From: Aurantiochytrium sp. KH105
Taxonomy: Eukaryota > Sar > Bigyra > Thraustochytrida > Thraustochytriidae
Direction: 5' to 3'
NCBI GenBank assembly: GCA_003116975.1
Contig: BGKB01000103.1
Coordinates: 186,001-250,000, forward strand
Length of the DNA stretch: 64,000 bases
A program made the translations under genes and the position numbers. Shown here in pieces: positions 1-64,000 of this stretch; position 1 is the stretch's first letter, and each line of letters begins with the position of its first letter. The notes below the pieces were generated by a model. It did not search any database. It was not told the DNA's origin and was given only the letters and a program-made list of their open reading frames with translations.

Positions 1-1
1 T

Positions 2-1723
2 GTGCGCCACAGCCACAATTTCGTCATAGATAGGCTGCAGGACCGATCGCAGTTCAGCGGGGTCGCCCGTGCCATCACCAACGATATCCATCACTCTTTC
101 CGTGATTCCATTGCGAGCCATGTACGCGAGAGAATCGCGCAAATCCATAAAGCTGCCGAGACTAAGGCGCGGCACAACATCATCACTGAGCACGATGTTG
201 TTGAATTTCGTTTTTGCAACGTCGGACTCGGCAAAGTCGCGAGAAGTACTGCATGGGGAGGCGACGCCCACGCATGTGGCCGAGCCAAGGACCGGATGCG
301 AGCTCCAGCGAATCGTCAAAAGTGTGGCCACAGCAGCGCCAAGCGAATGCCCCACGATGGTCAACTTGTACCCTGCATTGGCCAGCATCGCCTCGACGAG
401 GTCCTCTTCCACTTCGCGTGCAACCTCATTGGCAGCGCGAAGAAATCCAAGATGAGTACGTTGCCGATTGGTGCCCTCTGTTTCCGCCTCGACCTCGGAC
501 TTGGCGCGATAGAGTGAGCACGCTTCATCACCTTCCTCGTCTGCAAGGTCGTGTGAGCGCTCGACTTGTGTCATCCAGTCCTGCAGAGACTGCTGCAGCG
601 CTACAAGATCGCCCTGCGAGTCGAGATTGTTGCGAACACCTCGCAATGCAACACTCAAGCGGCGAAAAACTGCGTCGAGCTCATTCGCCTCGTCGGCGTC
701 ATCGGGAACAAAGCCTGCCCAGGGACGCTCGAAGGAGTCACTGTCGCTGTCCGCCTCGGCCTCCGCGATCGCTCGCGCCAATGCCGCATCCGACGAGGTG
801 TCCTCGTTGCTTTCTTTGGGGTCCTCATCCTCGTCATCTTCTTCGACTTCTCCTCCGTCGTCTTCTTCTTCTTCGTCGCCTTCGGCAGGGCCGAATTGCT
901 CCAAGTCTGCCACATCAAAGTCGACATCTTCTGCGACGAGGTCAGTCACGACGTCCTGCAGTCGAAAGGAGCCACGGATAGCCAAAATGAGCTCCTGGGC
1001 ACCATGATCCAACAAAATGTAGAATCCCGGACGATACAGACTTCCGACCAGGTTCCCACGCCAATCGGACCGAAGCACTTGCTTTTCAGCTGTATGGTCC
1101 ACGCCCGTGAGTTCGTCGAGTGCCTCGCGATCTGTTCGCACGCGCCCGATAAAGTCAAGGAAACGAGACCCATACTTGCCGTAAGCCGCAAAAGCGTATC
1201 TCGCGGCTTGGTTAAAGAGCTCCTTTGGAGGTTGAGGCCCCGACAAGGAGGATCTTGGATGGCTAAGGCGACGCAACACGCCACGCAGACTACTGCGCCG
1301 ACTCGAGTTCATCGCTTGATGTACATGCCCAGGAATGACCAGGGCCTGCAAGGCTGCATACGCTTTGCCAGCGTCAACGAGCGAACGTGTCGGCACATCA
1401 GCGATATCGTGCGAGAGAGTTGTTGCAAGGCGAAGCATGGTGACAACCGCACCGGCGGCCATGTCGCTCTCGGAGCGCGAAAGGTTCGTATTGCGAGTCA
1501 AAAACAGGGGATCTCCAAAGACGGTGGTGACGGGACTATGGAGTGTGCGGGTCACCGAGAGCGTGACAGAGAGCGCCATGCGGGCCGCTCCCTCAAGCGC
1601 TCGCATGCGACGGCTTCCATAAGGTGGAAGCAGCGCAAGCACATTGCTCCCTCTTCCCGGCGGGCTGCCTTCGCGCCTCCCCTGCTCTCTATCCTCCTCG
1701 TACACGTCCTCCTCGTCGCTCAT
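2..1723 (-). CDS. Class 3 lipase (DAG lipase-like), 3' end off the window
   Basis: The frame is open from an ATG at 1723 to the left edge (574 codons), so the C-terminus is missing. The nucleophile elbow GHSLG places the catalytic serine at about residue 460. A DDVVPRLS motif follows, with the candidate catalytic aspartate at 514/515. This spacing of about 55 residues and the DVVPR signature are typical of Lipase_3 proteins related to sn-1 diacylglycerol lipases. The catalytic histidine is probably beyond the edge. An acidic stretch rich in D/E at about 275-305 and a further charged insert separate the N-terminal part from the elbow. I see no N-terminal four-helix membrane bundle like that of animal DAGL. 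The likely role is hydrolysis of neutral or membrane lipid esters; the exact substrate is unknown. It is divergent from the carrier gene at 2375. Confidence 0.8.
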   Translation of the reverse strand, partial: MSDEEDVYEEDREQGRREGSPPGRGSNVLALLPPYGSRRMRALEGAARMALSVTLSVTRTLHSPVTTVFGDPLFLTRNTNLSRSESDMAAGAVVTMLRLATTLSHDIADVPTRSLVDAGKAYAALQALVIPGHVHQAMNSSRRSSLRGVLRRLSHPRSSLSGPQPPKELFNQAARYAFAAYGKYGSRFLDFIGRVRTDREALDELTGVDHTAEKQVLRSDWRGNLVGSLYRPGFYILLDHGAQELILAIRGSFRLQDVVTDLVAEDVDFDVADLEQFGPAEGDEEEEDDGGEVEEDDEDEDPKESNEDTSSDAALARAIAEAEADSDSDSFERPWAGFVPDDADEANELDAVFRRLSVALRGVRNNLDSQGDLVALQQSLQDWMTQVERSHDLADEEGDEACSLYRAKSEVEAETEGTNRQRTHLGFLRAANEVAREVEEDLVEAMLANAGYKLTIVGHSLGAAVATLLTIRWSSHPVLGSATCVGVASPCSTSRDFAESDVAKTKFNNIVLSDDVVPRLSLGSFMDLRDSLAYMARNGITERVMDIVGDGTGDPAELRSVLQPIYDEIVAVAH

Positions 1724-2374
1724 GCTGCTCGGTCTCGCGGCAGACGGTGAGGGTCGGTCCGTAGGTAGGTAGGTACTTTCTAGTTTGCCGCCCAAGCTCG
1801 GCGCGCTGCTCGACCCTTTTGGAGAAGTGGTGCACGAGCGCCAAGCTCGTTCCCCCTGCGCGCGCAGCCTCCGCACGGAGGCCGGCCGTTCGTCTTCGTC
1901 GCGCGCGGGCCCGCGCCGATTGGTCTTTGGCGGCGCGCGAACCCGCCGCTCGAGATCTCGAGCTTTTCCAGTTTGGCACGTGCGTGAACGTAGTTCTCGT
2001 TTTGGCGGACGCACACATGCACCATCTTTGTGTGCACACGAGGAAGAGAAATGAGAACGTTGCAGGCGATGGGCAGTAAAGCAGGAATAAACGAGGCTCG
2101 ATCATCCAGCGAGAGACCAGCCAGCTACAAGCCGTCACGGTGCGGGAGACGCGCCCGCCCGAGGAAAAGCTCTACTTTCGCTTTCGCCCTCGCTCGCAGT
2201 GCTTGCCAGGCGCGAACCAAAGGCCGAGCGGACGTTCTGCGGTGCTGCAAAGGCGTCTAGCCAGGCGGAGAGGAGAGCCAAGCCACGAGGCAGGTCTGAT
2301 TGAGTGGCTGCCGGAAAGGCAACGCGACAAGCTCGGCGCGTCGACGAGGACGACGAGGACAAGCGAGAGAAACC
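1724..2374. other. Divergent intergenic region, lipase / mitochondrial carrier
   Basis: About 650 bases lie between two diverging starts. Short overlapping frames occur on both strands, but none has recognisable domain content. It probably holds both promoters and 5' leaders. I see no clear TATA box. Confidence 0.5.
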
Positions 2375-3193
2375 ATGGGCGAGACGCGGGACGTCGCCGT
2401 GGGCGCGATGGTGGGCGTCACGGACATATGCTTTGTCTACCCTCTTGCTGTGCTCGCGTGCCGACGAGAAGCTGGCATGTCTATGCGCCAGTCACTTCGA
2501 GCAGGCAACTACTGGTCCGGAGCCTCGACGCAGAGCATCCTTATTCCGTACTCCATCCTAGTCGAAGCAGGTACAAAGGCCATGAATCGCCAATTGGACC
2601 AGGGACCACCGTTACTTGGACCTCTTGCCATCTCAGCTATTGTGGGCGTGAGCTTGCAGCCGGTGGAGAAAATGCTGACAATCCAGCAGCTCCTTCAGAC
2701 CCAGAATGCATCTGCGCAGAGTGCACAAGCGTCTTTCAATCCGCTCAAAGCCATGCGCGCCTATCAGCAGGCGCACGGCATGCGTGCACTGTACAAAGGT
2801 TTATCTTGCGTCGTCTTGCGCGAGTTCATTTATATTGCATCAATCACAGTGGTCAACCCGTACGCTGTTCGTTATTCTGAGCAGCTCACGAGCAACAGCA
2901 GCTTTTCACGTGCTGCCGAGACGATGGCTGCCTTTTCTGTTGGCTTTACGGCCGGTATGGTCTCTGCTCCAGTGCAAACGATCAACGCCATGATGAAGGA
3001 CGAGCGCAATCGCTCATATGGTTTGGCGGACATCGTCCGGCGCGACCTCTCGCAAGGCTTTGTGGGCAACGTGCGTCGCCTGTACTTTGGCTCTTTTATT
3101 CGCTCGCTTCGCTGCGGTGGTGCCGGCGTCTTGTATCATACGTGGCGAACTGTGCTGTCCGAAGACGAATCTGTTACATCACCTGAAAAGTAA
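2375..3193 (+). CDS. Mitochondrial carrier (SLC25) family-like protein, divergent
   Basis: 272 residues, close to the usual size of about 300 for SLC25 carriers. I chose the ATG at 2375 because it sits in a strong context (ACCATGG) and the frame upstream of it is arginine-rich and carrier-unlike. Three proline-containing helix ends fall where the carrier signature repeats would be: YPLAVLACRR near residue 22, QPVEKMLT in the middle and APVQTINAMM in the third part. All are degenerate versions of PX[DE]XX[KR]. A GLADIVRRD...GFVGNVRRLYFGS segment resembles the amphipathic matrix helix and the following YKG/FxGxxxR element. The transported substrate cannot be read from the sequence. An inner-membrane location is inferred from the family. 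The gene converges on the ADCK-like kinase, with about 157 bases between the stops. Confidence 0.65.
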   Translation: MGETRDVAVGAMVGVTDICFVYPLAVLACRREAGMSMRQSLRAGNYWSGASTQSILIPYSILVEAGTKAMNRQLDQGPPLLGPLAISAIVGVSLQPVEKMLTIQQLLQTQNASAQSAQASFNPLKAMRAYQQAHGMRALYKGLSCVVLREFIYIASITVVNPYAVRYSEQLTSNSSFSRAAETMAAFSVGFTAGMVSAPVQTINAMMKDERNRSYGLADIVRRDLSQGFVGNVRRLYFGSFIRSLRCGGAGVLYHTWRTVLSEDESVTSPEK

Positions 3194-3350
3194 GAGAAAT
3201 AAATTCTTTGTCGGTCAATCAATTGTTGCTGCCATTTTGTATGTGCAACGCACTCTCGACACAACCTTTCTCCCACAGAAGAATAGCTAAACTCGGCCTG
3301 GGAGGCCAAGACCCTAGAGAGAACGCACGTGAGGATTGCAGTGTGTTGGC

Positions 3351-5189
3351 TTACAAGAACGGGATCCAAGCACGAAGTGCGGACCACAAAGTGTATGTTG
3401 ACCCTGTTTCGCGCGCGAGGTCCATGAGGTCCTTGCGGTCAAAAACTTGCGCACTGCGTCGCATTGCGTACGGATATGCACTCGAGAAAATGTCAAATTC
3501 CGGATCACCCACCACAGCAATGCCTTCCAGCACGATGAGCGCGCGCGTGAGCAAGGCAAAATACTCGGGTACGACAAATGGGTGCTTGAAGAAAACAGCA
3601 TTGAGTTCGCGCGAGACCTCCTTGAATTTGCGGCGGCGACCTTCAATGGCCTTGTATCGACCCGAAATAAGATCAGAGGCCTTGACCTTGCTGTCCTCCA
3701 GCACGCGCTGCAAGTCAACGAGCACGGCTTGGCGATCAACGTCCGTCGGAAGGAATCCAAGCTCGACAGCGTCGTCTATGAGGCCGGGGACGTCACCTTG
3801 CATAAGATGCAAAATGGCCCGCGTCATGACCTTCATATCAGGCCTAGGTACCTCAACGCAGAGACCAAAATCGATGAGAACGAGCGTCCCCTTTTCATCC
3901 ACAAGCAAGTTGCCCGCATGTGGGTCGCCGTGGCTGACAGCGATCTCGAGAATTTGTTTCAGGAAACATTCAACGCCGATGGGCGTCAGACGCTTGATGG
4001 TCGCCGCATCGGACTGCACAAGCTGCTTGCCGTTTATCCACTCCGAGACGATGACCTTGCGCGATGTGAGAGACCAAACAACATCAGGAATTCGCACGCG
4101 GCCATTCATTCGGGGTACGAGTTCCTTGGCAAAATACTCTTGGTTCCGGGCTTCATTCTCGTAGTCGAGTTCTTTGTAGCTTCCTCTGGCGAAGCAGTCA
4201 ATCAAGTCGACATCAAACTGTTTGCGCGGTGTCAGGATGCCAAGTTTCATGAGCAAGGACTTGCTCGCTTCCACGCACTCGCTGTAGAGGCGTATAATGT
4301 ACAGGTCGAGTGAGACAGATCGAATCATGTCGGGTCGCTGCACCTTGACGGCGACCTCGCGACCATCCTTCAAGCGAAGCTTGTAGACTTGTCCAAGACT
4401 CGCAGCGGCAATGGGCAGCGTTTCATCCCTGAGATCAGGAAAGGCAGCGAGGCCCTCCTCGCCTAGTTCTGTTCGGATAATCTGCCGCGCGAGCGGTGTC
4501 GGAAAGCTCGGCACCGCGTCACAGAGCTTCTGAAGTTCCAAGAGCGCAGCTTGCGGCAACAGATCAGGTCGCGTCGAGAGCATTTGTCCAAATTTGATAA
4601 ATGTTGGACCCAATTCCGTGAGCAAGTTCTTGAGCTCAACGGCCTTGATGCGCTGCGCCTCGTCGGACTCGAGTTTCCCTTGCTTATAGTCCACCAAAAC
4701 GGATAGCAAAAAGGGAAGAGTTGTTTTGAAGAGCTCGCAGAGTCGCCACACGACAACTCGCGGGTGCCCGTCCCAGAACGCGCGAATGGCTGCGGGGTCG
4801 TAGTTGAGCGGAAGGCCCTCATCGCCAAGCTCCTCGAGCTCTGCGCGACCGCCGACATAAGCCCACGTTAATCCCAAGCCTGCGAGCACACCGACGCCGG
4901 CAGAGGTCTTGATGATCGTACGAGCTGCTGTTCGCCACCTGCCACTACTTGGCGGCGCAACTCCAACGGGTCCCGCCCTCGTGGAGAGTTCTCGCGTTGT
5001 AACCGTTCTGAGTCCCTTTCGCATAAGCGTCGCCGACAAGAGCTTGGGCATCGTCGCCCTCTTACTTCCCAGCTCCGCTGCCACCGCTACTCCCCCCCTC
5101 GCTCTGCACGTCTGCCTGCTGCAGGCCGCTGCAGCCTGAGCCCACGAGCGCGTTCGAGCAGCGCCGCCGTGCGCGACGATCGCCATCAT
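3351..5189 (-). CDS. ABC1/ADCK (UbiB family) atypical kinase
   Basis: 612 residues. The diagnostic ABC1 elements are in order: the KFGQ motif (199-202) in the N-terminal extension, followed by STRPDLLP; the alanine-rich nucleotide loop AAASLGQVY (261-269) that replaces a glycine loop; VAVKVQRP with the ATP lysine at about 282; ELDYENEARN (340-349); HGDPHAGN (420-427); and DFG (440-442). Family members support coenzyme Q or prenyl-lipid biology in mitochondria or plastids. The first 95 residues are rich in A, R, S and T and could be an organellar presequence, followed by a short hydrophobic glycine-rich segment (about 96-115). Two consecutive ATGs (5189, 5186) begin the frame and later ones at residues 47 and 56 are possible. 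It diverges from the NSUN-like gene. The ADCK subfamily is not resolved. Confidence 0.88.
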   Translation of the reverse strand: MMAIVAHGGAARTRSWAQAAAACSRQTCRARGGVAVAAELGSKRATMPKLLSATLMRKGLRTVTTRELSTRAGPVGVAPPSSGRWRTAARTIIKTSAGVGVLAGLGLTWAYVGGRAELEELGDEGLPLNYDPAAIRAFWDGHPRVVVWRLCELFKTTLPFLLSVLVDYKQGKLESDEAQRIKAVELKNLLTELGPTFIKFGQMLSTRPDLLPQAALLELQKLCDAVPSFPTPLARQIIRTELGEEGLAAFPDLRDETLPIAAASLGQVYKLRLKDGREVAVKVQRPDMIRSVSLDLYIIRLYSECVEASKSLLMKLGILTPRKQFDVDLIDCFARGSYKELDYENEARNQEYFAKELVPRMNGRVRIPDVVWSLTSRKVIVSEWINGKQLVQSDAATIKRLTPIGVECFLKQILEIAVSHGDPHAGNLLVDEKGTLVLIDFGLCVEVPRPDMKVMTRAILHLMQGDVPGLIDDAVELGFLPTDVDRQAVLVDLQRVLEDSKVKASDLISGRYKAIEGRRRKFKEVSRELNAVFFKHPFVVPEYFALLTRALIVLEGIAVVGDPEFDIFSSAYPYAMRRSAQVFDRKDLMDLARETGSTYTLWSALRAWIPFL

Positions 5190-5596
5190 CGCGTCCCGCG
5201 TCCTCTCCTGGCGAGCCCGCGAGTCCGCTCCGCGCGCAAGCGCTCGCGCGCGCGCGTCGAGCGCAGGTTTTGCGAGCGGGCGGGCCCTCTCCCGCCGCTC
5301 CCTCGCCCGCCTGCGAGCGCGAGCCCGAGCCCGAGCCCGAGTTCTGCCGTACGGGGTTTACTGGCAGCCGGGTGACGCCGGGTGACGCCTGCCTGACGCT
5401 CACGGTTCGATCGGCACGGCCGCTGGAAAAGAGGCGGCTCTGCAGGCAGCGCAGCCGCGCAGAACGTCAACGCCTCCCGGCCGCGGCGAGGCCTGCGCGG
5501 CAGCGGGGCTCGCGCCGCGCCGCGCCGCGCTGCGCTGGCGTGCTCTGCGCGCTGGCGAGGCGCGAGAGGCGGGGCCAGCCGGCCGCGGAGGGCGGG
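5190..5596. other. Divergent intergenic region, ADCK / NSUN
   Basis: About 400 very GC-rich bases between two diverging genes. The NSUN frame stays open upstream to an ATG at 5270, so part of this stretch could encode an arginine-rich N-terminal extension. A short direct repeat (GGGTGACGCC twice near 5370-5390) and a GAGCCC run near 5322-5340 are visible. Confidence 0.45.
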
Positions 5597-6556
5597 ATGA
5601 AGGCGTACGATGCGAGCATGCAGCGCGTCTTCGGCGGCGGCCGCTGGCGCGAGCTCAAGGAGGCGCTGCTGCGGCCGGCGAGGGCGTGCGCGCTGCTGCA
5701 GAGCGCGGATGCCATAACGCTCGAGCAGAAGTGGCGCGAGCGAGGGTTCGAGGCGCCGCTCGTGGCGCTGGAGGACCTCGGCTGCGTGGTGGCGCCCGAA
5801 GACGCGCCGAGGCTGCCAAAGCCGCACAAGGATCTGTCGACCGGCTTCAAGGACTATTATCCGCTCGACTTGGCAAGCGTTTTGTGCGCGAGTGCACTAG
5901 GCGTCCGCACTGGGGAAACTGTGCTTGACATGGCTGCTGCTCCGGGCGGCAAATCCCTCGTCCTCGCAAAGGCGCTTGGGTCTCGCGGCAGACTCGTACT
6001 GAACGATGTCTCGCCGAGCCGACGCGCGCGTCTCAAGCAAGTCCTTCTCGATTATTTACCCACGCAAAAGAGACAACGCACGCAGGTATTGGGCCAAAAG
6101 GGAGCTGCCTTTGGCTCGCTCATGGCTAACACCTTTGACCGCGTACTTGCGGATGTTCCTTGCTCGGGAGATCGTCATTTGCTGGCCAACGCAAGCGAGC
6201 TTGAACGCTGGACGCCGCGTCGCCCCAAGCTCATGGCGGGCCGGCAAGTTGGCATCCTCTCGGGCGGCCTTCATGCGCTCAAGCCTGGTGGTGTTCTGGT
6301 TTACGCAACTTGCGCGCTCTCTCCTCTCGAAAATGATGAGGTCGTCAACGCTGCTGTACGTCGTTGTCGCCGAAAATTCCCCGTCTCCGTGCTCAGTGGT
6401 GAGCACGCGTGGCAAGGATTGGAGGGAAGCCTCGTAAATACCGCTGCTTCTGCTGACGTTGAGCTCGAGGAGACAGAAGTCGGCCAAATGGTCCTTCCTG
6501 ATCGTAGCGCAGGTTGGGGACCGCTCTACTGGTGCGTTCTTCGCAAGGATATTTGA
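5597..6556 (+). CDS. NOL1/NOP2/Sun (NSUN) RNA cytosine-5 methyltransferase, NSUN4-like
   Basis: 319 residues from the ATG at 5597. The SAM-binding motif DMAAAPGGKS (111-120) is followed by NDVSPSRRARL, then DVPCSGD with Cys189 (motif IV) and YATCALSPLENDEVV with Cys239 (motif VI). These are the two cysteines used by RNA m5C methyltransferases. There is no PUA or long N-terminal RNA-binding domain, so the protein is short, as in mitochondrial rRNA enzymes of the NSUN4 type. The frame is open to an ATG at 5270; that arginine-rich extension could be a mitochondrial presequence, so the start is uncertain. The target is inferred to be rRNA. Its neighbour downstream is mitochondrial ribosomal protein bS16m, which supports an organellar role without proving it. 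Confidence 0.85.
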   Translation: MKAYDASMQRVFGGGRWRELKEALLRPARACALLQSADAITLEQKWRERGFEAPLVALEDLGCVVAPEDAPRLPKPHKDLSTGFKDYYPLDLASVLCASALGVRTGETVLDMAAAPGGKSLVLAKALGSRGRLVLNDVSPSRRARLKQVLLDYLPTQKRQRTQVLGQKGAAFGSLMANTFDRVLADVPCSGDRHLLANASELERWTPRRPKLMAGRQVGILSGGLHALKPGGVLVYATCALSPLENDEVVNAAVRRCRRKFPVSVLSGEHAWQGLEGSLVNTAASADVELEETEVGQMVLPDRSAGWGPLYWCVLRKDI

Positions 6557-7191
6557 CTTTTCTTCAAGCTTTATGCTAGACCTCATCTCGTTGCTAGACC
6601 TAGGTACAGACAGCCCTGCTTCGTGCACGAGTGTATACTTCAAGTTCGTGTGCGATCCTATTTTTTTTATAAAATTAAATATTTATGGGAAATCTTTGGC
6701 GGTCCCTCATCGCGGCGGCTTCAACGCTGTTTTCTACGGCCTAACCGTACGCGCCGCGTGCACTTTCTCATGCAAGCGTCCTGAGAAGTGTCGCGAGCCT
6801 CGATTGTGCCATTCCAAGCAATTTGCACTCACAGTCAGTCAGCCAAGTCGTGTAGTAGCAAGAAATGAATAGTTCACTTGTAATTCTCGCAGTCAATATC
6901 TTATTTCTGAACCTGAAAGTGAAAGCCATGCTGCGCAAGTCGGAAAATAAAACGCTGCACCAAGACCGTCAATTCTCGATCGCGGGCACAGAGCAGCGCG
7001 CGACTTTGCGGACGCGGACGCAGGCGCTTTCGCGGACACGGGCGCAGGCTTGGTCAGCAAAGTAGGCGAGGCGGGGAGGTGCGTGGCACGCCCGTCCTGT
7101 TCCTTTCGCGCGCACAGCGGCGAGCGGAGCGGCGCGTCCGAGGCAAAGGCCAACAAGAGGCAGCAGCAGCAGCAGGAGGAGCAGCGACATC
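6557..7191. other. Intergenic region between NSUN and bS16m
   Basis: The first part (about 6640-6690) is AT-rich, with a T run and an AATTAAATATTTAT stretch suitable for a 3' end. The second part holds GC-rich sequence leading to the bS16m start, with GCAGCA repeats just before the ATG. No gene is supported. Confidence 0.5.
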
Positions 7192-7548
7192 ATGCCCGTC
7201 AAGCTGCGACTGCAGAGGTTCGGGCAGCGGAACCTGCCGTACTACCGCATCGTGGCGGCGAACTCGCGCAGCCCGCGCGACGGCAAGTTCTTGCAGATCG
7301 TCGGCACGTACAACCCGGTGCCGGACAAGAATGGCCTCAAGGAGGTGCGCATCAACGAAAAGGCCGCCAAGTACTGGCTGAGCGAGGGCGCCATCCCCTC
7401 GGAGCGCGTCGCGTACTTGCTGGGCGAGTACGGTCTGACGCCGCGGATCCCTCAACGCTTTTCTGCAAACAAGATTCTCTCCAAAAAGGAGATCAAGGAG
7501 CACGGCCAGGACCCCGTGCTTATTTGCAAGAAGCTCGGACTCTTGTAA
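7192..7548 (+). CDS. MRPS16: Mitochondrial small-subunit ribosomal protein bS16m
   Basis: 118 residues spanning the whole bS16 family. The protein begins PVKLRLQRFGQRNLPYYRIV, matching the start of bacterial and mitochondrial S16. It continues with SPRDGKFLQIVGTYNP, a KEVRINEKAAKYWLSEGA segment and GEYGL, all standard for the family. It binds 16S-type rRNA during assembly of the small subunit. The nuclear setting and the very short N-terminus imply import with an internal or cryptic targeting signal, as in other MRPS16 proteins. The start is fixed by family alignment. The preceding gene is an NSUN4-like methyltransferase that may also act on the mitochondrial small subunit. Confidence 0.95.
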   Translation: MPVKLRLQRFGQRNLPYYRIVAANSRSPRDGKFLQIVGTYNPVPDKNGLKEVRINEKAAKYWLSEGAIPSERVAYLLGEYGLTPRIPQRFSANKILSKKEIKEHGQDPVLICKKLGLL

Positions 7549-7770
7549 GCCTTGCATGTGTATGGACGCGACGCCCACGGTCAGGGTGTTTTAGGCCGTC
7601 GCGCACTTTCACATGATGATAGACGGACAGACAGATAGACAGACGAGCAGATAGACGAGCAGACGAGCAAACAGAAAATTTTAAAAATGAGACAGCAAAA
7701 CCGACACATAAAAATTAAAAAAAAACAAAAAGATTTCATACCATTACTTTGATGATGACCGGGCGAGTCG
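7549..7770. other. Convergent 3' region with CAGACGAGCA-type repeats
   Basis: Short region between the stops of bS16m and the glycosyltransferase. It holds a degenerate GACAGACAGAT/GACGAGCAGA repeat at about 7621-7672, followed by an A-rich stretch to about 7735. It probably contains both 3' UTRs. Confidence 0.5.
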
Positions 7771-9375
7771 CTACTGCAGCGCTTTGCCGACACGGAGCTT
7801 GTAGCGGAATTCGAGCATTTCTTCAAAGTCGAGCGCAAACTTCGACATGTATTCCGCGTACCACGCACGCACCGCACGCTGCTTTTCTTCCACAAAGGTT
7901 TGATTGCTATGAATGATTTCAAGTAATTGCGGAAGGTCATTCCAGGAATCTAAAATCACAAAAGGCGCACCAGAGTCTAGCAATGGCTGGAAGGCATTGG
8001 AGCACTTGTGGTTCACGTATTCTTCCTCTTTGGTCACCAAAACGGGAACCGATCCGGCCTCGCACGCCTCATAAATTCTGTACGCCTCTGGATTGTGGCC
8101 CATCGGGCACAGCGTGAACTTGCTGTCCAAGAGGACCTCCCGGTATTGCTTGGGTGTAATGTAGCCCTTTTCCACAGACACAGTTTGGGTCCAGGTATCC
8201 GTGACGTGAATGTAGGAAGACTTGGCAAGAGGATTCATCGTCCACGTTTCGGACTGAAAGTAATCACGCAATTTGCGCCGTGGAATCGATGTTGGCGACC
8301 CGACAAAGTTGATGGCATATTGACGCTTCCTTGCTGCCGGCACACCGGTGGTCTGGTCGACTCGTTCAAACTCGGCGCGAGGGCCAAGTGGAAAGTATAA
8401 TGGCAACTTGATGCCACGCAATTTGCTCACCATCCCGGTCCCAATGACGTTATCGCCATGATATTGGCGGTAGTGAAATTGCGTGCTGCGTACGGCGCAA
8501 TACTCGTCGCCCGTGACAATGACAATGTCGTACTGCTTGAAGGAGCTAGCAATGGTCTTTTGCACCACAGCCATGTCCGTGCAGCACTTTACATAAGGAA
8601 TCATGCGGACGCGTGGCGCATTCACTGCGCACTGGCCATGCGCCTTGATCTCATACTCGTACTTTCCTGATCCGATCAAGCCCATGAGGTTTGTTCGAAA
8701 AATGCTTCCTTGTCGTGGGTTTGTGGCCACGGCACAGACCTTGATGAGTGCGCTCGATGCATGCGGCGCCATTGCTGCGGGCTCGAGCAATGATGGAAGA
8801 TCGACGACCTCCTCTGCCTCTTGCTCCTCGATTCGCTCTGCAGCACGTCGTGCGTCAGTCTCGGCCACCACGGCCGCTGTCGTCACGCTATGCGCAGAGG
8901 CATCGGGCCCTCGTAAGAGGCCCGACTCGTCATTCCGCAGCGTCGCCGACTCCTGGGAACTCCAGTCGGCGCGCTGCGTCTCGAGGTCGGCGCGCTGCGT
9001 CTCGAAGTCTACGCGCGACACAGAAGATGCCGCTTCATCAGCACCAACCTCCGCGACGATGGGGTTTCGCGCTCGCAGCCAGCGGCTGTTGACGTAGCCC
9101 ACGAGCACGAGCGCCACGAAGAGCGCGAGAGGCGCTCGCCAGCGGCGCAGGTTCCGTCGCGCCCGCGCCATGTCCATGTCGGCTCCCAGAGCCGCGAGCC
9201 GAGGCTTGGACAGCTTGTCGAGCGCCGCGAGTGGCGACGCCTCGCCGCCGCCGTCGCGGCCCGCGGCCCCGCCGACCTGGCGCTTCTGCATCGCCTCGGG
9301 GTCGTCGAGCTCCGAGTCGTTTCTGTTCTGCACGTCAATCAAACGGTGCCTGATCGATTTGATTTGATTTGCCAT
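7771..9375 (-). CDS. Exostosin-like (GT47/RXYLT1-type) glycosyltransferase, type II membrane protein
   Basis: 534 residues from the ATG at 9375 (CCATGG on the forward strand). The frame continues upstream to 9582, but that part is low-complexity and less plausible. A basic cytosolic segment (RARRNLRRWR) precedes one hydrophobic helix at about 81-97, giving the type II topology of Golgi transferases. The C-terminal half carries YAINFVGSP followed by KFTLCPMGHNPEAYRIYEA and GSVPVLV (about 418-447). This is the nucleotide-sugar-binding block of exostosin-like enzymes and is close in form to ribitol xylosyltransferase 1. The middle stem contains three consecutive near-copies of a short ET-QRAD unit near 8960-9010. 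Donor and acceptor are unknown. The gene converges on bS16m and diverges from the TauE transporter. Confidence 0.7.
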   Translation of the reverse strand: MANQIKSIRHRLIDVQNRNDSELDDPEAMQKRQVGGAAGRDGGGEASPLAALDKLSKPRLAALGADMDMARARRNLRRWRAPLALFVALVLVGYVNSRWLRARNPIVAEVGADEAASSVSRVDFETQRADLETQRADWSSQESATLRNDESGLLRGPDASAHSVTTAAVVAETDARRAAERIEEQEAEEVVDLPSLLEPAAMAPHASSALIKVCAVATNPRQGSIFRTNLMGLIGSGKYEYEIKAHGQCAVNAPRVRMIPYVKCCTDMAVVQKTIASSFKQYDIVIVTGDEYCAVRSTQFHYRQYHGDNVIGTGMVSKLRGIKLPLYFPLGPRAEFERVDQTTGVPAARKRQYAINFVGSPTSIPRRKLRDYFQSETWTMNPLAKSSYIHVTDTWTQTVSVEKGYITPKQYREVLLDSKFTLCPMGHNPEAYRIYEACEAGSVPVLVTKEEEYVNHKCSNAFQPLLDSGAPFVILDSWNDLPQLLEIIHSNQTFVEEKQRAVRAWYAEYMSKFALDFEEMLEFRYKLRVGKALQ

Positions 9376-9740
9376 GGTTGATTTGATTTGGCAAATGAAA
9401 CGAAATGATTTTTGGATTTTGCTTGATTTTCGTGGGAATTGCCTTGTCGATTTTTGAACGGTGGATTTTTTGAAAAGCCCAGCAAGCGGCACGGGAAGCG
9501 CCGTTCGGACGCAGGGCCCAGAGCCAGAAGCGACCGTCCGCACGGCGACCCTCTCGAGCCAGCGAGCCTGCGAGCGCGCCACGCTCGCTCCAAGCGGTCT
9601 CCGCGCACCCCGCCAGCCCGCCGCCGCCTCCGGCGCCGGCCGGCGCCGTCGGTGTCCGTCGCCGCGGCTGAGGCGCAGGCAAGTGGCGCACGGTTGTCGG
9701 AGCCGGCCCTTGTAGGCCGACGCGACGCGGACGAAGGACC
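9376..9740. other. Divergent intergenic region, glycosyltransferase / TauE
   Basis: About 365 bases between diverging starts. The side next to the glycosyltransferase is rich in TTTGATTT repeats (9357-9435) and contrasts with a strongly GC-rich half next to the transporter. No gene is supported. Confidence 0.5.
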
Positions 9741-11177
9741 ATGAGCGCCATGGAGGACCTTGACCTGGACAAGCTGGACATGCCGGCGTGGCGTGCGATT
9801 GTCAGCTTTGTCGTCATCTTTCTGTGCGGCACGCTTGCCGGCGCCAGCGGTGTCGGCGGAGGCGCCATTTACGTGCCACTCTACATCACGCTCTTTGGCC
9901 TCGTCTACGAGGCCATTCCCTTGTCCAAGGCTGCCGTCTGCGGAGCAGCGCTGGCGTTCTTTGTCTTTAACGTGGCAACACCCGTACCGCGGACGACCAA
10001 GCACGCCAACCGCTTCGCTTACGATGTGGTGATGGTCATGGAGCCCGCAACGCTACTTGGCACGGTCTTTGGTGTCCTGGCCTCGCGCATGTGCCCGTAC
10101 TGGCTCATCACCGCCGCCATGGCCTCGCTGCTCGCAGTGGCCGCCTTCAAGACCTTCAAAAAGGGCCGCAAGCTCTACGACAAGGAAAATGAGGCAAATG
10201 CAAAGGGCCTCGCCATGGAAACAGCGGCCCAGATGGCGCCCTTTGGCTCAGGCGAGGATCGAGGTCCGCTCATCGACCCGACCCCTGCCGAGGCCTCCAG
10301 GTCCGCCGCTCTCGAGCACCAGCCTGGCCGCATCGACCGCGAACGTCGGGACTCATATGGCGTTCACACACTCACGTCCTCGGAGCTGGCATGGGAGACT
10401 GACTACGAGTATGCCATGTCACGCATCGGGTTCACCAGCGACTGGATGGGCTGGCGTTGCCTTGAGACGGTCGGTATTTGCTACATTGTTGTCCTCTTGG
10501 CTGCAATGTTTTCCGATGATGAAATCATGCCCGAGTACACACGCGTCGACTGCGGGACGCTGGGTTACTGGCTCATTATTCTTGTCACTTCACTTGTGTG
10601 CGCCGCTGTTACAACCTGGAACGTCAAGTGGCTTGCCCGCAATGTAGAGTCCATGCGATACCAATGCGCCGTTTCCTGGGACGAAAGCACAGGCGCAAGA
10701 TACGCTCTGCTTTGTCTGGTTGCAGGCTTTGCGAGTGCGCTCTGCGGCATTGGTGGCTCAACCATCAAGGGCCCAATCCTTCTCGAAATGGGCCTGCATC
10801 CAACTCTGTCCAAGGCCACGTCGCAGGTCATGCTCCTCTCCACGGTGAGCTCCTCGGCCTTTCAGTTCTTCATTTCTGGCGAGCTTCCGCCCTACTTTGG
10901 TCTGGCCTTTTTCGGACTTGGCGCACTTTCGGGATTCACCGGTAAATTCCTCGTTGATTGGTACGTGGAGCGAGATGGTCGCCAGAGCACCATCGTGTAC
11001 CTTCTCGCCTGGTACATTGTCATCGCCGCGGTCATTATGACTTCCATTGGTGTCATCATCGTCCTTGGTCAGGTCACGCCTGAGGTGAATTGGGATCAGC
11101 TCGGCTTTCGGGGTGTCTGCGACCCGCTCCCGAATGACATGACGGCGCTGCGCTGGCTCACAACTTTTTCGTTTTGA
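9741..11177 (+). CDS. TauE/SafE (sulfite exporter-like) membrane transporter
   Basis: 478 residues with the two-fold TauE/SafE organisation. The first half has a helix ending in GTLAGASGVGGGAIYVPLY (about 30-48). The second half repeats the pattern as FASALCGIGGSTIKGPILLEMG, followed by HPTLSKATSQVMLLSTV. Glycine-rich re-entrant helices with a following proline are the family hallmark. A hydrophilic loop of roughly 100 residues (about 145-240) separates the halves. Bacterial members export sulfite, sulfoacetate or related organosulfur anions; eukaryotic substrates are mostly unassigned, so the anion is unknown here. There are 8-10 predicted helices. A second ATG at residue 4 is equally possible as the start. 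The stop is 238 bases from the convergent stop of the next gene. Confidence 0.82.
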   Translation: MSAMEDLDLDKLDMPAWRAIVSFVVIFLCGTLAGASGVGGGAIYVPLYITLFGLVYEAIPLSKAAVCGAALAFFVFNVATPVPRTTKHANRFAYDVVMVMEPATLLGTVFGVLASRMCPYWLITAAMASLLAVAAFKTFKKGRKLYDKENEANAKGLAMETAAQMAPFGSGEDRGPLIDPTPAEASRSAALEHQPGRIDRERRDSYGVHTLTSSELAWETDYEYAMSRIGFTSDWMGWRCLETVGICYIVVLLAAMFSDDEIMPEYTRVDCGTLGYWLIILVTSLVCAAVTTWNVKWLARNVESMRYQCAVSWDESTGARYALLCLVAGFASALCGIGGSTIKGPILLEMGLHPTLSKATSQVMLLSTVSSSAFQFFISGELPPYFGLAFFGLGALSGFTGKFLVDWYVERDGRQSTIVYLLAWYIVIAAVIMTSIGVIIVLGQVTPEVNWDQLGFRGVCDPLPNDMTALRWLTTFSF

Positions 11178-11415
11178 GCGCAAAGCCCGCCCGGCCTGCT
11201 GAATTGGAGCGCTGTTCCTAAGCGTCACTGATCCACAAAGCGTCACTGCTTCACAGAGCGCAACTGCTTCGAAGCCGAACAAGTAGTAGATATTTTCATT
11301 CATGATTTATTCCAGGGTTTTTGCTTCTCTCGCCCTTGACCCAAGATTCTTGCAATGAGGTTTTGCGTTTTACGATTCTCCTTTTCTGAAAAGGGGGGAA
11401 TGTGTGCGTGTGTCA

Positions 11416-14400
11416 TCACTCTACGAGGGAATCAGAATCATTATTTTCCGTGGAGAGCGATTGAAGAAGCACAGCAACCATGGGTGATGCATTCTTGCGG
11501 CGTGCAATCTGTAAAGGAGATTCATATTGTAAATGAGTCCGTCTACCTTTGACGGCCTCGCGGAGCTTGGGCTCTGCCTCAGCGCCATACTCGAGAAGTA
11601 GAGACGCACACTCAACATGGTCATTCACGACAGCCCAATGCAGGGCAGTGCGGCTCCACCGATCCAAACAACGCACGATTTTGAGCCGCGACTGAATTGA
11701 ATCCCCGCCCTCCCCGACATCTTCGCTCAAAACATCAAGTGCCAAAGCCAGAGAATCACGATTGCCACCACGCGCAGCTGCATGCAGGAGCGTTTGCTTG
11801 CGTCCATCACGTACCATGCTTGGCTTCTTGACCCCGCGCGCACGTAAAGCCTCAAGTAAGAGGCGAAATGATTCGGTACCCCCAGGCCCTGGCGCGCTCG
11901 CTGCAATGTGCGCAGCCTGGACCTTGTCATTCGTCGTGGCAAAAATATTAGCGCCAGCTTCCAAGAGAACGCGTACGACCTTTGCATGCCCGGCTGCTGC
12001 CGCGACGTGCAAAGGAGATTTACCGCGCCGCTCTCGCGAGACCCCCGCGTCAGGGTCCAAACCTCCAAATTCTGGATCTACGAGGATGCGCACAGCGTCA
12101 TCCAAACCATCTGTAACAGCTACAAACAAGGCGTGTTGCGCCGCATCCTCGATCGGGCGAGAAGCATTGCGGTCACACTCTTCATTCACATCGACCTCTG
12201 CACCGGTCAAAAGTGGCGCAGCTTCGGAGCTCTGCGCAAGTATGCTCGCATACGCGCGAAGACACGGTGCTGTGAGAAGATTGGCCACGGAAAACGCACC
12301 AGTAAGTTCGCCAAAAGACTCTTCCGTCGTCCGAATCTGCGCGTCCTTGCCGCCTACAAGGGACACGAGTTCATGCGTGACGCGTTGCGCCTCGAGGGAA
12401 TCACCGCCAATGCTTGCAAAGGAATCCCATGGCCCAATCACGGCCGGATTTACTCCTAATCGCTTGCTCCAGATACTAGCAATTAGCGCTTCCAGGGACG
12501 TGAGCGCGGTGGCGCTCTCTGTGCGACTTGCATCTGCAAGACTCGCGTCGGAAAGCTCTGCGACACGTTGCGAGGCCAAAATACCTCGCGCCGGGACCGA
12601 CAAACTGCGAATGCGCTGCATATCACGCTTACCGTTGGGGCTTTGGAAATGATCAAATGATTTGATGGCAGCCACGCGCCCAGGAATCATGATTGCCGGG
12701 ACATGGCGACGCAGAAAGACACGTACAGCCTCTTCTACACACCGCGGGAGCGCCCCAACTTGATTGACGTCCCATTTTTGTATTCCCTTGCGGCTCGCAG
12801 CCGAGGCTGACAGTGCAATCCATAAGACAAGTTGATCCAGTTTCGCATGCTTGACAAGGGCAAAGTCCTCCAAGAACCCGCCTTTGGCTCGCAAGCGATC
12901 CACGTGTGCTTCAATCTCCCCAATTTCAATGCGGACCCCTCGCAGCTTTATCTGATGGTCCTGCCGGCCCAAAAGACGTATGACGGGGCCGACAAAGTCT
13001 CCACATGAGCACGGTAGAGGCACCGCCGCGCGATGTTCCTCGATATCCGGTGGACGAGGTATCCACTCAAGTCGGCCCATGTCCCCGGTGCGAAAGCACC
13101 GAAGACCAGCAGCATTTGCATCGGTGAAGAATCGCTCGGCCGTCAAGCAATCTTGATGCAGGTATCCTCGAGCAACCTGCTTGCCGCCAAGAACAATTTC
13201 CTGCACTCTATTGTCTAACGATTGCTCATGCTCGCAGCGAGGGCGCGGGCAAGGGCGTTTGGATGCATGTTGAGGCGTGGACGTAGGCGCAGACGCAGGT
13301 GCGGTTCGAGGGAAGATCCACTCAATCGACTTTGTTTCATTCGTCAAAGGTGTTGGAGCTACACCACTTTCATCCTTGCTGGAGGCTGCCTGTTCGGAGG
13401 CCAAAGCCATCAATCCAACGTGAATGCCTTCGAGAGCAGCTGCAATGACCTGCTCGCCGCCTCGACCAGGCCCCATTGCGCCAACATCAGTGAGACACTG
13501 ATACACGGTGGCCTCAGTGACACCGTAAATGTTCACGAGACGACATCGCGCGGGCCACGTGGTTCGCGCAGCCTGTGCGATTGATTCTGGCATGGGTTCG
13601 CCACCTAGGCTCACTTCGCGCATGGTGGGTACAAAATCGGGCAGCGCTTCCTCATTTCCGCGGAGGCGAAAGAGCGTCGGCGTCATACAAACGTGAGTGG
13701 CTCGAGATTTCTGCAGACAAATGGCAAGTTGGCCACCTGTAATGTGCGCTGCGCGAGCGACGCAGACCGCAGCTCCCGAGCAGAGCGCTGTAAGAGCTTC
13801 TCCCAAGCTCGGGTCAAAGGTCAGCGACGAGGCAATAAAAACCCGGGCTCCTGTCCCGATCCCATCTCCATCTCCATCTCCATCCCCACCCCTATCCCCG
13901 GTCCTTTCACCAGATATCTCGCTAAGCTTCGCGCGACTCTGCGAATATGCCAATAAACTTTCGTGCGTCACTACGACACCCTTTGGGCGACCTGTAGACC
14001 CGCTTGTGAAGAAAATGTGGGAAATGTCACTCGGCTGAGGATTCGGGAAGCTCCCGGCGCTAGTCATAGTGATCAAAGATTCCAGGGAAGGGAGCAGAAA
14101 CAGCATAGCTTTGACTCCCTCTGAAGGGGAGTTCAAGACTGTCCGCGCGTTAGAATCGCATGCGCCATGCACGAGAAGCTGCGCGTTGGCATCTTCGAGA
14201 ACTGCCCCGCATCGCGGATCCGCCAAGTCCACCGGGCAATATATCATGCCAGCAAGGAGCACCGCAAGCTGGACAACAACGAGCTCTGCATCTTCAACCG
14301 CGCCGACAGCAACTACGCGTTGTTCTTCTCCTCGCTCCGCAAGCCTGTCGCGCAAAAGCCCCGCGAGCGCACGCGCCGCCGTCCAGAGGTCTTCGTATGA

Positions 14401-14559
14401 GATCTCGCGAGCAATGCCGCCCGGCGCGACGCTGTACACCGCAACGGCGGTCGGTCGCAGCCGCGACTGCGTGGCGACGGCCTCCACGACCGTGCGCATA
14501 GCCATGTGGACCTCCGCTTGCTCTCGCCGAGACGATCTTGCGAGCGAGTTCTTGGCCAA
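11416..14559 (-). CDS. NRPS-like protein: adenylation domain, carrier domain, ankyrin repeats
   Basis: 1047 residues. An adenylation domain shows the core motifs in order: FTSGSTGRPKG (184-194), YGVTEATVYQ (345-354), FRTGDMGRLEW (489-499), GRQDHQIKLRGVRIEIGEIE (531-550) and PNGKRD with the catalytic lysine at 644. A phosphopantetheine carrier follows, with GGDSLEA and Ser721. The C-terminal 240 residues are ankyrin repeats (for example KSPLHVAAAAGHAKVVRVLL at about 848 and RTALHWAVVNDHVECASLLL at about 970). I see no condensation, thioesterase or reductase domain. The A-T core should activate a carboxylic or amino acid and load it on the carrier arm. The ankyrin tail may recruit a partner that uses it. 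A DG microsatellite (residues 225-234) and a disordered insert (about 365-450) interrupt the A domain. It diverges from the NDC1 candidate. Confidence 0.87.
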   Translation of the reverse strand: MAKNSLARSSRREQAEVHMAMRTVVEAVATQSRLRPTAVAVYSVAPGGIAREISYEDLWTAARALAGLLRDRLAERGEEQRVVAVGAVEDAELVVVQLAVLLAGMIYCPVDLADPRCGAVLEDANAQLLVHGACDSNARTVLNSPSEGVKAMLFLLPSLESLITMTSAGSFPNPQPSDISHIFFTSGSTGRPKGVVVTHESLLAYSQSRAKLSEISGERTGDRGGDGDGDGDGIGTGARVFIASSLTFDPSLGEALTALCSGAAVCVARAAHITGGQLAICLQKSRATHVCMTPTLFRLRGNEEALPDFVPTMREVSLGGEPMPESIAQAARTTWPARCRLVNIYGVTEATVYQCLTDVGAMGPGRGGEQVIAAALEGIHVGLMALASEQAASSKDESGVAPTPLTNETKSIEWIFPRTAPASAPTSTPQHASKRPCPRPRCEHEQSLDNRVQEIVLGGKQVARGYLHQDCLTAERFFTDANAAGLRCFRTGDMGRLEWIPRPPDIEEHRAAVPLPCSCGDFVGPVIRLLGRQDHQIKLRGVRIEIGEIEAHVDRLRAKGGFLEDFALVKHAKLDQLVLWIALSASAASRKGIQKWDVNQVGALPRCVEEAVRVFLRRHVPAIMIPGRVAAIKSFDHFQSPNGKRDMQRIRSLSVPARGILASQRVAELSDASLADASRTESATALTSLEALIASIWSKRLGVNPAVIGPWDSFASIGGDSLEAQRVTHELVSLVGGKDAQIRTTEESFGELTGAFSVANLLTAPCLRAYASILAQSSEAAPLLTGAEVDVNEECDRNASRPIEDAAQHALFVAVTDGLDDAVRILVDPEFGGLDPDAGVSRERRGKSPLHVAAAAGHAKVVRVLLEAGANIFATTNDKVQAAHIAASAPGPGGTESFRLLLEALRARGVKKPSMVRDGRKQTLLHAAARGGNRDSLALALDVLSEDVGEGGDSIQSRLKIVRCLDRWSRTALHWAVVNDHVECASLLLEYGAEAEPKLREAVKGRRTHLQYESPLQIARRKNASPMVAVLLQSLSTENNDSDSLVE

Positions 14560-14875
14560 AAAGAGTCACGCCTCGCCGCCGCAGATTTGGCGGAGACCCC
14601 CAAATTGCATGCCAAGCGCGGATTGAGGGCCTGCGTGGAAAACCGCCCATTTCAAGCTGCGTGGAGGAGGCCGACTTGTATCCAAATGAACAACCACTCG
14701 ATCCGCCCAGCCATCCGTCGCGCCCCGGGCTCGCGCAGGGCGCGAGTGCTGCGTGGACCCGGCCAGTGTCGACTGCGGCCCCTGCGGCCGCGGGTCCCGC
14801 GTCGATCCTGCGCGGCGCGGCTGTTTCTGCGCGCCGAGGCGGTCTCAAAGGAAAAGAAAGCCTGCAAGCCCAGAG
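14560..14875. other. Divergent intergenic region, NRPS-like / NDC1
   Basis: About 316 bases between two starts. The NDC1 frame is open upstream to an ATG at 14753. That extension (rich in R, C and G) looks like untranslated sequence. No other gene is seen. Confidence 0.45.
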
Positions 14876-17056
14876 ATGACGACGCCCGAGGCAGCGCGAC
14901 GGTTGGACGCCACCGCCCGAGGCGGATGGCGTGAGCTCTTGCTCTTTCAGTTCATGGCGCTGGGCGTGTGGCTTGTGCCAGTTGTGTTTTGGATGCTGCT
15001 GGGCGCTGCTGCGCTCCTTTCGGGCCAATGGAAGATTTGGGTCACCAAGGGAGCGGTATTTGCAAGGCTTTTGGCGCACGCCTCGAGCCTGGCCCTCGTT
15101 CTTCTGTTGACTGTTGGCGTGAGGCATCGATTCTCAACCGTGCGCCGCGAGATTTTTTCACGGGTCGTGAACATCTTGCGCGGTCTCGTGCAGCCCCTCG
15201 TCGTACATGTGCTTCATGGTGCTGTCGGCTACCTGAGCGCAAGTCTCTTGCTGGCTCTTGAGAGCGTTGCCGCACGCAAGGCACTTTCACGGTCTGCGGG
15301 CGACCAGGTTCTCGTCTGGGAGGCAAGCTATTTATCCCTCTGCGGCGTGAGCAGTGGCATTGTATTTTCCATGATTTTCTTCATTGGTGACCGGGCGCGC
15401 ATTGTGTTTCCACGCAACGAGCAAAAGCGGCACGTGCGTCTGCGCAAGGCCCTTTCAATAGTGCTTGTGCGCTCGCTCACCCTCGCCATGATGGCGAGTA
15501 CGGCTGCAACGGTGCTAGGCCATATCCTGTACGGGAAATCGCCTGCGGACATGGCTTGGGCCGTGCTGGCGCGGGGTGTGCTGGTTGCCTGGTTCGTCGC
15601 AGCTTGTCTCGATGCTTCTGCAGAGCTTTACTCGGTGTTTATGACTGAGAACAAACGTATCGGCATGTGCACGCGCTTCCCTGTGGGTATGCGCGAAGAG
15701 TCCGTACTGCTTGCCCAGTGCACGACGCTGTGCGACCCAGGGTCGCTCGAGGAAGCATTGCTCTGCTTTCCGCTTAGCATTGCAAGTTCGCGCAGCTCAA
15801 TGCTTTCCTTTCGCAGTGCGAACAAGGAGATGGGAGGCTTGCTCGAGTTCGCAAAGGCATACGAAATGACTGCACAACAAAAGCAGCAGCAGCAAGAGCG
15901 ACAGCCGCAAAGCGCGGCTCGAGCGGCTGCTGTGGTGGACGCGCGCGCTGCTCTTCGGCAGTGGTGGGTGGACACATGCGAGACGGTCTCGCTCGCATCG
16001 CAAACTGCCGAGGAGTGGGAACAGCTTGTGACCTTGCGCAGACGGCGGCTCAATACAGTGCTCCAGGCCATTTACACGTCGGACGCAGCACAGCTCGGGT
16101 TTCCCTTTTGGCACCGCGAGCGTCTTAACCCGGCGCAGGAGGTTGTCCGCGCGCGTGCATTCTTTGATCTGGCAAGTCTTTCTGAGTTTGATGAGGATCG
16201 CCGCAGAGATATCTACGAAGACGCAGAGACTTGCATTCGCGTCATGGAGAGCTGCATGGCTGTGGTTGATGCGCTCACCCTCACGCTCACGGTGGCTTCG
16301 CGGTATTCTGCGCTTGAACCTACGTTGCCCACTTCAAAGGGCGGGCAGCCCCTACGAGATGTCTTTGTCCTCGGCCCTGCGCCCTCTGAAACCAATGGAC
16401 TCGACCCTAAGATCAAGCGCGATCTCGCATGGAAGGCTGAGCTTGCAGCGCGTCGTCTTCGGCGTCAGCCATGGCTCTCGCTCGACTGGTGGCTTTTCAC
16501 AGTACAGTCTCAATTCAAGGCCCACGACCCTATTGCTGCCCAGTTTGCTTTTGACCAAGAGACCTCAGATCGTCCCGAAGCTACAACAGCTTCATCTCGC
16601 GCCGACACTAGCAAAAGCGGCGTTGGAGCGCGGTCATCATGGGAACAACAGTGGGAGCGCCGGCGCGCCCAGCGGTCGCAACGGTGGTTGCACGCGATCA
16701 AATCGCAATTCTGCCGGACCCCAAAGCAGCAGACGGATGCCCTGCTTGGCGATGATCAGGTTGTTCGAGCGGCCGTGGTGGCGCTTGGGAACCTGGCATT
16801 GCATTCACGCTCTGAAGATCAGTTTGGACATGTGGCCCGGCTTGTCCCGGCAACTCTCGAGTCACTCCAAGGTTGTCTCAAGGTTTTGGATCTCTACAGT
16901 GCGAGCCCAGCCTTCTTGGGCGAGGCTTTTGCTGCTTCGGGCATGCAAGACAACAAGTTGACGCGCGCGCAGGTCGTTGAGCTACGTTTCGCTGTTGAAC
17001 GAAGCGTCTTTGCAATTCGAAAGACTTTTCATGAATGGCTGCCTGCAAACACATGA
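14876..17056 (+). CDS. NDC1: Candidate nuclear pore membrane nucleoporin NDC1
   Basis: 726 residues from the ATG at 14876. The N-terminal 260 residues contain six strongly hydrophobic helices (first at about 22-48, last near 225-255). They are followed by a soluble C-terminal half, the topology of Ndc1. Near the C-terminus the segment AAVVALGNLALHSRSEDQFG, followed by HVARLVPATLESL, matches my recollection of the conserved Ndc1 motif in which an a-L-x-x-L...S-x-x-eD-x-yG-x-V string precedes a leucine-rich helix. Family members anchor the pore complex in the nuclear envelope and serve spindle pole bodies in fungi. A QQQQER tract lies near residue 340. An ATG at 14753 in frame is less likely. 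The assignment rests on topology plus one motif, so a different six-helix membrane protein cannot be excluded. Confidence 0.6.
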   Translation: MTTPEAARRLDATARGGWRELLLFQFMALGVWLVPVVFWMLLGAAALLSGQWKIWVTKGAVFARLLAHASSLALVLLLTVGVRHRFSTVRREIFSRVVNILRGLVQPLVVHVLHGAVGYLSASLLLALESVAARKALSRSAGDQVLVWEASYLSLCGVSSGIVFSMIFFIGDRARIVFPRNEQKRHVRLRKALSIVLVRSLTLAMMASTAATVLGHILYGKSPADMAWAVLARGVLVAWFVAACLDASAELYSVFMTENKRIGMCTRFPVGMREESVLLAQCTTLCDPGSLEEALLCFPLSIASSRSSMLSFRSANKEMGGLLEFAKAYEMTAQQKQQQQERQPQSAARAAAVVDARAALRQWWVDTCETVSLASQTAEEWEQLVTLRRRRLNTVLQAIYTSDAAQLGFPFWHRERLNPAQEVVRARAFFDLASLSEFDEDRRRDIYEDAETCIRVMESCMAVVDALTLTLTVASRYSALEPTLPTSKGGQPLRDVFVLGPAPSETNGLDPKIKRDLAWKAELAARRLRRQPWLSLDWWLFTVQSQFKAHDPIAAQFAFDQETSDRPEATTASSRADTSKSGVGARSSWEQQWERRRAQRSQRWLHAIKSQFCRTPKQQTDALLGDDQVVRAAVVALGNLALHSRSEDQFGHVARLVPATLESLQGCLKVLDLYSASPAFLGEAFAASGMQDNKLTRAQVVELRFAVERSVFAIRKTFHEWLPANT

Positions 17057-17230
17057 GAGAGAGAGACCTCATGGCTGGCTGAATTTTGAGTACGTTTCTG
17101 CAAACAGACAGAGAGGAAACCCTGGTGTATGCGAGTGAGTAGAGAGTTGTGTTGAAAGCAAGAAAGAGAGAGAGAGAGAGAGAGAGAGGAGATGGTTGCA
17201 GATTCAGGGTATGCGCGCCATAACGCATGA

Positions 17231-17360
17231 TATAGCAGGCTTATCACAGCTTTTTCCCACCGGTGATTGTGCCTTCCTAAGTCGTGCAATAATGCAACGA
17301 ACGAGACGTTTGAGCGGATGCGGATGCACCACGTGCCGACTCCGTATAGGTTTTCTCGGA
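17231..17360. repeat. Conserved 130-bp block, copy 1
   Basis: The stretch beginning TATAGCAGGCTTATCACAGC matches the second copy 531 bases downstream with about two differences in 130 positions. The 40 bases on its left side differ at roughly seven positions between copies. A preceding GA tract is shared, and the similarity extends weakly to about 17190 and 17390. The strand of any transcript is unknown. Confidence 0.8.
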
Positions 17361-17761
17361 CATATTATTGTAGTTACGAAAATGAGGAGGAGGATGGTCG
17401 AAGGTGAGGGGGAGAAAGATGGGGCTCCAAAAGAGAGAGAGAGATGGGTTAGAAACGAACATGTATCACTTGCAGAATTCGCTTGGGGGAAAGGTTGGCC
17501 GCAAACTAACAATTCTTGGCCCATACAGTCATTCACAGTCAGGCCTGATATCAAGCGATCTTTCAATGGCATCAATCATTACCTTCATGCGACAAGAGTG
17601 AATTGACTTTTTACAAACTTTTTCTGCAAAAGCCGTTCTCCAAAGGTCTTATTCATTGGTACGTTGAAAGGCAGCGCGCAAGAGCGTTTTTGTGTGCGAG
17701 AGAGAGAGAAAAAGAGAAAGAGATGGTCACAGATTCAGAGTCTGCGCACCATGACGCACGA

Positions 17762-17891
17762 TATAGCAGGCTTATCACAGCTTTTTCCCACCGGTGATTG
17801 TGCCTTCCTAAGTCGTGCAACAATGCAACGAACGAGACGTTTGAGCGGATGCGGATGCACCACGTGCCGACTCCGTATAGGTTTTCTCTGA
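17762..17891. repeat. Conserved 130-bp block, copy 2
   Basis: Second copy, at an exact offset of 531 bases without visible indels in the core. It differs from copy 1 by T/C in the middle (GCAATAATGC versus GCAACAATGC) and G/T at the right end (TTTTCTCGGA versus TTTTCTCTGA). No snRNA, SRP or RNase P signature was recognised on either strand. Confidence 0.8.
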
Positions 17892-18032
17892 CAAACTATT
17901 GTATTTACAAAAAGTATAGAGGCGGATGGATGAGGGGAGAAAGGGGGATAGATGGCCCCTCGCATAGAAATAGGCAGAGACGGACGGTTGGACGTCACGT
18001 GCACTATTCGCGCTCAAGAGTTCGGCATCAAA

Positions 18033-20402
18033 CTAACTCGTTGCTCCCGTGATGGATTGGGTCCTGAATCGAGTAATCTTTCGCAGGAGTCGACGTGGCG
18101 TGGACGCTTCATAGGGCAGGTCACTCGACACCGATTTTTCCTCCTCCTCTCTTATAGATTCGGCGCTGCTTCCACGACGGCGCGTCTTGGCCCAGGGCCC
18201 TTGAATACCTCTACCAGCATTATTTTCCACCTGGGTATCTTCATCCGTATCCATTACGACATCTTCCGTGTCAGGTTGCCAGCTGGAGTCATCATTGTAC
18301 AATAGTGCCTCCTGCACGAGCTCGTGCTGCCTGGCCACACCATTGCATAAAGAACAAATTTCGAGCTCCTGATCAACTCTTGTCTCCAAGGCACCCTTGT
18401 GCACGTAAGGCATTGCTTGCGATTTTGGCGTGAAGCGCGTGCACACAATCTTGCCTGTCTTGTCGCGCCGTCCTGCCCGCAAAAAGCCGCACGAGTCGCG
18501 AGTCCACACCACGGTGTCCAGTACCATGGGCGCAATCTTCTCAAAGACGCCCCCACGCCGCACCAGTTCATCCGCATTGCTTCGGATCTGAGCCGCGCAA
18601 AGGTTCATGAGCGGCGCCGGAGAGAGCGGGCCCACGAAGACCCTGTGCATATCGTTGAGGCGATTCTCACCGTCGTATCCACCCAGCACGTACATGTAGT
18701 TGTCCATGCAGACAGCGCGGTGAAAGGTTCGCGACGACGGCTCGACCCCTTCAATCTGCATTTTTTCCCACTGAAGACGGGAAAAGTCGAAGCGGTGCAC
18801 GTCGTGAAAGCGCTGGTGCTCCTTATCGACGCCGCCAAAGACGAACATGCTCGAACCGCACACAACTGCTGAATGCCGGTACCGGTTCTCGGGACGCGCT
18901 TCGAGCAAGGGCGCGCCGAGTGCCCCAAAAGAGGCCTCGTCAACGTCCATACTATGAATTTCTGCCTCGTTGCGGCCAAAGTCAAGTGATTTTTCTTGGT
19001 CAGCGTAAACGGTGGTATGATGCGAGTCTCGATCATCGTCCATGTCTATGCTACCTTCGCTTGCCTTTGTTTCCAAAATCGACATGTTCTCCATGTACAT
19101 GCTGTCGCCTTCACCGCTGCCATCGGATTGCAGTCTATCCCGTGTTTCGAGTTCCGATCGTCTCGATCCTGCCAAAGTCTGACAGAGCCCATCCCACAGA
19201 CTGCGCCGCTGGCGGTTTCCCGGTCGAGACTCGGCTTGAGCCCCGTCTGTGAAACAGGAGACCGTGGTAGAGGACTCGGTGCGTCCCACCAAACTGAAGC
19301 GTCGTTTGGTGCCTACAAAGGGCTCAGGTCGACCCTTTTGGTTGCCTTGCTTTTGAGCGTGCACATCTTTCTGATGTGCCTCTACGCGGAGCATGTCAAG
19401 CGTTGACCAGCGCTCGGTCTCTAAGTCGAGCGCAAACGTGCAGTCGAGCGTTTCGCGACCATCCCAGCCGCCAAAGATCCACAGCTTGCCGTCGTGGACA
19501 ATGCCCGAATGGCCAAAGCGACGCGTGGGAAGCACGAAGGAGCCGGACGATGGCGTCTCAACTTGTTCAACGTGCAGCATGTGCTGTTCGCGTTGTCGGG
19601 TTTGAGGTTCTTGCTCTTCCTCGCCTCCATTCGCATCGCTCTCATCGTTCTCATCGTCATCATCCTGATCCTGGTCTTGGTCATCGTCGACTTCCTGATG
19701 CTGTTGCTGGAGCTGCTGGAGTTGTTCAAGAAGAAGATTTTCCTGCTCCTGCTGATGCCGTTGTGCGTTCACGCAGAGTTCGCGCCACGTGAGTGTGCGC
19801 GTGTCGAACTCAAAGGTATTGTTAAAACGCTCTGCGCCATCATAGCCTCCGAAAACGACGAGCCGGTGGTCGTACGCAACCATGCTGTGGTCCGTGCGAG
19901 GCTGGGGCACCCGCTCATTTCGATCATTTGCAGGGAGCTGCCCGTCTTCTAAATTCTGCAAAGGGTCTTGATTTCCTTCTTGGGACTCTGCTTCGAGGAT
20001 GACGTCCATGAGCGTGCGGTTGCGGGGGCGAACAAAGGTCCACTCCAAGGTGGCAAAGTTGAGCCTGTAAAGGTCATTGAAGTAGTTGCCATCTCGCCCG
20101 TCGTAGCCTCCAAAGACATACAGGCTGCCATCGAGAACGACGCCGGTGGCTCCTGAGCGACGGCTTGGCAAGTGCCCGTACGCCCACATTCTCGTCCACG
20201 CCTTGGTCGTTGGGTCGAACCTGTAAAGATCTTGTTGTCGTCTGCGTCGGTCTGTGCCTCCAAAGAGGTAAAAGCATCCCTCATGAGTGACTACCGCATG
20301 ACCTGTACGCGGTGAGTACCGCCCCTCTGTCTCGATGGTTTCCCAGCGGACCTCGAACGGCAGCAGCGTCTTGTCTGCGTTGGAGGAGGACATCATCATC
20401 AC
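18033..20402 (-). CDS. Kelch-repeat protein with a distinctive C-terminal region
   Basis: 789 residues. At least six kelch motifs are visible as a hydrophobic-FGG-x-D/W pattern: YLFGGTD, YVFGGYDGRDG, VVFGGYDGAERFNN, WIFGGWDGRE, FVFGGVDKEHQ and YVLGGYDGENR. They would form one beta-propeller. The blades are split by an acidic insert (a DQDQDQDDDDEND-like run near residue 240) and by a long serine-rich insert (about 350-490). After the last blade, the segment from about 620 to 720 contains ELVRRGGVFEKIAPMVL and a CSLCNGV motif with two cysteines that I do not recognise. The propeller suggests a protein-binding scaffold; the partner is unknown. The frame begins with four methionines, so the exact start is uncertain. 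Its upstream region is long (1.2 kb). Confidence 0.82.
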   Translation of the reverse strand: MMMMSSSNADKTLLPFEVRWETIETEGRYSPRTGHAVVTHEGCFYLFGGTDRRRRQQDLYRFDPTTKAWTRMWAYGHLPSRRSGATGVVLDGSLYVFGGYDGRDGNYFNDLYRLNFATLEWTFVRPRNRTLMDVILEAESQEGNQDPLQNLEDGQLPANDRNERVPQPRTDHSMVAYDHRLVVFGGYDGAERFNNTFEFDTRTLTWRELCVNAQRHQQEQENLLLEQLQQLQQQHQEVDDDQDQDQDDDDENDESDANGGEEEQEPQTRQREQHMLHVEQVETPSSGSFVLPTRRFGHSGIVHDGKLWIFGGWDGRETLDCTFALDLETERWSTLDMLRVEAHQKDVHAQKQGNQKGRPEPFVGTKRRFSLVGRTESSTTVSCFTDGAQAESRPGNRQRRSLWDGLCQTLAGSRRSELETRDRLQSDGSGEGDSMYMENMSILETKASEGSIDMDDDRDSHHTTVYADQEKSLDFGRNEAEIHSMDVDEASFGALGAPLLEARPENRYRHSAVVCGSSMFVFGGVDKEHQRFHDVHRFDFSRLQWEKMQIEGVEPSSRTFHRAVCMDNYMYVLGGYDGENRLNDMHRVFVGPLSPAPLMNLCAAQIRSNADELVRRGGVFEKIAPMVLDTVVWTRDSCGFLRAGRRDKTGKIVCTRFTPKSQAMPYVHKGALETRVDQELEICSLCNGVARQHELVQEALLYNDDSSWQPDTEDVVMDTDEDTQVENNAGRGIQGPWAKTRRRGSSAESIREEEEKSVSSDLPYEASTPRRLLRKITRFRTQSITGATS

Positions 20403-21581
20403 GTCTCGATGTTCTGTCTGCCCTGCTCTGTGCGCAAACTAACAAAAGAAGCTGCCCGTTCTCTTTTTCTATCTTCTTCTGCTTCTTCTGCTTCTTCTTC
20501 CTCTTCTTCTAGCACAGAGACGCTCCCTCGCTTGGCAGCTAGCTCTCCCTGCGCGGCCGCGCCGGCCTGCGCCGCCCGCCCGCTCGCGTCTCCTTCCGCG
20601 CGCCTTTCCTTCCCTTTCCTCTTCCCGCGCAGGGCGAGCGATTGATTGATTTCCTCGCGATTTCCGCGCTCTTCTCGCCTGCGAATTCAGATTCCGCGCC
20701 GCGCCAGGCCCGGGCGGGCGGGCCGGGCACGACGGCCGGCTGAGCGCACACCCGCTTGCAGCTCGCTCGCTCGCTCGCACTGGCGCGCCCTCTCGCCTCG
20801 CTCGCTGGCAACCTTCCTTCGCTCGCTCGCTCCGGGTCTGTCGCGGCGAAGCGGCTTTGCTTTCTCTCCTTGCTTTCTTTCTTTCTTTCTTTCCTTCTTT
20901 GCGCCTCCTCAAGCTCACCGCTATCCCTCCCTGCTTTCCCCCCGCACCGGACACCGCGCAATCCACGTGTCTATATCGTGCGGTCTTGCCCGGTCCGCTC
21001 CGAGATCGCCCCCAACGGTCTGCGCGAGAGAGCCTCGCAGCAGCTTCCCCCTTTCCACGCGCGGTGGTTTGCTCTGAGGATACCGCCCTCCCCGAAACCC
21101 CGCCCGCGCCGAGGCGCCGCGCCCGCGCCGAGGCGCCGCGCGCGAGGCGGGAGAGCGCGCGGGCGAGAGAAGGTGCGCGCGGCAGCGAGAGAAGCGCAGC
21201 AGTGGCGGGGACGGAGATCACATGTCCCGAGTGCGCGAATCTGCAAATTCTGCGAAGACGGCGCGCGGAAGACCGACCTTGAAGAAGAGAGCGCCAGAAC
21301 GGCGGCGTCGTCGACGACACGCCGAGCTTGAGCTTGGGCGCGTCTCGCTCTTGGCGTCGCGCTTTTCCGGGCCGAGCTGCAGCTTGGAGAAGACGCTGCA
21401 TGAGGTGCGGCAAGACGCCGGTGCCAGAGAAGATGGCGGCCCGGTAATACTGGTAATTGTTAAGGAGGGGGGGGGGGGAGTGGCGAAGCGGCGAGACGGA
21501 CGGGGTCGTGCAAAAGTCCAGCAGGAGGTTAATTGGGTGAGCGTGGAGGAAAAGGATGGATAGGGATGAAGATGGGCACGA
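20403..21581. other. Long upstream region of the kelch gene
   Basis: About 1.2 kb of CT-rich, then GC-rich, sequence. It holds TTC-rich runs (20468-20515), a TTTC tract (20874-20898), CGCTCG repeats (20763-20835), a perfect tandem GCGCCGAGGCGCCGC duplication (21107-21145) and a G-run (21467-21478). Overlapping frames on both strands are R/S/A-rich and look like composition artefacts. It probably contains the kelch promoter and leader plus the 3' region of the next gene. Confidence 0.5.
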
Positions 21582-22430
21582 TTACACGGCGTGCGCGGCC
21601 ATCGAGTAGTAAGTCCTGTTGGGTTTGAGGTCCATGTCGAGCGGTTCGGGCACAGCGTGCGCCTCGACAACTCCGGCGTGCATCGCGAAATTCCCCTGAT
21701 GCATGCTCGCGCCATACTGTGCCGCAGCAGGATCGTGCTGCCGTTGATGGTGCTGATACGCGTACGGATCTGCAAAAGATGTCGCAGCAGCAGTTTGCCC
21801 CCCTGGCATGGGCGCGAGAGCAGCGGTGACGGGCGAGTAGATGGTGGCTACGCCAGTGTTGACTGAAGTGTACGAAGCCAAGCCTCGCGAGGGCCGCACA
21901 CGAATACTGCAAATCTTGCCCTTGCGGCCAATGCTCACAATTTCAAATTGGAGCATCGGATGCTCTGCCTGGAGCCGGGGAATAGTTTGCGCGTTGAGGA
22001 TGTCAAAGACCATGTCCACGTACGCAGCATACAGCGTGTTGATAAGAAAGGAAGTGCGAATCATCAGTATCAAGCTCCCGATGAACACTCCAACAAACAT
22101 GATCCCTAAACCCGTCACGAGCTCGGCCCCGAGCGATGCGCCAAGAAATGAGCAAAGAAAGCCTGCCATAAAGCCTATTGCCACGGCGAGCATGCAGAAA
22201 TAGATGCGACGATGTGCATTCGACAGACTTCGGCGCATCACGTACGTCTGCTCGCCGTTCACGACCTCATCGAGACGGTGGCGGATCTTGCGCCACTCTA
22301 CCTCGTTCATGCAGCCCTTGAATTTGCGCGGGAAGCTCCCGGTCATAATAACACGGTCTCCGCAAGGCTCAAGCCTGGAAGGCACCTCAAAGTCATACTT
22401 CTCCTGGCGCTTGTTGCCAAAAAGTCCCAT
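21582..22430 (-). CDS. Two-helix membrane protein of unknown function
   Basis: 282 residues. I do not recognise the family. The start MGLFGNKRQ has a strong context and could be N-myristoylated only in a loose sense (G2 but no S at position 6). Two close hydrophobic helices lie at about 76-97 and 104-123, joined by a short loop, so both termini face the same side. Between 125 and 185 there is an amphipathic domain (NTLYAAYVDMVFDILNA, then FEIVSIGRKGKICSIRVRPS) with alternating strand-like residues. The last 90 residues are low-complexity, rich in A, H, Q and Y. The gene lies tandem with the kelch gene on the same strand, 1.2 kb upstream of it. Confidence 0.75.
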   Translation of the reverse strand: MGLFGNKRQEKYDFEVPSRLEPCGDRVIMTGSFPRKFKGCMNEVEWRKIRHRLDEVVNGEQTYVMRRSLSNAHRRIYFCMLAVAIGFMAGFLCSFLGASLGAELVTGLGIMFVGVFIGSLILMIRTSFLINTLYAAYVDMVFDILNAQTIPRLQAEHPMLQFEIVSIGRKGKICSIRVRPSRGLASYTSVNTGVATIYSPVTAALAPMPGGQTAAATSFADPYAYQHHQRQHDPAAAQYGASMHQGNFAMHAGVVEAHAVPEPLDMDLKPNRTYYSMAAHAV

Positions 22431-23100
22431 TGTGGTGTCGCTGGGTCAGGATGGAATTTCAGGAAAAGCACGAAGTGCACTTTACGCCTCGCTCGCGTCC
22501 GCGTCCCTCCGCCGACGGAAGATGACTCGAACGGTTTTTGTTTTTGCGTTTGTTCGTGTCTGCAGTGCAGGCAACCTTTTTGCTCCCTCCCATTCATCTG
22601 GCTCCAGCTTTCATGCTGATCGATCGCGCTCCTCCTTGGGGACAGCCCCATCGCCCCTGCGATCTTCGGGACGCCTCGTTGGTCTCCACGTGCTGGCTTG
22701 GTGCAGGTCGCCCGGGCCACCAAGATGGCGAGCCTGGTATGCCACCATTGTCTGTCCGCTCGAGGGTGGTCGATCGAAAGCATTCTCGACGTCGGGACCA
22801 CGGCCTGGAGGTGTGTATATATAAATCCAGATGCAGCTGCAGTTGTTCCACATTCTTGTGTTCTCATGCACGTTATCCGCCCGGTCGAGTGGGCATTCAA
22901 GCCAGTCGTCCATCAACCTTCAGCCACAGAGAAAAGTAGTATACTTATGCTGCTGTGCTGCGTTGTCTTGCGTGGCGTTGCGATGGACTCACAGTGAATC
23001 ATGGGTCGGTCGTGTGCCAAGCCTGCGCGTGGTACAATCTGACTTTTCCTCGTTGGAAAGAGATGCTCGTCAACTTGGACACGGCGAGCAGCCTCAACCC

Positions 23101-23126
23101 GATCGATCGATCGATCGATCGATCGG
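23101..23126. repeat. GATC tetranucleotide tract
   Basis: Six GATC units in tandem, each unit being its own reverse complement. It lies 18 bases before a pentamer array. Confidence 0.9.
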
Positions 23127-23143
23127 TCCAACAGAGCATATGA

Positions 23144-23224
23144 CCGCACCGCACCGCACCGCACCCCACCGCATCGCATCACATCGCATCGCATCGCATC
23201 GCATCGCATCGCATCGCATCGCAT
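23144..23224. repeat. CGCAC / CGCAT pentamer array
   Basis: About 16 pentamers. The left part reads CCGCA and the right part reads TCGCA, so the array has shifted from one unit to a one-base variant. This is a simple tandem repeat, not a CRISPR array, since there are no spacers. Confidence 0.9.
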
Positions 23225-23789
23225 GGCGGCGATGTCCTCGTCGTCAAGGCTCGCGCCACGCGCCCTGGAGTCCCTCTTCTTCTTACTCCTTGACCGACAA
23301 GTCTTCCCTGTGCACGTCGTGCGTGCATTTTCTTGCGTGTGCATTCATTCTTGGCTTCTTCTTCACCCACACGGCAAACACGCCCACCAACAATCAACCA
23401 ATCCAACAATCAACCAAACAAGTGAAACAAATCGACCTCGCCGCACATCTCGCGCGTCGCGTGCCTCCCGGGGCACCGCGCGAGTCTCTCCGCCCCGGCG
23501 CGGCGCGACGCTACGCCTCACCTACCCTTTCACGCGCACGCGCCGCGCTGGTTCACTTTAACTCACACTATGCCCCCGTCGCGCGCCCCTTCCTCCCTCC
23601 CTTTCCTCTCCTTTCCTTTCTCTTTCTCTCCTTTGCACTCGGCAAGCAGACCCGAGCGAGCGAGCGAGCGAGCGACTGCTTCGGCGAGGTCGCGCGCGCA
23701 CGAGCTCCGCGCGGCCGCGAGAGACGGGGGAGGCGCGAGAGGGCTGGCCCCGGTCGAGCGAGGGCGCGCCGGCCACGACCGCTTCGCGC

Positions 23790-26093
23790 GTGGAACAGCG
23801 GCATCGGCCGAATCGAATGGTGTCGCCTCGGATTGGGGGGGACGGCACGCGCCGCGACTGCGAGGGGCCTCGCGCAGACGCGCCGGCCGCGATGGAGATG
23901 CGGCTGTCCATGAGCGAGCTGAGCATCGCGGACGAGCCGAAGAATCCGAACAGCGTCGCCTCGCTCGGCCTCCCCTCGGCCCGGCGTGGCAACGCCGGCG
24001 GCGCGGGAGATAGCGGCAGCAGCGCAGGGCCCAATAGCGCAAGCGCCGCCGCCGCAGACCGCCGCAGCCGCGTGCGCAAAGCGTACTCTGGGCGGTCCAA
24101 CAAGTTCCTCTCCGATGAGGTCGTAGGCAAGCAAAAGCTGCGCGGTCCCTCGGGCGCGAATCTGCCCGCAGATCAACAGACACGCCAAATTCACATGCTC
24201 GAAGGCCTTAAACGCGAGGGCATTGCCGCGCCTGCTGCCGGCAAGCCCGCGGTACCCGCGCAGACCGGTCAGCGAATCCAACCTCTTTCTCGAACCCAAC
24301 AACCCCAGAATTCTGCCCCGCTGCCGCCGCGCGTACGGGCGCCCATTCAAGGCCCGCCCTCTGTCGCGAGCGCCTCAAGTGATGACCAAGACCGGAAGCC
24401 GAACTACTGGACTCCTGCCGAGGACGCTGCTCTCAAGGTTGCCGTTGATCGTTTTGGCGATGCGTCATGGAAAAACATTGCCTCGGCGGTCCCAGGACGG
24501 ACCTCAACGCAGTGCATCCAGCGCTGGAAAAAAGTACTCAAGCCTGGCCTGAAAAAGGGACATTGGTCCACTGAAGAAGACAACCTTCTTGTCGCTGGCG
24601 TCCGTTCGCAGCAGGCCAAAAATGTGAAAAAGCTCAATTGGAGTGAGGTCGCCAAGGACATTCCGATGCGCTCCTGCAAACAGTGCCGCGAGCGCTGGGT
24701 CAATCATCTCAATCCTGATGTAAACAAGGGCTCGTGGACCGATGAGGAACTCCGCAAACTTTGGGAGCTCCAGTTAGCGACACCGCGCAAGTGGGCCAAG
24801 ATCGCGCGCCAACTCCCTGGTCGCACTGAAAATATGGTCAAGGTGCGCTGGAACATTCTCAACCGATCCAAGACCAAGCCCTCTGTTGGCAGCTTTCAAG
24901 ATGCCTCGCATCTCGGATCTCTTACTCCCCCTGTTCCGCAATCATCCCTGCTTCCACCTTCGACTAATTTGTCCTCTGCGGCTACTCCTGCGTATAACGC
25001 GGGACATGGTGCTTCAGTCAAAATTGAAAGAGGCCCCTCGGACAAGCTCGTAGGGACGTCGCCCACCGCTGTGCTTGGCCAACAGCCTCGTCGACAGAAC
25101 ACCATCATCCTCAAACGCGATTTTTCCACGACGACGCAGAACAACACGACCACATATCCGCAAGTCTTCGCAACCCCTGCTTCCTCTGCGCCTCAATCGC
25201 GCACGGTTACATCTGGATCAGACCCCGAACTTTCGTTTCCAAGCGTCGAGTGGGACCCAAATGAGCTTCAGATTCGCCCACTCGAATATGAACCATCAGA
25301 TCACACCTCTTTTGGCGTCGCTCCTCCCGACTATCCAGGCGCCGTGGCGCTGTCCTCCTCAAGTTCCACATCTCCCGCACAAGGTGCCGCCTCTTCGCAT
25401 GTTCTGGCGTCCTCCATGACAACACCGAGAGCCAGAAACGGCAGCGGTCGTGCCAGCACGTCGGTGAACGGCACAGACTCCGATGTTCTCAATCAGACAT
25501 CTGTGCACCTCAATTCCAGCCAACAAGTGGGGACTCTGTATGGAGATCTTTCACACCTGGAAGGTCTTGCGGGGCCGAATGCGCTTGATGACGTTTCCTT
25601 TGAGCCGATTGATTTCGGCGATCTCCAACTCAACTCACAAGCCGGAGACTCCGCGTTTTCTACTTTTGGAGCAGATCATCATCATCAGCAGCAGCAGCAG
25701 CAATCACTTCAAGGCCACAGCGCGAGTCACATTGCAAATGCGGCATACCACGCGTCTCATGCAAGTCATCACCAAGAACGGCATACCTCGCCAGTGCTAC
25801 AAACAAATACCGGCAGGCCTTCCAACAATGTGTCCTCGGCAAGCAACGCAAGCGCAGCCAAGGCCGCCTATCAAAACAAGGCTGACGACAGCACTGCCAA
25901 CAGTTCTTCCTTGCGTCAATCCGTGAGCGACTTCCAGAGAGCTCTCTCCTCCACTGGAAATGACGCAGATTTTCTCGCGAATGTCCCTCAGACATTTGAC
26001 GATCTGGTCCTAGACGATGATCTTTTGAACGGGGAGCTCGATGAATTTGCGCGTCATCTACCTCCCTTCCAAGCGCATGATAATATGAAATGA
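23790..26093 (+). CDS. Three-repeat (R1R2R3) MYB transcription factor
   Basis: 767 residues. Three consecutive MYB repeats occupy about 202-253, 254-309 and 310-360. Each has the spaced tryptophans and the GRT/CRERW recognition helix: PGRTSTQCIQRWKKVL, RSCKQCRERWVNHLNP and PGRTENMVKVRWNILNR. In R2 the linker before the second tryptophan is longer (QQAKNVKKLNW) than in animal c-MYB. The rest is a disordered transactivation-like tail, S/T- and Q-rich, with an HHH-Q7 tract near residue 625 and an acidic C-terminus (FDDLVLDDDLLNGELDEF) typical of an activation helix. Family proteins bind AACNG-type sites and often control cell-cycle genes. Several ATGs (23790, 23817, 23892, 23910) are in frame; the earliest is given. 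The gene converges on the CFAP54-like gene. Confidence 0.88.
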   Translation: MEQRHRPNRMVSPRIGGDGTRRDCEGPRADAPAAMEMRLSMSELSIADEPKNPNSVASLGLPSARRGNAGGAGDSGSSAGPNSASAAAADRRSRVRKAYSGRSNKFLSDEVVGKQKLRGPSGANLPADQQTRQIHMLEGLKREGIAAPAAGKPAVPAQTGQRIQPLSRTQQPQNSAPLPPRVRAPIQGPPSVASASSDDQDRKPNYWTPAEDAALKVAVDRFGDASWKNIASAVPGRTSTQCIQRWKKVLKPGLKKGHWSTEEDNLLVAGVRSQQAKNVKKLNWSEVAKDIPMRSCKQCRERWVNHLNPDVNKGSWTDEELRKLWELQLATPRKWAKIARQLPGRTENMVKVRWNILNRSKTKPSVGSFQDASHLGSLTPPVPQSSLLPPSTNLSSAATPAYNAGHGASVKIERGPSDKLVGTSPTAVLGQQPRRQNTIILKRDFSTTTQNNTTTYPQVFATPASSAPQSRTVTSGSDPELSFPSVEWDPNELQIRPLEYEPSDHTSFGVAPPDYPGAVALSSSSSTSPAQGAASSHVLASSMTTPRARNGSGRASTSVNGTDSDVLNQTSVHLNSSQQVGTLYGDLSHLEGLAGPNALDDVSFEPIDFGDLQLNSQAGDSAFSTFGADHHHQQQQQQSLQGHSASHIANAAYHASHASHHQERHTSPVLQTNTGRPSNNVSSASNASAAKAAYQNKADDSTANSSSLRQSVSDFQRALSSTGNDADFLANVPQTFDDLVLDDDLLNGELDEFARHLPPFQAHDNMK

Positions 26094-26329
26094 AAGAAAG
26101 AAAAGCAGAGTCCAGAATTATCTGGCGAGCATCTTCCAACGGTTTCTGACTGAGCATACATCATAACAACATTTACGAAATAATTCATTGATTCTCAATT
26201 TTACCTCTTTTTAGAGAAGAAGCACTTTTGCTATGCAGCGTCTCGCCGCCGCCGTCGTCGTCGTCCTCGTCCTCTTTGCATACAAGACGATTATTCTTCA
26301 GACAATCATGTCAGCATCCATTTTACGTA

Positions 26330-29300
26330 CTACTGCGTCGCAGCACTTTTGTCGTCTTCGCGCACCTGATGAAGAATCGAGCGAAACTCCTCCCCAGCAT
26401 CTTCAATGAAAATGCCAGAACGAACATCAAAGAGTCGCTCGAGCCAGGTTGCAAGCTCCTCTTGATTGCTCTCAGAGATACCGTTCAGCTCGTCGTCAGA
26501 CACGCCATCCTCGTCTTCGGATCCCACGCCAAGAAGTACCATTGCCTGGCGGATTGCTGCTCCAAGCAACGACGAGTCGTTCATTCGCTTTGCATGGGAA
26601 AGGTCATCACGAACCTCTCGAACGCTTGCAAAAGGCATCGATTTTCGAATTGGGACAGCGCGTCCCGGGCGCAAAAGAATCAAATCGACATTCTTGGCAT
26701 CAACGGCCTTGTCCCTGACCCACTGGGCTGCAACGAGACCATCAGGCACCGAAATCTCTCCGCCATCGTCCTCTGGAGACGCATCGTCTCGGACAGGAAG
26801 TACTGTCGCAGCGACCATGAAGCTCTCGCGGAAACTATCGTCAGCTGCGCTCAGATACGCGTAAAGAGCACGAATTCGCTCATGTCGCTCGAGGTCGAGG
26901 CCCACAGATCGTCCGAATATCTCGCGCTGAAGTCTGCAAATGAGGCCTTGCAGACCGACCTCTTGGGCAAATGTGTCGGCGAAAAATGGGTCCATCTCAC
27001 GCGCTCTCAGACTGGCTTCTTCGGTATCCGCAACGCTGCTGGCGCCTCTTGCAAATTCACTCAGTTGTGCGCCAAGACGAGCGAACCCTGAGCCAAGACA
27101 TTCTGCTGCCCGCAGCCATTGCGACGCCCCAGCAGCTGCACCAAGTCGGGTGCAGGCGCGGCGGCCTAGATCGAGCGTCGCTCCCTGCGCTTCGCAAGCA
27201 AGTTCGGCACATGCCACCAGAGCATTTTCCACCTCTGCCTCGGCCTCCACGGTAGACTCCTGCAAAAGCGCATTCAGGAGCATCGCCTCGCTCTTCAACC
27301 AAGGAAGAGGGATCAGTGAAACCGCCACGGTGTCAAGTGCGTCTTGTAAAATGCCACACGAGCGCTCTTCCTCCGCATGGTAGCGCGCGACAATGGCATA
27401 TGCGGCGATGATATCCGTGTATAGCGTCTGCTTAGTCCGAGGACTTGTCTTTTTGGGCTCAAAAAAGCCAATCGCCCCGAGTGCAGCCTGTGCGGAAGTG
27501 TATGCAGCTCGAATGGACGCCTCTTCGATGTCATCGCTCTCGCCAGACTCCACCTCAGAGGCTTGCTGATTCGAGCAACGTATCCAAGCGGCGTGAGCCT
27601 GCTTTGCAATGACGATCGCTTTCACATACGTCAAGTCTCGAACCTCTGCGGAGGCGATGATTGCCGTGTGGGCGACTCTGGCAGCTTCCTGGAGGCTTCC
27701 GAGACGAGCCAGTGCTTCTGCACTGCAAACAATTGCCGCTCGGCGAATATCGCTCTCCGCATTCACTTCGCAATCATGATCAAGAGAGTGACTCGCGGCC
27801 AGCACACTCTCCGGAGAGCCGAGGAGCTCTGCAGCCCTTAAAAGGCTGAAGCGCAGATGCAACCAGGCGTGAATATTGAGTCTGGGTGAATCAGCTTCGA
27901 CATCGTTCGATGCGGTGTCACCGACAGCACGACTCGAGGCAAGTGCTTCGAGGCAGATGGATGCCCAACGAATTGTGGTTCGCGCCTTGCCTTGCGCGAG
28001 GAGTACGTCTGCCGCACAAGTCAGTACCTCGGCTGAGCTCGCCTTGGCAATTTGCAACATCGAGTCGCGCGATGAGACCAGAGTCTCGGCGCCGTCCGCG
28101 TCGGGCTCGGTCTCTTTACCTGTGAGCTCTTGCGCGAAAACTTCTGGAAGCTGCGGGTCAAGAAGCTTGAGCGTAGCCTCGAGAAGCTCGTTGCGGGAAA
28201 GTGAAGCATCCTCTTCGCCCTCCGATTCGACACGTGTCGACGGCGGCCAGAACGAGAGGACGCGGCAAACGAGTCGAGCGCGACATACGCGCAAGATTTC
28301 CATCAGACGTGGGCCCAAGGCTTTGGAAACCCAAGGAATGGGCTCAGTCTCTGGACCAAGCGTGACAAGCGATCGGAGTCCATCACGATTGGCACGTGAC
28401 CACGGTGCCTCGTTGCTCGTCAAAGCAAATTGGACGCCGTGGGCCTCACGCTGCATTTGCAATATTGCGAGCACTTCGTCGGCATCCTGAGGCTCGTCGG
28501 CGACACTCGATGCTTGGTGTAGCTCAGCGGACGAACGGAGGAGTTCACTCTCATCAACCGGAAAATTTGCGCCGAGAAGTACGGCGCGAAGTGCGAGACC
28601 ACTTTCACGCACGAGTCCAAGCTGCGTAAGCGCCGTGGAGCGAATAAGATGCGACTCCAGCACAACAGAGGCCGAAAGGCACCACTGCCTGCCAGCGTAC
28701 TCCAAAAGACTTGCGATTGGAAGAGAAAGCAAGTTGTCTGCCTGACGACTGCTACGTGAAAGCTCGCGGGCAATATGGCCAAGGGCCTCAAGAATTGCAG
28801 TCTTGCGTACCGCCTGGAAGTTGAAGAGCGCGCGATCGAGACCCGGCATGAGCTCTCGCACCTGATACGAGGCATAATCGCACGTTCGCACAGGATGCTC
28901 GATGGAGGCGCTCAGCAAACATGCAAAGAGCCATCCTCCGAGACGGAGGTGCTTCATGGTCTTGTCTACGTCGCCCGTAAATGAGAATTGGGCAAGTTTC
29001 GCGCAACTTGTTGCCGCCAGAACGCAGGCACGCGCGCCAAAGCGGGCAAGGAGTGACTGGCACATTGTAAGCTCTGCGCAGCTGGCAAGGTTCTCCTTGG
29101 GAGTCCATTTTGACACAGACGTTGGGGTTTTCGCCGCCGACTCTAGAATCCTTTCCCAGGACGAAACGCTGTTTACGTCTTGCAGGACGGCGTCAACGGC
29201 ATCGGTCCAGGCAGTGCGCGCCGCAGCCCACCCAGCCACACCGCCTTGTGCGGCGTGAAGATTGCCGAGTTCAAGCAGAGCCTGTGCAAGCAGCGTGGTT

Positions 29301-32300
29301 TCTTGTTTCTGCCGCATAATCTGCACAGCTTTAACGTACGCCTGAATCGCTTCCTTGACGCTGGCTCCCGAGAGACCGAGCTCTGCGTCCGGATCCGCCT
29401 CCGGTTCATTCGTGAACTTGGATAGCACACTTGCGCCATCGTTGAGCCGCGTACGGCGGCTAAAGCGGGATGATTTGCTCACTACAGAGCGCGGGCTTCG
29501 CTGCGTGCGCTGCGTACGGGTCCGACGCGTTCCAAGACCCGGAACGGGTGCCAAGAGCGCAAGACCCTCTGATTCTGGCGTTAAAAATTGCAAAAGAGCG
29601 CGCTTCCCAAGCGCCTGCGCAGTCTCGAGAGCTTCTGCGGACGTGCTCTTGTCGCGTGTCAGATTTTGCTGCATCCGTGCAACCTCTAGCTCCATTGTTT
29701 TCAGTTGTTCAAGGCGTGATTCACATGCAGCCAGACTCGACTCGAGAGCAGACTTCTCCGCAAGATACGCTTGTTCGGCGTCCGAAAGCGGAGCTTCAGT
29801 CGCGCTGCTCGGGGCTTTACGAGCAGGTTTGCGGCGCTTCTTCTTGCGCTGTGATTCCTGCCAGCTTGCCACACAAGCCTCGAGAGCACCGCGCACCCGT
29901 TGTGCTTCCGCATCTGCCGCCTGAGAGAGGTTTGACTGTGCCAGAACCACGAGGGGAAGCACCTGGCTCACGAGGGCTTCCGTGTTGTCAACAGCTGCAA
30001 CAAAGCGGCGTCCAAGCACGATGAGTTGCGACCAGCGCTTGAGATGACAAAGAACCTGCACTGCAAAACCGATCATCCGAGACGCCCACCATGCGTCGCA
30101 AACAAATCGCTGTGACCGTGCGCTCGAGCCACGTCTCTTTCGAGCCTGAGCCCCGCAGTTCTCGAGCATTTCCACAATGGCGACGCCGGCGCGGAAGATA
30201 GGACGCCAATCGTAGCAGCCGGCCTCAACCTTGGGCGCAAGAGAAGGCCCATCAGTGTCCTCGTTGCCGTCTTGGTCTCCGGACGCGCCCGTGCGACCTG
30301 ACTTTTCCAGATGGTCGCTCTCAACGCCATCCTCGTTCTGCCCACTTTCCGCACCTGTGCTACGATTGGCCTCCTCTTGTCTTGCAAGCTGTAATTTTGT
30401 ACGAAGTGCAGGAACGAGCGCAGCTTCGCACACGGCGTCTTCAGTGAATTGCGTTGGCGTGATCCAGGCGAATTCAAGGACATTCCACATCAATTTGCCA
30501 ATACCTTCAACCTGGCGCCACGCCTGTCCCCATCTGGCTCGGGACATGGCTCGCGCGAGATAATGAAGTAAGCGAGGCGAATCCTCGTAGGCCTCCTTAA
30601 AAGCAGCCTTGGCTGCATCGTGCGCCTTGGTCAGTGCTTCGGCCTCGGCACTCATCTTGGAATGCCGAGCATCTACGCCGTCGCCAAGACTTGAGCCTCC
30701 TTCCTCGTCTTCCTCTTCGTCTTCTTCGCCAAGCTCATCGCCTTCAGAGAGATTGTTGGGGAGAGGACGTAGACGTGGGACTGTGGGCGGGACCGCGCCG
30801 CTTGCGCTATCCTTGATGGGCAACCAGCGTAAATCCGTACGAGGACCTTCGTCAAGAACCCCTTCCACGAGACGTCCCTCCCCGGGATCCTCGAAATTGA
30901 TTTTGGCATCCTTGGCGTGGATGAGACTCCAATCCACTGCGAGCCATTTCTTGTACAGGCAAAGCGCCCGAATTCGCTCAAACTCTGCAAGCATGGCAAG
31001 CTGCGCTTTTGCATCTTGCGGCGCTGTGGATCCCGTAGTTTGGGCGGCCGCGGCCAGCAACCGCGCGCGTCTCTCGAGGATGTCGAGTTGACTTCTCAAA
31101 GCATCGATCTCCGTCTTTGCTGCTTCGCGCTCTGCCTCGCGAGCCACCTTCTGCTCTTCGTCTTCCGCGTTCATTTCGTCCTCGTCCTTGTTCTCTTTTG
31201 TCGATGCTTCGTCGCTTGACTCCTTTTCACCATTCTCGTCATGACCTTCACCATCGCCATTCTCTACGTCGTCTCGCGCGCTATTAACAACGCCTGCATT
31301 GGCGATTGCGAGAAGCTCTTCCATTCTGTTCTGGAGAATCTCGATGTCTCCGATGCCAAGCGGGTCCGGTGTTGTCGAAAGTGGTGGCGCGAGCGCGGCC
31401 GTGGCCTCAATGGGGGCAACGTTTTCGTAGCGCTCTTCCCAGAGCACGTCGCGTACAAAAGGTCGAGCATGGGCAGCACACGCTGGATCGAGGTCCCAGA
31501 GCACGTGTTGAGCTTCGTCTGCCCAGTTCGCAGTGTCGCACCCACTGGCACCGAGACTTGCTCTGCAGACCATTGCCATGAGCTGAAGGTAGTCAAAGGT
31601 TTCTTCAGCGCCAGCCACAGCGAGAAGCCCCCAGGCATGACGCAAGAGAGCCCCTTTCTTTTCTTTGCTTGCAGCAGCTCGAGCCCGCGAAAGACAGACG
31701 AGAACCTGCTCGTCAATACCTAAAGTATGACTTTCCGTGGCCGAGTGGTCTGTAGATTCGTCGCCTGCGCCTGTCCCCTCGTCAGATGATGCGGGCTCCG
31801 TGAAGGAATGATTGTTTCGAATGGCTACGTGAATCTTTGCAAGCGTCTTAAGGGGTGCCATGGATGTGTCGATGAGCTCCATTCGCATTTTGGTAGCCAA
31901 TGCATGTTGGACTTGGTGTTTTTCGAGCATCGTGCGCGTCACGTGCCAAGCCTCCTCGGGCATGTCCTCAAGTTCATCTTCTTCTTGCGGAGCATTCTCA
32001 CTGTCATCTTCTGCGCCATAATCCGTCTCGTCTCGCGCGTCCGTCGTCAAGAGGGCAACATGTGCCAAAGAGTCCTTTTGGCTTGCTGAGGTGTATCGGA
32101 GAATTTGGTAAGAACAGAAAGCGTACATGGTGCAGATGTCTTCTGTCCACATGAGCTGAGGAATCTGGCGCATTGCAAATTGAGCTGCAAGCACCGCGCG
32201 AAGGGCCCCCGCAAGCGGGCGTTGCAACGCGAACAATTCTTGCAGGTCATTATACATTCTGCTGCACGTCTGCAGAATCAGCGTGTTGTCTTGCAAGCCG

Positions 32301-35300
32301 CACGTCGCGTGAAGAGCAAGAGCGAGAAGCTGAATGTGCCGACACAGCCCGGCGCTTTGGTCCACCGCGCTTCGCGTCACGTCAAATCTCACGAGGGAGC
32401 TGTACGAGGCTGAAGTCTTCCACAAGGTTCGCGGGTCTTTGTCGAGTCTGTGCAGGAGAAGAGTCGCTTTCACAAAGGCCTGCAGTGAAGGTTGCGGCGC
32501 GGCAACGAGCTCTTCGCGCACAAGCCAAAAGTCGTCGACCGGCTCGCGCATCCAGAGGGGCCCAGGACGCTCCGAAGCAACAAAGGCACTTACAACGTAT
32601 GCACAGGCCGCCCTGCACGCCTGTTTGCAGACATTGACCTGGTCCTTGATGGACTTGTGAAGAGCTTGGAAATCCCGCGCGGAGCCCGTCACAACAGAAC
32701 GGATACTCTCAAAGGCAAGAACTGCCATCACTCCGTAACACTCGATGAGGGCCAAGGGGCAAAGTGTCTGCACTTCCATCGTGGTTGGGCCAATGCCGCC
32801 ACCTAGAATTTGGTTTTTTTCGTCAAAAGCCGCGGCGGCGAAAACGTACGTCTCATTGGGCACAAGGTCAGTCACAAACACAGAAAAAGGACGCTCGGGG
32901 TCTTGCTTGCACGCCATAAATGGAACGCCCATGTTGACGAGATCTGTATTGGTCGTGCTCACTTCGGTGCCCGACCCAGCCGTCTTGCCGTAGACAACGT
33001 AGTGGTGAGGAGCGAGCTTGCCTGGCTTGACAGGAGGGCAGACCTTGATCTCGATCGAAGATGCCGTTCTAGATACTATCCTGAGACTCGGCACGGGGGA
33101 TTCCTTTTCCTCAATTACGCTCTCCCCTTCAGCGTGTTCCTCGCTCGTCGCCTGCTGCAAAAGGGACTCTTCCTGAGCAACCGCCTCCGCAAGGAGCTTG
33201 CCAGCCGTCGTGAGAATTTTTGCTTTCTCCCCGTAGTCATCTTGCTCCCGACGAGAGAGGGAGACCGCGCAAAGCAGCGCCCTCGCATACTTGTTGTGGC
33301 GAAATTCCGCAGAAAGGCGCTGCTCTGTGGATCGCAACTTTGCACCAATTGACGATGCGACTCGAGAATGTGCAACTTCTTCGTGATACGCGAGATCGAA
33401 TTCAATCTCAAAAAGAAGACAAAGCATGTCGCAGTGAATCGATGCAAGCGAAGCGAGCGTTCCGGCAGAAGGGCGCCCGCGAAGAGCTTTTTCCTTGGCA
33501 GTCAACGAAGCCATGCCGTCGGCAGCACAAAGTTCCCCGCGCTGAACATCGAGCGACTGAAGGCCTCGGCGCAAGATTTGCAATGCTGACCTTGAGTCTT
33601 CAACGTCGCGCGTATGCAAAAAAGTCGCATAGCGAACTGCGATTATAGCTCGCAAGAGCGCATCTTCTACGTCGCACGTGAGCACGACAAAGTGCGCGCA
33701 GTCGAGAACTTCCGTCGTGACTTCAATGAGCGTCGGGTTGAGCGGCGTATCGGGCGAGCAGCTGGACACAGTGTCGAGCATGGCTGTGCAAAATGGCGAC
33801 CATAGGAAAAGAGCAGCGTCGTGCAAGAGGTCAGGGTCGGCGCAGCGCAGCGTTGATGCGTGAGCCCGGAGTGTACGAGCCAGCACACGAATCGAATTAA
33901 CATAAATCAGCCTTCCTTCGACCTCGGCCATTTCGCCAGAGACGAGAAGGGCATCTGCGGTCTCGTGAAAGCCCAGGCTCGTCAAAAGCTCAGTGCCATT
34001 GTGGCCACTTGCATCGGAGTCGCCCTCACCGCGAAGCTGCATGCTCGTAAGCGCGATGATGCGCAAGGTCTCGAGCTTGGCAGCCTGAATCTGACAAAGA
34101 GAGCAGGATACGTCTTTGCGTGCGAGCGCATGCAAAAGAAGTGCTGCGCCTGAAAAGCATCCGAACTTAATCAAGGATGCGGCGAGGCTCACACAGGCCT
34201 GGGCAGGGAGCGATGCGGAAGGTGAAGAAGAAGATGGCGCACCTGAACTGGATGAAAGAGCATCCTTGATCTCGTCGAGGTTTTCTTTGCCTCGAGCCTT
34301 AGTTTTTTCATCATCATCAACTTCATCATCATCGTCATCACCTCTTGCGCTCTCCGAATTATCAGCTGGGATCGATACTTTCGCAGGGAGCACTTGATCG
34401 AGACAAATGCCAAGCGCGCGCTCGACATATGGCAGAACGAAAACATATCCACTTAAGTCTGCTGCTCCCGCATCATGGACAGCCGAGGCGTTCGCGCGCA
34501 GCGGGCGTGTCCCTGAGATGGCGAGCATACTCGCGAGGCTTTCAAGACGTTCTGCAGCGGGCGGTCCCTGGAGCCATACGCTGTCCGTCTCAGTGTCAGC
34601 AGCAAGGTCAATGCCGAGTGCGTTACGCAGAATGTCGGGAACTTGGGTCTCAGCCTCGTGCGCATCCTGGACTGACATTAGATCAAACTTTGCCGTGGCT
34701 GTGGTCACAAGGCGCTGCGCGTGGTCTAACGCTCTGAGAATATCCTCGGGAACGGGTTCGGCTTGCATTTCGTCGGCTCTCAATTCGTCGAGCTGCGCTC
34801 CAAAACGGTGTGCCACGTCCTTGGCAGCTTTCACATTTCCAAGTGACTCGTAAATGGTCCAAGCCAAGACGTAAAGTTTCTCACGAAGAGGCAAAAATTT
34901 GGTCGCGCAAAGAGGAAGCTGGTCTTCGACCGAGAGAATTGCAAAGAGAGCGTCTTTGCGGACTTTTTCAGCAAAGCCGAGAACGACCATGGGCTCACAT
35001 ATTGCAAGACAGAGCTGTGCAGCATTATGAGTGAGCCAGTACAATTCTTCGTGCTTGGCTTGCGTCTGAATTTCCTGGTGTACTTCGCGAAGAAAGTCGA
35101 GAGCTTTGGCAGCAATGTCTTGCACGTGGTTTTCTTGGGCAAGAGGAAGTTTTGGCGAAGCTTTCCCAAAAGCAAAGCCTTTTTCGAGGTATTGCGCCCA
35201 GGTTTTGGCTGCCAAAAGCTTGGACTGGGCTCGATCGCGCCACCTTTGGGTGAGAACCGCAGCGGGCTCGAAGCCAACGGAGACAGCAGCTTTGAATTCC

Positions 35301-35548
35301 CCAAGAGCAGCCAACTTTTTGCCCAGATCCATAAGGTTTGTGGCAAGAACAGCGCGACTTTTGGGGCGAACAACATCTCGCTGCGCGTGCTGGACGGCAA
35401 CTTCGATGTCAGCGACAGCACACGCCCTCGCGTTCGCAGCCTCAGCCCCTGCAGTGCATGTAAAGTTATCTATGTTGCGAATGCGCTCGACTTCTTCCTT
35501 GACAGTATGCTGAAAGCGCTCCAGCGCCGAGAGGCCAGCGCCTGCCAT
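26330..35548 (-). CDS. CFAP54: CFAP54-like axonemal central-pair protein
   Basis: 3072 residues in one open frame, close to the roughly 3100 of human CFAP54. The start at 35548 (MAGAGLSALERFQ) is preferred over one at 35809, which adds an unlikely extension. The body is almost wholly helical and TPR-like, with repeated A-x-x-L pairs. At about 818-915 there is an FN3-like segment: RIVSRTASSIEIKV, then HYVVYGKTAG, then LVPNETYVFAAAAFD and ILGGGIGPTT. A fibronectin-like block of this kind is what I recall for CFAP54, a C1d projection protein of the flagellar central pair. Acidic linkers lie near + positions 31190-31290 and 30670-30750, and a coiled coil precedes the first (about 31040-31140). 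CFAP46 is the main alternative. The gene implies a motile-flagellum stage. Confidence 0.7.
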   Translation of the reverse strand: MAGAGLSALERFQHTVKEEVERIRNIDNFTCTAGAEAANARACAVADIEVAVQHAQRDVVRPKSRAVLATNLMDLGKKLAALGEFKAAVSVGFEPAAVLTQRWRDRAQSKLLAAKTWAQYLEKGFAFGKASPKLPLAQENHVQDIAAKALDFLREVHQEIQTQAKHEELYWLTHNAAQLCLAICEPMVVLGFAEKVRKDALFAILSVEDQLPLCATKFLPLREKLYVLAWTIYESLGNVKAAKDVAHRFGAQLDELRADEMQAEPVPEDILRALDHAQRLVTTATAKFDLMSVQDAHEAETQVPDILRNALGIDLAADTETDSVWLQGPPAAERLESLASMLAISGTRPLRANASAVHDAGAADLSGYVFVLPYVERALGICLDQVLPAKVSIPADNSESARGDDDDDEVDDDEKTKARGKENLDEIKDALSSSSGAPSSSSPSASLPAQACVSLAASLIKFGCFSGAALLLHALARKDVSCSLCQIQAAKLETLRIIALTSMQLRGEGDSDASGHNGTELLTSLGFHETADALLVSGEMAEVEGRLIYVNSIRVLARTLRAHASTLRCADPDLLHDAALFLWSPFCTAMLDTVSSCSPDTPLNPTLIEVTTEVLDCAHFVVLTCDVEDALLRAIIAVRYATFLHTRDVEDSRSALQILRRGLQSLDVQRGELCAADGMASLTAKEKALRGRPSAGTLASLASIHCDMLCLLFEIEFDLAYHEEVAHSRVASSIGAKLRSTEQRLSAEFRHNKYARALLCAVSLSRREQDDYGEKAKILTTAGKLLAEAVAQEESLLQQATSEEHAEGESVIEEKESPVPSLRIVSRTASSIEIKVCPPVKPGKLAPHHYVVYGKTAGSGTEVSTTNTDLVNMGVPFMACKQDPERPFSVFVTDLVPNETYVFAAAAFDEKNQILGGGIGPTTMEVQTLCPLALIECYGVMAVLAFESIRSVVTGSARDFQALHKSIKDQVNVCKQACRAACAYVVSAFVASERPGPLWMREPVDDFWLVREELVAAPQPSLQAFVKATLLLHRLDKDPRTLWKTSASYSSLVRFDVTRSAVDQSAGLCRHIQLLALALHATCGLQDNTLILQTCSRMYNDLQELFALQRPLAGALRAVLAAQFAMRQIPQLMWTEDICTMYAFCSYQILRYTSASQKDSLAHVALLTTDARDETDYGAEDDSENAPQEEDELEDMPEEAWHVTRTMLEKHQVQHALATKMRMELIDTSMAPLKTLAKIHVAIRNNHSFTEPASSDEGTGAGDESTDHSATESHTLGIDEQVLVCLSRARAAASKEKKGALLRHAWGLLAVAGAEETFDYLQLMAMVCRASLGASGCDTANWADEAQHVLWDLDPACAAHARPFVRDVLWEERYENVAPIEATAALAPPLSTTPDPLGIGDIEILQNRMEELLAIANAGVVNSARDDVENGDGEGHDENGEKESSDEASTKENKDEDEMNAEDEEQKVAREAEREAAKTEIDALRSQLDILERRARLLAAAAQTTGSTAPQDAKAQLAMLAEFERIRALCLYKKWLAVDWSLIHAKDAKINFEDPGEGRLVEGVLDEGPRTDLRWLPIKDSASGAVPPTVPRLRPLPNNLSEGDELGEEDEEEDEEGGSSLGDGVDARHSKMSAEAEALTKAHDAAKAAFKEAYEDSPRLLHYLARAMSRARWGQAWRQVEGIGKLMWNVLEFAWITPTQFTEDAVCEAALVPALRTKLQLARQEEANRSTGAESGQNEDGVESDHLEKSGRTGASGDQDGNEDTDGPSLAPKVEAGCYDWRPIFRAGVAIVEMLENCGAQARKRRGSSARSQRFVCDAWWASRMIGFAVQVLCHLKRWSQLIVLGRRFVAAVDNTEALVSQVLPLVVLAQSNLSQAADAEAQRVRGALEACVASWQESQRKKKRRKPARKAPSSATEAPLSDAEQAYLAEKSALESSLAACESRLEQLKTMELEVARMQQNLTRDKSTSAEALETAQALGKRALLQFLTPESEGLALLAPVPGLGTRRTRTQRTQRSPRSVVSKSSRFSRRTRLNDGASVLSKFTNEPEADPDAELGLSGASVKEAIQAYVKAVQIMRQKQETTLLAQALLELGNLHAAQGGVAGWAAARTAWTDAVDAVLQDVNSVSSWERILESAAKTPTSVSKWTPKENLASCAELTMCQSLLARFGARACVLAATSCAKLAQFSFTGDVDKTMKHLRLGGWLFACLLSASIEHPVRTCDYASYQVRELMPGLDRALFNFQAVRKTAILEALGHIARELSRSSRQADNLLSLPIASLLEYAGRQWCLSASVVLESHLIRSTALTQLGLVRESGLALRAVLLGANFPVDESELLRSSAELHQASSVADEPQDADEVLAILQMQREAHGVQFALTSNEAPWSRANRDGLRSLVTLGPETEPIPWVSKALGPRLMEILRVCRARLVCRVLSFWPPSTRVESEGEEDASLSRNELLEATLKLLDPQLPEVFAQELTGKETEPDADGAETLVSSRDSMLQIAKASSAEVLTCAADVLLAQGKARTTIRWASICLEALASSRAVGDTASNDVEADSPRLNIHAWLHLRFSLLRAAELLGSPESVLAASHSLDHDCEVNAESDIRRAAIVCSAEALARLGSLQEAARVAHTAIIASAEVRDLTYVKAIVIAKQAHAAWIRCSNQQASEVESGESDDIEEASIRAAYTSAQAALGAIGFFEPKKTSPRTKQTLYTDIIAAYAIVARYHAEEERSCGILQDALDTVAVSLIPLPWLKSEAMLLNALLQESTVEAEAEVENALVACAELACEAQGATLDLGRRACTRLGAAAGASQWLRAAECLGSGFARLGAQLSEFARGASSVADTEEASLRAREMDPFFADTFAQEVGLQGLICRLQREIFGRSVGLDLERHERIRALYAYLSAADDSFRESFMVAATVLPVRDDASPEDDGGEISVPDGLVAAQWVRDKAVDAKNVDLILLRPGRAVPIRKSMPFASVREVRDDLSHAKRMNDSSLLGAAIRQAMVLLGVGSEDEDGVSDDELNGISESNQEELATWLERLFDVRSGIFIEDAGEEFRSILHQVREDDKSAATQ

Positions 35549-35899
35549 TATGGCTTTAGGTTGCGAGTTCACCTTTCTTTCGTTGTGCTCGTCCGAAGTG
35601 AGCAAGGGAGTTTGGTCAACGTGGAGTCGCGGTGAAGTTGAGACAGGTTGCTTGGTTCTTGGTCGTCCGAGGTCTCCTTTTTTACGCTCGTTCGCCCAGA
35701 GTTTATCGTCAAAGGGTTGCAAAATGCGGTCCTTTCGATCGGCCGGCACCTGCCGTGCGCAGGAGAGACGCCGGCGCGCCAGCGGGCAGGCTGATAGCTT
35801 GTTTGTCACAAGTCACTCTTGCTGGCGGAGAGGATTAACAGTAAAAACACTCTTTTTTGCTCAGGCAGTTCTTCTTGCTAGCTTGACTTGCTTGGACTA

Positions 35900-35935
<36 letters not shown>

Positions 35936-36460
35936 CAACCTGCTTGCTTGCTTGCAGAATGTTGTTGCTCACTTTGTAGGCGCGCCTTCTCTCCGAGAGA
36001 GACAACGCTACGCGACGGGATGGCCGGCCGGCCGGCCAGCAATGCCGCCAGTCTCTGCTACGCTCAAGACCAGCAAGCCAACCCGAAAAAGGCGGTGGCC
36101 CGGGAACGAGAGAGAGAACGCCAATCAGTGAACGCGCCTTGGGGGCTGCCGCCGCGGCCTCTCGTCATCGAAACGGTCCCATGTAGCACCTGGAACTTGG
36201 GCAACGCAAAAGAGCTGGAAAGGGCGAAGCTTTGTTGCGTTCGGAACCTCTGGCGCGAGCCGCAGCTAAACGCGGTTCCGACGAGAAGGCCGCGCGGCTT
36301 GCGGGCTCGCCCTCGCAGACCAGGAGCGGCGCGGGAGAGCGCGCCGAGCGGGCAGGCAGGCAGGAAGGCCGGCAGGCAGGCAGCTAGCCTGCGGGCGACC
36401 GCGCGCGCTGCGCCGTCGAGGCGTGTCTGCTCGGCCACCTGCGTCGCCGGGCTGTAATTC
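35549..36460. other. Divergent region, CFAP54 / peroxidase, with TTGC and GGCA tracts
   Basis: About 900 bases between diverging starts. A CTTG microsatellite runs from about 35901 to 35956 with a short interruption. Further on, GGCCGGCC (36022-36037) and GGCAGGCA tracts (36352-36385) occur. The CFAP54 frame is open to 35809 without domain content. No separate gene is supported. Confidence 0.5.
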
Positions 36461-38554
36461 ATGGCCGAGATGGTGACCGGGACGCCGTCGCCGCCGCCGG
36501 CAAGCCCCGGACCCCGGAAACCGCACAGACGAGCTCGGAGACGACCGCGAGGACGGCCACGCGGGGCGGGGACGCCGCGCGCTGGCCGCAGCAGAAAAGG
36601 CGTGGCATGGAAGAGCCTTGTGGCGTGCGCTTTGGGAGTCTTTGTGAGCGCTGTTTTCCCTCTTCGCACCGGGGCCCTTCGCGTGTGCACGAGCTGCGAC
36701 GCGGATGTGTCCACGGACTACCTGAGCGGTGTCGTCCACCCGCTGCTGACTGATTTCTTTTACAACTACGACGGGATTGAATTCGCACGCAAGGTCGGTG
36801 GCGCCGTGCGGTTGCTATTTCACGACTCTGCAACGTACTCGGCAACTGCAGATAATGGCGAGCCGAATGGATGTCTGGAGATGGACGATCCCGGCAACGG
36901 TGGGCTTGGACCTGTCACAGCGGCGCTGTCCGCAATATATGCATCAATGGAAAAACGTGACGATTTCTCACGAGCTGATTTTTGGCAGTACGCCGGTCTC
37001 GTGGCAACAGATGTTGGTTTTGCGCGCACTATTGCGGACGGGGAAATCACCTCGACTGTGCTGGAGTCGTACAATGGAACAGCGACGACAAACTTTCGAT
37101 TTGGAAGGATCGACACGACCAATTGCAACGCTTCAGGTTTCTGGAACGCCTCGACCGAGAGCGTAGAGTTCGATCGTCTACCAATCGCTAACGGCGACTT
37201 CGCCCATATTTTTGGAATTTTTGTGACGCGCATGGGCATGAGTCTGCGAGAACTTGTGGCAATGGTGGGCGCTCACACACTGGGTGCGGCGACGCCTGAT
37301 GGATCTGGCAACGACGGCATTTGGGTGGAGCGCAATGACGTTCTCGACAACCAGTTTTACATCGATTTGCTTGATATGGATTGGGAGCGAGAAGTGACAT
37401 ATTTCGGCGTCGACGACTCTTCCTCGACCTTTCAGTGGGTGTCAGATACGGACGATGGCGTGGAGCTCATGATGTTGAACACGGATATATCCCTTGTTTA
37501 CCAAGTCGACCCCGCAACCGCCGCTATTACAGACACATGCACGGAGTCTCTTGAATGCGCTTACAACCTCGCCGACGACGAGCTCTCGTCTCGGCTCTTT
37601 GTTGAGGAGTTTGCAGGTGGCGCGCGCGGCACGACGCGAAATTCCACGACCAAGCTTGCGGGTATGGTCGCCTGGTACAAGACGCTTGTGCCCGCATTCA
37701 TTCACATGGGCGAGCTTGGCTATGAGGACTCCTTGCTCGAGCCTTGCGTCGTGGCCGCAGAATGCACAGGCGGGGTCGTCGATAACTCCTCGTATGTCCA
37801 CACGCAATTGACGATCCTCATTGACGACACGTATCGGTCATCGTACCACAGCACGTTGGCGTTCCGTTCCGTGATCATTACGAACCTTGCCGAAGCTCTC
37901 GACATGAATTCATCGCGAATCTCGATCGACGGAGTTCGTTCTGGAAGCGTCATTGTGCAGGCAAGTCTGTACCTGGATCCAATCGATGACGCGCGGCAGA
38001 TTTTGGTCTTGCGCGACGACGATACCACCCTTCGTATATTGCAAGGAGCCTTTGCTACAGAGATCAGTGCTGGCGTCTTGGGGGACATTTTGCTAGTGCG
38101 TAGCGAGCGAATTTCGGCCCCAAATTCGGCGAGGACGAGTGCCTCGGCGATTCCTTCCGAGGTCACAGAGGACCTGCGTGGGCCGTTTCAGGCGCCATCC
38201 ATTAGCGTTACCAACACACTTATCGGCAGCACGATGACTGGGGTTTTCATCGTGCTTGTCACTTCTGTATATTTCTGCTGTGTCTCTTCGGACGAGGTTG
38301 ACCTGGAGAAGCAATTTGCCGCACCGCGTCGTCAACGTGTTGAAGCGCGTTTGGGCACGCTTGCGCCCAGCGACTTTTCAAATGATATCTACTCGCCTGA
38401 TTTTTACATGCAAAGTGAGGATGACGAGGACGAGGACGAAGAGTATTCGCGCTCTCGATCGCGAAAGAGCCGTCGGCCAAAGGGTAAAGGACGGAGCCAA
38501 CATCGTCATCGAGATAGAGAAAAGGATCATCGGACGCGCGAAACGCAACACTAG
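36461..38554 (+). CDS. Membrane-anchored plant-type heme peroxidase
   Basis: 697 residues. The haem-peroxidase domain (about 85-400) has the distal site RLLFHDSATY, with Arg117 and His121, and the proximal site MVGAHTLG, with His272. Distal calcium-ligand-like residues (NGEPNGCLE) and an FRFGRID element sit between them. A highly basic N-terminus (about 18-47) precedes a hydrophobic segment at 51-68, which is either a signal peptide or an anchor. A second hydrophobic helix at about 586-607 is followed by an acidic then arginine/serine-rich tail. Between domain and helix, about 450-560 resembles a SEA-like membrane-proximal fold (SRISIDGVRSGSVIVQASL). The layout suggests a secretory or surface type I protein reducing peroxide, with substrate unknown. 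It is neither a typical ascorbate peroxidase nor a classical class III enzyme. A second ATG (36470) is possible. Confidence 0.82.
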   Translation: MAEMVTGTPSPPPASPGPRKPHRRARRRPRGRPRGAGTPRAGRSRKGVAWKSLVACALGVFVSAVFPLRTGALRVCTSCDADVSTDYLSGVVHPLLTDFFYNYDGIEFARKVGGAVRLLFHDSATYSATADNGEPNGCLEMDDPGNGGLGPVTAALSAIYASMEKRDDFSRADFWQYAGLVATDVGFARTIADGEITSTVLESYNGTATTNFRFGRIDTTNCNASGFWNASTESVEFDRLPIANGDFAHIFGIFVTRMGMSLRELVAMVGAHTLGAATPDGSGNDGIWVERNDVLDNQFYIDLLDMDWEREVTYFGVDDSSSTFQWVSDTDDGVELMMLNTDISLVYQVDPATAAITDTCTESLECAYNLADDELSSRLFVEEFAGGARGTTRNSTTKLAGMVAWYKTLVPAFIHMGELGYEDSLLEPCVVAAECTGGVVDNSSYVHTQLTILIDDTYRSSYHSTLAFRSVIITNLAEALDMNSSRISIDGVRSGSVIVQASLYLDPIDDARQILVLRDDDTTLRILQGAFATEISAGVLGDILLVRSERISAPNSARTSASAIPSEVTEDLRGPFQAPSISVTNTLIGSTMTGVFIVLVTSVYFCCVSSDEVDLEKQFAAPRRQRVEARLGTLAPSDFSNDIYSPDFYMQSEDDEDEDEEYSRSRSRKSRRPKGKGRSQHRHRDREKDHRTRETQH

Positions 38555-39089
38555 AAGGCTCATAAGGCCTCGGATTTGGCACTAGAGCTACGTCTCGTAT
38601 TACTGAGAATATTTTGTATCACATGCTTGCTGCATGCAAGCTGCTCCATCTTTACTTGTAGTCGGCCTCGAGGTCTTTCTTATCTTTACCATTACTTTCT
38701 CCGGTGATTGGTGAAGTCTAAAGCTAGCCTGATTTTGTCAGGATCTTGTCATTTACGAATGTCATGGACCACACCTCTCGCGTACGCGTGTATTACGATC
38801 TAACTCTGTCAGGGGCCCATACTAAAAAAGCATATTTTTATCCTTTAAAAGTTTGACTAAGCGAAATTGTTACGTCGGAGTTAGCTCTGCAACATAAACT
38901 TATCCTAATTTTGCAAAAGGAGTTAGTTGCTGACAGCGCTGGTCCTTGGTTTCACGGTTAGCGATCGCGAGCAGACCTATTTCGCCGGCAGCGGGTGAAC
39001 TTGCTACACCCCAAGTCTCAGGCAAGGAGACGCAGTAGCGGCTACTCAAGGGTTTTTGGCGCTCGGCCCGTCCCTGAGAGCGGCTGACG
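38555..39089. other. Intergenic region left of the piggyBac-YqaJ gene
   Basis: About 535 bases, with an AT-rich part (38820-38910). I looked here for a terminal inverted repeat matching the defective element at 49990 (CCCGATRATTTG) and found none. A GTTTGACTAAG string at 38849 recalls the GTTTGACTTAG of that element's palindrome but is not itself palindromic. No gene is supported. Confidence 0.5.
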
Positions 39090-42000
39090 ATGGTTAAGTC
39101 TCGCCGGGACGGCAAGCGCAGCTTGTCGCGCGACTCAACATCGTCGAGCGAACTTAACTACCACGTTCAAGCGCCTCAACGACGACGTCTCGTCTTACGC
39201 GTTGATACCTCGTCTGCGGCCCCCGAGACGCTGTCTCGTGCAGAGACGCGGTCTCCTGCAATGAGGCACGTTCTTCACGATTCGCAGGCATCTCGAGAGT
39301 ACGTGCCATCCGTCTCTTCTCAAGAAGATCAGCGCGTTCTTCATGCTGCGCCTCGAGCAGAATCGCAAGGAGCTTCCGATTCGCAGGCAACTCGCGAGTA
39401 CGTGCAGTCAGCCTCTGCTCCGGAACACTTTGACTCGCAGGCCACACAAGACGTATCTACCGCAACCGAGCCTCGCTGCGCGAATCTGCCCCTCAGGAAC
39501 CGATCGCAGCGTGCAACCTCTTCTGGCAAGGGGAAAACCAAGCAATGCAATCACTGCTTTCGCACTGACCATGCACGGAAGTCCCACAACCTGTGCCCCT
39601 TCAATCCGATCAACGCTCCCGCCTCCGACGGAGGTGGACGCGGACGCGGACGTGGACGTGGACGTGGACGTGGACGTGGACGTGGACGTGGACGTGGACG
39701 TGGACGTGGACGCGGTGTCTCTTCTCAACGCAGCATGGGAAACAAATCAGTGCACTGGACCAGAATCTCAGATCCAGACTCGTATTCGCTCATGTTTGCG
39801 GACGAAGCAAAGGACTCGCTTTTCCTGAATTCCTTGCGTAACTACTGCTATGACATCGTGGGGAATATGTGTATCGAGCTGGAAAAGGAGTTTCCAGAGC
39901 TCGATAACGCTGAGAATGTGGAACCTTTCCATGTGTTTTGCATTCTCGCGAGCGAGTTCATCTCTGAGCTCGCAGACTTCACAGATAGACGACTTCATCT
40001 TGCGAGAAAGGGGTCCTTGGACAAAACGGAAGTCTACCAGGTCATCGGGGCGTTCTTGTATTGTCAACTGGTTGGATTGAACCTTAAGGTGAGCATGGAA
40101 ATGTTCGATGCATATCTGAAAAGAACTTCTAGTGGTTGGTCCGGACCTGAACTCGATCGAGTGAAGCTCCTGCTCAAACACTTCAGCGCTGTTCACCCTA
40201 GACTGATTGAAAGCCAGCTCACGAGGCAGACGCCAAATTCTCCTCGGACGAAAAGACCAACGTCTCCAATCTTTGAAAAAACGACAGACGTCGTCGAGCA
40301 CATGCGGGATTTTGAGGAAAATCTTTTCGTTAAGACGCGCCAAATTGCTACATCGAAGCATCAGCATGTTGTCGTTGATGACAAGCTGGTCGGGACACGT
40401 TCATCAGGCGTTCAACGCCGCAAACAGAGTAATCACAAAGCAGGAAAATACGGCCCCAAAAGTGCCACAGTTGCAGATGCGCTATTGCGGATTATGCTCG
40501 CCACGCAGCACTGCGGTGAAGAGAACTACACGCAGCCTCAAGCGGTGAATGCTCTTCTTAAAGAGTGCGACACACTTGACAATACGCCTGGTTTGATGCG
40601 CGGTCGAGGCGTCACAGCAGACCGAGGCTATTGTAAAGCGATGATGTGGTCCAGCGTTTTGAGCAAAGGAGCATGGTTTTTGATGGCTTCAAACTCTGCC
40701 TCAGACCCGTTTCAATCTCTTGGTGACGAGCTCAAAAATATTCAGAGGCGGGAACGGACACGCAAGATAGATGGTCCGAAACGGGACACGGTTGAAAGTG
40801 CTGCTCAACGCGCAGCAAACGTTGACTTGACGTTCGATTCAGACTTTGTTGTGGACGACAACCCGTGCATGGGTCGAGAAATTTTCACTGCAAGAGGAAA
40901 ACTTCGTACCGATGATGATGTTGAGGAAGAGGTCCAAGCAATTGTATTTCGGGACTATCAAGGTCGCGCTTCGGAAGATACAACGCGAGTGATTCGTTTT
41001 GTGCACGGAGGCGGCGCGCCTTTTTCGGACCGTCTTGCAAATACAATATGCATGGAGAAGCTTCGAGTTCCTCGATCGACTCTCAGAGGATCCCAAGTAC
41101 TCTTTTTCCCCGTCACTACTAAGTCCTCTTCCCTCGCGGATATGGAGCGACGCCTCAAGCAGACTATCCTTCCCCTCACATGCTGGCAGCGCTGCGCAGA
41201 CTGGTTTGTGCTCCGTCTCTTTACGATCACCGCCACGACCAGTGGAGCGATAATCAGCCAGGATGAGAATGTCATCCGATATTTACAAAAAGAGGACTTG
41301 GAAGATCCGGACATTTCTTTGCCTGCGGGCTTTACGGATGCTGACAGCACCACAGACAATGCAGGAACAACACGAATTGATGACTTCGACGACGACTTCG
41401 ACGATGACGTAGACGACGGGGGCGCGCGTGCCGCTGCTATCGCCGATGAAGACGATGAGAGCGATCTCGACACGACTTGCTCTGGACCCGGAAGTCAGGC
41501 GGGCACCGCATCTGAAAACCCTGACAATGAAGCCTACTCTGCTGTCGCAAATGCTGTCGCGGATGCTGACGAAATGGAACGGGCAAAATGCGAGCTGATG
41601 AAGTCTTGGTTCTTCACACGAGGCTCTGTCACAAAGGCAATGAAAAGTGGGACGATAAACGAAAAGAACCTGTTCAAGGCTCTCCAGCGGCAGTCGTGGT
41701 GCATTGAACTCTATGATGTCGGCCTCTTGGCCAATGCGAAGCACCCATACATCACCGCGTCGTGCGACGGGATTGGCCTCATTCGCCTTCCTTGTGAAGC
41801 AAACTCGATTTCGCCCGTTTCAGTGCTAGCTGCAATTGAGTTCAAGACGAGGTCTGGTGTCGAAACGCTGGACCGGGCTCGCAAAGTCTCAACAGAGCAC
41901 GGAACATACTTTCAGTGCACAGTGCAGGATGAAGTCTGGTGGGATGCTGTTCCCAAAGCAAACCGTGCTCAAGTATTGCACCAAGCTGTTGTTCTGGACA

Positions 42001-43004
42001 CAGACTACGTTCTGTTTGTGGAAGGCTCAACTATGGAAATCATTTACTCGTGCTTAGTGTGTGTTCCAGCGACGGTTCGAAGTTCATACCTAACCGCCTT
42101 GCTTCGACACAAGAGGTTGCTCGAATGGGCCTACGAAGCACCAAGCGATGGGACATCACTTCCAAAACCACCCCTTGAGCTGTTCTCAGTGGTAGACTGC
42201 TCCATCATTGCCTCCCATATGCGTCTGTGGCGCGCGGTTCGGACTAAAGTTATCGCTGATGGTAAGCCGCTTCCTCCCATTCGAATTTTCAAGTGTCTCG
42301 CGCAATGCGCGTACAATTATATGAAGGGCGGGTCCGATAGACATACGCAATTCGTGGCTGCTATCACAAACACGGGTTCCTTCAAGTTGAATTTCGAGCA
42401 GAAGATCTGCTTACGTGGCGTCCTTCAACTGGCTGCAAACTCATTCACCCTGTATCGCGTGTTTCGCGCCTGCACCACACCAGACTTTACGTTCAAGTTT
42501 CCATACAACTCGATTCTCGAGTTTCGAACTGCATGCAACATGATCTCGGACCTTAGGACGTTCTGTCTCAATCTTTCATGCTCGCTTGCAGAGCCCGGCT
42601 TCTCGCCTACGTCTCCGAGATCATGCAGTCAATCAGACCAGATTTCCCCAACTTCATCACATTCAAAAGACGGCCATTCTACCCAAGCGCAGGCTGATAA
42701 GATTGTGAGTAGTTGCAAATGGAAGCACGTAGGAAAGATCCGGGAGTTCTTCAACAAAGGAAGTGGCCAACAGGTCAGACTCGACAAGTCATTGAATCAC
42801 AACTCAATCTCGCTGGGTAAAAGACCTTCTGGCCAACTCATACAGCGAATGTGCGCATTGTGCGGTGACAACGACAAGCGAGCAAGCAGAATGTGCACAA
42901 CGTGCAAGGTTCCACTTCACATCCACGTGTCAGCCGCTGGTGGACCTCACTCTTGCCATGATCAGTGGCATTCCAATGAGTTCTGCATTTCTCACCATAA
43001 ATAA
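39090..43004 (+). CDS. piggyBac-type DDE transposase with embedded YqaJ-like nuclease and C-terminal zinc finger
   Basis: 1304 residues, uninterrupted. In order: a CNHCFRTDHARKSHNLC zinc-knuckle-like motif (about 153-169); an RG-repeat tract (182-207); a DDE_Tnp_1_7-like core with VVVDDKLVG (Asp about 429), VTADRGY (Asp about 509, spacing 80 versus 78 in piggyBac) and a candidate third Asp in AIVFRDYQG (about 620). A nuclease-like block at about 690-985 has CWQRCADWFVLRLFTITATT, as in the YqaJ N-terminus, then SCDGIGLI, the ExK motif AIEFKTR and a Q-x3-Q-like AQVLHQAVVLDTDYVLFV. After it the piggyBac tail resumes with YNYMKGGSDRHTQF (about 1073-1086), which recalls MGGVDxxDQ, and a helix NSFTLYRVF. 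A Cys/His finger (about 1253-1298: CALC, CTTC, LH, CHDQWH) ends the protein. Activity and domestication state are unknown. Confidence 0.78.
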   Translation: MVKSRRDGKRSLSRDSTSSSELNYHVQAPQRRRLVLRVDTSSAAPETLSRAETRSPAMRHVLHDSQASREYVPSVSSQEDQRVLHAAPRAESQGASDSQATREYVQSASAPEHFDSQATQDVSTATEPRCANLPLRNRSQRATSSGKGKTKQCNHCFRTDHARKSHNLCPFNPINAPASDGGGRGRGRGRGRGRGRGRGRGRGRGRGRGVSSQRSMGNKSVHWTRISDPDSYSLMFADEAKDSLFLNSLRNYCYDIVGNMCIELEKEFPELDNAENVEPFHVFCILASEFISELADFTDRRLHLARKGSLDKTEVYQVIGAFLYCQLVGLNLKVSMEMFDAYLKRTSSGWSGPELDRVKLLLKHFSAVHPRLIESQLTRQTPNSPRTKRPTSPIFEKTTDVVEHMRDFEENLFVKTRQIATSKHQHVVVDDKLVGTRSSGVQRRKQSNHKAGKYGPKSATVADALLRIMLATQHCGEENYTQPQAVNALLKECDTLDNTPGLMRGRGVTADRGYCKAMMWSSVLSKGAWFLMASNSASDPFQSLGDELKNIQRRERTRKIDGPKRDTVESAAQRAANVDLTFDSDFVVDDNPCMGREIFTARGKLRTDDDVEEEVQAIVFRDYQGRASEDTTRVIRFVHGGGAPFSDRLANTICMEKLRVPRSTLRGSQVLFFPVTTKSSSLADMERRLKQTILPLTCWQRCADWFVLRLFTITATTSGAIISQDENVIRYLQKEDLEDPDISLPAGFTDADSTTDNAGTTRIDDFDDDFDDDVDDGGARAAAIADEDDESDLDTTCSGPGSQAGTASENPDNEAYSAVANAVADADEMERAKCELMKSWFFTRGSVTKAMKSGTINEKNLFKALQRQSWCIELYDVGLLANAKHPYITASCDGIGLIRLPCEANSISPVSVLAAIEFKTRSGVETLDRARKVSTEHGTYFQCTVQDEVWWDAVPKANRAQVLHQAVVLDTDYVLFVEGSTMEIIYSCLVCVPATVRSSYLTALLRHKRLLEWAYEAPSDGTSLPKPPLELFSVVDCSIIASHMRLWRAVRTKVIADGKPLPPIRIFKCLAQCAYNYMKGGSDRHTQFVAAITNTGSFKLNFEQKICLRGVLQLAANSFTLYRVFRACTTPDFTFKFPYNSILEFRTACNMISDLRTFCLNLSCSLAEPGFSPTSPRSCSQSDQISPTSSHSKDGHSTQAQADKIVSSCKWKHVGKIREFFNKGSGQQVRLDKSLNHNSISLGKRPSGQLIQRMCALCGDNDKRASRMCTTCKVPLHIHVSAAGGPHSCHDQWHSNEFCISHHK
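39634..39715. repeat. Coding GACGTG hexamer repeat (RG tract)
   Basis: About 13 units of GGACGY in the reading frame encode a run of glycine-arginine dipeptides in the N-terminal third of the transposase-like protein. The unit is nearly homogeneous, so the tract is likely to be length-variable. Confidence 0.9.
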
Positions 43005-43182
43005 GCAGATAACAAAAAAGAAAAGAAAGAAAGAAAAAAAGCCTAACCACCGTTTTTGACCAAGAGCTCGAGAGGCCGCGAGATCATTGCAGCAGACAAG
43101 TATTTCTGGTGCGCGAACGAACGACCGACCAACCGTGGCGCATCTATCAAGACGCGACGGGGCGCTCGTGTGATCGGGCGCA

Positions 43183-46100
43183 ATGCGTAGACTGGTTACT
43201 GACAACGCGCGGCGGCCAGGCCGAGCAGACCAGACGGCGGCTAGGGATTCGAGCATCATGCGTGCAGGGCCGGGACGCAAACCATCAGCTCCAAGTGCGA
43301 CGTCTACGACAAAGACGTCGAGCTCGAGCAGACGCAGAGGACGCGACCTGGTGGAGAAAGCTGCCGCGCTTCAGACACGCTCGAAAAGAGTCCACGCGCC
43401 TCAATCTCGAGCGCTCTTGGTCGGGGGATCTAGCAGAAGCGAGTTCCAGGCGCTCTTTGGCAAGCGTGTCACGCCAGGGGCCCACGCTTCGGGGCCACTG
43501 GCAGCCTCGGCAAGCGATGTGGACCTACGCGTTGTGTTTCTGGTCGATGTATGGAGCCTTACAAACTGGGGCCCCGATGCTCTCTTTGAATCGCTCTGCC
43601 TCTTGCAAGAGGGTCATCAACTACGCTCGCGCAATCTCGTTTGGGGATACAGACTTTATGATGCACGGCAAAGCACGGGATGCACGCCTCGTGAGCTTGA
43701 TCGTGCGCTGCGTCAACCCGTGCGCTCCACGCAATTCTTTCGTTCCTGGAACGAGGATCAGCGCTCTAAACTCTTGGTGACCCTGCGCAAGGACGCCTCT
43801 CGCGTAAAGGACGCGAGCGTCGAGCGCACAGCTACCACCAGTGCGCAAGCTCTTGGCTCAAGCTCACCGTCTTATCTTTCGATCTTCCAGAGCTCTGTCG
43901 CAGAGATGCTGGTCGATTTCAACTGGGACGACACCGAGTCTCAGCTCCCTGGCCAAGACATTGCGAGCTTTCTATACGTTGTCGCGCCGACCCCTGTCCA
44001 ATGCCCAACGGCGTACCGCGAATTTACCATTCGACCGAATGCTCTCGACTTCTTGCAAAAGTTTCGCCAGTCACGCGCTGTTCGACTTGCCTGGGTGGAT
44101 ACGAGCTGCTCTGGCACAAACAGCAAAGGCGACGAGTCTTGTCCGTCGTGCGCCGAACCTGCTGCGCATGACTCCGCCGCGAACACCAAGCTCGACGCAA
44201 AAGACGGAACCGCGGAAGAGTTGTTTCGCCGGCGAGCATTTGAGCTGACACTGCGTCGCGTAGAAGGGTGCGTCTTCCCTTTGAGCGCTCCGGCGGCAGC
44301 CGTTTCTCTCACAGGGATACCGAATGTCGGTCTCGATGCGTTCCTACGGGTGCAGTGGGCACTTCCGGCGCGTGTGAAACGCCGAAGTCGTCCCGTTTCG
44401 CCCCAACTTTCAACAACAGCCCCTTCGACATTGCCACCGAGTGTAGCCATCCCAGGCGATCTCAGTGGCTGGGAAGGCCCGCTGGTCTTGCCGGAAACGG
44501 TGGGTTCCATTGATGTAAAGTTCCTTGGGGAGGGAAAGATTTGCGCACCAGGTACTTGCGGGGTCCGGCTCAATGGAGCGTTGTTCTTTTCGACGGGCCC
44601 CGGTGGCATTTCGTGCGTCAACGAGAAAAACAAGAACGATTCCGAAGGCCACCTCGATGCAGTGGGTCAATTCGATTCTTGCTCTGGGCCTCTTTGTGGC
44701 GCAGACTACAATGGACGAGCCTGGCTCCTCGGAAGCGAGAATCCGACATTTGCACGTCTCTTGACGGGTCTTCGCGCCTCTGGTAAGTCTTTGCTCTGCG
44801 CAGGACCGCTTGGGTTGCATATTGTTGTTGACCCCTTACAAAGTGGCGATCTTGCGCTTGCGAGTCTTTTGACAAGCCGCGAGGCTTCTCTCGTGAACGA
44901 GCTGCTCGATCTTGCCGAACAGCCATCACTCGGAGAGAGCCTGGATTGGATCTCACGCACGAACGTCGAGACGTACAACATTTTGCAGGATGGCTTGACT
45001 CTCGGGCGTCTGCCGGCGGCACGTTCACTTCCGGGCCCATTGACTTCCACGGGTGGCGCAGCGCCGTCACTTTTTGACTTTCGACGGAACTTTGCAGACT
45101 TTATGGCCGCCCCATCACCTCAGAAAATAAGGCCTGTTGTCAAACGAGTAGACACAGTCGCAGCTGCGACAACAATGGCTGCACCCGCAAGCGCTCTCCT
45201 GAGCTCCTCTTACCACCAGGGACAACAGAGTCAATGCGAGGAGAACATGACTGAAAACAGAGCACCTGTGGAAAAAGATGTGGACACGCATGAGGGCGCA
45301 GCGTCATCGTTTTGCCCAGGTGTGGTCCAGCTGTTGACTCGATATGCCAAACGCAAGCCAAAGAAGGACCCGCTTCCCAAAGCGAGACTGAAGCAGATTT
45401 GCAAACATCTTTCCGAGGCGCGCTTTGATTCAGGGACACGCTTCGCTGTCAACATGGAAGAAGTTATTCTTGGCCCCTTTCAAGAAAAGCTTCCCGCTAC
45501 CATTGCGCAACTTCGCGCTTACTTCGATTTGACTGACGAGGATGGCTTTGGGACCGACAGCAATGACGACGAAGTAGCAGAGGTGACGAGTCCGGAGAAC
45601 GCGGGCTCAGCCGAGCAAGGTCCGTCTTGCGCCATTGCCGCTGATGGTCGAGGCGCAGCCAAGACTGTAGTCGAATCAGCGGAAGCTTTGCAGATCCAGC
45701 AACAAGGAAGCAAGCTTCTCCCAAGGACCACGAGTGATGTCGCCAACCCTTTTAAAGTTAACTTGGTGTCCCAGAGAAATCTGGTGAGCGCAGGCAAGCT
45801 CACTGTGCAGAAGCGAAGGTTTGCGCTGACCCACTTTTCCGGGGCGATGAGTAACCCTGCTCGTCTTTTAAAGCAGCGACGCGTCCCACGCGTGGCCAAA
45901 CCAGTTCCAATGCTCGCCCCGGACTTTGTCATGGCCATGACAACGGTAGAGTCTTCCAGACAAGTAGCCAAATCGACACCTCGTCGACGTCGGCCTCAGC
46001 AGCGCGTCCTGAGTCAGGAAAGCGAACTCGGCGCTCGCGCAACAAGATCGATCGAGGCGACCCCTGATGGGAAGCGCGGCGAAAAGCGGAGTCGGGGCCC

Positions 46101-46488
46101 CGCTTTCGAAGATAATGCCATTGTTGGCGCCACACCATGCAAGCGTAATGCACGCGACACTGCTATTGAGGCGAGTCCTGGTCTCGTTGTGAGTGAGAAC
46201 GTGTTGCTCGGCGGTATTGTGGGCGCAACGCCGAGTAAGTCTGCGTTTGAGAGCCCGCCAGAGAAGAAGACGCCGCCACGGCGATCCAAGAAACGTCTCT
46301 TTGGATCTCCGGGCGTCATTGAGGCGTCGCCGGTGCCCTCGCGCAGAGCTGTGTCGGAGGCCTTGTCTCCCGCGTCATCAGGATCGTTCGCTTCGCCTGC
46401 AAAATCACGCGCGGGCGCGCATCAGTCGCCCGCGAAAGATATGTCGTACTCGACACCGACCAAGCGGGTGAGGCAAATTTCGTATTGA
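43183..46488 (+). CDS. Treslin/TICRR-like candidate with vWA-like N-terminus and CDK-site tail
   Basis: 1101 residues from 43183; an ATG at 43258 is also possible. Residues about 110-360 begin with DLRVVFLVDVWSLTNW and continue with NLVWGYRLYDARQS, an arrangement that recalls the degenerate von Willebrand A-like domain of Treslin (a hydrophobic strand ending in a D, followed by a WGYRFFDS-like motif). A middle segment has VQLLTRYAKRKP and LPKARLKQICKHLSE. The last 200 residues are disordered and packed with S/T-P sites, several in the full CDK form: TPCKR, TPSK, TPPR, SPAK twice and TPTKR. Treslin and yeast Sld3 are CDK-regulated replication initiators. This identification is from pattern and architecture only. 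The gene starts just 179 bases after the transposase-like gene on the same strand. Confidence 0.5.
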   Translation: MRRLVTDNARRPGRADQTAARDSSIMRAGPGRKPSAPSATSTTKTSSSSRRRGRDLVEKAAALQTRSKRVHAPQSRALLVGGSSRSEFQALFGKRVTPGAHASGPLAASASDVDLRVVFLVDVWSLTNWGPDALFESLCLLQEGHQLRSRNLVWGYRLYDARQSTGCTPRELDRALRQPVRSTQFFRSWNEDQRSKLLVTLRKDASRVKDASVERTATTSAQALGSSSPSYLSIFQSSVAEMLVDFNWDDTESQLPGQDIASFLYVVAPTPVQCPTAYREFTIRPNALDFLQKFRQSRAVRLAWVDTSCSGTNSKGDESCPSCAEPAAHDSAANTKLDAKDGTAEELFRRRAFELTLRRVEGCVFPLSAPAAAVSLTGIPNVGLDAFLRVQWALPARVKRRSRPVSPQLSTTAPSTLPPSVAIPGDLSGWEGPLVLPETVGSIDVKFLGEGKICAPGTCGVRLNGALFFSTGPGGISCVNEKNKNDSEGHLDAVGQFDSCSGPLCGADYNGRAWLLGSENPTFARLLTGLRASGKSLLCAGPLGLHIVVDPLQSGDLALASLLTSREASLVNELLDLAEQPSLGESLDWISRTNVETYNILQDGLTLGRLPAARSLPGPLTSTGGAAPSLFDFRRNFADFMAAPSPQKIRPVVKRVDTVAAATTMAAPASALLSSSYHQGQQSQCEENMTENRAPVEKDVDTHEGAASSFCPGVVQLLTRYAKRKPKKDPLPKARLKQICKHLSEARFDSGTRFAVNMEEVILGPFQEKLPATIAQLRAYFDLTDEDGFGTDSNDDEVAEVTSPENAGSAEQGPSCAIAADGRGAAKTVVESAEALQIQQQGSKLLPRTTSDVANPFKVNLVSQRNLVSAGKLTVQKRRFALTHFSGAMSNPARLLKQRRVPRVAKPVPMLAPDFVMAMTTVESSRQVAKSTPRRRRPQQRVLSQESELGARATRSIEATPDGKRGEKRSRGPAFEDNAIVGATPCKRNARDTAIEASPGLVVSENVLLGGIVGATPSKSAFESPPEKKTPPRRSKKRLFGSPGVIEASPVPSRRAVSEALSPASSGSFASPAKSRAGAHQSPAKDMSYSTPTKRVRQISY

Positions 46489-46791
46489 TTGATGCCCAAG
46501 GCGTCGATTTCGACTGAAGAGAGTGAGAGAGAAATACTCACACACAGAAAGTCGATCTGGCCTAGGTAGTAGAAAAAAATGTCCATGTATACATTATCAT
46601 GATGAAGATCATCATCCACAGAACAAAAGCTACAGAAGATCAATCATTTATCCATCCATTCATTCATCCATCCAGCGATCCATCCATCAATCATTTGGGA
46701 TACACGATCGCTTTAGCAATGCAACGCAGTATCGGCATTGGTGCAGTGCCGTAGAGTGCAGTGCAACGCGTACGACTGCCGCCTTGCCAAG
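46489..46791. other. Convergent 3' region with CATC/ATCCATTC repeats
   Basis: About 300 bases between converging stops. GAGA-rich sequence (46520-46535) and a degenerate ATCCATCCATTC tract (46649-46690) are visible. No gene is supported. Confidence 0.55.
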
Positions 46792-48474
46792 TTATGCTCG
46801 AGTGTGCTGCTCAGGAATAGAGGGCACCGAGGACTGACCGCTAGACTGCGGCTGGCGCGGAAGCTGCGACTCGTGAGGCTGCGATCGCGATTGCTGGGGT
46901 TGCTGTCCTTGCTGCGGCTGCTGCTGCCCGCCCGCATAGGCCTGAGGGCCACGGTAATGCTGGATCTCTTGGCTCATGGCCTGACGCAGCTGCTTGCGAG
47001 ACAAATTCATGTGTTCAATGGACTCGAGATCAAAGGGGCGCGGCGCCGCGCGGATAGGCTGCCGGTGGTAGGTGCTGAGGTACGGATGCTTGAGAGCATC
47101 CATGGCCGTGATGCGGTCTTTGGGCGAAAAGGTAAGCATCTTGCTCAAGAGGTCGAGAGCCGCGGGCGGCGCATTCTCGAGGCCTTGCACAGAAGTCCAG
47201 GGTTTGCGTGGGCGAAATTCGAGCTCGCGCAAGTAGCGATTGGCCGAACCTTCCGACATAAATGCCATTTCCTCGTTCGATGGGCTGCCGAGAACCTCAC
47301 AAATGAGTTTGAGCTGGTGCAAAAAGTCCTCACCGGGAAAAAGGGGACGACGGGAGATGAGTTCCGCAAAAATGCATCCGACCGACCAAATATCGATGGC
47401 GCTCGAGTAGTGGTCGCACGCGAGAATGAGCTCGGGAGCCCGGTACCATCGCGTGACTACATAAATGGTAAGATCCTCCGTTTCGGCGTGCATTCCGCGG
47501 GCAAGTCCAAAGTCGCATACGCGAAGCTCGCAAGCGGAATTAACGAGAATGTTGCTTGGCTTGAGATCGCGATGAATTACGTTGGCAGTGGCCAAGTAGT
47601 GAACGGCGCTGAGAAGCTGAAACATGAGGAACTGGATGTGCTGGTCCGTGAGCTTTTGATTCGAGTAAATGACGCGGTTCAGGTCGGTGTCCATTTTGTC
47701 AAGAACAATATAGATATCGTCAAACTTCCAAAGGGGCTGACCCGGGACGGGGGCCGGACGCATGAGGTCGATAATGTGGCTGATGTTCTTGTGGCTGAGG
47801 AAACGAAGGAGCTTGACTTCGCGCAGGATGCGCTTTCCGTCGATCATATTGTCAAAAACGCCGCGGATGCGCTTAATCGCCACCTGGTTACCGGTGACGG
47901 AGTCGTTCGCGGCTACGACCATGCCGTAAGCACCCTGTCCGATGACGTCCACGAGAGTGTATCGCGTGTCCACCTCGAAGGTACTGCCGCCGGCGCGAAA
48001 TGTGTGGGTGCCGCGTCCGGTCTCGCCAAGGTTTTGAGGTACGCGCATCTCGCGAGCGACGCGACTGACCTGGTTTATTTTGTTTGTTTTCTTGACCGGT
48101 CTGCTTGCGGCGGTGATATTTAATTTGAGGCTGTTGAACCAGGCCTTGCGCTCGCTTTCGCTGCCAGCCTCCAGGACCATGCGGACATATTTGGTCTTGA
48201 GCTCAATGCAAAGAGGCCGCTCACTGCCGGCAGAGAGCTCCTTGACCATGGAGTCGCTCGTGAGGACTACCTGTCCGCGAAGAACGCCTCGGTTGGCGTC
48301 GTAGTAGGCGAGGTTGCGTTGGTCGTCGAGGACAAAGTAGTGTCTCTTCCACGAATGTCTCCCGAACCGCTGCGTCACGCTCCGCTTCTCCAGAAAGCCC
48401 TGCATCAGCTCCGACCTCGTCTCGGCGCTGCCGCCGCCGCTGGCGCCGCCCTCGCCGCCGGCCGCCGGCGCCAT
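46792..48474 (-). CDS. PH-domain MAP kinase with TIY activation motif
   Basis: 560 residues from the ATG at 48474. A pleckstrin-homology domain (about 24-121) has LMQGFLEKRS...WKRHYFVLDD and ends with the WFNSLK tryptophan helix. A MAP-kinase domain follows (about 172-459): GQGAYGMV, VAIKRI, HRDLKPSN (301-308), DFGLA (321-325) and TRWYRAPE (341-348). The dual phosphorylation motif is T-I-Y (336-338), in place of the usual TEY, TGY or TDY. The C-terminus is glutamine-rich. The PH domain should bring the kinase to phosphoinositide-containing membranes. PH-MAPK fusions have been reported in oomycetes as I recall, which supports a stramenopile source. The in-frame extension to 48786 is arginine-rich and probably untranslated. 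Confidence 0.9.
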   Translation of the reverse strand: MAPAAGGEGGASGGGSAETRSELMQGFLEKRSVTQRFGRHSWKRHYFVLDDQRNLAYYDANRGVLRGQVVLTSDSMVKELSAGSERPLCIELKTKYVRMVLEAGSESERKAWFNSLKLNITAASRPVKKTNKINQVSRVAREMRVPQNLGETGRGTHTFRAGGSTFEVDTRYTLVDVIGQGAYGMVVAANDSVTGNQVAIKRIRGVFDNMIDGKRILREVKLLRFLSHKNISHIIDLMRPAPVPGQPLWKFDDIYIVLDKMDTDLNRVIYSNQKLTDQHIQFLMFQLLSAVHYLATANVIHRDLKPSNILVNSACELRVCDFGLARGMHAETEDLTIYVVTRWYRAPELILACDHYSSAIDIWSVGCIFAELISRRPLFPGEDFLHQLKLICEVLGSPSNEEMAFMSEGSANRYLRELEFRPRKPWTSVQGLENAPPAALDLLSKMLTFSPKDRITAMDALKHPYLSTYHRQPIRAAPRPFDLESIEHMNLSRKQLRQAMSQEIQHYRGPQAYAGGQQQPQQGQQPQQSRSQPHESQLPRQPQSSGQSSVPSIPEQHTRA

Positions 48475-49171
48475 CTTCGCGCGTCGGCGTCGGGGTCGGC
48501 CCTCCCCCTTCCGGTCGCTGTCGGCCCGACCTGCGAGCCCGCCTGCGGGTAGGGAATGCGGGGCCGCGCGCTCGCGCGTCTGCCTGCTGCGCGGCCTCTC
48601 CGCCCTCCGTCCCGGCCTCCCTCCTCGCTCGCTCGCGCGCGCGCACGTCCGCGTCTCCCGCTGCCGCGTGCGCGCTTGCCGGCGAGGATCTCGTTTGTTT
48701 GTTTGCTTGTTTGTGTGTCTGTCTGTGTTTGTTTGGACGCCGAAGCCCGCAAAGAGTAGAGAGCCAGAGACGAAAGAGGCCAACACGAGATCGCTCGCGG
48801 AGTGACCGAAAGGGGAGGAGGAAAGGCTCGCACCAGGCTGCCAGCTCGTTCGGGGTTGTAAGGAAATGGCGGACGGCTGACTTCGCAGTGCGTTGCGTAG
48901 CGTGGTGACTTCAAAATGAGAGTGTGAGATCGATCAAAGTCGAGTCGAGATGAAGGACACTTTCCTCTCCTCTCCTCCCACTTCCCCTCCCTCCGCCTAG
49001 AAAGCAAGTTGTTCGAAGAGTTCTTGGTAAAAGGTCATATCCGTATCAGCGCTGGAAGGGCTAGCCTAGAGCCAAGGAGAACTAAAGCCAAGAAGAACAA
49101 GCATAAATTGAATAATGAAAATGGTCGCTGCGGAGCACTTTCATTGCGGTGGGAATTTTACATTGGTTTCA
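48475..49171. other. Region between PH-MAPK start and DsbA-like stop
   Basis: About 700 bases. GC-rich leader sequence lies next to the kinase, a TTTG/TCTG-rich tract runs from about 48690 to 48735, and CT-rich runs occur at 48962-48995. It should hold the kinase promoter and the 3' UTR of the DsbA-like gene. No gene is supported. Confidence 0.5.
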
Positions 49172-49855
49172 TTACGATTGCACAGCCATGCCGCCAGGAA
49201 ACACGAAGGTGCGCTGATCCCCACTACGGATGCTTTCGATAAAGGTAATCCATTCCTTGGAAGACCAGCCGCCAGCCTCAGCGGGCGCCGGCACACCATT
49301 GACAAGATAGGTGGGCGTTCCGGATACACCACGATAACAAGCATATTTCCAGGACACGCGGGTGGCCATATCCACGTCGCCGTCGCGCAGGCCCTTTGCT
49401 ACAACATCGCGGGGCAGTCCATTGTCTGCAGCTAGCTTGGTGAGTGCAGCACGAACCTGTTTGGGTGTGGTGGAGGCGGTGGCGCCATTGCCAAATTCTT
49501 CCTGGTGCGCATAAATGACATCCATCCAGGTCCACACATGCTCGGGGCCGAGCGCGTGCGCTACCTCTGCCACCAAGAAGGCGTTGTGATGGTATGGCAG
49601 TGGAAAGGTGTGCATTGTGATGCGGAGTGGGCCTGACGATCCGTAATGGACCATGGTCTCATTGATTGCCGGCCAGGAGTCTCGACAGTTTGGGCACATG
49701 AGGTCATAAAAGAACTCCACGTGCACCTGCGCGTCCGCCGGTCCTTGGCTGTATCCATCGTACGTGGCAGGAATAGGGACGGCCTGTCCGTGCACCACGG
49801 CGAGCATTTGCGCCAGGCTCAGGACCAACACCATGGCCAAAGCCGCTGCGCGCAT
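49172..49855 (-). CDS. Secreted or lumenal DsbA-like thioredoxin-fold protein
   Basis: 227 residues from the ATG at 49855. The first 24 residues form a clear signal peptide (MRAAALAMVLVLSLAQMLAV), and the frame upstream (to 49954) is lysine-rich and would hide it. The mature part begins a thioredoxin fold with VEFFYDLMCPNCRDSW; the active site is C54-P-N-C57. A helical insertion (about 90-170) and a GTPTYLVNG strand with the cis-proline threonine-proline pair make this a DSBA-like oxidoreductase and not a classical thioredoxin. A role in disulfide formation or reduction in the secretory pathway is inferred. There is no KDEL-like tail (it ends AVQS). The gene starts 135 bases from the left end of the transposon remnant. 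Confidence 0.8.
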   Translation of the reverse strand: MRAAALAMVLVLSLAQMLAVVHGQAVPIPATYDGYSQGPADAQVHVEFFYDLMCPNCRDSWPAINETMVHYGSSGPLRITMHTFPLPYHHNAFLVAEVAHALGPEHVWTWMDVIYAHQEEFGNGATASTTPKQVRAALTKLAADNGLPRDVVAKGLRDGDVDMATRVSWKYACYRGVSGTPTYLVNGVPAPAEAGGWSSKEWITFIESIRSGDQRTFVFPGGMAVQS

Positions 49856-49989
49856 CTTGCGGGCGACCTTTTCGTTCGTTCTTCCTCCCTTCTTTTCCCC
49901 TTTCGTTGCCCTGCCCAAGACGTTTGATCTTTGCGCCCAGGGCTCTTCGCCCACCCAGCTCTTTTCGTCCTGGCGCTCAGGATCTATAT

Positions 49990-50001
49990 CCCGATAATTT
50001 G
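49990..50001 (+). repeat. Left terminal inverted repeat
   Basis: CCCGATAATTTG, next to an ATAT flank at 49986-49989. Pairs with 51703-51714 on the opposite strand, with one difference (A/G). Confidence 0.8.
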
Positions 50002-50005
50002 TAAG

Positions 50006-50021
50006 TCAAACAATTGTTTGA
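50006..50021. promoter_or_regulatory. Subterminal palindrome L1 (candidate transposase site)
   Basis: TCAAACAATTGTTTGA is a perfect 16-bp palindrome that starts 16 bases inside the left end. Confidence 0.6.
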
Positions 50022-50064
50022 ATTAAGCTATAAATTTTAACAGGTTAAAAGGAGATTGAGTGCT

Positions 50065-50088
50065 TAAGTCAAACAATTGTTTGACTTA
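50065..50088. promoter_or_regulatory. Subterminal palindrome L2 (candidate transposase site)
   Basis: A perfect 24-bp palindrome whose core equals L1 and whose arms add TAAG/CTTA. Its centre lies 63 bases inward of L1. Confidence 0.6.
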
Positions 50089-50916
50089 GGTCACCCTTTT
50101 CTTGTGTCTGTCTCTCGTGCTGCAGACGTCGGTCCACCTTAAGACCTGGTTTACTGGGTCCCCTGACACGCAGGCATTACGCTTGCAACGTCCCTCCAAG
50201 TAAGGTGGTTTGAAGCTCGTGAATTTCGGTGATTCGTGATCTTCAGTGATGGCACCTAACCACCAAACCGGCACGCGGAGGCAAAGAGCGAACGTTGTTG
50301 CAGTGCACGTGAGAAGGGTGGGTCACAGAGGTCGCGCATGGTGAGGTCCCTATGTCTGATGCCTCAAGTCATCAGCCTGGCCACCAGCCTGGCCACGACG
50401 TGAGCAGTACGACCGAGAGGCAACCTGATCATCGTCCCGAGACACGTTGAGCCAGGTCTCACGTTAGCGCGCAAGCACAACTTTGGGGGCGCGAGTTAAA
50501 CAGTGCAGTGCATGCCACAAGTTTGGCCACCTACGGGTTACGAGTAGGGACTGCGATTTTTATTAGCATAGGTCTCGAAACGCAAGCTCGTCGCATGGTA
50601 CCTTGCAAGATCCTGGTCGCTCGGCGCTGCAAAACAGCTTTCAGAGTAGCTCAAGTGCAACAGCCAGGAGCACTTCGACAAATGATTTTTCGACGCGTGC
50701 CCCATGCTCGTCCCAGAACAGCTCGCAAAGTGACTTTTCCCTTGCTTCGCAAAGTGCCTCACAGAGCAACTCGAGCGAAACGGGCGAAAACACAAGATCG
50801 CCTTCCGGGCAAAGCTCTGCTCGTTCCAAGGCATTTCATGCAGCTTGGCAATAACTCACAAACATTGGATCCAGAGCTTTTGTCTCGCGAAGAAGCCAGC
50901 GAGGTTTGTGGCATAA

Positions 50917-51531
50917 ATGCAGGTGCTCGACAGCATAATTTTCGGGCTTATTACTGACGTGTTTATCAATTCGCTGGTTGTCTGGCGGATGTGCAAGGTT
51001 TATGACCCCTTCATGTGGGTTGACTTGCGAAAATTCCTCACATTGTGCTCGCGAAGAGTTCGTCTGACCGACTTCCTTGAAAAGGTTGTCCTCGGTCTTC
51101 TCGCACACGCTGAGAAATTAAAATCTCGCGACATGGCGGTGCCGGAGCCTGACGTGGGAGCTTCGACGACGTTCTCAGGCATTCAAAACGCTTCCAGAGG
51201 ATATAGCTTATCCCAAGAAGAACACGAGCAGCTCCGACTTCCAAATGGAAAACGTGGGATCATCGGGTTAGCTAACACGACAGCGCTCAAGCGTCTACGT
51301 CTCTCGAGCAACATTCATAATCATGAGAGTACCAAGACAGCTCCAAATTGTGTTGTCTGTGGCAAAGGAGCCCGGACCCGTTGTACCTTTTGTAATGTCG
51401 TTCTGCATCGTCAGCTCCGCCATTCTGTCAATCAGGCTGTATCATGCTGGGACCAGTGGCACAGGAATCAATTCGTGAAGCGTAGAGATTATCAAAAGAA
51501 GGGTGGCCCAAGAAGCAACTCATCAGACTAA
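50917..51531 (+). pseudogene. C-terminal remnant of a piggyBac-like transposase
   Basis: 204 codons, with a stop directly before the first ATG. The start DSIIFGLITDVFINSLVVWR resembles the tail helix after the DDE core of piggyBac proteins (a lld-x-x-vN-x-x-iLy pattern). The end carries CVVCGKGARTRC, CTFC, LH and SCWDQWHRNQF. This shares the C-x2-C, CT-x-C, V-x-LH and SC-x-DQWH-x-N-x-F pattern with the finger at the end of the 39090-43004 protein. The catalytic aspartates are absent. A Ser/Gln-rich frame at 50603-50854, in a different phase, may be the relic of the N-terminal part. Whether the finger alone is still expressed (for example as a competitor) cannot be told. Confidence 0.65.
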
Positions 51532-51588
51532 AAAGAGTTTAAAATTCTTTTTAACCGAATTCCCTCCTTTTCCCTATATAAATAAATC

Positions 51589-51600
51589 AGACAATTGTCT
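51589..51600. promoter_or_regulatory. Subterminal palindrome R2 (candidate transposase site)
   Basis: AGACAATTGTCT, a 12-bp perfect palindrome with the same CAATTG centre as the left copies. Confidence 0.55.
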
Positions 51601-51681
51601 AACTTAGCCTATTTTTCCATTTTTTTACCCCCAAAAAATATTTTCAATTGATAGGAAATTTGCCATATAATTCCTTAACTC

Positions 51682-51693
51682 AGACAATTGTCT
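51682..51693. promoter_or_regulatory. Subterminal palindrome R1 (candidate transposase site)
   Basis: AGACAATTGTCT again, 21 bases from the right end and 93 bases from R2 centre to centre. Confidence 0.55.
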
Positions 51694-51702
51694 AATTTTT
51701 AT

Positions 51703-51714
51703 CAAATCATCGGG
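51703..51714 (-). repeat. Right terminal inverted repeat
   Basis: Reads CCCGATGATTTG on the minus strand and is followed outward by ATAT (51715-51718), matching the left flank. Confidence 0.8.
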
Positions 51715-52538
51715 ATATCCATCTGCTCTTTCGGCGCGAAGACGAAGAGGATCTTGCGGCCTCGTTCGGGTTCCGGGCTCCCTAGGGCCCGGTTAGGTTT
51801 AAAGCCCAGTGGGACCGAGAGTGCCCAGAATTGCGTACCGCGCCCCGCGGTTTCGCGATAGTAACGCTCCCTCGCCGAGCGCGGTCCGTGCCGACACCGA
51901 CCTCGACCTCGCCCTCGACCTCGACGATCGCCCGCTCGCGAGCGCGAAAGAAGCAAGAAGAACTCGGGCCCTTCCCCCGCGGCAAGTCGAGCGAAGCGAC
52001 CGCGCGCAGGTTCGGCCCGTTGCTGGCCTGCTGGCCGGCTGGGTTCAGGCCGAGCGAGGCTGCGAAGAAGAAGAAGAAGACCAAGAAGAGAGGGCGCAAC
52101 GCACAGGGACGAGGAAAGGAGGCGGGGGAGGAAAGACAGACAGACAGAAAGACAGGCAGAATAAAGAAAGAAAGAAAGAAAGAAAGAAGGAAAGAAGAAG
52201 GAAAGAAAGAAGCGCCGCTCCCAGTTCGCGATCGACGGTCGATCGGCGGCGCGTCCGGCGGAGTCGCGCGCGGAGACGCGCGCGGTCGCGGCGGCGGAGA
52301 GCGCGCGGCTCTTCGAGACAGGCCCCGCGGAGGAGACCGGAGTCGAGGCCGAGGTCGAGGCCGAGGCCGAGGTCGAGGTCGAGGTCGAGGTCGAGGTCGA
52401 GGGTCCGTCGAGCCGGATCCCTGGCGAAAGGCGAGGGGCGAGCGCGAGAGCGAGGGCGCGAGGCCGGGGCGACAGCGGCAGCCAAGTCCGCGGCGAGCAG
52501 CGCCTCCTCCGGCGGCGCCCGAGAGACGCAGAGAAGAG
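51715..52538. other. Upstream region of Cdh1 with GAAA and GAGGTC tracts
   Basis: About 820 bases. It contains a GAAA tract (52165-52210), a GAGGCC/GAGGTC tract (52345-52402) and arginine-rich open frames on the plus strand, one of which (from 51831) is in frame with Cdh1. These frames are low in complexity and are likely leader sequence, but an N-terminal extension of Cdh1 cannot be excluded. Confidence 0.5.
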
Positions 52539-54185
52539 ATGGCGTTCAGCCCGCCGTCGTCGCCTGCGCGCAGGCTGGACTCGAACTATGAGGCGCGGCT
52601 CAAGAGCCCCGGGCGACAGTTCAGGCCGTCGCCGAGCCGACGAAAGTCGCTGCTCTCGTCGCCGGGCAGCTCGCCCGGAGCGTCGACCACGCCCAAGCGC
52701 GACCGGTCCGTGTACTCGGACAGGTTCATCCCAAGCAGGTCGGGCACGCAGCTCGAAACGGGTTTCTCCCTGCTCGGCGCCGACGACAACGGCCCCGGGT
52801 CTGGCAACAAGTCGACGACCAGCGGAGGCGGCGCGGGCGGCGCGGGCGGCGGCACAGGCGCAAACGCAGCCGGCACGGATACCAAGGAGGGTTTTTCGAC
52901 ATATTCAATGCTCTTGCGCAGCGAATTGCTGGGCCTGGAAGCGTCCCCTCAGCGCAAGGTTGGGTCACCAAGCGCAAGTGTGGTAAGCTCGTCGCCAGGC
53001 GGGGGCGCGGAGGTCAAGGACAGCCCCGAGCAGCGGTCAGGTCCTGGTTCGGGCGGTCGTGGAATGCACGCCTCACCCGGGCGAAACCTCTTTAGATTCA
53101 AGGCACCGCGCCAGACAGCTTTGGACCTGAAAAAGTCGTTCAACATGTCGCCCATCGGTCCAAACTCCCCTAACCTCATGTCATCACCACGCAAGGCCAA
53201 GCGAAAGATCCCCAAGACGCCCTTTAAGGTCCTCGACGCTCCGGCGCTGCAGGATGATTTTTATCTAAATTTGGTCGACTGGTCGTCCCAAAACGTGCTC
53301 GCCGTGGGCCTTGGCTCCTGTGTATATCTGTGGAGCGCGTGCACGAGCAAGGTGACCAAGCTCTGCGATCTTGGGCAGCATGACTGGGTCACTTCGGTCT
53401 GCTGGACGCAGCGCGGACATCACATTGCCATCGGGACCAATCATGGTTATGTGGAGCTTTGGGACGCCGCGAAATGCAGCAAGATCCGGGTCATGAGTGG
53501 TCATGGCGCGAGAGTTGGCTGTCTGAGCTGGACATCGAACCAACTCGCCTCGGGCAGCCGTGACCGCTCCATCTTGCTCCGCGATGTGCGCCAACCGTCG
53601 AGCTACTTGAAAAAACTTACGGGTCACAAGCAAGAGGTCTGCGGGCTCAAGTGGTCCTTTGACGACCAGCAGCTGGCGTCCGGGGGCAATGACAACAAGC
53701 TCATGATCTGGAATCATCACAGCACGAGCCCAGTCCTCCGATTTGCGGAGCACACTGCCGCCGTAAAGGCCATCGCTTGGAATCCGCACCAGAACGGCTT
53801 CCTTGCGTCGGGAGGCGGCACGGCGGACCGATGCATTCGATTCTGGAACACCTTGACGGGGACTCCCATCAAATGCATCGACACGGGCAGCCAGGTGTGC
53901 AACCTGATGTTTGCCAAAAACGTCAACGAGCTTGTCTCGACGCACGGCTACTCTCTTAACCAGATTATCATCTGGCGTGTACCCCAAATGACAAAGGTGG
54001 CCACGCTTACGGGACATCTTACGCGCGTCCTTTACCTTGCGTGCAGTCCGGATGCTCAGACGATTGTCACCGGGGCCGGCGACGAGACGCTCCGATTCTG
54101 GAATGTCTTTCCCGCGCCAAAGAATAAGGATGGCTCGCGGCTCGGGACGAGTTTGCTCTTTCCTTCGGGAGCCGATATTCGATGA
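52539..54185 (+). CDS. FZR1: APC/C activator Cdh1/FZR1
   Basis: 548 residues from the ATG at 52539. The C-box DRFIPSR (61-67) is the Cdh1 form of the APC/C-binding motif, and YSMLLRSELLG (122-132) matches the conserved segment that follows it. A KRKIPKTPFKVLDAPALQDD element precedes the propeller. Seven WD40 blades (about 240-530) include LGSCVYLWSA, HDWVTSVCW, GTNHGYVELWD, SGSRDRSILLRD and GGNDNKLMIW, all close to fizzy-related proteins. The protein ends in the IR dipeptide (GADIR) that docks on the APC/C TPR subunits. Several SP and TP sites in the N-terminal third fit CDK control. It should direct the ligase to D-box and KEN substrates in late mitosis and G1. Confidence 0.95.
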   Translation: MAFSPPSSPARRLDSNYEARLKSPGRQFRPSPSRRKSLLSSPGSSPGASTTPKRDRSVYSDRFIPSRSGTQLETGFSLLGADDNGPGSGNKSTTSGGGAGGAGGGTGANAAGTDTKEGFSTYSMLLRSELLGLEASPQRKVGSPSASVVSSSPGGGAEVKDSPEQRSGPGSGGRGMHASPGRNLFRFKAPRQTALDLKKSFNMSPIGPNSPNLMSSPRKAKRKIPKTPFKVLDAPALQDDFYLNLVDWSSQNVLAVGLGSCVYLWSACTSKVTKLCDLGQHDWVTSVCWTQRGHHIAIGTNHGYVELWDAAKCSKIRVMSGHGARVGCLSWTSNQLASGSRDRSILLRDVRQPSSYLKKLTGHKQEVCGLKWSFDDQQLASGGNDNKLMIWNHHSTSPVLRFAEHTAAVKAIAWNPHQNGFLASGGGTADRCIRFWNTLTGTPIKCIDTGSQVCNLMFAKNVNELVSTHGYSLNQIIIWRVPQMTKVATLTGHLTRVLYLACSPDAQTIVTGAGDETLRFWNVFPAPKNKDGSRLGTSLLFPSGADIR

Positions 54186-54647
54186 GCCAAGACTACGAAG
54201 TAAAGGATCAAGAGCTGGAGAAATTTGGTGGCACAATCAGTCAACAATCGTCATACCCGCAACACGGACTCCAGAACTGCCTTTGAATGAAAGACCAAGG
54301 ATGCTGACGCTCGGTGCAGTTGCGTGCTGAGACTGTTCTTGCGCATCCCAAGGACTGACGTCAAATGTTCAATTAAGTTTGCCATTCTTTGTCTTTGTAG
54401 ACTGCAGCGAAATGAGATCAAATTCTGACATTCGTTTCTTAGCTTTGGTCATCGGAACTGCACAAGAAAACGGACGGTCAGTCAAGTTTGCCTTTTTATC
54501 ACTGTAGATTGCAACAACAAAAAGATATCAAAGTCTAACACTCTTACTTTTGCTATTTTCATTGAAATCGCACAGAAAAATGATGTTCATGCTTTGCCGT
54601 GAGAGTACGAACGAGCATTTTACACTAACAATGTTCCAGCTCTCCTC
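54186..54647. other. Convergent AT-rich region, Cdh1 / Rab-like
   Basis: About 460 bases between converging stops. It contains two diverged copies of a block of about 100 bases (54373-54470 and 54482-54582) that share AAGTTTGCC, GTAGAYTGCA and a terminal GCACA. No gene is supported. Confidence 0.55.
54373..54582. repeat. Diverged tandem duplication of about 105 bp
   Basis: Copy 1 starts TTAAGTTTGCC at 54373 and copy 2 TCAAGTTTGCC at 54482. They share TGTAGAYTGCA, GATATCAAAnTCT-like text, TTGGTCAT/TTTTCATT and a final YCGnAACTGCACA-type end. The alignment has indels of 1-3 bases, so the duplication is old. Confidence 0.55.
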
Positions 54648-55514
54648 CTATGCAATAACGCAAGAACCCCGGTGCTTCCTCCTCTTCCCGAGCGTACGCT
54701 GCTTTGACGGCACGAGAGGCGCACGTTGCGTGGTGTGCGTGCTACTTGCCGCATCTTGGGACGCGCTCGTTTGGTCATTCTGAGCTGAGCCTTGCAGGTG
54801 GTGATGCTTTGCCTTGGGTGGCGAATTCGCTTGAGAGGAATCGGTTGGATCGTGCGAGGGCTCTGCATTGGCCTCAGCGTCTTCATCTCGGCAATGGGAT
54901 TCATCATCAGAAGCGGGGGAATCCTCTGGTCGCATGCCATCAACCTCGGGATACACGTCGCAAATATCAGTAAGGGCTGCAGCCTCGGCACCGACGCACT
55001 TGGTAGCAACATACATGAAAACCTCCTCAACAAGGTCCGGATTTTTGCAAGATACGCGATACAATCGTGCCTGGACTTCGCGAGCAAGCTCGCGCGCTTC
55101 TGCGGCGGAGATGTGCGTGGCCTGATTTTCGAGGTCAATTTTGCTTTGTACCAGAACCAAACGGGTGTGAGGACCGCAGTCACGCCGCACCTTGTTGGCC
55201 AGCGCAGTCACCCTCTTAAAGGACGCGCGGTCGTCGGTAGCAAAAACGAGAATCGCGGCATTGGCATCTTTAAAGTACCGCTGAGCCATTTGACCTTCGA
55301 TATGATCGCCACCTACCTCCCAAATCATGAGATTGATGTCTTCGCAAGCTTCCTCAAGAAAAATGTTCTTCTCCTTAAAGTCGACCCCAATTGTCTTTTT
55401 GTGCTGCGAAGGCATCTCTCCTCGGACATAGACCGAGGTTAGACTCGTTTTGCCTACATTACTGCTACCAAGCACCAGCACACGCAGCGATGACTCGAGG
55501 TCGCCGAGATCCAT
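54648..55514 (-). CDS. Rab23-like GTPase with degenerate switch II and CaaX end
   Basis: 288 residues. P-loop GSSNVGKTS (16-24), switch I KKTIGVDF (39-46) and QSKID (123-127) give a Rab/Ras fold. LVQSKIDL and ISAAEAREL, followed by LYRVSCK, resemble Rab23. The third GTPase motif, normally WDTAGQE, reads WEVGGDH (65-71). The catalytic glutamine is replaced by aspartate, and the preceding D-T-A is also altered. The C-terminal extension of about 115 residues is hydrophilic and ends in CVIA, a CaaX box for prenylation. Rab23 acts at cilia in animals. Loss of the glutamine suggests slow or absent intrinsic hydrolysis. It is divergent from PDE6D with about 950 bases between. Confidence 0.78.
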   Translation of the reverse strand: MDLGDLESSLRVLVLGSSNVGKTSLTSVYVRGEMPSQHKKTIGVDFKEKNIFLEEACEDINLMIWEVGGDHIEGQMAQRYFKDANAAILVFATDDRASFKRVTALANKVRRDCGPHTRLVLVQSKIDLENQATHISAAEARELAREVQARLYRVSCKNPDLVEEVFMYVATKCVGAEAAALTDICDVYPEVDGMRPEDSPASDDESHCRDEDAEANAEPSHDPTDSSQANSPPKAKHHHLQGSAQNDQTSASQDAASSTHTTQRAPLVPSKQRTLGKRRKHRGSCVIA

Positions 55515-56461
55515 TGCTTCCTCGACAGCGACTCCGCCGCGCCGTAGCGAAAGAAAGAACGAGCGCCTCCCGCGTTTGCTTACGCCTCAGACGATTGCGC
55601 TATTTGCCTTTTGCTTGGCTGTCTGTACTTTTGCTCGCCGTTTGCCTGGCTATCAAACTTTTGCTCGCTGCCTGCTTGGCACGAGGATGCACACGAATTG
55701 TCTGCTCGTGCACGACGCTCACTTGAGGTTCTGTCGCTCGGTCGTTTCGGCCGGCCGGCCGCCCCGCCGCCCCGCTCAGAAAACTAAAAAGAGAGAGACC
55801 GATAGACAAACACTCTTAGGAGCAAAGGTGGTATGAGATCCCGACTATGAGTGTGCCACAGCGGCGCCGCAGCAGCGTACCGCGCTGGCACTGTTTTCCC
55901 CTGGGTCGAAGTTCAAGACGGGCTAGCAGGCAGATTAGCTGGCTGTGTAGCGAGTCCTATTCTTGTCCGTGCTAGGAAACGTTCAAGTTTCTAACAACAC
56001 GAGGCCCAAGGCCGGTGTCCGTGTTCGTGTCCAAATAGGCCTACTTCTGCAAGTTCAACTTGAAGTTTCGCAGAGCTCAGAAGTCAGGCTTTCTTTCATT
56101 TCAACGGTCATATCGAGAGCGGCCATTCCGAGCCCAAAGAGAGGAACTGGGTTGGTTACTGCTACTACTGCGCCCGTCTCGAGCCGGCAGGTCTCTTGGG
56201 GCAGGTTTGCACGACCTGCTCGCTGCGCAGGGCACCTGGACGGCGGCGTGGGTGGCGCAGCACAGCGAAGCGCAGCGCAGCGCAGGGCGGAGTCACGCGC
56301 GGACCGTACCGTAGCGGAGCAGAGCAGAGCAGAGCAGAGCAGAACAGCATTGAGCAGCATCGGAAAGGATCGTCGCGTCGCGTCGGGCAGAAAGCGACAA
56401 CAGCAGGGCGGACGGCACCGTCGAGGACCATCTTGCAGTTCTAGCTCCTTGGAGGAGCAGC
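55515..56461. other. Divergent region, Rab-like / PDE6D
   Basis: About 950 bases between two divergent starts. It contains a GGCCGGCCGG palindromic stretch (55750-55760), CGCAGCGCAGCG repeats (56267-56287) and GAGCAGAGCA repeats (56312-56345). No gene is supported. It may hold promoters for both genes. Confidence 0.5.
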
Positions 56462-57136
56462 ATGGAGTCCAAGTACAGCTCGGAGACCTGGGCTGCAGAG
56501 GCCAAGGAGTCCAAGACGATCGGCGACGGCCTTGGTGCAAAAAGCGGCGCCAAGAGCAACTCCCGGACAATCGTTCACAATGACTTTGACGAAGAGGACC
56601 TTGAAGCCGACGCGGAGTGGGAGCTCTTGAAGCGGAAAAAGAGGCAAGGCGAGATTCGTGTGTCCTCGAACCCGGCGGCGCAGCGCATCTTGCGCGGTTT
56701 CCGCATCAATCATATGCGAATGCGCGACGCAGAGTCTGGCAGGCTCATGTGGCGCTCCGAAGAGTGGGGCGACGACATGTTCGAACGAGAAATGGAAGCT
56801 CACGTGCCAGCCAGTATTCTCGACTGCCGAGCAGTTGCTCGCGAGATTAATTTCACAAGCGAGGAGGCAATGAACAAATTTCGACTCGAACAGCGAGTCT
56901 ACTTTCAAGGCGTCTGCATGGAGGAGTGGTTCTTCAACTTTGGATTTGTCATCCCTGGGTCCACGAATACCTGGGAGCAGACCATTTATGCGGCCGAAAA
57001 GTCAGCCATGCTTCCTGCACATCTCATCTCGGGCCAGATCACGATCGAGACCAGCTTTTACGACGACAACCTCTTTGTCTCCAAGTCGCTTGTGCGCATC
57101 TTCTATGACCAGCCGGAGCCCACCATCGTCAACTGA
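56462..57136 (+). CDS. PDE6D: PDE6D (prenyl-binding protein delta)
   Basis: 224 residues. The C-terminal 150 match the PDE6-delta family over their full length: ILRGFRINHMRMRDAESG, LMWRSEEW, VPASILDCRAVAREINF, KFRLEQRVYFQG, EEWFFNFGFVIPGSTNTWEQ and QITIETSFYDDNLFVSKSLV. This immunoglobulin-like sandwich binds the farnesyl or geranylgeranyl tail of CaaX proteins and hands cargo to membranes or the cilium under ARL2/ARL3 control. The first 75 residues are a charged, disordered extension not found in animal PDE6D, which is about 150 residues long. The ATG at 56462 is the first in frame with coding character. The gene ends 49 bases before the first tRNA. Confidence 0.95.
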   Translation: MESKYSSETWAAEAKESKTIGDGLGAKSGAKSNSRTIVHNDFDEEDLEADAEWELLKRKKRQGEIRVSSNPAAQRILRGFRINHMRMRDAESGRLMWRSEEWGDDMFEREMEAHVPASILDCRAVAREINFTSEEAMNKFRLEQRVYFQGVCMEEWFFNFGFVIPGSTNTWEQTIYAAEKSAMLPAHLISGQITIETSFYDDNLFVSKSLVRIFYDQPEPTIVN

Positions 57137-57153
57137 TACTTCCTACATATACT

Positions 57154-57160
57154 ATATAAA
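57154..57160 (+). promoter_or_regulatory. TATA-like element upstream of tRNA-Ile copy 1
   Basis: TATATAAA-type string at 57153-57160, about 26-32 bases before the tRNA start at 57186. It lies just after the PDE6D stop. Confidence 0.4.
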
Positions 57161-57185
57161 GAACAAGTTGCCCTCGCGCCACATC

Positions 57186-57260
57186 GGTCCTATAGCTCAG
57201 CTTGGTTAGAGCGTGGAGCTAATAACTCCAAGGTCGGGGGTTCGACCCCCCCTGGGACTA
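57186..57260 (+). tRNA. tRNA-Ile (anticodon AAU), copy 1
   Basis: 75 bases. Acceptor GGTCCTA pairs with TGGGACT (first pair G-U), D stem GCTC/GAGC, anticodon stem TGGAG/CTCCA around loop CTAATAA with anticodon AAT, T stem GGGGG/CCCCC with loop TTCGACC, and discriminator A. The first base, A34, is expected to become inosine. A T15 or longer tract follows after TCCC, a pol III terminator. Box A- and box B-like sequences (TAGCTCAGCTTGG and GGTTCGACCCC) are internal. Confidence 0.95.
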
Positions 57261-58493
57261 TCCCTTTTTTTTTTTTTTTTGCCTTTCCATTGTTTTACGA
57301 CGAGGATGGAACGGCATCTCTTCTTGGCCAAAACTAGTCAGAACAGAATGCTCGAAGCTCCTGAATCTGGAAATCACTGATTGTGGACGGACCTGAATTC
57401 TCTCTTTTCCCCAATGTCTGAGGTGAAATCGCTTTGCAGCAGGATAGGCCTACTACCTCGCATTTCTTAGTAGGATGATCACTGTCAGTAAATGCAAATT
57501 AGCAGCGACCAAATCATATGGAAAAGAGCCAGATTACAGGGACAGAAGAACAAGAGAACTAGTCTAGCCTTGGCAAAAGAGAATGGACCGTTTCTTTATC
57601 ACTAGAAATCAATCGTGGCACGAGCATGGGCGGCACATGCGTCACGACGCCTCACGTCATCAGACATGGAATGTGGTGTCGGAAAGTCAACATCGTTTTC
57701 GTTCATTGATTCAATTACTTGGCCGGTGTTTCCAGAAAAGTTTTAGAGAATTGTGCTTCTTCTGGGAAAAACGGTCGGACATGTTCTGCAGCCTCCAACC
57801 TCTTTGATGAAGAATGTAAGCGCAGGACAGATCGACGCGAATAGAGCCGTATGAGGCAGGTCGGTGCTGCAAAATGACAGATGTGTCACCGGTGTCAACG
57901 CGTATATGTAAACACTCGCCAGCAGTCTAAATACACATCAAGAAGTGCATGTGTAGCCCCACTTTGGCTAAGCGTATCGATGTGGGAATCGTGTCTTTAA
58001 AGTGTCACCACCCGGCATGAAGATCGAGATCGCTGCAGATAAAGTGTAGAAGACTCCCGCGTTAATATAAACCCAATGACTTCGTGTCTCGAGCCATCAT
58101 TAAAGCGAAAGTGGTCCGTGTGTCGGAGTTCGTATTTCGTTTTAGTTCCATCGACGAATTCCAATTTTATAAAAAGCACTGGACACAGCTGATCAAGACT
58201 GATACAGTCTTCTCGTTCGTAGTAGTAGGTCTATAGCGTATCTGAAACCTTATGATCAGGAAGTGATGAATGGGTGGAAGTAATCGAGAACACCCTCCGC
58301 CTACGACAACCTTTACAGACGGCCCCTTTTGGCCATTCCAAAAACCAAAATGATCTTCTCGCGGAGTGAATGGTACACATCCTGATCCAATTTCGGACAT
58401 GTGCAAAGACTGTTGCGTGTTAGAGCTGCGTTCGAGCAGAATCAAATCGTAACGCAGCGTCATACACGTCCTGCACAACTCAGGCGTCAACTT
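57261..58493. other. 1.2-kb stretch separating tRNA copy 1 from the tRNA array
   Basis: After a poly-T terminator the sequence is balanced in composition and unlike the short spacers of the array. Minus-strand frames at 58167-58490 (107 codons) and 57997-58179 (60 codons) overlap in different phases and may belong to one decayed gene; see the separate entry. I see no other feature. Confidence 0.5.
57997..58490 (-). pseudogene. Possible decayed or intron-containing gene
   Basis: Two overlapping minus-strand frames, 58167-58490 and 57997-58179, change phase at about 58167-58179. The first begins TPELCRTCMTLRYDLILLER. The second contains KLEFVDGTKTKYELRHTDHF, a strand-like alternating pattern that looks protein-like. 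No family was recognised. A single frameshift or a short intron would join them. Chance open frames are the other explanation. Confidence 0.2.
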
Positions 58494-58568
58494 GGTCCTA
58501 TAGCTCAGCTTGGTTAGAGCGTGGAGCTAATAACTCCAAGGTCGGGGGTTCGACCCCCCCTGGGACTA
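58494..58568 (+). tRNA. tRNA-Ile (anticodon AAU), copy 2
   Basis: All 75 bases are identical to copy 1. It is preceded by GTCAACTT and followed by a T-rich terminator (TTTTCTTTTTTTTCTC). First member of the tight tandem array. Confidence 0.95.
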
Positions 58569-58659
58569 CAGTTCTATTTTCTTTTTTTTCTCTTTTTTTT
58601 GTCGTTGTGGTCGAGCGCTCGGCCTCCATTCGCGCCCTTGCACGCCTCGCATTCAACCT

Positions 58660-58734
58660 GGTCCTATAGCTCAGCTTGGTTAGAGCGTGGAGCTAATAAC
58701 TCCAAGGTCGGGGGTTCGACCCCCCCTGGGACTA
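58660..58734 (+). tRNA. tRNA-Ile (anticodon AAU), copy 3
   Basis: Identical to copy 1. It is preceded by TTCAACCT. T-rich termination sequence follows (CGTTTCTTTTTG). Start-to-start distance to copy 2 is 166 bases. Confidence 0.95.
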
Positions 58735-58795
58735 TCGTTTCTTTTTGTTTCCCTATTCTCTGTAATTTTTTTCTTTGTGATCAGAATCAAAAATT

Positions 58796-58803
58796 GATAT
58801 ATA
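58796..58803 (+). promoter_or_regulatory. TATA-like element upstream of tRNA-Ile copy 4
   Basis: GATATATAAT at about 58795-58804, 30-37 bases before the tRNA start. Confidence 0.35.
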
Positions 58804-58832
58804 ATGCTCATGGGATCACTTGCCTTCAACTT

Positions 58833-58907
58833 GGTCCTATAGCTCAGCTTGGTTAGAGCGTGGAGCTAATAACTCCAAGGTCGGGGGTTCGACCCCCCCT
58901 GGGACTA
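58833..58907 (+). tRNA. tRNA-Ile (anticodon AAU), copy 4
   Basis: Identical to copy 1. It is preceded by TTCAACTT. A TTATTTTTTT terminator follows. Start-to-start distance to copy 3 is 173 bases. Confidence 0.95.
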
Positions 58908-59000
58908 CTGTTATTTTTTTCCCTTCATCTACTTTTTTTTATGTAGCGTCGCGTGCCATAGGGCTTCTATAATGTCCATGTGCGGAGGCCGCTCCAACAA

Positions 59001-59075
59001 GGTCCTATAGCTCAGCTTGGTTAGAGCGTGGAGCTAATAACTCCAAGGTCGGGGGTTCGACCCCCCCTGGGACTA
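59001..59075 (+). tRNA. tRNA-Ile (anticodon AAU), copy 5
   Basis: Identical to copy 1. It is preceded by TCCAACAA, with CTATAATG about 30 bases upstream. A long T tract (59091-59106) follows. Start-to-start distance to copy 4 is 168 bases. Confidence 0.95.
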
Positions 59076-59897
59076 CTGTACTTTGTTCCCCTTTTTTTTT
59101 TTTTTTCCCTCTCCACCTTTTCCTTTGCCAGTCGTGGTCCTCACTTGGCTACAGTTGCCAAGGGGCAAACCGGGCCAAGGTGCAAGTGTAAAATGTTGTC
59201 AACCATTTCGTCCATCAAGTCTGCCTCAAAGGCGTGTTGCCAAAAATCAAGTCGAAAACTAAGACGCCAAGAGCTACCAGTCGGCGGCGTAAGCGCATTC
59301 CTGGCGTCAAAGAGCCTTAGGGCTCGCGTACAAGGTCGCTCCTTTGTCCGACGCGCATGGCCCAGGATGCGCTCCTCATCCTCCTTTGCAAACAGCATCA
59401 GTTAGCCATTTCATCAAGCAGATGCGTTTCCATTATATTATTGTTCTCTAGTCAGAAGGAGACCCTCCTCCCGAGAGGATTTCGGATTCAGACCTTGTAT
59501 AGACCAATCTTGGCTCCGCTACAGGCCGCAGTCACGAGTAGCGGCTCGGCCAGCGATACACCCGCCGAGGATTTTTTTGTCTTGGCTCGTACGCTGCTCG
59601 TGCTGAATCAGCCCGTTGATCGAGTGTAAAACTCTTGCCTCACTGCGTAGCGTACGTGGCTCCGGCGTAGCATACACATATCCGCGCGTCGGGTGCAATC
59701 CTCGATCTACCCTTCCAGGCTCGCCCTCCGTCTTGCGTGCTCGGAGCCTACGGCACCACGTAGCGGGTCATGCCTTTATCACTGGCCGTATGTCGCCGTG
59801 CGTCCGGAAGATTTGTGATTCCTTTTCCATCCGCGCGTCTGTGGGCTTCCGTGGCACTTCTTTTCACCCTCACGCGGCGCTACGGAGGAGGCCCGGT

Positions 59898-59901
<4 letters not shown>

Positions 59902-59931
<30 letters not shown>
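59902..59931. repeat. CAG tract (10 units)
   Basis: Ten perfect CAG triplets in non-coding sequence. Confidence 0.95.
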
Positions 59932-59932
<1 letters not shown>

Positions 59933-60094
59933 GAAAATTTCTTTCTCTTCCTTCCAGGCTTGTCGCGCGGGATACGGGTCGCCTTCTCCGCACCGCGCGC
60001 AGCCAGTCCCGACTCAAGCTCGCTCCCTCCCTCGTATCCGTATCCCGGCCGCGGCCTGGTAAGCCGTCCTTCCTGGCGGAGGTCTTGCGCTCGC

Positions 60095-60152
60095 CTGTCG
60101 CTGTCGCGCTGTCGCGCTGTCGCGCTGTCGCGCTGTCGCGCTGTCGCTGTCA
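60095..60152. repeat. CTGTCGCG octamer tract
   Basis: About six to seven consecutive eight-base units, slightly degenerate at both ends. Confidence 0.85.
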
Positions 60153-60219
60153 CTTGCTTGCTAGGAGCAGAGGCCGGCACTCGCGAGGTCTTGGACAGCG
60201 GGAGCGGCTGTCGACAGCC

Positions 60220-60267
60220 TCCGCTGCCGCTCCGCTGCCGCTCCGCTGCCGCTCCGCTGCCGCTCCT
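60220..60267. repeat. 11-bp CCGCTGCCGCT tract
   Basis: About four units of an 11-base repeat, 70 bases after the octamer tract. Confidence 0.8.
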
Positions 60268-60985
60268 GCTCCCCATCACTGTGTCGGCCGGACCATTGGC
60301 TGGCTAGCTAGATTGATTTCCCGCGTCGCTCCGGTCCGGGCTGCGGGGCGCTGCGGGGGGTCGCGCGCGAAGGAGGAAAAGACTCTGCGTTTCAGTTCAA
60401 GGCGCCACTGGCAACTGAATTCGCGCGAGGCTGCCAACTTCGCCAACTGCGGCGGCGCGGCTCGCAGTCGCAGGCGGCACGGGGGAAAAGCGGGTTGGAC
60501 GGAAGGCGTGGACGGAGGAAGGCGCGAACGCGGACCCGGACGCGAACGCGAATGCGAGCGATTTGATAGGAGCGACGGCGCGACCGGATTTCTCCTCCTT
60601 TTCTTCCTGCCGTGATCAAGTGGTGCATGATCGCGTGCACGCCCCGGCGCCGGGCGATTCAGACGAGAATCGCAGCCGCGCAGTTTGCCTTGCTTCTGCA
60701 TCCACTCAAGGCTACTGGCGATGAATCGAAATGAGAAAAGCCGCAGCCGCAGCCGACGCATGCCGCGAGCGGCCTGGCGCACCCGAGAACGAGAAGTTAG
60801 CGTCGTCAACGTGGGCTTCGGGAGATTTCCGGCGATCATTTTGTTGAAAATGGTTTGTCTGCTTCAATCGCAAACAGTTCACATCCGTTGGTATAGGCAA
60901 AGTCTCCCTTTGTTGGCCTGGACTATACATGTAAGAACCCTTGTCAATCTGTAAAAGAATTCTCACTCATCCAAATCTCAAACAC

Positions 60986-61051
60986 TGATCAAGCAAAACC
61001 CGATCATTGATCAAGCAAAACCCGATCATTGATCAAGCAAAACCCCATCGT
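60986..61051. repeat. Three tandem 22-bp units before the SLC13-like gene
   Basis: The unit begins TGATCAAGCAAAACCC. Two units are identical and the third differs at its end (CCATCGT for CGATCAT). The array ends 66 bases before the ATG, so it lies in the promoter or leader. Confidence 0.85.
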
Positions 61052-61117
61052 TGACAAAAAGAACCTCGTCGACCAGGTGATAGAAGTGCAAAGCAAGACT
61101 ATATACGTAGCGCGAAG

Positions 61118-62893
61118 ATGCTCTCCCAATCTGAGGTCCCTCCAGCACCCCGAGATGCTACTCGTGAGCTTGAGCAAGGCTATGTACATCCAGAGTCCGG
61201 CACTGCGTCATTCCAGATTCCGGAAACCGAGGACGCGGGCAAAGGCGGGGCCGAGGAACCCAATGAGGAGCGGAGAGAATCCGAGGACGAAGACACGGAA
61301 AGGAAGTGGAAGCCCGACGCCGATTGCTGGGAAACATACACGCACGGATATCTAAAGCAGTTCAAGGCATCGCAAAAGGTTGGCTTGGTGCTCGGTCCCC
61401 TGTTTGCCATCGTGTTTGCGTGCATCGAGTTTTCTGATGAGTATCCCAAGGCAAACGAGGCCATGGCGTGTACTGCCTTCATTGTCGTCATGTGGGTGTT
61501 TGAAACGTGCCCAATCACCGTGACAACGCTCATGCCCGTCATATTGTATCCTCTTGCCGGCGTCGAGGAATCCGGCACGCTCGCGCACCAGTATTTGAAC
61601 CATACCTCGTTCCTTACTCTCGGCGCATTCTTTGTCGTTATGGGCATCGAAGATGCCATGGCGCACAAGCGATTTGCGCTCTGGGCTCTCCGTTATTGTG
61701 GCACGAACCCCAAGGTCGTCCTCCTTGGTTTCATGATCATTACTGCGATCGTTTCCATGTTTGCTAGCAACACGTCCTCGGCGCTCCTGATGCTCCCGGT
61801 CATTCAGGGTTTCCTCGAGGGTCGCATTGACTCGCGAGATGGCCAACGATTCGAAAAGGCAGCTTTGCTCGGTGTCGCGCTTGCCGCCACCTGCGGTGGA
61901 TGCGGTACGCTCATTGGCACAGGCGCCAACCTTTCCTTTTCTCTGCTCATTTCAGGAACCTTCCCGCAGTCGACGGTCAACTTTCAAACCTGGATGGGTT
62001 TTGCCATGCCTATTGCCATCATCATGGTTGCTGCTGCGTGGATCTCGCTTTCGCTCATGTACCTGCGCGGCATCAACCTGAACCTCAACACGGACTCAAT
62101 CAAACGTGAGCGCGAACAGCTTGGTCCCGTCTCTCGCGACGAAAAGGTTCTTGGTTTTGTGCTCTTCCTCATGGTTGTGCTTTGGCTGGTTCTGCCATAC
62201 ACGATTGAGCCGTACCTGGGCTACTGCACCGAGGACCAGTACACCGATGAGTATGCCTGCGAGGACGCAAGCAGTAGCAACACTTGGACGAGCTACATTG
62301 ACGATGGTGTGATTGCGATGATTGGAGCAGTCGCGCTGTTTTGGATTCCTAGCTCGCAGCGTGAGGGAGAAATGCTTCTTGATGAATCCTGCTTTAAGCG
62401 GGTGCCGTGGGGCGTCATTCTCTTGCTCGGCGCTGGTTTCGCCATGGCCACCGCCATCGACAACAGTGGGCTCTCCTCGTTGATCAGCGACCTGATTGCG
62501 GGAGCAACTGAATTTTCGGATGTGGCACTCGTCTCTATTGTCGTCATCCTGGTGGCCATCATCACCGAGTTGATCTCCAACGTGGCATCTGTGACCATCT
62601 TTAGCCCTATTCTCTTTCAGCTCGCGTTGCAGAAGCGAATTAATCCTCTGATGCTCGCGCTGCCTTCGACGATTGCTGCCTCGCTTGCATTTCTGCTCCC
62701 GACGTCGACCCCGCCCATGGCCATTGCCTTTTCGACGGGCCGCGTCTCCTTTTTTGATATGATCACCGGAGGCCTCCCGCTCAAGATCGTTGGCATGCTT
62801 TTGGCGATTGGTTTCCCCTTCATCACTGGCGCCGTCTTTGGCGATATCAACGAGTTCCCGGCTTGGGCCGAAAACGTCTCGCTGCGTCGTTAG
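61118..62893 (+). CDS. SLC13/DASS-type anion (dicarboxylate) transporter
   Basis: 591 residues. A hydrophilic, acidic N-terminus of about 85 residues precedes roughly 11 hydrophobic helices. The two signature SNT-like motifs are visible: SMFASNTSSALLMLPV in the first half and ELISNVASVTIFSPILF in the second. The paired hairpin motifs GCGTLIGTGANLSF and LPTSTPPMAIAFSTG accompany them. These are the Na+ and carboxylate binding loops of the divalent anion symporter family (NaDC, NaCT, CitT). The substrate could be succinate, citrate, malate or sulfate. The hydrophilic N-terminus is unusual for the family, which starts near the first helix. Start chosen at MLSQSEVPP; no earlier in-frame ATG is seen. 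Confidence 0.87.
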   Translation: MLSQSEVPPAPRDATRELEQGYVHPESGTASFQIPETEDAGKGGAEEPNEERRESEDEDTERKWKPDADCWETYTHGYLKQFKASQKVGLVLGPLFAIVFACIEFSDEYPKANEAMACTAFIVVMWVFETCPITVTTLMPVILYPLAGVEESGTLAHQYLNHTSFLTLGAFFVVMGIEDAMAHKRFALWALRYCGTNPKVVLLGFMIITAIVSMFASNTSSALLMLPVIQGFLEGRIDSRDGQRFEKAALLGVALAATCGGCGTLIGTGANLSFSLLISGTFPQSTVNFQTWMGFAMPIAIIMVAAAWISLSLMYLRGINLNLNTDSIKREREQLGPVSRDEKVLGFVLFLMVVLWLVLPYTIEPYLGYCTEDQYTDEYACEDASSSNTWTSYIDDGVIAMIGAVALFWIPSSQREGEMLLDESCFKRVPWGVILLLGAGFAMATAIDNSGLSSLISDLIAGATEFSDVALVSIVVILVAIITELISNVASVTIFSPILFQLALQKRINPLMLALPSTIAASLAFLLPTSTPPMAIAFSTGRVSFFDMITGGLPLKIVGMLLAIGFPFITGAVFGDINEFPAWAENVSLRR

Positions 62894-63310
62894 CCATATG
62901 ATCAAGCAATCAAGCTTTGCAAATGTCACGACCTTGAAGCAGTAGGTTGCACACAGGCTGTCCCGTGCTCGAGTCCAAGCATTTTCATGCTGGCAAGTAA
63001 GCGTTGCCTCTCCTATTTTATAATCACCAAGAAGAGTGTTATTTTTTTCTGTTCAACCTGGGTCTGGCCTTGCATGAAGAACGCCTTGTTCTGTAGCTCT
63101 GTGGCACTATCATCAACTGCAACCAGAAGGAGTACGGGAACAGAAAAATGAGCTAAGGAATCGTGACTTGGGGGAAAAGCATCATGCTCCTTGGTCTTCG
63201 GCCACATTTTTGCAAGTGTGGCCACATGAAGAAATGATATACAGCGTTTCGACTGCCAAGAAGAAAATCATGCTCAAGACTATGGCGACCACCATGCGTC
63301 AAGAGACGCT

Positions 63311-63446
63311 GGCCCTCTTCTTTGTCGAGTGTTCGACAAAGAGTATCAAGAGGAAAGCTTTCAAGGCGCTTGCTTGGCTCTTGGCGCACAAGTATCAAGA
63401 GGCGCCGGCCCTCTTCTTCGTCGAGTGCTCGACAAACAGTATCAAG
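63311..63446. repeat. Diverged 40-bp direct repeat
   Basis: GGCCCTCTTCTTTGTCGAGT at 63311 recurs as GGCCCTCTTCTTCGTCGAGT at 63407, with about four differences over 40 bases and a 96-base offset. Each copy contains a TCGAGTGYTCGA palindrome. Confidence 0.75.
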
Positions 63447-63867
63447 GCTCTCAAGGAAAGCGCACAAGCATTATTGCGCTTCGCTTATGCTGTAGGCGAC
63501 GCCAGCAACAAGCAAGCAACTGCACGGGGTCAAACACCTCTGACAAGCACTTCGGTGCAAGCAGCTGCGTCGAGTCCTGCATGGACTTCGGTGCAAGCAA
63601 GAGTTAGTGAATGCTTTCCGGATTTCATGACGTGACGGAGTTGGATCGCCAAACTAGCTATACGTAGGTCGGTAGCCAGCCACCAAGCAGGATTCGGTCC
63701 AAGGCGCGCAACCCCCCCCCCCCCACCCCTCCCTCGTTGCCTTCGAAAGTTGAGATCTGCGACCGACAGAGCGATCTTGGGATTTGGCTTCGTCGACAAT
63801 CAGATCTACTCCGTCGCCGCTCTTCGCTCGTTTGCCGCGAGGCTCCACTGCCACTCCTGCACAACAA

Positions 63868-63911
<44 letters not shown>
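63868..63911. repeat. GCT tract (about 14 units)
   Basis: Perfect GCT/CTG triplets, 25 bases before a possible ATG at 63936. Confidence 0.95.
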
Positions 63912-64000
63912 ACTGCGACCGAGGCGTACGTACGTATGTTTGCCCGCCATCTCTCCTACGGCATTCTCAAGCCAAATGCGTCAACCGAGCTCATCCTCTT

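Follow-up and report, generated by a model that had tools for sequence, protein, structure and literature searches.

The piggyBac transposon is prized for its seamless excision. Its transposase from Trichoplusia ni (PDB 6x67, 6x68) is 594 amino acids (aa) long, contains no nuclease and comprises, in order, a DNA-binding region, the D268 block, the D346 block, a YNxxKGGxD motif with D447, an NSF..Y tail and a C-terminal Cys-rich domain; the element has CCC termini and duplicates a 4-bp target, TTAA. D447 is described as the third catalytic residue (PMC7351741, PMC2533014), and the insertion domains of DDE/D transposases are described as sharing a single topological position, behind strand five of their RNase H core (PMC7351741). 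Dada and Kolobok are precedents for combining a transposase with a nuclease. According to PMC3706591, Dada of Laccaria bicolor and Ectocarpus siliculosus carries an internal DEDDy DnaQ-like 3'-5' exonuclease and makes 6-7 bp duplications in small-RNA genes. KolobokE is described with a PD-(D/E)XK lambda-exonuclease-like nuclease downstream of the transposase domain, in a superfamily with 4-bp duplications and 5'-RR...YY-3' termini (PMC9587614), and ISL2EU as a DDE transposon with a YqaJ exonuclease in a separate ORF, a PIF/Harbinger-related core and an A|AT|T target (PMC4482050). A piggyBac-type transposase with the nuclease inside its core would be a new variant. In the open-licence literature searched we found no description of a piggyBac with an internal nuclease, in agreement with the first-pass annotation, which had known of no piggyBac protein with such a layout.

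Here, we analysed an ORF in a window of 64,000 nucleotides from the thraustochytrid Aurantiochytrium sp. KH105 (the whole stretch of DNA under study, from contig BGKB01000103.1). Judged from its sequence, the ORF is best read, with a probability of about 0.7, as an immobilised, intact copy of a thraustochytrid transposon family that would encode a piggyBac-type transposase with a YqaJ/RecE-like nuclease inserted in its core. Translation ran through 1304 aa without an internal stop. All elements that the first-pass annotation had placed in this one ORF, namely piggyBac-like motifs, a YqaJ-type block, a tail and a C-terminal finger, could be located: VVVDDKLVG starts at residue 427, VTADRGY at 508, WFVLRLFTITATT at 705, AIEFKTR at 915, QVLHQ at 961 and YNYMKGGSDRHTQ at 1075, and the finger begins at C1255. 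Their order matches that of T. ni piggyBac, although the longer protein gains a nuclease, and recurs in 13 further ORFs. These come from 20 related regions of the genome, 13 of which carry an uninterrupted ORF of >1000 aa with 20-90% identity, so that the domain order is common to 14 proteins from 10 loci (the 13 plus the window copy). In none of these 14 ORFs was the nuclease a separate neighbouring gene. The four residues of the C-terminal finger (C1255, C1258, C1269, C1272) are present in 14/14 intact ORFs and those of the N-terminal finger (C153, C156, H161, C169) in 13/14 members in alignment A2, which differs from another alignment that placed the CCHC motifs of the second clade apart. 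piggyBac is not known to have an N-terminal CCHC finger or an RG repeat.

Table. Features of the window copy and their positions in the window.
Feature	Position	Strand	Remarks
Decayed left end, upstream of the ORF	38798..39089	+	Aligns with the left ends of L012-L017 and L021
Putative composite transposase-nuclease ORF	39090-43004	+	1304 aa; 13 further full-length ORFs
N-terminal CCHC finger, residues 153-169	39546..39596	+	C153, C156, H161, C169
Arg-Gly repeat	39630..39712	+	GGACGT x 13.8
Region like the N-terminal part of the piggyBac DNA-binding and dimerisation domain, residues 221-426	39750..40367	+	Family profile, hhalign
Predicted first catalytic Asp block with KYGPK motif	40368..40460	+	D430 at 40377, corresponding to the piggyBac D268 region
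Predicted second catalytic Asp block, VTADRGY	40611..40631	+	D511 at 40620, corresponding to piggyBac D346
YqaJ/RecE-like nuclease insert, residues 695-1020	41172..42149	+	PHROG and Pfam profile matches
piggyBac tail with predicted third catalytic Asp, motif YNYMKGGSD	42276..42569	+	D1083 at 42336
C-terminal Cys-rich finger, residues 1255-1294	42852..42971	+	C1255, C1258, C1269, C1272
Stop of homology to the element	43005..43011	+	Right end gone from here

A joint profile built from the 14 intact family proteins was run against all PDB sequences. piggyBac was the sole significant match (E 3.5e-5; next, E 0.51), and it was hit in two stretches, one on each side of the nuclease: profile positions 172-331 aligned with piggyBac 138-294 and 913-1061 with 437-586. 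Taken singly these stretches reached E 2.8 and 0.071, the significance coming from their sum. When the nuclease columns were removed, 314 columns aligned to piggyBac 170-486 (E 2.9e-6), a single continuous local alignment being obtained in just one of four spliced constructs at default settings. The tail alone matched piggyBac at E 2e-5, whereas the nuclease block alone did not (E 0.72), and neither the window protein nor its pieces, run singly against the PDB, matched piggyBac. Pfam DDE_Tnp_1_7 matched 5/14 members at E ≤1 (best 9.2e-5) but neither the window protein nor its spliced construct; the window protein matched the related DDE_Tnp_1 at E 2.4e-5. Single-sequence structure predictions, with mean pLDDT values of 36 and 34, gave no usable fold for core or nuclease. 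Overall, the matches suggest that the transposase is probably of piggyBac type, with a predicted RNase H core containing D430, D511 and D1083, followed by the piggyBac tail and the C-terminal Cys-rich finger.

In the profile alignment, D1083 of KGGSD falls on piggyBac D447. A third aspartate proposed earlier at about residue 620 had to be abandoned, as that column is unconserved and the profile puts D447 at D1083. D590 is almost invariant across the family, yet it aligned with no piggyBac catalytic residue. Because the third catalytic Asp comes after the nuclease, the nuclease sits inside the DDD core; its internal rather than terminal position was thus correctly recognised by the first-pass annotation, but the core is split, not finished upstream of the insert as had been supposed. 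D430 and D511 are 81 residues apart, and 572 residues separate D511 from D1083, compared with 101 between D346 and D447 in piggyBac. Among the 14 intact ORFs, D430 is kept in 13 and D511 and D1083 in 11 each; the complete triad is present in eight, including the window protein.

The inserted block shares with the YqaJ/RecE/lambda exonuclease family (PF09588, PHROG 434) a W..R..T start, an E, S-x-D, ExK and a Q-helix, but lies within a transposase and is interrupted by an acidic linker (residues 746-835). The PHROG RecE-like profile matched 9/14 members at E ≤1 (best 2.3e-6) and exonuclease phrog_149 matched 4/14; against the whole window protein the RecE-like profile gave E 0.0044, and PHROG_434 against a piece gave 4.9e-5. 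After removal of the linker from the window construct, Pfam YqaJ (PF09588) aligned over positions 1-146 of 150 (E 0.0028); its 18.4 bits fell short of the cut-off of 22, and unrelated families scored close to it (Phage_connect_1, 0.0051; SgrT, 0.0041). NCBIfam TIGR03033 reached E 0.039, and lambda exonuclease aligned over a 22-residue motif only (E 0.18). The window protein contains E858, D893, E917, K919 and Q965, which we take to fill the catalytic or conserved roles of this family. D893 is present in 13/14 and Q965 in 14/14 intact ORFs, and E858, D893, E917 and K919 occur together in 7/14. With the RecE-like profile in nine members and the same order in all intact ORFs, the earlier proposal of a YqaJ-like nuclease block in a piggyBac-type protein is supported. 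L032, the other version of the window locus, has lost two of the nuclease residues (E858A, K919E), so nuclease activity may be dispensable at this locus. A standalone YqaJ gene of the host found no support as a recent donor; over the ~130 residues of the gene that were compared, its best alignment covered 21 columns at E about 0.03.

The family consists of real transposons that are mobile with a 4-bp, mostly ATAT, duplication and CCC...GGG ends. Such termini and a 4-bp duplication were found in 9/9 copies with both ends read, eight flanked by ATAT and one by ATAG, in place of the TTAA typical of piggyBac. Among the internally deleted copies (L012-L017, L021), the left terminus reads ATAT-CCCTATCTCAGAG in six and ATAG-CCC in one. 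Unfilled counterpart sites carry a single ATAT in one case and ACAT in the other. Terminal repeats sought around the second-clade copies L041-L047 were not found. Duplications other than TTAA are reported for seven bee species, where the authors suspected mutation (PMC10140906). The family is also distinct from Dada, another superfamily: its nuclease is of RecE/YqaJ rather than DEDDy type, and its duplication is 4 bp rather than 6-7 bp.

The window copy has lost CCC at its left terminus, and about 275 bp of the right end including the terminal repeat is missing, L032 running on alongside the window beyond the end of homology to the element. No TTAA-flanked ends were found at this copy, and TTAA is absent between 40558 and 45752. 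The copy is thus probably no longer able to jump while still encoding an intact protein. The suggestion that the protein is domesticated is plausible for this copy, in which transposon ends were lost and purifying selection followed immobilisation. It does not suit the family as a whole, where complete elements occur and near-identical short copies occupy different sites.

Could the window copy instead be a dying, functionless relic, its open frame a leftover, with the composite enzyme acting in complete members only? We consider this possible, though not the favoured explanation. The state of its ends would fit, as would the broken version at 3/7 loci present in two versions, the residues lost in L032 and a dN/dS between the two versions of the window locus of 0.48 (from a simple Nei-Gojobori count that ignores transition bias), well above the 0.08 and 0.22 of the neighbouring genes. 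However, this value is <1 (two-sided binomial p 1.7e-6), neither version contains a stop where 13.3 would be expected under neutrality, and in the window copy the DDD triad and the set of four nuclease residues are complete. That the insert descends from a YqaJ nuclease but acts as a structural or DNA-binding module, mostly non-catalytic, appears unlikely: its four acidic and lysine positions are jointly retained in only half of the intact ORFs, but the DDD triad is incomplete about equally often, so the losses look like general decay, and D893 and Q965 are kept almost throughout. Membership of the Kolobok superfamily (KolobokE) is very improbable. Nuclease class and duplication length are alike as described in PMC9587614, yet the CCC...GGG termini, the nuclease inside the core and the piggyBac core profile set the family apart from Kolobok as described there. 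A chance juxtaposition, with a YqaJ gene landing in a transposase at one locus or with spurious motifs, would account for the weak individual profile scores of the window protein, but is refuted by paralogues that keep the order in 14 intact ORFs, at 10 loci and down to 20% identity.

Under the reading of an immobilised copy of a composite transposase, the PD-(D/E)XK nuclease would follow the second catalytic Asp and precede the third, at or beside the insertion-domain position, so that this place, or an adjoining loop, would be occupied by a second enzyme. By analogy with piggyBac, the transposase may nick 3' at the transposon ends, form a hairpin of the 4-nt flank on the transposon end, open it and join the ends in a staggered manner at a 4-bp target. 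Held beside the cleaved ends, the nuclease might trim 5' strands, probably those of the donor break, and thereby steer its repair. The window copy, its right end lost and its left decayed, has had its frame maintained by purifying selection, perhaps for cellular use. More speculatively, and with doubt on our part, a lineage of piggyBac-type transposons could carry a 5'-3' resecting nuclease within its catalytic core, a single transpososome then cutting, joining and resecting ends and coupling every excision to recombinational repair of the donor; the host would in addition have retained the window copy to cut and resect DNA in a programmed way. As piggyBac excises seamlessly, a relative with a resecting nuclease by its active site would make it possible to test clearly how break repair is steered by transposons. 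Together with Dada and Kolobok, the piggyBac-type case suggests that different transposases have repeatedly recruited nucleases.

Scans of viral contigs (including one with the piggyBac alignment) and of prokaryote contigs, which are weak for eukaryotes, returned no relatives, and phage tblastn returned just two records, both at E 1. In protein searches, the only database relative was a protein of the thraustochytrid Hondaea fermentalgiana, filed as cytochrome c peroxidase; public gene models can conceal such proteins.

A profile of 14 family members, searched against all PDB sequences, matched the piggyBac transposase 6x67 at E 3.5e-5 (next match 0.51). Two stretches in the correct order add up to this match, profile 172–331 on piggyBac 138–294 and profile 913–1061 on piggyBac 437–586, each weak singly (E 2.8 and E 0.071, respectively). 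Profile–profile comparison with piggyBac and piggyBat recovered the first part at E 1.6e-4. When the nuclease columns were removed (221–645 and 1050–1170 kept), a single local alignment of 314 columns extended over piggyBac 170–486 (E 2.9e-6); compared separately with piggyBac, the front gave 6e-5, the tail 2e-5 and the nuclease block 0.72. Of the four spliced constructs tested (three splice points), only the one just described aligned locally without a break at default settings, the others ending at 125–200 columns. A looser setting gave 320 columns for a second construct, and a global run, spanning by construction, gave E 2e-7. Shuffle tests on single sequences agreed weakly: none of 150 shuffles reached the score for two pieces, and 1/150 and 4/150 did for two others. 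In piggyBac, as described in passages of PMC7351741 and PMC2533014, the catalytic triad is D268, D346 and D447, with an insertion domain at 372–433 and G444–G445 ahead of D447. Counterparts of the triad were D430 (13/14), D511 (11/14) and D1083 (11/14), where all conservation counts refer to 14 intact ORFs from 10 loci that are not all independent. Most copies of the second clade (L041–L047) carry KQGVDGLD, resembling the piggyBac motif GGVDxxD. Judged from these alignments, the core is of piggyBac type and is predicted to close across the nuclease. This puts the putative nuclease (695–1020) between D511 and D1083, the counterparts of the second and third catalytic Asp.

The middle piece of the window protein matched the PHROG RecE-like exonuclease at E 4.9e-5 (whole protein, 0.0044). 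At a threshold of E up to 1, this family was matched by 9 of the 14 members (best 2.3e-6) and phrog_149 exonuclease by four (best 0.00033), with the best other PHROG at 0.043. Pfam YqaJ was matched by three members (best 0.0019), as was the unrelated SgrT (3/14, best 0.0041), so Pfam alone would not decide the identity of the nuclease. The sole above-cut-off Pfam match of the window protein alone was DDE_Tnp_1 (422–558, E 2.4e-5). With its acidic linker removed, the block matched positions 1–146 of the 150 in the Pfam YqaJ profile at E 0.0028, which is under the cut-off and only a little better than the 0.0051 of an unrelated family. In NCBIfam, the block matched only TIGR03033 (lambda-exonuclease family, 0.039), and direct alignment with lambda exonuclease covered the W..R..IT start alone (E 0.18). 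The window protein has E858, D893, E917, K919 and Q965, retained in 10, 13, 10, 11 and 14 of the 14 members, respectively. The full E-D-E-K set is kept in 7/14, the Asp triad in 8/14 and all seven residues in 4/14, window included. A standalone YqaJ gene of the ordinary type is also present in the host genome (C11 and C50); alignment of ~130 of its residues showed no close relationship. A second piggyBac-type gene pair (C193 and C261) has the DDE_Tnp_1_7 domain end to end in ~400 codons, without a nuclease insertion; the same genome search gave four further partial matches.

At least 58 scored stretches of the 76-Mb assembly (window, C103:186001–250000) match the window ORF. Twenty regions were taken for analysis of the family; 13 have an uninterrupted ORF of >1000 aa, and the seven without (L033, L035, L037, L040, L049, L050 and L051) were excluded from the protein alignment. 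The resulting 14 proteins (13 plus window) span 1110 to 1344 aa, with 20–90% identity to the window protein. The most divergent member, L048, lacks the first and third triad residues as well as E858, E917 and K919. Because many loci recur with matching flanks, the assembly holds two versions of loci (haplotypes or subgenomes); L032, the other version of the window locus, matches it in both flanks at 93–95%. Among seven loci in two versions, both ORFs are intact in four (window/L032, L042/L045, L043/L046 and L044/L047) and one is broken in three (L034/L037, L036/L035 and L039/L040). The L034 and L037 versions (C84 and C158) differ by a ~0.7-kb inversion inside the transposase ORF, and L037 has no full ORF.

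The only protein relative found in a 5.8-billion collection was P0001, a 2180-aa Hondaea fermentalgiana model labelled cytochrome c peroxidase, mitochondrial. It joins parts of an upstream peroxidase gene, the window ORF and a downstream ORF, and its gaps drop parts of the three fused genes, including conserved transposase residues. This fusion of adjacent genes is likely a gene-model error. Five residues differ between the window protein and P0001 within 446–459, and P0001 agrees with L032 at three of them (R449, D454 and D459); because the two share residues there, the window sequence may be the derived one in this stretch.

The family is mobile. Seven internally deleted copies of ~1.58 kb, 96–100% identical, lie at different sites with termini CCCTATCTCAGAG...CTCTGAGATAGGG and identical four bases on both flanks (ATAT in 6/7, ATAG in 1/7). 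The same termini flanked by ATAT were found in L033, and L038, a copy of another subfamily in which the ORF is intact, has CCCCATCCTTTT...AAAAGGATGGGG with ATAT on both sides. Thus, all nine copies with both ends read show a 4-bp direct duplication. Unfilled counterparts were searched for three short copies and read for two: one holds a single ATAT, the other ACAT. The third copy has a possible counterpart in a stretch of 77% similarity. Allowing up to 2 mismatches, the genome contains 39 instances of the terminal motif, versus 3 for a reversed control. This list includes four more pairs ~520–530 bp apart, with ATAT at both flanks in three (C35, C52 and C270) and unmatched flanks in one (C3; TTTT and ATAA), and these variant pairs suggest a second, shorter non-autonomous family. 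A search for terminal repeats around second-clade copies found none. Two features appear to be new: a piggyBac core that houses a nuclease of the YqaJ type, and a piggyBac-like lineage that duplicates ATAT. Searches of open-licence papers brought up no description of such an element.

The window copy itself should not be mobile: its left end is recognisable with the terminal CCC gone, homology to the element ends 7 bases past the stop codon, and ~275 bases including the right repeat are missing. L032 parallels the window through this right-hand end point. Nonetheless, the frame is open in both versions, with dN 0.046, dS 0.095 and a ratio of 0.48 (binomial test versus ratio 1, p 1.7e-6; 0.27 in the nuclease core, 0.46 in the DDE region), and a neutral simulation predicted 13.3 stops, with zero stops in 0/400 runs. 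The window copy may have a host role. However, E858 and K919 are lost in L032, the ratio is far above those of the neighbour genes (0.08 and 0.22 over the 507 and 636 codons covered by L032), and the intact copies compared had been picked for their intactness. As six other intact-copy comparisons (L041–L044, L041–L047, L044–L047, L038–L039, L042–L045 and L043–L046) gave ratios of 0.28 to 0.53, the constraint on the window copy is usual among intact copies rather than distinctive.

By homology with piggyBac, the transposase would nick, make a 4-nt hairpin from the flank, open it and join at the 4-bp target. Because ATAT, like the TTAA of piggyBac, is a palindrome, seamless repair would still be possible. 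At the insertion-domain position, the nuclease would adjoin the channel in which hairpin and target DNA are held. As its most economical role we infer trimming of 5' ends at the donor break, which would favour recombinational repair. For Dada transposons, the authors of PMC3706591 propose that the exonucleases process cleaved 3' ends.

Coordinates of the composite gene, its relatives and other genes in the window
Feature	Sequence	Position	Strand	Description
Composite ORF	window	39090–43004	+	1304 residues, stop-free
Region corresponding to P0001	window	36461–46488		
L048	C296	27000–35000		open frame 1213 aa
Second piggyBac-type gene	C193	25715–26917		open frame ~1545 aa
Second piggyBac-type gene	C261	24287–25489		open frame ~1545 aa
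Uninterrupted ORF	window	26330–35809	-	3159 aa; matches CFAP54_N (cilia and flagella protein) at E 2.9e-9
Single ORF	window	11416–14559	-	AMP-binding enzyme, carrier domain and ankyrin repeats
tRNA-Ile (AAT) genes	window	57186–59076	+	five genes, four in tight tandem array
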